NCBI GenBank assembly: GCA_021202925.1
Contig: JAJQCD010000019.1
Location: forward strand, 125,992 to 160,742
Length of the DNA: 34,751 nucleotides
Direction of reading: 5' to 3'
Source of the DNA: Clostridiales bacterium
GTDB taxonomy: Bacteria; Bacillota; Clostridia; Lachnospirales; Lachnospiraceae
Below, piece by piece: positions 1 to 34,751 of this stretch. Each line of letters starts with the position of its first letter. Position 1 is the first letter of the stretch. A program made the translations under genes and the position numbers. The notes under the pieces are model-generated. The model was not told where the DNA came from, did not search any database, and saw only the letters and a list, made by a program, of their open reading frames with translations.

Positions 1-210
1 AATCTCAATATTAATTTTATTTATTTTTTTTTTCACGGGTTGCTTCCTCTTGTTTCGGGGGTTGGCCCATGAATCCCCTTTAAAAACATGGGGGGGGCTG
101 GTTGGGGTGCCCGCGCCTGCCTTACTGTTCCATCCATCCGGCGCGATGACCTGCGCCGGATTTCATTTGCTGCTTACCTTCAATTCTGAGTCGTCCGCAT
201 CTTCTGCTTC
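1..210. other. Noncoding edge region downstream of the giant surface gene
   Basis: No gene is supported here. The first 130 bases contain a run of T (about 24-33), G runs and many doubled bases, which looks like low-quality sequence at a contig end rather than coding DNA. The only clear structure is the GC-rich hairpin at 136-161, listed separately. A plus-strand open frame from 50 to 337 overlaps the 3' end of the giant gene and has no family features. Confidence 0.6.
136..161 (-). terminator. Hairpin downstream of the giant surface gene
   Basis: Perfect inverted repeat ATCCGGCGC / GCGCCGGAT with an 8-base loop, 50 bases beyond the TAA stop of the minus-strand giant gene. The position suits a transcription terminator. 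The minus-strand sequence after the stem has no T run, so if it terminates that gene it is not a textbook intrinsic terminator. Confidence 0.45.
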
Positions 211-3200
211 TTACTCATCCTCTTCTTTCTTACGTTTCAGCCATGCCGTCAGAATCAGCATCAATCCGGAGAGCAGGGATGTGAACATCCATGCCTCAGT
301 CTCTCTGCCTTCCCCGGTCTTGGCCAATTCGCCGTAGTCGATCGGAAGCAGACTGATCATTTCATCTTCCGCTAATCCGGAACCAACTCCCGGACCGCCG
401 CTGCTTGTACTGCTTGTACTGGAACTGCTTCCGGAACCGCTGGAGCCTGATCCACCGCCGCCGCTTCCGCTGGAGCTTCTTGTCGGCGTATCGGTCGAAT
501 CATCGTCTTCTACGTCTTTGCCCTCCGGATCCTTCGCGGTTACAGACGCTTCGTTATGTACGTTCTTCGCCGTTACATCCGCGCTGACTACCGTGTAGGT
601 CGCCGTGAAGGTTACAGACTCACCCGGTTCCAGGCTGTCGACCGTCCAGGCATTGTCGCCTGAATTGCCGGTCAGCTCATCGGTCACCACCACATCCGTC
701 AGAACCACGTTTCCGGTGTTCGTAACTACGATCGTGTAAGTGATTACCTCGCCGCGCTTGTAAGCCGTCCCGTCTTCCTTAGTACTTGCCGTCTTCACAA
801 TCTGGATACCAGGCGCCTCTTTTGTCCATGTGTTGGTAATCTCATAGCCTTCCGCGGTGTCTCCGGTGATCACACCGGCGTATCCTTCGATGCTGCTCTC
901 CTCAACCGTATATACAATCTTGTCGCCGTAATTGTATTCGTCAAGGTCTGTGAAGACATCCGTCCAGTCATTTCCGTCGTTCAGCTCCAGCGTCTGGTCA
1001 GTCTTTTCACCATCGCGGTACAGAGTGACGGTAATGCTTTCCGGTCTGGTCTTATATCGGTTCTCATAATCCTTCCAGACTTTGGTTACCGGTACATCGA
1101 CCTTACTGCCTGTGTACTTGTTCTCAAATGTAATGCTTCTAAAGGTCTTTCCGTTCTCTACGGTTTCTACCTCAACCGATGCGCCCGTCGGGCTCGTCTC
1201 GGTGACTGTTACCGATGTTGCCGCCAGTGTGCCGTCGTGCTGATCCGTTACCGTGATCTTTACGTAGTACACAGATTCATCGTAGGTGTACGTTCCGTCA
1301 TCCGCGTTGGACGCCGTTGCCGGGATATCCGCCCACGGGATTACCTCACGTACTTCGTACCAGTAGTCTCCTTCTGCGTCGTAGTCCATGGTGAAAAATG
1401 TCTCGCCATCTGCATCAAATGTTTTCGTCTCAATCGTTGTCTCATCACCGTAAATGATTTCTCCGGTTGTTTCATCGATCTCGATCGGACGGATGCTTGC
1501 CGCAAACAGGTCTGCCGGGAGCTCGGCTCCTTCAAGCGTCTTGCTGATGATCAGCTTTGCGTCGCCCTTCGGGAAGTAGGTGTTGACAAATACAATCGAG
1601 TCAACCGCATTGGCTTCTTCCGCCCCAGTTTCGCCAGTCTCCGTCTCATCTCTCCGATCGCTCTCATCGTAGCTCACATCAAACGTCAGATGATTCTTGC
1701 CATCATCGCTGACATACACTTCAACGGTGAACTTCTGCGTGTTTTCCAGATAGCCGATTGCGTTTACTGCACGCTCCATCACGGTGTAGATGTAAGTCTT
1801 ACCAATGTCCTCCTGGTCATAGGTCAATGCTTTGAAAGGTACTCTCGCTTCTCCGGTCGTCGCCAGATCCGCAAGCGTACGCGTCTGCGTGTCTAGGATC
1901 TCGCCCTCACTGTCGTACAGATCGAAGATGAACTCGATATCCTCGCCGCGGTTATCCAGGCTGTACAGCTCGTCGCCATACATAATCTTTTTATCCGCCC
2001 ACAGCGTCAGCTCTCCATCCGCGTCATAGCGGTTGGTGAAGAAGCTTGTCGTCAGATCCTCATCCTCCTTCAATGTCAGAGCAGTCAGCGTCACGCCGTC
2101 TGTGTCATAGGTCAGCTCCCAGACTCTGGTTACTGTCGCTCCCAGAACACCTTCGCCCTCGCCGTGATCGTTATCGCCGTCCGTCACCAGTACCTCAATG
2201 ACGTACTTTGTCGTATCAAAGGTCCGGTAGGTAGGACTCGGGATTCCTTCTTCTACCAGGTAGTAATAATATCCCTGTGCTGTGTAGCCTCTGTAATCAA
2301 TTACTCCAAAGCTATTGCTTGCAGTCGCTACATCTCCGGTAATCTCGATCAGCGCCTCATCTAGCATGTTGCTGCTGTCCGCCCACTTCCAGATCTCCGT
2401 CGCGTCAGATCCCGTCGCCACTTCCATGTACGCATCCGATGCCGTTGCAAGTTCGTAAAGCCTGAAGCTGTAAACCCTTGGCTCCGGATTGGTCGAATTG
2501 TGATAGTTTTCATGCTTCACTACCGACAGCGTCAGGGATCCTTCCGGATTGTAAATGTTGTTAATGGTTACTGCAGCATCCGCATTCTCTGCCGAGACCG
2601 TTCCGCTTGCGTTTGTTTCTGTCACTTCTCCAACCGCGTCGCTGTAAGAAGCGATGTAATACTGCTGATTGTCTCCCAGCTTCTCTGTCACTTCATAAGT
2701 AGTTCCCAGCGGAAGTCCTGAAATTCTCAGGGTTTCATCCTGGTACAGGTTCAGCGTCAGCGTCCCTGCTTCGGTTACGGTAATTCTTTCATATCTGCCC
2801 GGTGTGTCGCCAAATGTACCGACGCCATTGTCCTCCGGACCGTCCGGCAAGCTGATTTCATACGAATAAGTGCCCGCCAGTGGCTGTCCATCCAGCTTCA
2901 GAACTACTGTAATCGGATACGCCTCTTTCGAGGTTTCCAGACCTTCCACTGTCTTGGTAATACTCAGTGCTCCGATATCCAGGGTGTTGGTGATTGTCTG
3001 AGCGTTGCTCTCTGTTGCGGTGGTTACCGTATAGCTGGTGTTTCCGCGTGCCCCATCAAATGCCGTAAGCGCGTTTCCATCTGCATCTGCCTCAAATGCG
3101 TAGTAGGTATACAGATTTCCTTTCGCATCATACTTTTCAAGGCTGCTGCCGCTCCAGTCATAAGACCAGCCATTGCCTGCGTTCAGCGTCTGAGTATCAA

Positions 3201-6200
3201 CCTTCTCCCAATCGGTGATATCCGTATACGGATATTCACTGTTTGACGTGTCAGATATCGTTCTCATAAGCTGCACACGAATACTTACCGGCCTGGTCAC
3301 TCCGCTGACATCATCATCACCTTTCCAGATCTTCTTCACCCTGTAGGTCGTCGTTGTGGTGTTCTCAAAGGTCACTGTTCCGGTTTCTGTCGTTCCCGTC
3401 GGGCTTCCCTTATGGATTTCCACAACTTCTGCCTTCAATGTGCCATTCTGATTGTCCGTCACCTTAACGTAGACATAATATGTTGTCGCGTCGTAGGTAT
3501 ACGTTCCGTCATTGTTGTCTGTTGTTCCATCCGGCATCCACTCAGTCAGCCTGTACCAGTAGTCGCCAGGCTCCGTGTACTTCAGTTCAAACGTTGCATT
3601 CGCGTTGCTTCCTGCCACAGCATTGCTGAAGCTTGCTTTCAACGCATCCGATGCACTGGCAGTGAATATGCCATCCGTCACCGTGCCTTCCTGCAGCTCT
3701 GCCGCAAAGAGGTTTGCCGCGATTACTGAATGCCGGTTATCCAGTTGCTTGCTGACGGACAGTTCGGTCTTGCCCTGGGCGGAGTAGACATTGTCAAATG
3801 TGACTTCAATGTCATCACCTGACGTCAACTCTTCCCCGTTTACCGTCACCACGCAGGTCAGCGAGCCATCTGCGTTTCCACTGTCTTTGACAGCAATTGT
3901 TATTTCATATTCTGTCGTATCCAGTTCGAATCCGCCTGTGGTTGTCGTCGTCTCCTTAACGATATACGTATAGGTCTGACCGATATCCTCAGCCGTGTAC
4001 TTCAAGTCATCAAAGGAACTGGTGAACGTACCTCCGTTCTCATTTAACTCACTTCCTGAAATGGTTACCGTCTCAATTCTACTCGTACCTGTATCGGTCT
4101 CCTGCAGCAAATCAAAGGTGAACTTCAGGTCTTCTCCAATATTCCGGTAGAGAGCTCCGCTCTTGCTTCCATAATGTACATTTTTGGTTACGGCCAGTTT
4201 CTGTGAGCCATCTGCCTTATACTCATTCGTGAATTCTGCCATAAATGTTGTGGCATCATCACCCAGGTCAACCACTTCGACTGTATAGCCACCATTTCCA
4301 TCAGGAGTAGCTTCCAGTACTTCCTCTACGGTAACGGTCAGCTTGCCATTATGATTGCTGTCGGATACCCTTACCTTGATCCAATACTGCGTGGAATCGT
4401 AAGTGATTCCTGTGGCACTGCCAGCTTCTTCCTTTATGATGTAATAATGGGTCCCCTCACTGGTGTAGTCAATCGCAGCAAAGCTGTCGCTGTCTGTAGC
4501 AATCAGGTTCACGGTTATTGGATCCGCCGCAGCATCTCCTTCGACATAAATCCCTTCCTCGCAGCTTGCCTCAAGAAGTTCAAAGGTGTAATTGCGGTAT
4601 TCGTCAGCAATGGACGCGCCATGGTACTTCTCGGTCTTCTTTACGGACAGAGTCAGCTTGCCCTCCGCCGTGTAGACATTGGTGAATTCGTAAAGCCCAC
4701 TTTCACCAGCTGATACTTCTTTCTGGTTATCCGTCCCATAGTCCGTGTAAATCTTTGCCCCGTCCGCATTAACTTCTACAGTCCAGGACGTTATCGTCAG
4801 ACCATCCTTATTGTATCCAGCCGGCCACCCGGTCTCTGTCAGCGTATAGATGCCAAACGGGAGATTCAAAAGGGTTACCGCTTTTACATCACCAGTGAAA
4901 TCAGTCTTAAATGTAAACACATTGTTAACACTACTCACATAAGTAATGCCGGTCGCGATATCATCAAGCTCATTCGCATCATACTTTGTTCGCAAATTGG
5001 TCAACCAGGTTGACCACCCGCTTCCTTCTGTCTGCTTCAGAGTAAAGGTCACACCAGACACTGGCTGTCCATTGGCATACTCATCCTTTTCGTTGCTTTC
5101 CACCTTTTCAAAGGTCAGATTCTTGGTGACCAGACCGTTCGTCACAGTCACGTTATCGGTCGTCAGCGTATTATCGGCTGCCGGATCCGTGGTGCTGCTT
5201 GCTCCCGGAATGTTCAGAATCCATGCGGCGGAATACTTCTTCCCATTAAGCGTAATTCCATCCGCAATCGCCTCAATGTTCGAACCCGAGGCCTTCGCGG
5301 CAGACAGATCATAGCTATCGTCCGCACTGGTCTCTACGATGACGTATCGCTGGAAGTACAGCAGGTTTTTAAATGTATGCGACGTTTCGCTGTCGTCCTC
5401 TACACCCAGCGTATAGCTGTCAACCAGCTTATCAGCGCTCAGTTCGATTTCATCGTCTGCCGCATACGGTCCATATACGGCAAAGACAGATTTGGACTTC
5501 GGGGTGTCGCCTTCGGTATCTTTCTTGGTGATCGTCAGATCTCTGTAAATCACCAGGCCAATATCCTCGGCAAGGTTCCACTCATCTCCGCTGTACAGGA
5601 AGAACTTCTCCGAATAAGCGCTCGTGGATCCCGTCGTAATGGTTGACCTTCCGCTGTCTCCATCGCTTGTTTTGAAGTTGCTGTCGTTTAACACCCCCTC
5701 AATCGTATCGTTGTACATATTCTCCGGATCGTAGGACTCCACATCTGTTGTGGCACCGGTCAGGCTGTACTTGATGCCATTGCCATTGACTGTCGCCATC
5801 AGCTGATACCATGTGGCGTTGGTCGAACCGGCCAGGGCCTTCCAGTTGATACCGTCGTCGTTATAAGCGGTCGAATCGTTGTAGGCGCTGCTGATGTTCG
5901 CCGTTGTGAGATCCTCGAACAGGAACCGCCAGGAATTACCGCTCAGGCTGCTGTCGGTCTTCACCGACGAGACGGTCGAACCATTGTAGATCAGCAGCTG
6001 CATGGTCATGCTGTTCAGCAGGCTGTTTACAACGCTGTAATCCGCATAGTTGACTGTTCTGTTGTTGTAGGTCGTGGCTGTATCCGCCCCTGTGCCGCTG
6101 TCCGTAGACGCATTATAGGTATCCGGGTTTACGTCCTCGCTGTCCTGCATGCCGTCTCCGTTCGCGTCGATCCAGGCCATGCCGCCGACGCCCACAGGCT

Positions 6201-9200
6201 TTGCCTCCAGCAGCACGTACACGTAGTTGCTGTCGAGGGTATACACATCCTCCTGTGTCACGTCTTTGATCTGCGTCTGATAGATCAGCCGGAAGTCATT
6301 GTAGGTCGCCAGATGAGCCTTGCTGGCAGCCTCATCCTCAGACATCTGCGGAACATCTGCCTTGTAAATCAGTTGCAGTTTCTCGTTATAACCCAGCTTT
6401 ACCGCACTGTCAAAGACCACGGCGAAGGCAGTGATTGCACTCTTTTCGCCCGTATAGCTGTCCGCCCGCACCCAGTCGCCGCTCTTGTCGTCAAATGTGC
6501 TCAGCATGGTGTCAGGCTCGCTGCTGGCCGTCATATCGCCCGTATAATACCAGAGCGTATACTGGCCCTCGTCGATTTCCGTATTGCCAATGGTAACCGA
6601 CGTGATGCCGTTGAAGTTCAGGCTCCAATCCTTTGTCAGGTTGCTGTTGAAGCTGGTGCCGTCCTCCTTCGGAACGATATCCATCAGCACGATGTTCACA
6701 AGGTCCTGATTCTCGTTCATGTTGGTCACGGTCAGGCGGAAGTTGGCGTAGCCGTCATCATCCTTTTCCTCGGACGTGTTGGTCGTCACCGTACCTCCCT
6801 CGTCACCGTGATACCAGTCGCTCGTATCGTCCTGGTCGCCCTGCACCTCTTTCAGGATATTCACCGCCGAGGTAGCCTGGTAGGTGATTTCTGTGTTATT
6901 TGAGATATAGCCGTAACCGGTCAGACCCAAATCGGTCAACAGTTCAGCCAGGGTCTGTCCTGTCGAGGTACTTTCGGCATAATTTCCGGCCCAGGAGTTT
7001 GAGTCGCCCATGAATACGGAACCGGCCGTGTTGTCATGGTAAACCGTGCCATCCGTGGTACTGGTCACCCAGACGGTGTTAGTCAGGCCGCTTCCAGAGT
7101 CCAGATAGTTCAGCACCGTGGCATCCACCGTCGCCTCCAGCATCATGGTGACGATCTCATTCGCCGCCAGGCTGCCGGACGTCACAATCTCAAGCAGGGT
7201 GTACCCATCCGAGTTCGTGTGATACACATTTTCAATGGCGAGGGTACTGCTGTCGTTGGTGCTGCCGGTGATCGTCACGTTGCCGTAGAAGGAATTTTCA
7301 TCCTCCGCGCTGACGGCCACTAGGCCCTGAGGCAGCAGATCCAGCAGGATGGGACTATCCAGTGCCAGGCTGTCCGAGCTGTTGGTCACCGTAATGGTAT
7401 ACAGCAACGTATTTCCAATGATGGCAGTCGTATCACTGCCCGTTGTGTCGTTCACCACGGATTTCGTGATGTTCAGCACAGGCGCAGTCACGTTGGGAAC
7501 CTCGGTCAGCTGCGTAGCCGTATCCGTCTCAGAGGCATCTGTCGCGATACCGTTTTCGTTCCAATCGCTGTACTGATAGGTGACGCTGGCGGTGTTCCTG
7601 ATTTCCGCCACCGCGTAGTAAGCTTCTGTTCCGCCGTTCTGCTGGTCAATGTGCATGGCGACCTTGATCTCGCTGCCGCTGCCACTCATCTTAAAGCTGC
7701 TGCCCAGTTCATAGCCGGTGTAGGTCTTAAGCGTCTCATCATACCAGGTCACGGTGAAACTGACCACTTTCAGGTTGCTGTTATATGGCGTAACAGTCCA
7801 GTAGTCTCCGCTCACTTTTGCCAGGACTGCTGTCTGCTCCTCCGTTGTGCCGTTCGCATAGGTGAAGGTTACTTTCGCCGTAATGTCTGGCGCGAAGGTA
7901 TCCTTGTCCCCGGTGTTAAACACCAGGCTGTCAAAGGTATAGGTCGCGTCAGCAGGAATCTTTACCGAGGTAATGGTGTACTCATCCTCCAGGTAATCTG
8001 CCGCCTCCGTCTCAGAAATCTCTATTTCCGTGGCGTTGCTACCCACGCCATCGTAAACCTTTGTCACCAGCAGGCCGGTGTCTTCCACAGTCAGGCTGTT
8101 GATGGGGCCGCTGGCCGTCACATCTACGTTCAGAGTGTATGCGAGATCCTGACCGTCTTCGTTTGTCAGAAGATCGCTGTCGAGTTCTTCCGTCCCCGAC
8201 TTTTCGATGGTCAGGCCATAGTCCTCTGTCACGTTGACGAAGGAAGCTGCGGTCATCTCCGTGGTACCGTCATCTGCTACTTTGATGATCTGATACCAGA
8301 CCTCATTCGAGTCTTCCTTATTGATAATGTAGCTTCCGCCGCTGGTCAAGGTTTCCACCACCAGGTAGGTGCCCGCCGAGAGGTTATAAGTCACGGAGGA
8401 ATACTCTTCCCCGCTCACTGCCTTTGTGGTCACCGTGGTCACGTAGGTGCCGGCGTCCTTGGCGTCGCTCACTTCATCGCTGGTCAGGGTGTCGCCCTCG
8501 CTGTAGGCTCCCGCGTCAACCTGATAGATCTCCAGGGTAGCCGTGGGTACAGTGGTGTCGGTGCCGTAGCCTTCCTTGACGAAGGTCACTGCAGGCCGTG
8601 GCTGGTTATAGGCGTACAGCTGATACGTGCTGCCCGCTTTGATGCCCTCCAAGGTGAATGGGTAACCGGTGTAATCAAAACCGTTCACCGTCACGGTTTC
8701 CGGCTCCTTTATTTCGGTCTCAGTCATTGTAATCTCTCCCGCTTCGTCCGCGAGGGTATACCACATGGACTCCAGCCCATCATAAAGGGTCGTGTTATAG
8801 CCGGTTTCTGCCAGCATATACCAGGTGTCTTCGGAGTTCTTCAGGGTATCGAAGTTGATCCCGCCGTCGCTGTCCGTGGTATAAGTCCGCTGGACAGTCC
8901 AGGTAGCACCGTCATCCGTGCTGCGAAGCAGGGTGAAGGTCACGCCGGAAAGCGTTTCTGCCTCCTCGTAGTCATGAATGTTGTTGTACTTGGTCAGCCT
9001 GACATACACACCGTTGTTATCAATAACGGTCAGGAGATTCTTATAATCAGAATCCACATAGGATATCTTCTGACCCGAAGTCAACGTGACCGTGATGGTT
9101 TCCTCATAAAGAGTGTAGCCGTCCGGAGCCTTTGTCTCACGGATGTAGAAGGTCGTTGCCTCCGTAGAGCTTAACAGAACGGTAATAGTACAGGTGCCGT

Positions 9201-12200
9201 ACTCTCCCGTTGTGCCTTTTTCCACCTCATTGGTACAGTTCTCATCACTGTAAACCGTGAACTCTGCGCCTGACAAATAGTTACTGTTTGTGTTCGTTTT
9301 CAGGATGGTTACGGTCGCATAGGCCAGGTCGTTGGTAAACGCTACGGTGCCGGTGGCATTGCCCGTGAAGCCGCTGACCTTGTAGTAGTCATCCTCTTCT
9401 TCATCTTCCGCCAGTACAACATCCATGCCGCTGCTGCTCTCACTCGTCATCGTCGCACTGGAAGTCCACCAGGATTCTGTGATGTCCTCGTTGGTACCGG
9501 TGTTGGTAACGGCCTCTTCCTTAATGTAATAGCAGCCGTCCAGCGCATAGGCCACGCCGTCTTTCGTAACGGTATAGACGCCGTCCACCAGCTGCGCCTC
9601 CATCTGGATCAGGTTCGCCCAGCTTTCGGTGCCGGTCGTAACAGAACCGCTGGTGTTGTTCGTAACATAGACGGTCACATTGCCGCTTGTGGTGGTCAGG
9701 CCCAGGTCATAGGCGGAAACGTAGGTCTGGCTGGTCGTGTCGTACACATACAGCCCGTAGGTGACACTGTAATCGTTTGCCTCATCGGTCAGGTCTGTGC
9801 TGAAGTCCTCCAGGTTGAAGGTCTTGGTCACGTCCAGTCCCACCTTCTTGGTGTCTGTCACGGTAACAGCCACGTTGCCGTTGTTTTCCTTCGTGTGGTC
9901 TGCGGTCATGTCAGCTTTCACCGCCACAACCTGGACCTCACTGTTCAGCTCATAGCCGCTGGGCTCCTCCGTCTCCACGATGGCGTACCAGCCGGGAGTC
10001 AGGCCGCTGACCGTCTTTACGCCTGAGGTGGTGATATACGTATCTACCAGTGTCCAGGTGCTGGCGTTGAAGGTCGGCGCATCATCGTCATTGCTGACCA
10101 CCACATAGACATCCTCGCTGTTCAGGTCGTTCGAGGTGAACGGCGTGTAGTACAGCTTGAAGGTCATGGTGCCGCTGGTCACTGTATTTCCGGTGCTGCT
10201 GTCCTGCTTGGTGATAGTCAGCGAACCGGTGCTTGGGTTGTGGACGGTCAGGGTCGCCGTAGCGCCGCTGCTCGTCACGCTGCCCGAAATGGAGTCCTTG
10301 CGGCCTTCCACGTCACACGCCACCTGACCCTCAATGTCTGTCGTCAAACCGGTCACATAGGTGTCGTACTCGGTTACGTTATCGCCGTACTCCGCGATAC
10401 CCTTTACCGCGCTGCGGCCGTAGCCGATGGTAATGGTGAAGGACTGGAAGTAGTCGTCTGTGACGTTGCTGTTGGCCACTGTCTCGGTCACTTCATAGGT
10501 GCCGGCAGGCAGGTTGCTGATCTTACAAACGCCGTTAACATAAGTACCGGTATAGGTGTCTGAACTGTCCTCGACATTGGTCAGGGTAAAGGTCACGCCA
10601 CTGGTAATCGACGTCCCGCTCAGACTGTACTTCTCAATAGAAAGGTCAGCCGACGTCGGGTCGTAAATGTTGACGGTATTCTCGCCATTGTTGTCACCGG
10701 TGATCCAGAAGTAACGCACGGCCGCGACAGAAGTGCTGTCCTCCGCAGTCACGTTCGTGCCATCCAGGATAACCTCGTAATTGTCATCGACGCTGTCCTC
10801 AATCAGACGGTAGTAGCCCAGAGGCAGCGTTGTCTCATACTGGCCATCGCTGCTGTCTGTTGTGAACCGGGCGTCGCTGGCAGAGTCTACATACGTTTTC
10901 GCTGTTGCGCTGTAGTACTTCCACTCGTCCGCCTTGCTGTCGTAACGCTGGAGGGAGAAGGTGCTTTCCAACGGCACAAGGCTTGTACTGCCGCTGCCGA
11001 AATAACTGTCCAGATCATCATCTGTTTTTCCCAACGTACCGGAGGTCATCGTATAGCCATACTTGGTGACCGTCAGGCTGTAGCTCAGCGTTGGCATATT
11101 GACAATCTGTTTGCGAACGGTGCTGTCCAGAGCAGCATCCAAAGCCATCGTATCCACATCGCCAGGATCGGAATCGTAATAGTAATCCTCACGATCCACC
11201 TCATCCAGATAGAAATACTTGATGTTGGCAAGACCATTGCCGCCGGTGGGCCTGAACTGCAGATACAGGTCATACGTATCGGTCAGCTCCGCATAGTTGC
11301 CGTTGCTGGTCTCCTTGATTGCAATGTGAGCATAGTAGGAGTAATAGCCGTAATACGAATACAGGTAGGATGTGTCCTTCAGGTCGCTGTCCAGGCCGAA
11401 CTCACAGAGAATGTTCTCCATGTTGCTCACATAAGCGCTGTTGCCATTTTCGACCGATGTGATCGTGCAGGTCGGGTAGGCGTCCGCGAAGGCATAGAGG
11501 ATGCGCATGGCTGCTTCGCCGTCATTCTCTGCCAGGTCGGTCAGATCACTTATGTCGGCGGCGTCGGCAGACGCGGCCACAAAGAGCATTCCCTCCCAGT
11601 CGCTCCATCCTCCGTAATTCGCAAGGGCTGTCAGGTTGCTTTCGCTGCCCGTAATGTCCGTAATATAGGCGACATTCAGCCCGGCATCCTGGGCCACGGC
11701 CACATACCACTGGTTCAGAATTTCCGCAAACTTGAAGCGGGTGCTCACTTGTCCGGCGTCGTTATCCGCCTGGGTGTTACCATATTCGTCCGCTTCCTCA
11801 CCGTACGGAATGGCGATGCCGTCCTTCGTCGTCTGAGCTTCCGCGCCGTCGAGGACAAACGACTGAGAAATGTCACCGAGGTAATACTCAAACGTGACGC
11901 CGCCCAGCGGGAAATAATCTTCGGTGTCCTCACCGTACACGTCATAATCACCGGCCCATTTATTCATGAAAATCGTAGAGATCATGTACTGATGGGATCC
12001 GCTGCCGCAGGTGTTCTCCACCTCGAACTTGCTGATCTCGGTGGGGTCGAAGGACTGAACTTCCGTAGCATTGGTCGCGCTAAAGCTGCCGTTGTTCTCT
12101 GCCAGCACCTCCGGATAGAGAAGAACACGGTAATAACTCGTGCCAGTTGCCCAGCTATGACCGGTGCCGGTGGTGGCCTCGATCAGCCAATAGACGTAGG

Positions 12201-13080
12201 TGTCGTCATAAATGTCTTCCAGGGCCGCCTTACCACCGTTGCTGGTCGTATCCGCGCTGACCCGTTCCAGGTCGGTGGCGTCATAGGTCAGTTCGACCTC
12301 TTCGCCGTTGGCCAGTGCGGTAAGCTGCTCATCGGTCAGCTTCTGGCGGTAGAGATAGAACATCGCACTGTTGACGTACCAGGCCGTCTTCTCCACACCA
12401 TCTATCGTGACAGTGATTAGCTTCGCCGTGCCATGGTCCTGCGTCACGCAGTATTTCAGGATGTCGATCTCCAAGTGGAGCAGATAGTTCTTCAGGGAAG
12501 TGTCTTCCTTATCCGTCCGCGCCGTAATGTCGGTGTTGTTGTAGGAAATATACTGGTAACTTTCCAGCTCCACCGCACTCAGTATGGCGGGTGCGCTTTC
12601 GCCTGCATAATCGTCAGAGTAATCCGTAGAGGCATACAGCGGGTAATTCTCCGCATCCTCGTCGGTCACACCGGACATACCAAGCACGAAGACATAGTCC
12701 TGGTCGTGCTTCAGACCGGCGAAGGTAGCGTAAGCGCCGTCAATATAGTTGTAAACAGACGTCTGGGCCTCCACATATTCGTAATGGTCGATCGAACCAT
12801 CGTCGGCATACACGGCCTTGTACAGGTACACCGTCGCGCCTTCCAAATCATATTCCGGCATGGTCGTGGCATCCAGATCGTAGTCGATCCACACCACGGG
12901 AACGCTCACCGTCAGCTCCGGCTCGTCGTAGATGTAGAGATCCTCACCTTCCACATCCACCCCGGTCACTTCACCGACGCTCAGCTGGACCTTAAGCACC
13001 GTATCGCTTTCAAAATAGCCTTCCGGCGCATCGATTTCTTTGATGTAGTAGTCGATGATATTTCCTGCCCCGTCATACAC
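211..13080 (-). CDS. Giant Cna_B/SpaA/DUF11 surface protein, C-terminal part downstream of in-frame amber (LAKTG anchor)
   Basis: This is the larger part of a giant cell-wall protein. It is in the same frame as 13177-18891 and separated from it only by the TAG at 13177-13179. The first possible start after the amber is a GTG at 13080 with no Shine-Dalgarno site, in the middle of a SpaA-like domain, so independent initiation is unlikely. Numbering as one 6,226-codon frame, I see a long series of Cna_B/SpaA-like modules, each opening with an LxxxK-type strand. There are DUF11-like repeats (for example near nt 7490-7000 and 810-480) and an SdrD B-like segment with a calcium-loop-like DANGDGMQDSE (nt about 6180-6140). 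Towards the C-terminus are two copies of a four-domain cassette (nt about 4665-3010 and 2550-825). The end has a Gly/Ser linker, LAKTG at about residue 6189, a hydrophobic helix and the basic tail KRKKEEDE, i.e. a sorting signal with Ala in place of Pro. Probable role: sortase-anchored adhesin or fibre whose modules are stiffened by Lys-Asn isopeptide bonds. The ligand is unknown. Confidence 0.85.
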   Translation of the reverse strand: MYDGAGNIIDYYIKEIDAPEGYFESDTVLKVQLSVGEVTGVDVEGEDLYIYDEPELTVSVPVVWIDYDLDATTMPEYDLEGATVYLYKAVYADDGSIDHYEYVEAQTSVYNYIDGAYATFAGLKHDQDYVFVLGMSGVTDEDAENYPLYASTDYSDDYAGESAPAILSAVELESYQYISYNNTDITARTDKEDTSLKNYLLHLEIDILKYCVTQDHGTAKLITVTIDGVEKTAWYVNSAMFYLYRQKLTDEQLTALANGEEVELTYDATDLERVSADTTSNGGKAALEDIYDDTYVYWLIEATTGTGHSWATGTSYYRVLLYPEVLAENNGSFSATNATEVQSFDPTEISKFEVENTCGSGSHQYMISTIFMNKWAGDYDVYGEDTEDYFPLGGVTFEYYLGDISQSFVLDGAEAQTTKDGIAIPYGEEADEYGNTQADNDAGQVSTRFKFAEILNQWYVAVAQDAGLNVAYITDITGSESNLTALANYGGWSDWEGMLFVAASADAADISDLTDLAENDGEAAMRILYAFADAYPTCTITSVENGNSAYVSNMENILCEFGLDSDLKDTSYLYSYYGYYSYYAHIAIKETSNGNYAELTDTYDLYLQFRPTGGNGLANIKYFYLDEVDREDYYYDSDPGDVDTMALDAALDSTVRKQIVNMPTLSYSLTVTKYGYTMTSGTLGKTDDDLDSYFGSGSTSLVPLESTFSLQRYDSKADEWKYYSATAKTYVDSASDARFTTDSSDGQYETTLPLGYYRLIEDSVDDNYEVILDGTNVTAEDSTSVAAVRYFWITGDNNGENTVNIYDPTSADLSIEKYSLSGTSITSGVTFTLTNVEDSSDTYTGTYVNGVCKISNLPAGTYEVTETVANSNVTDDYFQSFTITIGYGRSAVKGIAEYGDNVTEYDTYVTGLTTDIEGQVACDVEGRKDSISGSVTSSGATATLTVHNPSTGSLTITKQDSSTGNTVTSGTMTFKLYYTPFTSNDLNSEDVYVVVSNDDDAPTFNASTWTLVDTYITTSGVKTVSGLTPGWYAIVETEEPSGYELNSEVQVVAVKADMTADHTKENNGNVAVTVTDTKKVGLDVTKTFNLEDFSTDLTDEANDYSVTYGLYVYDTTSQTYVSAYDLGLTTTSGNVTVYVTNNTSGSVTTGTESWANLIQMEAQLVDGVYTVTKDGVAYALDGCYYIKEEAVTNTGTNEDITESWWTSSATMTSESSSGMDVVLAEDEEEDDYYKVSGFTGNATGTVAFTNDLAYATVTILKTNTNSNYLSGAEFTVYSDENCTNEVEKGTTGEYGTCTITVLLSSTEATTFYIRETKAPDGYTLYEETITVTLTSGQKISYVDSDYKNLLTVIDNNGVYVRLTKYNNIHDYEEAETLSGVTFTLLRSTDDGATWTVQRTYTTDSDGGINFDTLKNSEDTWYMLAETGYNTTLYDGLESMWYTLADEAGEITMTETEIKEPETVTVNGFDYTGYPFTLEGIKAGSTYQLYAYNQPRPAVTFVKEGYGTDTTVPTATLEIYQVDAGAYSEGDTLTSDEVSDAKDAGTYVTTVTTKAVSGEEYSSVTYNLSAGTYLVVETLTSGGSYIINKEDSNEVWYQIIKVADDGTTEMTAASFVNVTEDYGLTIEKSGTEELDSDLLTNEDGQDLAYTLNVDVTASGPINSLTVEDTGLLVTKVYDGVGSNATEIEISETEAADYLEDEYTITSVKIPADATYTFDSLVFNTGDKDTFAPDITAKVTFTYANGTTEEQTAVLAKVSGDYWTVTPYNSNLKVVSFTVTWYDETLKTYTGYELGSSFKMSGSGSEIKVAMHIDQQNGGTEAYYAVAEIRNTASVTYQYSDWNENGIATDASETDTATQLTEVPNVTAPVLNITKSVVNDTTGSDTTAIIGNTLLYTITVTNSSDSLALDSPILLDLLPQGLVAVSAEDENSFYGNVTITGSTNDSSTLAIENVYHTNSDGYTLLEIVTSGSLAANEIVTMMLEATVDATVLNYLDSGSGLTNTVWVTSTTDGTVYHDNTAGSVFMGDSNSWAGNYAESTSTGQTLAELLTDLGLTGYGYISNNTEITYQATSAVNILKEVQGDQDDTSDWYHGDEGGTVTTNTSEEKDDDGYANFRLTVTNMNENQDLVNIVLMDIVPKEDGTSFNSNLTKDWSLNFNGITSVTIGNTEIDEGQYTLWYYTGDMTASSEPDTMLSTFDDKSGDWVRADSYTGEKSAITAFAVVFDSAVKLGYNEKLQLIYKADVPQMSEDEAASKAHLATYNDFRLIYQTQIKDVTQEDVYTLDSNYVYVLLEAKPVGVGGMAWIDANGDGMQDSEDVNPDTYNASTDSGTGADTATTYNNRTVNYADYSVVNSLLNSMTMQLLIYNGSTVSSVKTDSSLSGNSWRFLFEDLTTANISSAYNDSTAYNDDGINWKALAGSTNATWYQLMATVNGNGIKYSLTGATTDVESYDPENMYNDTIEGVLNDSNFKTSDGDSGRSTITTGSTSAYSEKFFLYSGDEWNLAEDIGLVIYRDLTITKKDTEGDTPKSKSVFAVYGPYAADDEIELSADKLVDSYTLGVEDDSETSHTFKNLLYFQRYVIVETSADDSYDLSAAKASGSNIEAIADGITLNGKKYSAAWILNIPGASSTTDPAADNTLTTDNVTVTNGLVTKNLTFEKVESNEKDEYANGQPVSGVTFTLKQTEGSGWSTWLTNLRTKYDANELDDIATGITYVSSVNNVFTFKTDFTGDVKAVTLLNLPFGIYTLTETGWPAGYNKDGLTITSWTVEVNADGAKIYTDYGTDNQKEVSAGESGLYEFTNVYTAEGKLTLSVKKTEKYHGASIADEYRNYTFELLEASCEEGIYVEGDAAADPITVNLIATDSDSFAAIDYTSEGTHYYIIKEEAGSATGITYDSTQYWIKVRVSDSNHNGKLTVTVEEVLEATPDGNGGYTVEVVDLGDDATTFMAEFTNEYKADGSQKLAVTKNVHYGSKSGALYRNIGEDLKFTFDLLQETDTGTSRIETVTISGSELNENGGTFTSSFDDLKYTAEDIGQTYTYIVKETTTTTGGFELDTTEYEITIAVKDSGNADGSLTCVVTVNGEELTSGDDIEVTFDNVYSAQGKTELSVSKQLDNRHSVIAANLFAAELQEGTVTDGIFTASASDALKASFSNAVAGSNANATFELKYTEPGDYWYRLTEWMPDGTTDNNDGTYTYDATTYYVYVKVTDNQNGTLKAEVVEIHKGSPTGTTETGTVTFENTTTTTYRVKKIWKGDDDVSGVTRPVSIRVQLMRTISDTSNSEYPYTDITDWEKVDTQTLNAGNGWSYDWSGSSLEKYDAKGNLYTYYAFEADADGNALTAFDGARGNTSYTVTTATESNAQTITNTLDIGALSITKTVEGLETSKEAYPITVVLKLDGQPLAGTYSYEISLPDGPEDNGVGTFGDTPGRYERITVTEAGTLTLNLYQDETLRISGLPLGTTYEVTEKLGDNQQYYIASYSDAVGEVTETNASGTVSAENADAAVTINNIYNPEGSLTLSVVKHENYHNSTNPEPRVYSFRLYELATASDAYMEVATGSDATEIWKWADSSNMLDEALIEITGDVATASNSFGVIDYRGYTAQGYYYYLVEEGIPSPTYRTFDTTKYVIEVLVTDGDNDHGEGEGVLGATVTRVWELTYDTDGVTLTALTLKEDEDLTTSFFTNRYDADGELTLWADKKIMYGDELYSLDNRGEDIEFIFDLYDSEGEILDTQTRTLADLATTGEARVPFKALTYDQEDIGKTYIYTVMERAVNAIGYLENTQKFTVEVYVSDDGKNHLTFDVSYDESDRRDETETGETGAEEANAVDSIVFVNTYFPKGDAKLIISKTLEGAELPADLFAASIRPIEIDETTGEIIYGDETTIETKTFDADGETFFTMDYDAEGDYWYEVREVIPWADIPATASNADDGTYTYDESVYYVKITVTDQHDGTLAATSVTVTETSPTGASVEVETVENGKTFRSITFENKYTGSKVDVPVTKVWKDYENRYKTRPESITVTLYRDGEKTDQTLELNDGNDWTDVFTDLDEYNYGDKIVYTVEESSIEGYAGVITGDTAEGYEITNTWTKEAPGIQIVKTASTKEDGTAYKRGEVITYTIVVTNTGNVVLTDVVVTDELTGNSGDNAWTVDSLEPGESVTFTATYTVVSADVTAKNVHNEASVTAKDPEGKDVEDDDSTDTPTRSSSGSGGGGSGSSGSGSSSSTSSTSSGGPGVGSGLAEDEMISLLPIDYGELAKTGEGRETEAWMFTSLLSGLMLILTAWLKRKKEEDE

Positions 13081-13176
13081 GTCCAGGCCAGAGAAAGTGA
13101 TCGTGCCATCCGCACCTGTCGTCGCCGTTACTGCATCTCCATTGCTGTCTTTTACAGGGTCTGTGCAATCCTCATC

Positions 13177-13179
13177 CTA
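13177..13179 (-). other. In-frame amber (TAG) codon inside a SpaA-like domain
   Basis: On the minus strand the frame reads ...GSVIGIY, TAG, DEDCTDPVKDS..., so the protein alignment continues without a break. Similar modules in the same protein read ALYLDEACTIPV and TVYSDENCTNEV. Leu (TTG) or Ser (TCG) at this place would be one base from TAG. The most economical reading is a point nonsense change in a once continuous gene. Readthrough, suppression or a sequence error cannot be separated from this alone. Confidence 0.9.
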
Positions 13180-16100
13180 ATAGATGCCGATGACCGAGCC
13201 AGCCAGCGTTGCGCTGTCGCCCTCGCTGGTGTCATAAGCGTACTTGGTCACCGTTACACTGCTCAGGTTGGAGTAGTTGGTGACCGTGGCAATGGAATAC
13301 GTCTCGCTGCTTGCTGTAATCACATTGTCTGTGACATAGGCATAGGCCGTGGAGCCGTCGGAAAGAGTGATTTTCGTCAGAGTCGCCCCGTCTACTGCTG
13401 CACTCGTACCCGGATAGTCCTCCGGCGCAAGATAATCATCTTCTACCGTTTCTACAAAGGCATAGTAGTAGTCCGGCTTCAGATACACTGTGGAATTGGC
13501 AATGTAGGTGCCATCCGCATTCTCATAATCATAAAGGCTATAAGTGCCGTCAGCTGTTGCAGAATAATAGATCGTAAAGGTCGCATTATAGCTGCTGGTG
13601 CTGACCGTGGTATCGCTGACAGTGACCTTATTCTTGGTCAGCTTCAGGGTGGGATACGGCTCATCGTAAAGGATCCCCTCTGCCGCATATGTCCCCTGCA
13701 GAACACCGTCGTTGCTCTGCGTCGTCGGAATCGCCTCTGTCAGGTCGATGGTGATATAGTCAATATCATTCCCTTCCGCGTCCTTCAGGCCAGAAAAATG
13801 CGTCGGAACCGTCGTCTCATAAATGTGGTACACATGGCCGGCTTCCAGCACCAGAGACGAGCCGCCATTTTCCACGGTGCCGCTGGTGTTCTTCGCATAA
13901 TCACCAGACTCATACAAGCTCTCGCTGCCGTCGTCAGCCACCTGATAAACGGTGTACCCCGCTCCGGAGACAAATTTGCCGTTGCTGAGATTCTCCTTCG
14001 AAAGATTTACCCGCACATAAGGCAGAATGTTGGTCAGCGTTGTCTTGGATTTGATGGATTCGTAGGCGGTGGCGTAGGTCACGGTGCCGAGCAGATACAT
14101 CTCAATGCCGCTTACCGTGATGGTGCTGCCGCTCTCCAGGGCATAGGAACTGTATGTGGAGTTACCGGTAGCCTCTGCCCAGTAATACTGCTGGGCGGTG
14201 GTACTGTTGCTGCTGCTCAGAATATCCACGCCGCTAATGGTGGCGTCGCCGTCCTCTTCAGTGTCGGAGCGATCAACAATTTCATAGCCACTGTCGCTCT
14301 GCTTCAGCAGATAGACGGTAACAGCGGTATCTTCATCTGCCCATCTTGTCTTTGCGCCGTCCGTGTCGGCCAGCACATAATCCTTGTGCACGCTGACTTC
14401 ACCGGCAGTCTGGTTCGTCAGGGAAATCGCGGTGTCGCCCTCCTCCAGCGTGAAGGAATCGGTCGTCACGGTTGTTCCGTCTACGCTGGCGTCAATATCT
14501 TTTCCGTTGTCTCCGGCAAACATCGTCACCAGTTTGTAACCATCCGGCAAATACTCGACGATCCGGTACTGATAGGCCGTCTCCATGGTGCTGTCTGTAT
14601 AGATCGGCAGTGCCTCCAGCTCTGCGGCGGAAATGGTTCCGCTATCGTCGGTTTCCCGCTGCAGGGTGATGGTTTTGTCCATCGGGGTCCAGTTCACACC
14701 ATCGCTGCTCTGTTCCAGCACAAACACGCCAGCCGTAAAGTCCTCTTCAATTCTCGTCTCGTCCACGGCCACCTGAATCACGTCGCCAGCAGAATTCGTC
14801 GAGAGCAGATATTTTTCAAAGGTCAGTGTGGCGGCATTCTTTTTGTTATAAACGGTGCCGCTGCCGTCCGTGAAGGTGTCGGCCGTCGTATTGGCTGTCA
14901 CTTCCGCCGTATAGACTTCGGTATCCAGCAGGCAGCCGTCAAGAGCCTCCGTCTCCTTAATGTAGTAGGTGCCAACGGCAAGTTTTTCAAAGAGCACAGT
15001 GCCATTGCTGTCCGATTCCGCCGTAATCGCTTCGCCAGTGCTGTCCGTCACCGGTATTGTGCAGGCCTCATCCAAATACAACGCAAATACAGCTCCCGCA
15101 AGGTTTCCTGAAGTGGAGTTGCCACTAAAATCCGTCACGCTCTTTTCAAAGGAGATGCTGCCCCGTTCCTCAGTATTGTAGGCGTTGATCGTCGCCTCCT
15201 GCCCCTCTGTCAGGGTAAAGCTGTAGGTTTCGCCATCATCCTCTGGCGTCAGAGTCGTGCCGCTGTCGGCGGTAAACTCCGTAAAGGAGGTATTGGCAAT
15301 GGTGTTGTCCGTCTCTGCAATGCTGTAACTCCCGGCGTTCACATAGAGCAAACCGCTGTAAGCTTCAGAATCACTGTTACTGCTGCCTAAGAACACGTTT
15401 AAAATCGAAGTGAGCATAGCTGACAACGTCGCAGAAGCACTCGTACTTTCTGCCCGCGTCACATACAATGCCGCGCCGTTCGAATCCCGGGTGATGGTAA
15501 TCACGTTGCTGACGGCAACATATTCACCGTCGATCTTCGCGTACACTTCCGCCGCCTTTCCATCCTCGTCCAGAATCGTAAAGGTCGCGGTGCCGGTGTA
15601 TTCCTCATCCAGTTCGGTGCCGGTCACATAATTGCCGCCGCCATAGATGGAGTTGATGTATTTTTCCAGGTCAATCTTCGCCGGGTCTGCCGCATAGGAA
15701 TAGTCATCTGTCACCGCCTTGGTATCGGAACCCGTTACAGGCGTCGTATCTTCTGCATAGTCCAGCGTGTAGGCCAGCGTGGCGGTATTGTCTACCGTAT
15801 AGTTCTCCACATCATAGAACTGAGAAGCAAACTGAGTGGCATCTTCATAGACCACCGTCACAGTATAAGTGGTCAGGACCGGCACATTGCTGTCCAGTGC
15901 CCTGCCTGCCGCAGAGGTCGTCTGTAAACCGCGATCCCCGGCTGTCGCGTAATCCGTGATGGTTACGGACGTTGTCCCCTCAGTTTTTTGACTCGTGATA
16001 TTGTTGACCACTGTGATCGAGGTGGGGATGTGCTCTGTTCCAGCTTCATCCGTAAGGGTGGGGGTATCCACGATGCTGAAAGAATCAAAGTTCACACGCC

Positions 16101-18891
16101 CGTTGGCGGCGTACTGGCTCAACTGCGCATACTCATTCATCAACAGCTCGATGGTATATGTCACCTCAAGATCGCCGTCGGCATTTACCGCACAGCTCTC
16201 TTGCGTCTTGGTCAGCTCCCATTTATCCTCTGTGGTGCTGGTCAGTGTGAAATTGCTCAAATCGGTCGTGGTCGTACCAGTCAACTCGTAAGTCGCCACT
16301 TCCGCGTTACTGTTATCCCGATCCAGTACGGTGATATCGGTGAAATACGTGATATCATCCTCGGTGAGGGTATAAGTCGTACCCGTGGCCGGAGCCGGAT
16401 CGGCGTCCACAAAAGCCGTCACCGTAAAGGAAACCGTCTGGGAATTGGCTGCGATGTCGCCCAGATCCACATCGACGCTGCTGCCATCACTGGCAATGTC
16501 GTAGCCATATCCGGCGGCAGCCACGCTGTCGATCGTGATGCCTTCCGGCGCAGCAAGGGTCACCTTCAGATCATCATAGGAGGCCCACAATGTCTTGTTG
16601 TAAGCGCTGAATCCGCTGTAGTTCTCGGCAGTCGGAATCGTGATCGTCACATACCAGGTCACGGCATCGCCTGCCTTAACCGTACTGTCTCCCGTGGGGC
16701 TCTGGGTAATGGTAAGCTTCAGGCCATAGTTCTCCATCAGCTTGTCCGCGTAGTCTGCCAGAGTCGTTCCTTTGTAGTCATTATAATAAGTAACTCCATA
16801 CACGCTGAATCCGGTCGCGTGAAGCACCAGTTCCTCAACCGCGCCGTCGTGATTCATGACAGTCTCTTCCATGACGTCTTCCACCTCGCGGGTAATGTGC
16901 GAAATGTGCATCGCCTGGATGTCATCGCCGACAATCCGCAACGGGTTGTCAAAGGACAGACGGATATCCGCCTCACTGTCCACAGTGATCTCATTTCCGT
17001 CCTGATCCGTAAAGTACATATCCAGTATGAGGTAGCTCCTGCCTTCCGCCGGGATGCCCTGATTTTCCTCCAGGTATTCCTGCATCATCTCCAGGGAGAT
17101 GTCGGCGTTCGCATTCTTACGTTTAATAACAAAAATGGTATCCGGGTCAAGCCCGTCTTCCAGCTCCACCTCCGCGTGGATGCCGCCGTCGCTCGCCTCA
17201 AAGTGATATTCCAGATCCTCCAGGGCATCGTTATCCAGACCCAGGTCGCCGGCTGTCGTGACGAACGCCACCGCACCTGCATCCTTCAGCCGGACTGCGT
17301 CATAGACCGTTCCATCCAGTATGTAGCTCGCATCCGACGGAGACGCATCCGATACAGATGCCTTCCTCAGGAACTTTTCAATCGCCGATGCGTTGGATGC
17401 AGTCGCCTTGCCTGCCGCTACCAGCGGAACCTCATGCCGGGAAATCGAAGACATGGTTTTGCTTTCGCTGCTGCCTGAGTCGCTGCTGCCGCTATCCGAG
17501 CTGCCACTGTCACTGCTTCCGCTATCCGAGCTGCCGCCGGAGCTGCTTCCACTGTCGCTGCTGCCGCCGCTGGAGCTGCTTCCGCTGCTACTGGAACTTC
17601 CGCTGCTGGAGCTGCTTTCACTGCTGCTGGAACTTCCGCCACCGGAACTACTGCCACTATCAGCACTTCCGCCACTGGAGCTGTTTCCATTATCGGAGCT
17701 GCTGCCGTTTTCAGAGCTGCTTCCACTGGATTCGTTTCCACTGTCGGAACTGCCGCTGTCGCTGCTTCCGCTTTCAGAACTTCCACTCTCGGAACTTCCA
17801 CTATCCGTGCTTCCGCTCTCAGAACTTCCACTATCCGTGCTTCCGCTCTCAGAACTTCCACCTTCGCTGCTCTCGCTCTCGTCGGTGTCGGTTTCACTTC
17901 CACTGCTGCTCTCTCCGGCGTTTTCTTTATTACCGGTATTATCGCCGCTGGCATCTGAGCCCGCTTCGCTGCCCGTCTCGCCAGTCGTGCCGTCCGTTTG
18001 CGAATTGCTGTCAGCAGATGCATCTTCGCCCGTGCTGCCAGATTCACCGTCAGCTGCTTCCCCGGATTCCTGACTGTCCGCATCCGCAGATCCGCTGTTG
18101 CTATCCGCTTCCTCAGACTCTTCGCCGGATTCGTCCGCAGCGCTGTCACTGACATATTCTGCCTGCTCCACGCCTTCCTTCTTACCGGACGTGCTGCCGC
18201 CTGCAGAACCGCCTGCGCCGCCACTGCCGCCGCTTCCACCGCCCGCAGGTCCGGTCACGCCTTCTGTCGGCGCTTCCACCGAACTTTCAGCCGCTTCCGC
18301 TTCTTTTTCCGTATTTATATCTACCGGAATCGAAGCCCCAGGTACAACGGTGATGACTTCTGAAACCTTCTCATCGACAATGATTGCCGCTGCCTGGTCT
18401 TCGTCCGTATCATTCGCCAGCAAAAAGACGAACTCCTCCGTTCCCTCGAGTTCGTATGCCTCGTCCAGGTCGATGTCGCCTTCTACACGCGCAAAAACGC
18501 GCAGGCCAAGTTTCCTGTCCCGCTCTTTGTCTTCATTCAGAATTTCCAGTTCCAGCTCATATAATGTGCCGTCTGCTTCCAGAAGTTCCTCATAGTCTTC
18601 TGCCCATTCCCCATAAAACTCAAGGTCTTTATCCAGTGTATTGCCTTCGGATATTGCCGTCTGAAGCGCTTCATACAGCGCTTCGCTCTCCATCTCATAC
18701 AGATAGAGATTGGTGCCGTCCGAATCCGTCTGGGCATACGCGCTGATTGCACCGGTGGAAAGGTTGGTTGTTATCATGCTCACACAAAGCAGCATGGAAC
18801 AGAACCTTCGTCCCTTCTCGCGCAACTCATGCCGGAATGACGATACTTTTTGTTCGATATTCTGTTTGATCGAACGTTTTAGTCCATCCAT
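13177..18891 (-). CDS. Giant surface protein, N-terminal part (signal peptide, conserved N-domain, Ser/Gly stalk, Cna_B modules)
   Basis: This 1,904-residue frame carries the export signal and base of the giant protein. A basic start is followed by a hydrophobic stretch (about 31-48) and a likely cleavage after AYA (51-53). Residues about 67-190 form an unassigned domain that aligns end to end with residues 66-190 of the second giant protein at 24327-31097. About 210-490 is a Gly/Ser/Glu/Asp low-complexity stalk. About 520-705 is a second domain shared with that protein (motif FVTTAGDLGL). Then come DUF11-like and Cna_B/SpaA-like modules from about 715 to the amber at codon 1905. The ATG at 18891 has GGGGGGAG 5 bases upstream and directly follows the TAA of a 13-codon leader ORF. 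If translation stops at the amber, the product lacks any sorting signal and would be secreted rather than wall-bound. The HTH regulator upstream on the same strand is probably co-transcribed. Confidence 0.88.
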   Translation of the reverse strand: MDGLKRSIKQNIEQKVSSFRHELREKGRRFCSMLLCVSMITTNLSTGAISAYAQTDSDGTNLYLYEMESEALYEALQTAISEGNTLDKDLEFYGEWAEDYEELLEADGTLYELELEILNEDKERDRKLGLRVFARVEGDIDLDEAYELEGTEEFVFLLANDTDEDQAAAIIVDEKVSEVITVVPGASIPVDINTEKEAEAAESSVEAPTEGVTGPAGGGSGGSGGAGGSAGGSTSGKKEGVEQAEYVSDSAADESGEESEEADSNSGSADADSQESGEAADGESGSTGEDASADSNSQTDGTTGETGSEAGSDASGDNTGNKENAGESSSGSETDTDESESSEGGSSESGSTDSGSSESGSTDSGSSESGSSESGSSDSGSSDSGNESSGSSSENGSSSDNGNSSSGGSADSGSSSGGGSSSSSESSSSSGSSSSSGSSSSGGSSDSGSSSGGSSDSGSSDSGSSDSGSSDSGSSESKTMSSISRHEVPLVAAGKATASNASAIEKFLRKASVSDASPSDASYILDGTVYDAVRLKDAGAVAFVTTAGDLGLDNDALEDLEYHFEASDGGIHAEVELEDGLDPDTIFVIKRKNANADISLEMMQEYLEENQGIPAEGRSYLILDMYFTDQDGNEITVDSEADIRLSFDNPLRIVGDDIQAMHISHITREVEDVMEETVMNHDGAVEELVLHATGFSVYGVTYYNDYKGTTLADYADKLMENYGLKLTITQSPTGDSTVKAGDAVTWYVTITIPTAENYSGFSAYNKTLWASYDDLKVTLAAPEGITIDSVAAAGYGYDIASDGSSVDVDLGDIAANSQTVSFTVTAFVDADPAPATGTTYTLTEDDITYFTDITVLDRDNSNAEVATYELTGTTTTDLSNFTLTSTTEDKWELTKTQESCAVNADGDLEVTYTIELLMNEYAQLSQYAANGRVNFDSFSIVDTPTLTDEAGTEHIPTSITVVNNITSQKTEGTTSVTITDYATAGDRGLQTTSAAGRALDSNVPVLTTYTVTVVYEDATQFASQFYDVENYTVDNTATLAYTLDYAEDTTPVTGSDTKAVTDDYSYAADPAKIDLEKYINSIYGGGNYVTGTELDEEYTGTATFTILDEDGKAAEVYAKIDGEYVAVSNVITITRDSNGAALYVTRAESTSASATLSAMLTSILNVFLGSSNSDSEAYSGLLYVNAGSYSIAETDNTIANTSFTEFTADSGTTLTPEDDGETYSFTLTEGQEATINAYNTEERGSISFEKSVTDFSGNSTSGNLAGAVFALYLDEACTIPVTDSTGEAITAESDSNGTVLFEKLAVGTYYIKETEALDGCLLDTEVYTAEVTANTTADTFTDGSGTVYNKKNAATLTFEKYLLSTNSAGDVIQVAVDETRIEEDFTAGVFVLEQSSDGVNWTPMDKTITLQRETDDSGTISAAELEALPIYTDSTMETAYQYRIVEYLPDGYKLVTMFAGDNGKDIDASVDGTTVTTDSFTLEEGDTAISLTNQTAGEVSVHKDYVLADTDGAKTRWADEDTAVTVYLLKQSDSGYEIVDRSDTEEDGDATISGVDILSSSNSTTAQQYYWAEATGNSTYSSYALESGSTITVSGIEMYLLGTVTYATAYESIKSKTTLTNILPYVRVNLSKENLSNGKFVSGAGYTVYQVADDGSESLYESGDYAKNTSGTVENGGSSLVLEAGHVYHIYETTVPTHFSGLKDAEGNDIDYITIDLTEAIPTTQSNDGVLQGTYAAEGILYDEPYPTLKLTKNKVTVSDTTVSTSSYNATFTIYYSATADGTYSLYDYENADGTYIANSTVYLKPDYYYAFVETVEDDYLAPEDYPGTSAAVDGATLTKITLSDGSTAYAYVTDNVITASSETYSIATVTNYSNLSSVTVTKYAYDTSEGDSATLAGSVIGIY
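17460..17895 (-). repeat. Ser/Gly-rich coding repeat with 30-bp tandem units
   Basis: This stretch encodes SGSSDSGSSESG-type peptide in the stalk of the giant protein. At DNA level it is built of short variants of one unit. A 30-bp unit at 17801-17830 is repeated exactly at 17831-17860 and encodes GSSESGSTDS. All units are multiples of three, so gain or loss of a unit would change stalk length without breaking the frame. The antisense strand is also open here (Leu/Pro/Ser repeats), which is a by-product of the repeat. Confidence 0.85.
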
Positions 18892-18933
18892 TTAAACTCC
18901 CCCCTTCTTCTTACTTTCCTTCCTTTGCTTCAT
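18892..18933 (-). CDS. Possible 13-codon leader ORF coupled to the giant gene
   Basis: An ATG at 18933 preceded by a perfect AAGGAGG (18940-18946, 6-base gap) opens a 13-residue basic peptide, MKQRKESKKKGGV. Its TAA lies directly against the ATG of the giant protein, with no bases between. The ribosome site is stronger than that of the giant gene itself, so the mini-ORF may deliver ribosomes by coupling. No conservation evidence is available. It could also be a chance ORF. Confidence 0.4.
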   Translation of the reverse strand: MKQRKESKKKGGV

Positions 18934-19077
18934 TGCTTACCTCCTTGTTCCGCAATCTCTATGAAATCCTTTTGAACCATCCAGGTACTGAACATTCAGC
19001 CACAAGGATATTACGCAAACGGATTTCCGGGGTTCCCCCATCATTTATATGATCACCCGGTTGCTTGCTGGCCATAC
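18934..19077 (-). other. Leader between HTH regulator and giant gene
   Basis: About 144 noncoding bases separate the regulator stop from the leader ORF. It holds the AAGGAGG site at 18940-18946 and two small inverted repeats (GGGGTTCCCC near 19030 and ATCAT/ATGAT near 19040-19053). No convincing promoter or strong terminator is seen, which favours read-through from the regulator into the giant gene. Confidence 0.4.
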
Positions 19078-19425
19078 TCAGCCAACAGCAACAAGGCTGT
19101 CCCCTTCCTGGTCATTCATCTCATGTCCATCGGACGGCATGATCACGTCACCGCTGTCCTCCGCATGTTCACTCGTGTCTGTTTCATTGAGAAACGACTC
19201 AAACAGAAGCCGATACTCAGACATATCTATCGTTCCATCCTCCTTCAGAACATTCAGGATCATGTTTAATGTCTTTTTGCTTCTGTTTTTTCCTGAAATC
19301 ACATCACAGATCGTGGCATCCGCCTTACCAACTCGCCTGCCAAGCTCTCTTACCGTCCAATTGTTCTGCGCCATCAGCATCTTAATGAGCATTCCCTCCG
19401 GAGTGACTTTCCGTACTCGTTTCAA
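19078..19425 (-). CDS. Small HTH (XRE-like) transcriptional regulator, paralogue 1
   Basis: A 115-residue protein likely to act as a DNA-binding regulator of the giant gene downstream. Residues about 12-62 form a compact helix-turn-helix segment (TVRELGRRVGKADATICDVI at about 24-43) followed by GKNRSKKTL, the usual pattern of short XRE-type domains. The tail is acidic and low in predicted structure. I chose TTG at 19425 because AAGGAGG lies 7 bases upstream and the resulting start MKRVRKVTPEG matches MRRVRDVTPEG of the paralogue at 31254-31550. The open frame continues upstream to 19623, but that extension crosses the operator repeats. The stop is TGA. Two tandem operator-like repeats sit just upstream (19457-19508), so autoregulation is likely. 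The stop is 186 bases from the start of the giant gene on the same strand. Confidence 0.85.
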   Translation of the reverse strand: MKRVRKVTPEGMLIKMLMAQNNWTVRELGRRVGKADATICDVISGKNRSKKTLNMILNVLKEDGTIDMSEYRLLFESFLNETDTSEHAEDSGDVIMPSDGHEMNDQEGDSLVAVG

Positions 19426-19456
19426 GCATTTTCCTCCTTTCCTCGTCCAGGTGTTG

Positions 19457-19508
19457 CCAAAATCCGAATTTATTAGATTTTTGCAAATTCCGAATTCATT
19501 AGATTTTG
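19457..19508 (-). promoter_or_regulatory. Tandem operator-like repeats upstream of HTH regulator 1
   Basis: Two direct copies of an about 25-base element lie side by side on the minus strand: AAAATCTAATGAATTCGGAA and AAAATCTAATAAATTCGGAT (first 20 bases of each), about 26 bases apart. Versions with 1-2 base deletions occur in tandem before regulator 2 (31568-31609). A further diverged copy on the plus strand is at 19708-19728. Position and conservation with the regulator suggest its binding sites. No clear -35/-10 pair could be assigned here. Confidence 0.6.
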
Positions 19509-19574
19509 GGCAATAATAATCCGTGGAAATCCACCATTTCCATAGGCATGATGATCCGATTTCCTTTATCAGAA

Positions 19575-19596
19575 CCACATAATATGTATTATGTGG
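19575..19596. repeat. 22-bp palindrome, copy 1
   Basis: CCACATAATA-TG-TATTATGTGG: perfect 10-base arms around a two-base centre (11-base arms counting the flanking A/T pair). The same 22-mer, read on the other strand, occurs at 19782-19803. It has no T tail, so it is more likely a protein-binding site or repeat element than a terminator. Confidence 0.75.
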
Positions 19597-19652
19597 TAAA
19601 TGCTCAGAAAACCCGATAAACACAGTATTTTTTCTCTGTTCGTAACATAAGA

Positions 19653-19688
19653 AACCGGACTGTTCAGGGCAACTTGAACAGTCCGGTT
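19653..19688 (+). terminator. Strong hairpin, terminator-like
   Basis: AACCGGACTGTTCA / TGAACAGTCCGGTT is a perfect 14-base stem with an 8-base loop, followed on the plus strand by AAAAATTTTTC. It could stop plus-strand transcripts. On the minus strand it would lie before regulator 1 and could insulate it from the genes at 19958-22135. Confidence 0.6.
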
Positions 19689-19707
19689 AAAAATTTTTCG
19701 TAATTTT

Positions 19708-19728
19708 AATCTAATTCATCCGGATTTT
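19708..19728 (+). promoter_or_regulatory. Third, diverged operator-like copy
   Basis: AATCTAATTCATCCGGATTTT on the plus strand matches the operator-like element AATCTAATGAATTCGGAATT at most positions but points the other way. It may be an extra binding site of the regulator or a chance AT-rich match. Confidence 0.35.
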
Positions 19729-19777
19729 TCTTGCTTTTTTAATAGTATTGATGTAAAATGGAGCCATCGAATTCATT

Positions 19778-19807
19778 AAAGCCACATAATACATATTATG
19801 TGGCTTT
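19778..19807 (-). terminator. Hairpin carrying palindrome copy 2
   Basis: AAAGCCACATAATA-CA-TATTATGTGGCTTT has perfect 14-base arms and contains the same 22-mer as 19575-19596. It follows the TAA (19810-19812) of a small coding scrap on the minus strand and is followed on the plus strand by TCTTATG. It may be a former terminator or a site for the same factor that reads copy 1. Confidence 0.5.
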
Positions 19808-19812
19808 TCTTA

Positions 19813-19920
19813 TGTTTCCTTGCTCTTCTCACGTTCCTTCAGTTCTTCTTCAAACCGTTTTCTGATATGTGCTCACAATTTGGGAAAGGCAGAAATCAGC
19901 TTATACAATGCATATGTAAA
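19813..19920 (-). pseudogene. Decayed coding scrap of unknown origin
   Basis: The minus strand reads LPLFTYALYKLISAFPKL, TGA (19873-19875), AHIRKRFEEELKEREESKET, TAA. The charged helical end looks like the C-terminus of a real protein, but there is no start, no ribosome site and an internal stop. I cannot assign a family. Confidence 0.25.
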
Positions 19921-19923
19921 CAA

Positions 19924-19949
19924 GGGCAACCGGTTCCGACCGATTGCCC
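19924..19949 (-). terminator. Terminator-like hairpin after the nuclease fragment
   Basis: GGGCAACCGGT / ACCGATTGCCC with a 4-base loop and one mismatch, 9 bases past the TGA of the minus-strand fragment at 19958. The minus strand continues TTGTTTAC, which fits a modest intrinsic terminator for the AAA-ATPase-like/PD-(D/E)XK transcript. Confidence 0.6.
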
Positions 19950-19957
19950 CCTTCTTT

Positions 19958-20473
19958 TCACCCGTTTTCCTTTTCCACAACAACCCTGCATTTCTTTCTG
20001 CAGCACGCGATCCCATATTTCAGAATCGTCTGCATATCGTCTTTCTTCAATTCCGCCGTATAATCATGCTCTTCAATTTGCTGCATTGCTTCCTGACAGG
20101 CTGCGTCAAAGTCTTCGTTTTCCGCATATTTTACTTCTATAATAATTCCAATTGCTTCATCCTCAATTTCAATTGCGATGTCATAATAGCCCTCGCCAGA
20201 TTCCCGGTTCGAGTCGACCGCCCAGTCGCTTTTAAAGCCCAGTATCCCCAGCAATATTCCATGATAAAAGCAGGCTCTTGGGTCTGGTTTTTTCAGGCCC
20301 TTAGAGATCGCTTTCGCAGAGGGGAAATTCTCTTTAAATTCTTTTCTCACTGCCGTATCCCGGGTGCTGATGGTCTTGGACATGAATTGCAGAAACAGCC
20401 GCTCTACCTCAGAGGCATCTCCGGCCTTCAGCGCATTGCAGAATTCTGCCACCAATGCGCCATCTTTTTCTAC
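19958..20473 (-). pseudogene. Orphan C-terminal PD-(D/E)XK domain of an AAA-ATPase-like family protein
   Basis: This frame follows, without any shift, the TAA of the intact gene at 20474-22135. It encodes only the last part of the same family: a helical linker, SNRESGEGYYD, IIIEVKY and the terminal YGIACCRKKCRVVV. These match the nuclease motifs SNREAGKGRAD and IVIEVKH of the intact gene. The ATPase part is missing and the only early start is a TTG at 20455 without a good ribosome site, so it is best read as the remnant of a second copy fused by recombination. A further oddity is an 18-codon insertion (20270-20323) between KENF and FYHG, where I expect family members to read ENFYHG directly. 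Alternatively, readthrough of the TAA would give a protein with two nuclease domains. Confidence 0.7.
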
Positions 20474-22135
20474 TTAACCGCCTGACACACAGCATTCTTT
20501 TCCACTGAACGCGATCCCGAATTCAGCAATCCGGTCAATTCGAAACCCGAGGAAATACGCATGGTAATCCATCTCTTTGATCTGCCTTAAGGCCGCTTCG
20601 GCCCTGCCCTTCAGTTGCCTGTAGTCCCCGGTGTGTTTGACCTCAATAACAATTCCCGCTCTGTTCAGACGATTGATGAGGATGATATCCGCGCGACCCT
20701 TTCCCGCTTCCCGGTTTGACTTTACCACCCAGCCGCGATAGCCTTTCAGCATGCCGACAAGCAACATATGGTAAGCGGATTCCTTCTGTTCCTCTGTGTT
20801 GCCGCCATCCATGAAACTGATGGATTCTCGCAGACAGGCATTGAGACAGTCCTCTATCTTTCCGGCGTCGCCGTCACCAAATGCCCCGTAAAGCTCCCGC
20901 AGACCGCCTTCCATCTTCTCCATAAACCATTTTTCAATCTGTTCAGCAAAGACTTTATGAATCTCCCGGTTTGGAATCGCGAGTCGATACGTTCCATCTT
21001 CGTTGCGGCCACGCTGGGTCAGATAACCGGCAGTGAAAAGCAGGCTCCAGAGGTTGTCAATATTCCTCTCGATATCCCGGTATGTCAGTTCAAAATTCAG
21101 TTTCTTGTCCACGCAGCCGCCTTCTGACAGAACTTCCAGTTCAAAACGATCCACTTCCTCCGACATCCAGGCGAAGCGATTGATAATGCTGTTCTCACCG
21201 GAATTGGTCCAGTAGTTTTCCGGAGTCTTGTCCGACGTCGACAGAAGCTGATTGCACCAGTTGATCACATCCCATGGACAATAGACGTCGGTTATCCCAA
21301 TGCGATATCCGTCATACCAGTCTTTCGTCGTCCCATAATACTGGCCCAGACCATAATCCTCCAGAAGCGTTCGCACCTCCTGGTCAGTGAAACCGAACCA
21401 CTCGTCACACACATCATCAACCATGGTAAAAAGCCTGGGATTATTCAGGTCGGAGAACAGGCTTTCTTTGGATATGCGCATACAGCCGGTCAGGACGGCA
21501 AAGTACAGGGAGTCGTTTGAATTCAAGGCATAACCGAAAAACTGACGGAGCAGTCCGACCATATCGTCATAATATCCTTTTTCATATGCCTTCTGAAGCG
21601 GAGCATCATATTCGTCGATCAGAATGATGACCTTTTTGCCATAATGTCTGCAAAGGATATCCGATAATTGTTTCAGGCTTGCATGCAGATTCCCGGTTCC
21701 CACACAGAGATTGCGCAGGTTCTCCCTTCCCCTGTCGCCCAGCCGGTCGCTCTCTGTCAGGAAATCGTACGGATCGGCTGCCATCATCACCTGCTCCCAC
21801 AGATTGGCCTTCGCTTCCTCCAGATTACGTCCTGTAACCTGCTTTAAGGTAAGCGAAATAACCGGATACTTACCCAGGTATTCATCACAAAGCTCCTCTT
21901 CCTTTGAAATAGCCAGCCCGTCAAACAGGCTCCTGTCCGTTCCGATCTCAAAGAATCGTCGGAGCATGCTCATGTTCATGCTCTTGCCAAACCGACGCGG
22001 TCGGGTAAACAAATTTACCTCGCCCCAATTATTCAGTAGCTCTTTGATCATCCCGGTCTTGTCAATATAATAAAAATTCTCAGTGATGATCTCTCTGAAA
22101 TCATCGATGCCAATCGGCATTTTCCTCTGCTCCAC
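20474..22135 (-). CDS. AAA-ATPase-like / PD-(D/E)XK nuclease-superfamily protein (DUF1703-type)
   Basis: A protein of about 553 residues of a family common in gut bacteria. It joins an AAA-ATPase-like N-terminal domain to a PD-(D/E)XK nuclease-like C-terminal domain. Its cellular role is not established. Near the start it reads MPIGIDDFREI and FYYIDKT, followed by a P-loop variant PRRFGKSMNMS, a Walker B-like segment VIILIDEYDAPLQKAY and the sensor-like AVLTGCMRISKESL. The C-terminal part has SNREAGKGRADIIL and GIVIEVKHT, the expected Asp and Glu-x-Lys of the nuclease fold. I place the start at GTG 22135, which has GGAAGGTGAG just upstream and gives MEQRKMPIGIDDF. ATG 22153 or 22165 are alternatives. 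A longer frame to 22264 would cross its own promoter and is rejected. The gene is divergent from the polymerase operon and is followed in frame by a fragment of a second copy. Confidence 0.88.
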   Translation of the reverse strand: MEQRKMPIGIDDFREIITENFYYIDKTGMIKELLNNWGEVNLFTRPRRFGKSMNMSMLRRFFEIGTDRSLFDGLAISKEEELCDEYLGKYPVISLTLKQVTGRNLEEAKANLWEQVMMAADPYDFLTESDRLGDRGRENLRNLCVGTGNLHASLKQLSDILCRHYGKKVIILIDEYDAPLQKAYEKGYYDDMVGLLRQFFGYALNSNDSLYFAVLTGCMRISKESLFSDLNNPRLFTMVDDVCDEWFGFTDQEVRTLLEDYGLGQYYGTTKDWYDGYRIGITDVYCPWDVINWCNQLLSTSDKTPENYWTNSGENSIINRFAWMSEEVDRFELEVLSEGGCVDKKLNFELTYRDIERNIDNLWSLLFTAGYLTQRGRNEDGTYRLAIPNREIHKVFAEQIEKWFMEKMEGGLRELYGAFGDGDAGKIEDCLNACLRESISFMDGGNTEEQKESAYHMLLVGMLKGYRGWVVKSNREAGKGRADIILINRLNRAGIVIEVKHTGDYRQLKGRAEAALRQIKEMDYHAYFLGFRIDRIAEFGIAFSGKECCVSGG

Positions 22136-22180
22136 GCGCTCACCTTCCCTCATATGATCTTCCATCTTTCTGCTTCCTAT

Positions 22181-22209
22181 ATTATATTCGTTTTCCACCC
22201 TTTTCTCAA
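22181..22209 (-). promoter_or_regulatory. Promoter of the AAA-ATPase-like gene
   Basis: Minus strand: -35 TTGAGA (22204-22209), 17-base spacer, -10 TATAAT (22181-22186). Transcription would begin near 22174, which excludes the upstream frame extension and sets the start at 22165 or downstream. Confidence 0.75.
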
Positions 22210-22267
22210 CCCTGTTTTCTGTCTTCGGATTGATAAACCGGAAATCGTTCCACGTTGCTTTCATTTG

Positions 22268-22276
22268 TGTTATACT
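22268..22276 (+). promoter_or_regulatory. Extended -10 promoter of the polymerase operon
   Basis: TGTTATACT (TGn plus TATACT) lies 31 bases before the TTG start of the polymerase. No good -35 is visible at 17 bases, consistent with an extended -10 promoter. I see no clear LexA-type palindrome, so SOS control cannot be claimed. Confidence 0.55.
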
Positions 22277-22307
22277 ATCTGCAGAAAGCTTTGTGGAGGT
22301 GAATCGC

Positions 22308-23816
22308 TTGCCAGACCGTTCTTATATCGCCATCGATCTGAAATCGTTCTACGCTTCGGTAGAATGCGTGGAACGTGGACTTGACCCATTGACTACCAAC
22401 CTGGTCGTGGCGGACAAAAGCCGCACAGAGAAGACCATCTGCCTCGCAGTGTCGCCTTCTCTGAAATCCTGTGGCATTTCCGGACGCGCGAGGCTGTTCG
22501 AAGTCGTGCAGCGGGTCGCCGAGGTCAACCGGGAGCGGCAGCGCTGTGCGCCGCAAAAGACCTTCACCGGTTCCTCCTGTGATATCCGGGAGCTGAACAC
22601 GAATCCCGCATTGTCTCTGGATTATATCGTGGCCATGCCACAGATGGCCCACTACATGAAACGCAGCACGGAAATTTATCAGATTTATCTCCGCTTTGTC
22701 GCTCCCGAGGATATCCATGTCTACAGCATCGATGAGGTGTTCATGGATGTGACGGATTATCTGCACATCTACCGTCTCTCGCCCCGCGATCTGGCCATGA
22801 AGATGATACGGGAGGTTCAGAAAGAGACCGGGATCACAGCTACCGCCGGCATTGGCAACAACCTCTATCTCTGCAAGGTTGCCATGGACATTGTGGCGAA
22901 ACACATTCCCGCCGACAGAGACGGCGTGCGCATCGCACAGCTGGACGAGATGAGTTACCGGCAAACGCTGTGGGCGCATCAGCCGATCACCGATTTCTGG
23001 CGGGTGGGACGCGGCTATGCCAGACGTCTGGAAAAGCTGGGGCTTTACACCATGGGCGATATCGCCAGATACAGCCTCAACCGCTCCTGCGAAAATCGCT
23101 TATATCAGGAATTCGGAATCAACGCGGAACTGCTAATCGACCACGCCTGGGGCTGGGAACCGTGCCGCATCTCCGATATCAAGGCCTACCAGCCGCAGAA
23201 CAACAGCATCAGCTCCGGTCAGGTCCTACAGCATCCGTATGAATCTGACAAGGCCAGGCTGGTTGTCCGGGAAATGGCCGACGCGCTTTCTCTGGATCTG
23301 GTGGAGAAGGGACTGGTTGCCAACCAGATTGTACTGACCATCGGCTATGACATCGAAAACCTGACCGACCCGCAGCGGCGCAAGACCTATCATGGTGAGA
23401 TTACCACCGATCACTATGGCAGAAAAGTTCCCAAACAGGCGCATGGTTCCCTCTCTCTGGGACGGCAGACGGCATCCACGATGCTGATCACGAAAGCTGC
23501 CATGGAATTGTTTGACCGCATCGTTGACCGCAACCTGCTGGTGCGCCGGATGTATGTGGTTGCCAACCATGTCGTCCGCGAAGACAACATCCAGCCGCCG
23601 GAGCCGGAACAGCTCGACCTGTTCACCGACTACGCCGCCCTGGAAAAGCAGCGAAAAGCGGAGCAGGTAACATTGGAAAAGGAGAAACGCCGCCAGAAGG
23701 CAGTCCTGGAAATTCAGAAGAAATTTGGGAAGAACGCAATTCTGAAAGGGATGAACCTGGAGGAAGGAGCCACCGGCAGAGAGCGCAATGCCCAGATCGG
23801 TGGCCATAAAAAATAG
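22308..23816 (+). CDS. Y-family DNA polymerase (UmuC/UvrX-like lesion-bypass polymerase)
   Basis: A 502-residue translesion DNA polymerase of the Firmicutes UvrX/UmuC-like branch, which copies past damaged bases. The N-terminal catalytic motif is IDLKSFYASVE (Asp10) and the palm motif is SIDEVFMD (Asp142-Glu143). Together these supply the metal-binding acidic residues. They are followed by the thumb region TAGIGNNLYLCKVAMDI, the helix-hairpin-helix part around DFWRVGRGYARRLEKLGLYT, and the little-finger domain. A charged helical tail ends in QIGGHKK. Start: TTG at 22308, with GGAGGT 7 bases upstream. The open frame extends to 22230 but without a ribosome site. The stop is TAG (23814-23816), which overlaps the ribosome site of the YolD-like gene, so the two are co-transcribed. 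The minus-strand frame at 22275-22979 is a shadow. Confidence 0.93.
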   Translation: MPDRSYIAIDLKSFYASVECVERGLDPLTTNLVVADKSRTEKTICLAVSPSLKSCGISGRARLFEVVQRVAEVNRERQRCAPQKTFTGSSCDIRELNTNPALSLDYIVAMPQMAHYMKRSTEIYQIYLRFVAPEDIHVYSIDEVFMDVTDYLHIYRLSPRDLAMKMIREVQKETGITATAGIGNNLYLCKVAMDIVAKHIPADRDGVRIAQLDEMSYRQTLWAHQPITDFWRVGRGYARRLEKLGLYTMGDIARYSLNRSCENRLYQEFGINAELLIDHAWGWEPCRISDIKAYQPQNNSISSGQVLQHPYESDKARLVVREMADALSLDLVEKGLVANQIVLTIGYDIENLTDPQRRKTYHGEITTDHYGRKVPKQAHGSLSLGRQTASTMLITKAAMELFDRIVDRNLLVRRMYVVANHVVREDNIQPPEPEQLDLFTDYAALEKQRKAEQVTLEKEKRRQKAVLEIQKKFGKNAILKGMNLEEGATGRERNAQIGGHKK

Positions 23817-23827
23817 AGGAGACCCGT

Positions 23828-24274
23828 ATGGTCAACAGAAGTATCGAAGAATATCAGGATATCATCCATCTGCCGCATTTCGTTTCCGAAAAGCGGGCGC
23901 ATATGTCCATGTCCGACCGGGCGGCGCAGTTTTCGCCCTTCGCCGCCCTCACCGGCTACGGCGATGCCGTAAAAGAGACGGCGCGGCTGACCGACCGGCG
24001 GCCCGAACTGGACGAAGACGAGAAACAGATTCTTTCGGAAAAGCTCACGCTGCTCCAGGCCCATCTGAGTGAATCACCCACCGTGGAAATCACCCGCTTT
24101 CATCCCGATCAGAAGAAAGACGGCGGCGTCTGTGACACAGTATCCGGCGTCGTGAAAAAACTGGACACATTCCAGAGAACCATCAGCCTCACAGACGGGA
24201 CAACGATTTCCTTTGACGCGATCGTAGCGTTACACGGGACAATCTTCCAGGCCATGGAGGACTCGTTTGCGTAA
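23828..24274 (+). CDS. YolD-like protein
   Basis: A 148-residue YolD-like protein, the usual companion of UvrX/UmuC-like polymerases in Firmicutes. Its exact function is not established, but genomic pairing suggests a role with the lesion-bypass polymerase. The family signature is clear: MSMSDRAAQFSPFAALTGY at residues 26-44, preceded by YQDIIHLPHFVS. The second half (about 80-145) is a small beta-rich domain with DGTTISFDAIVALHG. The start ATG at 23828 has GAGGAG about 7 bases upstream. The stop TAA at 24272-24274 lies inside the hairpin that separates this operon from the convergent giant gene. Confidence 0.9.
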   Translation: MVNRSIEEYQDIIHLPHFVSEKRAHMSMSDRAAQFSPFAALTGYGDAVKETARLTDRRPELDEDEKQILSEKLTLLQAHLSESPTVEITRFHPDQKKDGGVCDTVSGVVKKLDTFQRTISLTDGTTISFDAIVALHGTIFQAMEDSFA

Positions 24275-24322
24275 TGAACAGGCACGCGGAGTCTCATATA
24301 AACTCCACGTGCCTGTTCATTA
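24272..24322. terminator. Bidirectional hairpin between yolD-like gene and giant gene 2
   Basis: TAATGAACAGGCACGCGGAG and its inverted partner form a 21-base stem with one mismatch and a 9-base loop (24293-24301). It includes the TAA of the YolD-like gene. The minus-strand giant gene stops 5 bases beyond it. On the plus strand the stem is followed by GTCAGTTTTTATTTAC, so it should end the polymerase operon. On the minus strand no T run follows. Confidence 0.75.
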
Positions 24323-24326
24323 TTCG

Positions 24327-27300
24327 TCAGTTTTTATTTACTTTTTCCTTCTTCTTATCGGAAAGGATCACATACGCCACTGCGACCATTCCAAAGAGGA
24401 ACGTGAACGTTGCTGTGCTCGATGTGTTGTCTCCGGTCTTCGGAAGTCCTGTCAGCGGATCCGCGCTGGAAGGAGAAGCCGGGGTGCCCGGATCACCCGG
24501 GTCTGACGTTCCTGCATCGCCGGACGATACGCCCGGTCCGGACGTCGAACCTGCTGTCGTTCCGCTTGTCGAGCTGCCGGAACTGCTTCCACCGCCGCCA
24601 CCGCCTGAACTCGTTTTCTTGTTTGTAAAGGCTACTGTTGCGACACCGCCGCTCTCAATGGTACCTGTTGCGCCTTCGGAAGTCGTCCTGTATCCGCTGG
24701 TACTTGACTCTGTTACTGTGTAGGTAATTCCCTCCGGAAGTCCTTCTGCTGTCTTGCTCTCACCATGCGTCAGGGTAAAGGTCGCTACGCCATTCACAAA
24801 GGTCATGTCTCCATAAGTGCCGTTGATACTTGTGTCGCTCAATGTCACGGTGAAGGTGAACTCCTTCGTTTTACTTCCGCTTCCGGTCACCGTCTTGCTC
24901 ACCGTCAGCGTACCGGTTCCGGTCTCCGGCTCTTCCCCGTCATCCGACGTATAGGTGTTGGTAAAGACCACATTTTTGACTACGTCACTTTCAATTGTAC
25001 CCGTTTCATTTTCTGAAGACGACGTATAATCATTTGCTGCCTCTTCCGTCACCACATAACCAACATTTTCAGGAAGGTCTTCTGCTGTTTTGCTCTGGCC
25101 ATGTGCCAATGTGAAGAACGCAACACCATTCACAAATGTCATATTTCCGTACGTGCCGTTAATGTCTGTGTCATCCAGGGTCACGGTAAACGTAAATGCC
25201 TTTGTTGTATCCGCACCGGTTCCCGTCACGATCTTGGACACTGTCAGGTCACCGGTTCCCACAGTTGGCTCATCTCCCGTGTAAGTGTTTGTTACCACAA
25301 TAGACGTCCCATCTGTTGTCAGGGTTCCGCCTGTACTGTTACCTTCCGTGTCATTTACCTGTACCTTTGACGCTCCCTGAGAATCTGTCTCCTTCACAGT
25401 ATAAGTCATACCAGCGCCAAGGGCAAGGGTAAGCATTTCGCCTGCATTTAAGGTCACGGTTGCGGTTCCGTCTGTAAACTCAACAGAGCCACTGCTTTTA
25501 TTTGCTTCTGCATCACTTACCGTTGCCGCCACAATCCCGCTGTAGGGCTCGTCATCACAGAGTAATGTAATTGTAAACTCGAAGTCACTCGCGGTCGTTT
25601 TCCCTTCCACAACCTTCTGAAGTTCTAATTCTGCCTTCGGTAAGTTCGTTACGGTAATCTCATATGTGGCGGTAAGGATATCGTTATCCTCATCATCTAC
25701 CTCCTCGTAGGTGACAACACTAAAGTATTCGTCTGATACTTCCCCTATTGTATATGTATATGTACCGCTGGTCTGCGTATCAGAGTCATAATAGGAGTCA
25801 TATTTGGGCAAATCGGTAACAGTCACCGTCCAGTCATTCTCCGCGGTGAGCGTCAAAGTGCCAAGGTCAGCCGTCACGCCCTTGCTGTCTGTGGCATACA
25901 GTTCTACCTCGATGGATTCAGGTATGCTACTCTCATCAAACGCGTTACCCCAGACTTTCTCAATGTTGAGTGTAACCATTCCATCATCCCGTCCAATGAC
26001 CAGGTTTCCGTTGATGGCAATGGCTGCGCCAGTACGAATGGCACTGTTTCCTGTGATATAGGTCGTCACACGATCCAGTCCCGTGATTTCGGTTGCCGTC
26101 GACCGGAAAGCAAGTCCGGTCTGCCCACCACGATACTGCGACAGATTCGTTACATCAACTACATTGCCGCTACGATCTACCCAGTTATACGCACCTCCGC
26201 CCAGCATTACAGGAGTTAATGTGAAATTTTCCTGATAACTATCGGAATATAAAGTGATATCTCTATACTGCCATGCATGGTTATCATAGATCACCGCACC
26301 ATCTGTCACATAAATCTCTATGCTGCTTGTATTACAAGCCGCAATCGTACCATCATAATAATCATTCGACGTAGACTGACTCTGGACATGACTGTTGTCA
26401 GTGATCTTCACATTGTAGAGATACAGCGTACCATATCCAAAGCTACCGGAGCTGTCATTTACATAAATACCGCCGCCGCCATAGGATGTCTCATTTGCTG
26501 CTGAATCCGTCACCTGCTGGTTATTCGTGATATACCCGCCATAAATATAGGCATCCGCACCGGACCAGACAGCAAGTCCTCCACCGCGGCTGTATGCTGT
26601 ATTAGAATCAATATAGCCGCCATTCATGTACAGCGTTGCATTGCCGTAGAGGAAGACACCTCCACCAATATCAGCGGTGTTATAAGAAATGGTACCGCCG
26701 TTGAAGTACATAACAGCCTCTTTGCTGTCATCGTTCGCCACCAGAGCAATACCGCCGCCCCAGTTGCCCGCGTTTCCGGTAACGGTTCCGCCGTTCATGG
26801 TCAGCGTTCCATTGACCACGGTAACAGCCGCCTCCGTTTCGCTTATCTGTCCACTGACGGCGTTGACATTATTCTGGATCACGGTGCCGTCTTTGATTGT
26901 CAGCTCCGCATTTTCACCATATACCTGAATCAATGAAGATTTTACAGTAATATTCTGTCCATCAATGGTAATATCAGACAAGGTCAGATTGCCGCTATCA
27001 CCGATTACTGCCAAAACCCCGGTAAATGTCGGGAAGCGCATCAGAGCCACTTCACCGGCCTCATCAGTCAGATCATCTAAAGACCATTCCTCGGTATCAT
27101 TCACTGTGATCGTATTGATCACATAAATGCCGTCCACATCTTTTCCAGCCTCAAGCGCTTCCGCCAGCAATTCTTTCGCTTTCGAAAAAGTTTTTACTGG
27201 GTTTGCATAGCTTCCATCGCCTGTCTCATTGCTGCCATTTACCCCATCTACAAAAATGCCACTGATGTTTATTGTTTTAGCAACGACATTACTATTATCA

Positions 27301-30300
27301 TTTTCCACATATACGAGAGAGGAACTTGCTCCGGATATCGTAATCGACCCTGCAAGCGTATCCGAAAGAGTCTCCCCGGAAGCAGGAATTACCAGTATAA
27401 CACTTGTTGCATTTTCAGGATTTTGCAGCGTCGCAAGTACTGTGCTGGCCAGTACGATTGTCAGTCCCTCCGGTTCAAACGAAGCCGAAGCCTCAATGCT
27501 GTTTCCATCTGCAAGTCGAATCGTATCAACCTGAGTATCTCCCAGAATACTCAGAGATTGACCCTGATGATCAATACTTTCCACTGTCCCGTCACCATTC
27601 AGCGTCAAGGAACTGCCGGATGAGAGCGTTACCGCGTAATTAGCGGATTTGCTGCTGATCGTATGTCCATTCAAATCAATGATAATGGAGGCATCTTCCG
27701 GAATCGTCACATCCTCTACGATTGTATATCCGCTGTTGTCTGATTCACCGGCAATCAGCTTGATTACCAGATCAGCTTCTTCTGAATTTATTACTGCTTC
27801 AATGGCATCAGTAATGGCTTCATACTGTGTTGTTACTCCATCAATAGTAACCTCTGCCACATAACGTATGGTTCCGGCTGTAAAGTAGAAAGTATCTGCA
27901 TTTTTACTGGAAAGAGTCGAGCTGTTTAATACACTGTCTAAATTCAATACGTTAACAAAATCTCTCCACATATAACCGTCAAAAGATGTTGAGCCATCAC
28001 TCATGGAAGAAGCCGAAAGTACTGACACATTAAAAGACGCAGCCGTCACTACAGCTTTCGTCACCAACCAGTCATTCGCCGCGTTGCCGTCTGTTGAAGC
28101 ATTACCATACAGCGCACCGCTGGTCATATTTAACGCTCCGGATGCGCCTCCTGCAGTGACACCAGTATTGCCTGTAATGACCGTATCCGTTAGAACCGCA
28201 TTCGCATAATATGCAGTGGCCGTTGAATATCTTTCAACGAATAACCCTCCTACAGTTCCTCCTTCATTATTACTGATAACACAGAAATCAAAGTTATAGC
28301 TGTATATTTTTTGTGCATCTTTAAGACTCGGGTTAGAAGTGTATGTATGAACACCACCGACTCCCGAAGCACTCGTATTTCCAGTAATTTCGCAATTGGT
28401 TGCTGTAAACCAGGATGCGTAAACGCCTAGACCGCCTGTCGTTGCTGTTTCAGACTCATTATTACTAATTGTGACATAATCCAAAGTTACTTTATTTCCC
28501 GCCGTTGTTCTGTCGCCAATAATAGTAAGCCCCGCAGCATAATAGTAATATTGAGCACTTACCGGTGTTCCCGTCACCATATTATCACTGACAGTAAGGT
28601 AGGTCAACGAAACCGCAGCAGAAGGACTGCTAATATAAGCGCCACCACCGCCATTTGTTGCTGTATTCCCGGATATCACGACAGGATTATTTCCCGTCCC
28701 CATGATTGTGATTTCACCGCTTATATATAAGCCGCCGCCCTGATTACCGGATGTATTGTTTGTAACAGAACCACCGGTTATTGTTTTGGTGCCGCTTGCA
28801 TATACACCGCCGCCACTGCTTGTTGCCGTATTTTCCGTAATTGTACCGCCGGTAAACGTAAATTCACCCGTGCTATATACACCGCCACCGGTGCTTGTTG
28901 CCGTATTCCCTGTGATAGTACCGCTGGCAAGTTTTAAACTTCCAGTACTGTACACACCACCGCCCCTCGCTGCAGATCCGCCAGTAACAGTACCGGTTCC
29001 GCCTTCACTGCCGTCCATTAAAGTCAGCGTCCCACTATTCGTGATCACACTCCCACTGCCCGTACCGGTCAGGGTACACCCATTTAAATCCAGAATGATC
29101 ACCTGAGAAGAATCGACCGTAATATCTTCTGTAGAATCAGCTAGCATAGTGATGGTCGTTTCCGTACTGTCAGTCACTGCCTCCAGAGCCGACGTGACCG
29201 TCTCGTAAGTTGTCTCCCCAATCTGTGCGACAATTTCAGCCTCAGCCGCGACTGACATAATTCCCATTAACATCAGCGAGAAACTGCTTACCTCGTACTC
29301 GATGGTATCCACGCCGTCCGCGTCGTCTGCCGTCGTAATGGCTTCGACCTCTTCCACTTCGCCGTCGTCGCTGATATGTAAGAGGGACAGGTTGTCCGCG
29401 GTCTCATCATAGCCCGTCAGAACCGATCCATCTATAAAACGGATACTGATCGAAATGTTTGCTCCTGCTTCCGGCTCGACTTCTTCATCCGCCGCGTTCT
29501 TAAAACAGATATCATAGGCTACGAATGCGGAATCCGCTGCGGATACGCCTTCCTGTGCGGCTTTTCCTTCCCAGATTTCCGTTACCTGCTGCCAGGTCTC
29601 TGAGCTTTCTGTGATTTCTTCCGCATACAGATAGACTTCTTCCTCAAAGGCTCCATCCGGTACCACGGCGGTAATCACTGCAGTTTCCGTCTCTACTGTA
29701 TAGACGGTATCATCCCCGGAGGAGATCACGCCTTCCAGTCCCAGTTCACCCGTCGTCGTGACGAATACCACTGCCGCGCCGTCTTCCATGGCGACTGCGT
29801 CATACAGCTCGCCGTCCAGCTGATTGTTGTCTTCTGACACGCTCAGTACTTCTTCCGTTTCCTCGGCATCAGTCGGAGAGGCAGCCAGCGTCACAAGATT
29901 ATATGAATGGACAGAAATCGAAGCGCTTCTGGCATCCACGTTCTCTTTATCCGAATCATCGTCTTTATCATCGGATTTGTCATTGGATTTATCATTGCTG
30001 TCCTTCTCTGAATCGTCGGAACGATCAGACGCATCAGACGAATCATCGGAACCGCTGTCAGTGTCCTTATCCGAATCAGAATCCTTGCTGTCATCCGACA
30101 CGTCGTCTGCCGGATCGCTATCATTCTCGGTTTTATCTTCGTCATCCGACTGACTGTCGCTATCGGCGACTTCGGTAGTATCCGAATCGTCATCCCCATC
30201 CACATCGCCTGTGGTATCTGGATTCTCATCCGCATCATCAAAATCCTGCGTATCTTCTGTTTCCGTATTTCCTTCAGCCATCCTGTCAGAATCGCTGTCC

Positions 30301-31097
30301 GCAGTTTTCTGCTCGTCATCCATATCACTTACGGAATCTGTCACATCAATGACGATCTCATCTGAGTCCGACTCCTCGCCATTCTCTGTTTCCGTATACA
30401 CATCCTCGGATTCATCCGCATCAGCCGACACATCATCCACGAGTTCTTCCTCTGCTTCCTGATCAGAGACATCCGCTGCACCGCCGCCTTCAATCGAAGC
30501 TTCCTCATCATCCAGAGCGCCGTCAACCGCGCTCTGCGGTGCAACCGTAATCACATCCGTCTCTCTGCCATCGACAATCACGATGGCATTCTGCTCGATG
30601 TCTGTGTTGTTCACGAGCATGAAGAACACGTCCTCATCTCCGGTGATCTCGTAGCTGTCCAGGGTCTCGCCCTCATCCAGCAAATCCACCACATCCAGAC
30701 GCACAAATATCCGCAGATCGAGATTCCCATCCGCATCCCTGGTATCTTCAATCTCCGGTTTTACTTCATATAACAAACCATCCGCATCAAACAACTCCGC
30801 ATAAGTATCTTCCTCTGCGCCGGAAAAGCCAAGATCCTCTGCACTGATCAGCGAACCGTCGGCAATGGCTTCCGTAACCGCCTCTCTGAGCGCTTCACTT
30901 TCCAGTTCGAATTCCTGAACTTCCTCTTCCGAATCCGCATAAGTCAGCATCGCCGGGTTCACTACACTGCTTCCGAGCATGCTGATACAAACAGCTGCTG
31001 AGATCAAACGTTTTGCCTTCATCATCTCAGCATAAATCCGCGAAGCCATTGTCACTTTTTTCTTCCGGCTTCGCCCTCTGACCTTATTCTCAGACAT
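24327..31097 (-). CDS. Giant LPKTG surface protein with acidic stalk, beta-helix repeats and Cna_B/SpaA-like domains
   Basis: A 2,256-residue cell-wall-anchored protein, probably an adhesin or matrix-binding fibre. The start is taken at ATG 31097, with GGGGAG 9 bases upstream (an in-frame ATG at 31190 is an alternative). Signal peptide: hydrophobic 31-48, likely cut after TYA (52-54). Residues 66-190 align with 67-190 of the first giant protein. About 206-390 is an Asp/Ser/Glu-rich stalk. About 420-605 is the second shared domain (LDGELYDAV, FVTTTGELGL). About 700-1000 and 1400-1550 are PMP-like beta-helix repeats (GGSAARGGGVYSTG, GGGVYASGTKTITGG, GGTITENTATSSGGG). About 1709-1820 is a Cna_B domain (EKVWGN), followed by three SpaA-like modules (ELQKVVEG, TVSKIVTG, TVSKTVTG), the last two about three-quarters identical in DNA. 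A Gly/Ser linker, LPKTG at about 2218, a hydrophobic helix and the tail KKKEKVNKN complete the sorting signal. The gene follows an HTH regulator on the same strand. Confidence 0.93.
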   Translation of the reverse strand: MSENKVRGRSRKKKVTMASRIYAEMMKAKRLISAAVCISMLGSSVVNPAMLTYADSEEEVQEFELESEALREAVTEAIADGSLISAEDLGFSGAEEDTYAELFDADGLLYEVKPEIEDTRDADGNLDLRIFVRLDVVDLLDEGETLDSYEITGDEDVFFMLVNNTDIEQNAIVIVDGRETDVITVAPQSAVDGALDDEEASIEGGGAADVSDQEAEEELVDDVSADADESEDVYTETENGEESDSDEIVIDVTDSVSDMDDEQKTADSDSDRMAEGNTETEDTQDFDDADENPDTTGDVDGDDDSDTTEVADSDSQSDDEDKTENDSDPADDVSDDSKDSDSDKDTDSGSDDSSDASDRSDDSEKDSNDKSNDKSDDKDDDSDKENVDARSASISVHSYNLVTLAASPTDAEETEEVLSVSEDNNQLDGELYDAVAMEDGAAVVFVTTTGELGLEGVISSGDDTVYTVETETAVITAVVPDGAFEEEVYLYAEEITESSETWQQVTEIWEGKAAQEGVSAADSAFVAYDICFKNAADEEVEPEAGANISISIRFIDGSVLTGYDETADNLSLLHISDDGEVEEVEAITTADDADGVDTIEYEVSSFSLMLMGIMSVAAEAEIVAQIGETTYETVTSALEAVTDSTETTITMLADSTEDITVDSSQVIILDLNGCTLTGTGSGSVITNSGTLTLMDGSEGGTGTVTGGSAARGGGVYSTGSLKLASGTITGNTATSTGGGVYSTGEFTFTGGTITENTATSSGGGVYASGTKTITGGSVTNNTSGNQGGGLYISGEITIMGTGNNPVVISGNTATNGGGGAYISSPSAAVSLTYLTVSDNMVTGTPVSAQYYYYAAGLTIIGDRTTAGNKVTLDYVTISNNESETATTGGLGVYASWFTATNCEITGNTSASGVGGVHTYTSNPSLKDAQKIYSYNFDFCVISNNEGGTVGGLFVERYSTATAYYANAVLTDTVITGNTGVTAGGASGALNMTSGALYGNASTDGNAANDWLVTKAVVTAASFNVSVLSASSMSDGSTSFDGYMWRDFVNVLNLDSVLNSSTLSSKNADTFYFTAGTIRYVAEVTIDGVTTQYEAITDAIEAVINSEEADLVIKLIAGESDNSGYTIVEDVTIPEDASIIIDLNGHTISSKSANYAVTLSSGSSLTLNGDGTVESIDHQGQSLSILGDTQVDTIRLADGNSIEASASFEPEGLTIVLASTVLATLQNPENATSVILVIPASGETLSDTLAGSITISGASSSLVYVENDNSNVVAKTINISGIFVDGVNGSNETGDGSYANPVKTFSKAKELLAEALEAGKDVDGIYVINTITVNDTEEWSLDDLTDEAGEVALMRFPTFTGVLAVIGDSGNLTLSDITIDGQNITVKSSLIQVYGENAELTIKDGTVIQNNVNAVSGQISETEAAVTVVNGTLTMNGGTVTGNAGNWGGGIALVANDDSKEAVMYFNGGTISYNTADIGGGVFLYGNATLYMNGGYIDSNTAYSRGGGLAVWSGADAYIYGGYITNNQQVTDSAANETSYGGGGIYVNDSSGSFGYGTLYLYNVKITDNSHVQSQSTSNDYYDGTIAACNTSSIEIYVTDGAVIYDNHAWQYRDITLYSDSYQENFTLTPVMLGGGAYNWVDRSGNVVDVTNLSQYRGGQTGLAFRSTATEITGLDRVTTYITGNSAIRTGAAIAINGNLVIGRDDGMVTLNIEKVWGNAFDESSIPESIEVELYATDSKGVTADLGTLTLTAENDWTVTVTDLPKYDSYYDSDTQTSGTYTYTIGEVSDEYFSVVTYEEVDDEDNDILTATYEITVTNLPKAELELQKVVEGKTTASDFEFTITLLCDDEPYSGIVAATVSDAEANKSSGSVEFTDGTATVTLNAGEMLTLALGAGMTYTVKETDSQGASKVQVNDTEGNSTGGTLTTDGTSIVVTNTYTGDEPTVGTGDLTVSKIVTGTGADTTKAFTFTVTLDDTDINGTYGNMTFVNGVAFFTLAHGQSKTAEDLPENVGYVVTEEAANDYTSSSENETGTIESDVVKNVVFTNTYTSDDGEEPETGTGTLTVSKTVTGSGSKTKEFTFTVTLSDTSINGTYGDMTFVNGVATFTLTHGESKTAEGLPEGITYTVTESSTSGYRTTSEGATGTIESGGVATVAFTNKKTSSGGGGGGSSSGSSTSGTTAGSTSGPGVSSGDAGTSDPGDPGTPASPSSADPLTGLPKTGDNTSSTATFTFLFGMVAVAYVILSDKKKEKVNKN
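29930..30480 (-). repeat. Asp/Ser-rich coding low-complexity stalk
   Basis: Encodes repeated DSDSD, DDSDS and DKSDDK-type peptide between the two shared N-terminal domains of the second giant protein. It occupies the same architectural place as the Ser/Gly stalk of the first giant protein but is strongly acidic. Such a segment would be extended, and could bind divalent cations. Confidence 0.8.
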
Positions 31098-31253
31098 CTT
31101 CCTTTTCTCCCCTTCCCTGTCAATTCTGATTGCCTGCAAACGGTTAATCTCTGTTCCCCAATCGCATGTACCTCCTTCTCGTGAATCCATTTATAAACTC
31201 TCTTTTCTTTCCAGGTTCCGCATGTGCGGCCACCAGGAACCTTTCCAGATAGC
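31098..31253 (-). other. Leader between HTH regulator 2 and giant gene 2
   Basis: 156 bases with a 7-base inverted repeat AGGTTCC / GGAACCT (around 31213-31242) that lacks a T run. A strong AAGGAGG at 31171-31177 serves no large gene: 3 bases later an ATG opens only MRLGNRD (31144-31167). This recalls the AAGGAGG and leader ORF before the first giant gene, but the parallel is loose. Confidence 0.35.
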
Positions 31254-31550
31254 TTATGAAACAGCCTCATCGTCTGTTTCAGGCATATCGGATAGTTTCT
31301 TATTATTCCCCATTTGAGCAACAAACCATTTCTCGTACTCCGTCATTTCAAATGCCGGATCTCCATCCTGCAGTTCATTAAGGATTAATTCCAACGTTTC
31401 TCTGCTCTGATTTTTTCCGGAAATAATATCACAGATTGTTGCGTTCGATTTGCCAATCTTTGCGCCGAGTTCCTTTAATGTCATATGTCTGCGCGCAAGC
31501 AGGGCTTTGATGATCCAACCTTCCGGCGTAACATCCCGCACTCTTCTCAT
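31254..31550 (-). CDS. Small HTH (XRE-like) transcriptional regulator, paralogue 2
   Basis: A 98-residue DNA-binding regulator, clearly related to the one at 19078-19425. The start MRRVRDVTPEG, the helix-turn-helix TLKELGAKIGKSNATICDII (24-43) and GKNQSRETLELILNEL correspond position by position. The C-terminal 35 residues diverge. The start ATG at 31550 has GAGGAGG 9 bases upstream. The stop TAA is 156 bases from the giant gene on the same strand, matching the layout of the first module. It has its own consensus promoter (31622-31650) with tandem operator-like repeats just after the expected transcription start, a layout typical of autorepression. The target in trans, including the divergent pilin gene, is unknown. 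Confidence 0.87.
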   Translation of the reverse strand: MRRVRDVTPEGWIIKALLARRHMTLKELGAKIGKSNATICDIISGKNQSRETLELILNELQDGDPAFEMTEYEKWFVAQMGNNKKLSDMPETDDEAVS

Positions 31551-31567
31551 ACGTCAACCCTCCTCGC

Positions 31568-31609
31568 GTAAAGTCCGAATATTGGAACTCAAAAAATCCA
31601 ATTTATTCG
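31568..31609 (-). promoter_or_regulatory. Tandem operator-like repeats upstream of HTH regulator 2
   Basis: On the minus strand CGAATAAATTGGATTTTTTG (31590-31609) and TTCCAATATTCGGACTTTAC (31568-31587) line up with the elements before regulator 1 (AATAAATTCGGATTTT, AATGAATTCGGAATTT) with 1- and 2-base deletions. The two also form an imperfect inverted repeat. They lie about +5 to +47 from the predicted transcription start, where a bound repressor would block the polymerase. Confidence 0.55.
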
Positions 31610-31621
31610 TATTTGCTGATA

Positions 31622-31650
31622 ATTCTAGCAAAATCATTCACCCATGTCAA
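31622..31650 (-). promoter_or_regulatory. Consensus promoter of HTH regulator 2
   Basis: Minus strand: -35 TTGACA (31645-31650), 17-base spacer, -10 TAGAAT (31622-31627) with an extended TGC before it. This is the best promoter in the window and probably drives the regulator and, by read-through, the giant gene. Confidence 0.8.
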
Positions 31651-31832
31651 GTATCATAGACAGCTTTTCTAATACATGCGATTTTTCTTGACCCCCCCGA
31701 TTTATGATAAACTGACAAATAAACTGGCGGCGTGTCTTATTATCATTTAGCGGATACCACCGTGGTTTCCGGTGTTCGCGATTTTACGCGACAACCGATT
31801 GGATGCAAAGAAAGGAAAAGCGGGGAGAACGT

Positions 31833-31889
31833 ATGAAAAAGCAGAAGCGTTTCGTTCCATCAGGCGTCACGGTTCCGAGAGGACCTTGA
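31833..31889 (+). CDS. Possible 18-codon leader peptide
   Basis: ATG at 31833 with GGGGAG 6 bases upstream encodes MKKQKRFVPSGVTVPRGP and stops at TGA. Its last codons form the left arm of a hairpin followed by a T run. This could be a leader peptide in an attenuation device, or chance. Confidence 0.3.
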   Translation: MKKQKRFVPSGVTVPRGP

Positions 31890-31899
31890 CCGGGACCGT
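31869..31899 (+). terminator. Attenuator-like hairpin in the pilin leader
   Basis: ACGGTTCC / GGGACCGT (8 pairs, one G-U) followed about 12 bases later by ATTTTTAT. The gap between stem and T run makes it a weak terminator at best. Confidence 0.3.
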
Positions 31900-31981
31900 C
31901 GAAGAGATATTTTTATAAGACAAGAAACTTATCATCTCCTGTAGAGGATGTGGAAATTGTGGTACAGACTTTTCCTTTCTG

Positions 31982-32058
31982 AGCGGAAGGAGAAGCAAAA
32001 CGTCCGGTTTCCCACATCTTCGGGAACGCTCCCATGATACCACGCAAAGCGTTCCGCT
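31982..32058 (+). ncRNA. Possible structured RNA element of unknown class
   Basis: AGCGGAA (31982-31988) pairs with TTCCGCT (32052-32058) and encloses TTCCC/GGGAA (32009-32026), a small CGC-AAA-GCG (32043-32051) and two GCAAA-containing stretches. It lies 65 bases before the pilin-like start. Closed multi-stem leaders of this kind can be riboswitches or protein-binding leaders, but I recognise no class. Confidence 0.3.
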
Positions 32059-32122
32059 AATCAGGATATCCGGCAGTATCGGAAGGTTATCACGGATACT
32101 GTCTTTTGAAAGGAGATTTTTC

Positions 32123-32545
32123 ATGAAGAAAAAGGCATTGGCGTTTTTGCTGTCCTTCATTATGGTAATTTCCCTGTTCCCGTCAGCGGCTTTTGCCTTT
32201 GAGGCCAATAGCGATGGGGAAACCGTGACAGTTAGTATCACTGCGACTGCTAATACCAGGGATAGTGATGACAATTATCATGGGTATGGTAGCGCAAACG
32301 TCTGGAGGTCATTTGCAGCAGATTATTTGACCATCGAAACGTCCGTGACATGCACGATAGCCGATGATGGGAGCATTGCTGTTCCACAGCCGACTTCAAC
32401 AGACGGAACAAAAAATAACTGCGCATATATTGCAGATGGTTCGGGCGGTTGGATATGCAGTGAATTGCGAGTCACATTGTCTTCTGGAGATTATGAGTAT
32501 GTGTCGGCAAACAGCGACGGAACGTTCACGCTGACGGAAGATTAG
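32123..32545 (+). CDS. Pilin-like LPXTG-type surface protein, N-terminal part up to in-frame amber
   Basis: 140 codons that begin a large surface protein. AAAGGAGA lies 7 bases before the ATG. The signal peptide is clear: MKKKALAFLLSFIMVISLFP with a likely cut after AFA near residue 28. The mature part starts an unassigned beta-rich domain and stops at TAG (32543-32545). The same frame then stays open to the window edge, so this is the front of one interrupted gene rather than a small protein. If not read through, a short secreted peptide results. The upstream region is long and structured. The divergent neighbour is an HTH regulator. Confidence 0.8.
   Translation: MKKKALAFLLSFIMVISLFPSAAFAFEANSDGETVTVSITATANTRDSDDNYHGYGSANVWRSFAADYLTIETSVTCTIADDGSIAVPQPTSTDGTKNNCAYIADGSGGWICSELRVTLSSGDYEYVSANSDGTFTLTED
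32543..32545 (+). other. In-frame amber (TAG) codon in the pilin-like gene
   Basis: The frame reads GTFTLTED, TAG, WSDATGLRYYFTWYEP, with no shift and protein-like sequence on both sides. This is the second in-frame TAG in a surface gene in this window. TAT/TAC (Tyr), TGG (Trp), CAG (Gln), GAG (Glu) or AAG (Lys) would each be one base away. Confidence 0.9.
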
Positions 32546-34751
32546 TGGAGTGATGCAACAGGATTGAGGTATTACTTTACCTGGTATGAGCCTGAGGATG
32601 GTGTTGACGTAACCTACAACTGTGAAAACGCCACTGAGGGTCCCACTTCCTATTCCCGCATGGAGAGCCAGTGGGATGAGGACTACAACGATGGTAACAC
32701 TGGCAGCGGATATGTTGCGGGTTATATTTCGAGCAAAACCGCATCAAAGGCTGAAGCCGGCGAAACCTTAACCGTAGTGAACTGGGGCGATGGCTATGAT
32801 TTTAAGACAACAAATGGAATGATACAGCTTTTCGATGGCCGCTCCGCTTTCTTCATGACCCATAGCAATGGCACCGGCTCCGGTGTTGTCTGGATCTATC
32901 AGGGCTACAAGTACAGCACCGACGGCGGTACCACCTGGTCCGACCTGGTGAACGTCTATGAGGAGACAGGGGAAACTGTTACATACAATGGCTACACATG
33001 GCCGGAGTATGATCTGGTTTCCACCATCATTAATGTACCGGAGGACTCCACAGGGGTCTCCATCGCCTACCAGTTTACCGCTGCAGCGACGACGAACTTC
33101 ATTTACGAGTTACGCGACAACCGCCTGGTCTATCAGGACGGCACGCTTCTGGCCGCCAGCTCGTATGAGAACACAGAAGAAGGAACCTGGGACACCTACA
33201 ATGTCTCCTCCACCGAGAACATTACGGTTACATACACCCCGACCATGAGTATGGAGAACCTGGGCAGCGACCTGTTCACGTTCCTCTCCTGGGATGTTCT
33301 TCAGGCTTATGAAACGAGCATCACTAACGATACCCGCATTTACCTGCACTTTTTCTTTGACACCAACTATATCGACCTGGCAAATTCCGATTTCTCTGAG
33401 GCTTATTTGGAGAGCGATATGTTCGATCTCGTGGATGAGAGCACCAGTGAAACACCCATTTCGATTGATGCCAGTACCGGCGAGGTCCTCGTCACCTGCC
33501 AGTGGGACAGCGAGTCCGCCGATGCGATTTATAAGGCTGAAGGCGCCCTTGACCCGATGATCTACTTTAAGAACTTCACCCTGGCCGTGACCGACGATTG
33601 GGGCGAGGACGTGACCTCCATCACCATCTTCAACGACGGCTATGTGGACGGCGTTGTTGATATGGACAGCACCGGCCCCTTCTCTGCAGGCAAGTTCGCC
33701 ATCTGGGGCGGCTATGAGGACGATACCTTCATCCTGCAGCTGGCAGGCAAGATCAGCGAGCCGGACATTGACAAGACCATCCTCACGGACAAAGGTTCCG
33801 CCAATCAGGACGATGTGGCTGCAGGCGACACCGTAAACTTCCAGCTGACCTCCGCTATTCCGGATACCCTGAAGGATCACATTACCTACACGCTTACCGG
33901 GAATGACGGACAGGTCGTCGGCACGGTGAATTCCACTACAGAAACAGACGAAACGACCGGTAACGAAACGACCACCACCGATACCTACTACCTGATCTTC
34001 CACGATGTGATGGACAGCCATCTGACTCTGAATGAGGGTTCCATCACCGTGGCCATCAACGGTGAAACGCTGGATTCCAAGTATTATACCGCAACGACCA
34101 GCGGCCTTTCCGATGACTGCACCTTCGAGGTGTCCATCGAGCTGCTGAAGCTGTATACGGATGAAATCATCGACGAGACTTACTTCGGTACCGCCACGGT
34201 CACCGTGACCTACACCGCCACCCTGGATGAAGATGCAACGCACGGATCCTATCCCAACAAGGCATGGGTTACCTATAACGGCACGAAATCCGAAGAAGAC
34301 AAGGTCGAAGTCGACACCTACGCCATCCAGATCGTAAAATATGACCAGAGCAAGGCCTCCGCTTCCGACGCCACTTCGGCTGACGCAAGCGCGAGACTGG
34401 AAGGCGCGAAATTTGCATTGTATAAGACTTATGCAGATGCAGAAGCTGGCGAAAATGCAGTGAATACATATACTTCCGATGCAAACGGTTACATAACCAT
34501 AGAAGGTCTGGACGTAGGCACCTACTATCTGGTAGAAACCGAGGCTCCGGAAGGATTTGTCAAGAGCGGCACACCGGTGACAGTAGTCGTTGACAGCGAC
34601 AAGGCCGACGAAGAAAATATTGTTCTGGTTGTGTTCGCCAACGCCCCAATCCCGAGCACCGGTGGTGCCGGTACCCGTATGTACCTGATCGGCGGCGCCT
34701 GCCTGATCGCGGCGGCCGGAACAGTATTTGTCGTCTCCCGCAGGAAGAAGG
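32546..34751 (+). CDS. Pilin-like surface protein, part downstream of the amber, cut by window end (IPSTG anchor)
   Basis: 735 codons open to the window edge in the frame of 32123. The protein has the layout of sortase-assembled backbone pilins. After an unassigned N-terminal region comes an isopeptide-type fimbrial domain from about residue 550 (TILTDKGSANQDDVAAGDTV, TYYLIFHDVM), then a SpaA/prealbumin-like domain at about 733-835 (YAIQIVKYDQ, LEGAKFALYKT, YYLVETEAPEGF). The sorting signal follows: IPSTG at about 843, a hydrophobic helix and RRKK. The frame probably ends within a few codons of the edge. Possible restarts after the amber (TTG 32564, ATG 32660) have no good ribosome site and would give a product without a signal peptide, so export would fail. 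The full gene would be about 870 codons. No sortase is seen next to it within the window. Confidence 0.85.

Follow-up and report, generated by a model that had tools for sequence, protein, structure and literature searches.

The window, by which we mean the whole 34,751-nt stretch of DNA analyzed, carries two modules in which a small helix-turn-helix (HTH) regulator gene stands ahead of a giant surface protein gene on the same strand (Table 1). The two regulators share 53% identity across 76 residues (BLASTP, E 7e-29), and the gaps to the giant genes are 186 nt in module A (start at 18891) and 156 nt in module B (start at 31097), in agreement with the sequence-only reading that related regulators precede two giant wall proteins. 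HTH_3 (PF01381, cut-off 23) scores 28.2 bits on regulator B and 15.7 bits on regulator A, for which HTH_26 is also weak and under its cut-off. Pfam matches of both proteins are confined to HTH-type models and NCBIfam matches to weak, unrelated ones, and neither library indicates homology to UpxY or UpxZ, an antiterminator and its inhibitor. No riboswitch was detected between regulator and giant gene at Rfam gathering thresholds. A phage origin of the regulator was rejected, no close relative being found in viral contigs.

Table 1. Positions of the features discussed, numbered from the first letter of the window
Feature	Position	Strand	Remarks
Giant surface protein A	211..18891	-	6,227 codons including both stops; in-frame TAG 13177-13179, TAA 211-213
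Shared domain 2, giant A	16747..17334	-	BLASTP to giant B
Shared domain 1, giant A	18318..18735	-	BLASTP to giant B
HTH regulator A	19078..19425	-	115 aa, TTG start; one of seven genome copies
Inverted repeat, regulator-proximal site	19575..19596		core ATGT; perfect 22-nt pair with 19782-19803
Putative invertible segment	19597..19781		185 nt between the two repeats
Terminator-like strong stem-loop	19653..19688		16 pairs, within the putative invertible segment
Sigma-70-like promoter	19731..19759	+	TTGCTT-17-TAAAAT; directed away from regulator A (OFF in the assembly)
Inverted repeat, distal site	19782..19803		partner of 19575..19596
Giant surface protein B	24327..31097	-	Cna_B/DUF7601 stalk, LPKTGD-TM-basic tail
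Shared domain 2, giant B	29241..29837	-	BLASTP to giant A
Shared domain 1, giant B	30513..30953	-	BLASTP to giant A
HTH regulator B	31254..31550	-	98 aa, ATG start
Fixed promoter-like site of regulator B	31622..31650	-	TTGACA-17-TAGAAT, 11/12 consensus; faces regulator B

Giant surface proteins and their shared domains

Giant A consists of a signal-peptide-like start, the domains shared with giant B, a Ser/Asp/Gly-rich linker, a SpaA/FctA/Cna_B/DUF7507 stalk and a LAKTGE-TM-basic tail. It had been read as ending at 13177; the same frame runs past that TAG to the TAA near the window edge. Amber recoding of the in-frame TAGs was rejected, since TAG is an ordinary stop here: among 87 long frames from the loci fetched for this genome, some of them antisense, 18 end in TAG. 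A strict amber-suppressor tRNA pattern, used without a positive control, gave no match. Giant B has a further open ATG upstream, at 31190, and its LPKTGD motif scores 14.6, just below the TIGR01167 cut-off of 15.9. The PF00746 cut-off is exceeded by the C10 giant and by the gene at 32123-34750; giants A and B are not among the matches.

The two N-terminal domains proposed to be common to both giants align by BLASTP. Domain 1 pairs residues 26-188 of giant A with 58-222 of giant B (37% identity, E 2e-23), and domain 2 pairs residues 525-697 with 458-639 (27% identity, E 3e-9), the giant B numbers being counted from the start at 31190. The outer parts, described as unlike, indeed yield no BLASTP match at E ≤ 1e-3 after residue 760 of A and 720 of B with low-complexity sequence masked. 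Nor could a known family be assigned: searches of Pfam and NCBIfam, up to E 0.05, and of PDB sequences gave no match to either domain. The AlphaFold models are weak (mean pLDDT 53.7 and 60.2). A known fold for domain 2 was rejected, the Foldseek search being empty at E ≤ 0.001; its top matches are GAIN-type domains (E 3e-3 to 6e-3, probability ≤0.51), and others, such as glucanotransferases, have E of 0.01 or worse and TM-scores ≤0.36. The shared-domain family remains undescribed in the libraries searched. Its portrayal as a conserved base is topologically unlikely, because the C-terminal anchor would place the N-terminal domains farthest from the wall.

Repeat pairs, promoters and recombinases

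The putative invertible segment upstream of regulator A, whose distal repeat also scores as a terminator-like stem, resembles segments that precede eight other regulators in two genomes. The 3.17-Mb genome contains seven regulator copies, four of them behind repeat-pair switches whose cargo comprises two giant adhesins, one pilus operon and one capsule operon; in a relative, MAG C.7_4, such switches precede five of eight copies. The repeat-site pattern occurs nine times in the 3.17-Mb genome and the reversed control pattern not at all. Eight of these sites form four pairs, every pair upstream of a regulator, and the ninth is single. Among 24 regulator loci no pair was found at regulator B, where 31200-32600 was searched, and at ten others, three of which have upstream sequence that is cut off or contains runs of N. 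We take module B, which has the fixed promoter-like site of Table 1, to be an unswitched member.

All nine regulator switches contain a sequence match to the promoter TTGCWT-17-TARAAT, with the -10 box 20 nt from the repeat in eight and 21 nt in one. It is directed towards the regulator at two loci, L013 and L064, and away from it at the other seven, both orientations being seen only between different loci. The ON orientation of L064 was first read by eye, and the promoter search then matched the given orientation in all nine. By eye, too, the pilus operons of L064 (ON) and L012 (OFF) are alike. Behind the regulators lie giants with the shared domains (A, L011, L063 and L066), giants that lack them (L061 and L062), pilus genes (L012 and L064) and capsule genes (L013), and the regulator overlaps the next gene by 4 nt at L013 and L061. 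The duplicated switches of L061 and L062 have a mean column identity of 92%, and the same core base distinguishes them at each end.

A tyrosine recombinase is encoded directly upstream at five of the nine regulator switches of the two genomes (L011, L013, L061, L062 and L064), and the L013 protein matches PF00589 with an E of 4.8e-24. The nearest models are XerA/XerD-like, with scores below their cut-offs. Tyrosine recombinases use the catalytic residues R, K, HxxR, H and Y; these are kept throughout a nine-row alignment except in L059, where the last Tyr is Cys. For regulator A no recombinase lies within the window, and a solo homologue on C13 could serve switch A in trans.

The recombinase was found in 74 of 348 genomes of the wider family. 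We surveyed 90 loci, dropped 18 in which the recombinase frame was not recognized, and scored 60 of the remaining 72, the other 12 having less than 300 nt downstream. A repeat pair lies near the stop codon, at the 3' end of the gene, in 57 of the 60 (L071 is an example); the three without a pair include L129 and L163. In a two-sided test of the first 30 loci, the pair was present downstream in 25 of 25 and upstream in 0 of 27, the latter being the loci with at least 600 nt upstream, as many survey loci hold only about 100 nt on that side. Repeat cores are identical in 65 of 66 pairs (a 67th pair was left out because its dyad was weak; a few of the loci, L157/L158 and L130/L131, are near-identical), and the arms differ in 49 of 66. 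Matched cores with drifting arms are expected if strand exchange requires identical cores, and this rule makes such switches easy to test for, from sequence, in the many genomes of the family that encode the recombinase.

Contig ends fall within 300 nt of the recombinase on the 3' side in 11 of 60 fetched loci and on the 5' side in none, a clustering that mixed orientations would produce; the sample is non-random, drawn mostly from multi-copy genomes, and lacks some of the hits that lay close to a contig start on either side. The cores are all different within G000 (four) and within C.7_4 (five). As a general rule, however, locus-specific cores serving as an address code were rejected: in the 14 genomes that have two or more scored switches, identical cores are not avoided, with three such pairs where 1.05 would be expected (P(≤observed) 0.98).

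Proposed phase variation and alternative readings

We consider it highly probable that the regulator-led loci are phase-variable surface loci with invertible promoters, where inversion in the strain is inferred from features that can be read directly in the DNA: the repeats, the promoter between them, its two orientations among similar loci, the recombinase with the pair on its 3' side, the order of genes in the operons, and the matched cores. A tyrosine recombinase, adjacent to the switch or acting in trans, would recombine the two palindromic 22-24-nt sites and flip the approximately 175-212-nt segment that carries the promoter. In the ON orientation the promoter would drive an operon that begins with the gene of a small Cro/C1-type HTH protein and continues with genes for building a giant adhesin, a sortase-assembled pilus or a capsule; in the OFF orientation the operon would be silent, and cells would presumably differ in their surface coat. 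With less confidence, the HTH protein may report the ON state in trans and repress its own or sister surface operons, keeping down the number of structures produced at any one time.

That the palindromic repeats are merely operators or terminators, around a segment that does not invert, is very improbable. In favour of this reading, all sites are palindromic in themselves and the distal one at A is terminator-like. Against it stand the pairing of sites with matched asymmetric cores, a promoter that occurs in both orientations among similar loci and, for 57 of 60 loci in the wider family, a repeat pair beside the recombinase. Still less credible are remnants of mobile elements, composed of an integrase, attachment sites and a phage-type regulator: the sites are inverted and not direct, phage genes were not recognized at the loci, and the viral contigs lack a close relative of the regulator, even though the recombinase is nearest XerA/XerD-like models (below cut-offs), the regulator is of Cro/C1 type, and homologues occur on plasmids (five) and in a faecal phage record (one, 42%). 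An undescribed regulated surface-display family defined by the shared N-terminal domains, as in the sequence-only reading, is improbable. Domain 1 is indeed common to five regulator-adjacent proteins, and Pfam, NCBIfam and PDB sequence matches are absent. However, six genomes from other genera yield 18 matches to the domain, and no regulator lies within about 1.5 kb upstream at any of 17 loci examined there (two without upstream sequence), and the regulator precedes domain-less cargo at L012, L013, L061, L062 and L064. Regulator and shared domain as a defining pair are thus already contradicted. What survives of the proposal is a repeated module with seven regulator copies and interchangeable cargo; the element that recurs with many regulators is the putatively invertible promoter and not a shared base, the cargo including domain-less giants, pili and a capsule.

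A further choice concerns the regulators themselves. That each simply autoregulates the operon behind it, without cross-talk between loci, is a serious alternative with somewhat less than an even chance. In switched loci the promoter is followed first by the regulator gene, a small Cro/C1-type protein suits autorepression, and a GAATTCAT-like word directly follows the -10 box in some switches. Against strictly local action, the HTH cores of the genome's five closest paralogs are strongly alike, and L061 and L062 encode the same regulator protein ahead of giants that are only 40% identical, making cross-binding hard to avoid. We tentatively suggest that the paralogous HTH proteins may instead form a cross-locus network in which each operon that is switched on signals its state and represses its sisters, the unswitched module B supplying the default coat. 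If such a network exists, it would convert independent random switches into an ordered, mostly one-at-a-time surface display. As candidates for a shared operator, the best 8-mers reach 9 of 10 leaders, versus at most 6 in five shuffles; of three such words one is the ribosome-binding site, and common descent accounts for much of the rest. In regulator-less switches the words occur in 8 of 47 windows, which are shorter, so the comparison is not like-for-like.

Relation to known switches

The switch itself is of a known kind, the inverton. Invertons often lie near cell-surface genes, and inverton group 139, with invertase group 35, comprises Clostridia inverted-repeat switches with a tyrosine-type recombinase beside nearly all (Jin et al. 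2025, PMC11892184). On the main text of that report, the present switch family is likely group 139; in the same main text, however, "helix-turn-helix" and "transcriptional regulator" occur zero times. In C. difficile, imperfect 21-bp inverted repeats 195 bp apart, inverted by the site-specific recombinase RecV, similarly lie upstream of the large cell-wall protein gene cwpV (PMC2784873). There, in contrast, the promoter is outside the inverted segment, OFF is ascribed to a terminator, and, with only 57 bp from the end of the repeats to the start of cwpV, no regulator gene lies between. The cmrRST locus of the same species is phase-variable and encodes transcription regulators for colony morphology and motility, but as described these are two response regulators and a kinase rather than a multi-copy HTH protein leading surface operons (PMC8844915).

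The Bacteroides capsule loci are similar in having invertible sigma-70-type promoters, with regulators of multi-copy families encoded first (the UpxY antiterminator and UpxZ, a cross-locus inhibitor) and surface polysaccharide genes downstream (PMC12632263). They differ in that UpxY/UpxZ lead there and a Cro/C1-type HTH protein here, in that the cargo here also includes giant adhesins and pili, and in that one global invertase, Mpi, serves those loci, whereas several recombinases here adjoin their own switches (PMC12632263). A multi-copy HTH gene leading switched surface operons is undescribed in the titles and abstracts of the open-licence literature searched; by analogy, it is possibly an unrelated counterpart of UpxY/UpxZ. 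With at least four candidate on/off switches in one genome, for giant adhesins, a pilus and a capsule and all led by one regulator family, the coordination of many random surface switches in one cell becomes testable outside Bacteroides.

Candidate invertible promoters upstream of several regulators

The regulator family has seven members in the window's genome, and in four cases (regulator A of the window and loci L011, L012 and L013 elsewhere in the genome) an inverted repeat pair lies directly upstream. The arms are 21-24 nt long, 96-100% complementary and spaced 180-202 nt apart. With up to two mismatches allowed, the pattern CCRCATAATnnnnATTATGYGG occurs at nine sites in 3.17 Mb, of which eight make up four pairs and one, on contig C27, is single; a reversed control pattern gives zero sites in the same 3.17 Mb. 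No such pair was found upstream of window regulator B or of the copies at 298 kb of contig C18 and on contig C28. Regulator B is faced by a fixed promoter-like site, TTGACA-17-TAGAAT, with 11 of 12 consensus bases. The MAG 'Clostridiales bacterium C.7_4' holds eight regulator relatives; five (L061, L062, L063, L064 and L066) have repeat pairs 175-212 nt apart, L067 has a single site adjoining a contig end, and two show no repeats, one of them (L065) having an N run upstream. Recombinase, repeats and a related regulator also occur together at L059 and L060 of a genome from another genus (G275), and at L050 and L052 of G002 repeats of different sequence precede the regulator. Counted over six genomes, a repeat pair accompanies 13 of the 24 regulator loci examined.

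In all nine switches of the window's genome and C.7_4, the segment between the repeats, which is probably invertible, contains a promoter-like sequence (TTGCTT or TTGCAT, a 17-nt spacer, then TAAAAT or TAGAAT). Its end lies 20 nt before the repeat in eight and 21 nt in one. It points toward the regulator (ON) in L013 and L064; in the remaining seven, among them A, it points away (OFF). TTG is the start codon of all nine switched regulators, ATG that of B. The cargo behind the regulator is a giant surface protein at A, L011, L061, L062, L063 and L066, a pilus operon at L012 (class C sortase and a PF16569 backbone-pilin-type protein) and, judged by eye, at L064, and capsule genes at L013 (CpsB/CapC, then a Wzz-containing protein). 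Because the regulator gene overlaps the following gene by 4 nt at L013 and L061, the two very likely form a single operon there. The Wzz domain that follows CpsB in the ON capsule operon is joined to a sugar-nucleotide dehydratase domain, possibly a deletion fusion; few genes remain before the contig end.

Recombinase, matched cores and contig ends

The tyrosine recombinase is about 300 aa long (the L013 copy matches PF00589), and in L011, L013, L061, L062 and L064 its gene stops inside the outer repeat, right at it or slightly short of it. A third close homologue in the window's genome, on contig C13, lacks regulator and repeat pair. At E <= 1e-60, 74 of the 348 genomes sampled from the bacterial family carry a member of this recombinase family. 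We took 90 recombinase loci; the frame was recognised by script in 72, 60 of which have at least 300 nt downstream. A repeat pair of at least 12 nt starts near the recombinase stop codon in 57 of these 60, and among the first 30 loci, with flanks taken on both sides, the pair lies downstream in 25/25 and upstream in 0/27. Among a further 56 switches, 47 have a promoter, by a loose definition, near the repeat; 38 of these point to the recombinase side (OFF) and 9 to the far side, with L071 reversed in this count. In L059, a Cys replaces the catalytic Tyr found in the others, so this recombinase is possibly inactive; by eye, what follows the L059 regulator looks like a response regulator gene and not a surface gene.

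Strand exchange by tyrosine recombinases demands matched cores and leaves the arms free to drift, and the repeats follow this expectation. In 65/66 pairs both repeats have an identical four-base centre, the arms differ in 49/66, and 42 core classes occur among the 66. The requirement for 12 exact bases favours matched cores, but with a pair detected in 57 of 60 loci this bias can conceal only few exceptions. L061 and L062 arose by a recent duplication: mean column identity between the two switches is 92%, the regulator proteins are identical, and the giants share 40% identity. The two cores differ by one base, altered at both ends. Contigs would stop on the recombinase 3' side if the sequenced population were of mixed orientation; a contig end lies within 300 nt there in 11/60 loci and on the 5' side in 0/60, in a non-random sample from which some matches close to a contig start were omitted, whichever the side.

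Giant proteins and their shared domains

The sequence-only reading placed the two regulators, the two giants, the gaps and both N-terminal domain pairs correctly. Regulators A and B share 53% identity across 76 residues (E 7e-29); Pfam gives HTH matches only, B above the HTH_3 cut-off and A below. The shared domains of giants A and B align at 37% (E 2e-23) and 27% (E 3e-9), and no alignment extends to the later parts, in keeping with the outer parts having been called unlike. Neither Pfam nor NCBIfam holds a family for the shared domains, domain 1 has no sequence relative in the PDB, and the quality of the structure models is too low for a fold to be named. The stalks are of ordinary types (SpaA, FctA, Cna_B, DUF7601, DUF7507). 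The N-terminal domains had been proposed as a conserved base; the sortase-type signal is C-terminal, which would make them the distal part.

The proposed pairing of domain 1 with the regulator does not hold in six genomes of other genera. The domain is present in A, B, L011, L063 and L066, to none of which the L061 and L062 giants have a BLASTP match there. A profile search finds it in 7/348 family genomes, the window's included, in frames mostly of 660 to 3,900 codons (135 to 238 in G227). Of 18 matches in six other genomes, 17 were examined (L116, adjoining L111, was omitted), and none has the regulator within about 1.5 kb upstream, two of the 17 being without upstream sequence. One, L100 of G244, lies behind a recombinase end and repeat pair, with a different first gene (229 aa) in place of the HTH regulator; L102 and L108 have short AT-rich repeats without recombinase.

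Giant A is one frame of 6,227 codons with a single in-frame TAG, and two further surface-protein genes have one each. TAG is an ordinary stop in this genome; the three may have arisen by nonsense mutation or as artefacts of sequencing, or may be leaky stops. No in-frame TAG was seen in the stretches examined of the C.7_4 giants L061, L062, L063 (cut by a contig end) and L066. AAA-ATPase_like/PDDEXK_9-like genes lie near several surface modules.

Coordinates of features in the window and at related loci
Feature	Locus	Position	Remark
Giant A frame	window	18891 down to 211	
In-frame TAG	window, giant A	13177-13179	open frame 1904/4321 codons either side
In-frame TAG	window	32543-32545	140/735 codons
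In-frame TAG	L011	5451-5453	1026/1205 codons
LPXTG-type gene divergent from regulator B	window	32123-34750	anchor above Pfam cut-off; runs to contig edge
AAA-ATPase_like/PDDEXK_9-like	window	20474-22264	confirmed by Pfam
AAA-ATPase_like/PDDEXK_9-like	L037	3470-6753	by eye
AAA-ATPase_like/PDDEXK_9-like	L011	11160-12953	by eye
AAA-ATPase_like/PDDEXK_9-like	L012	13029-14001	by eye
AAA-ATPase_like/PDDEXK_9-like	L013	173-484	by eye
AAA-ATPase_like/PDDEXK_9-like	L064	2281-3855	by eye
Wzz-dehydratase gene	L013	709-2658	
Recombinase with Cys	L059	2081-2965	

Spread and role of the regulator

At E <= 1e-12 the regulator is found in 3/348 family genomes and 1/392 order genomes, the window's genome counted in both, and within the genus in 4/24 genomes at E <= 1e-8. 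Of the first 30 recombinase loci, just 2 have the HTH regulator beside the switch. On these counts the switch occurs widely, and the regulator would be a lineage-specific addition. At L040 (G002) and L058 (G137) the gene after the regulator relative looks, by eye, like one for a SARP/BTAD-type activator; no repeats were found in the stretch examined.

The regulator should be made only with the switch ON, or always in the case of B. The paralogs have a common HTH core, and both autoregulation and repression across loci fit the data. Among the titles and abstracts listed in searches of open-licence papers, we found no account of an HTH gene heading such switched operons. Of published systems, inverton group 139 and invertase group 35 from Clostridia (PMC11892184) are probably the nearest to the switch. 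For a regulator leading switched operons, the closest precedent is the UpxY/UpxZ pair, whose genes come first in Bacteroides capsule loci with an invertible promoter upstream (PMC12632263).
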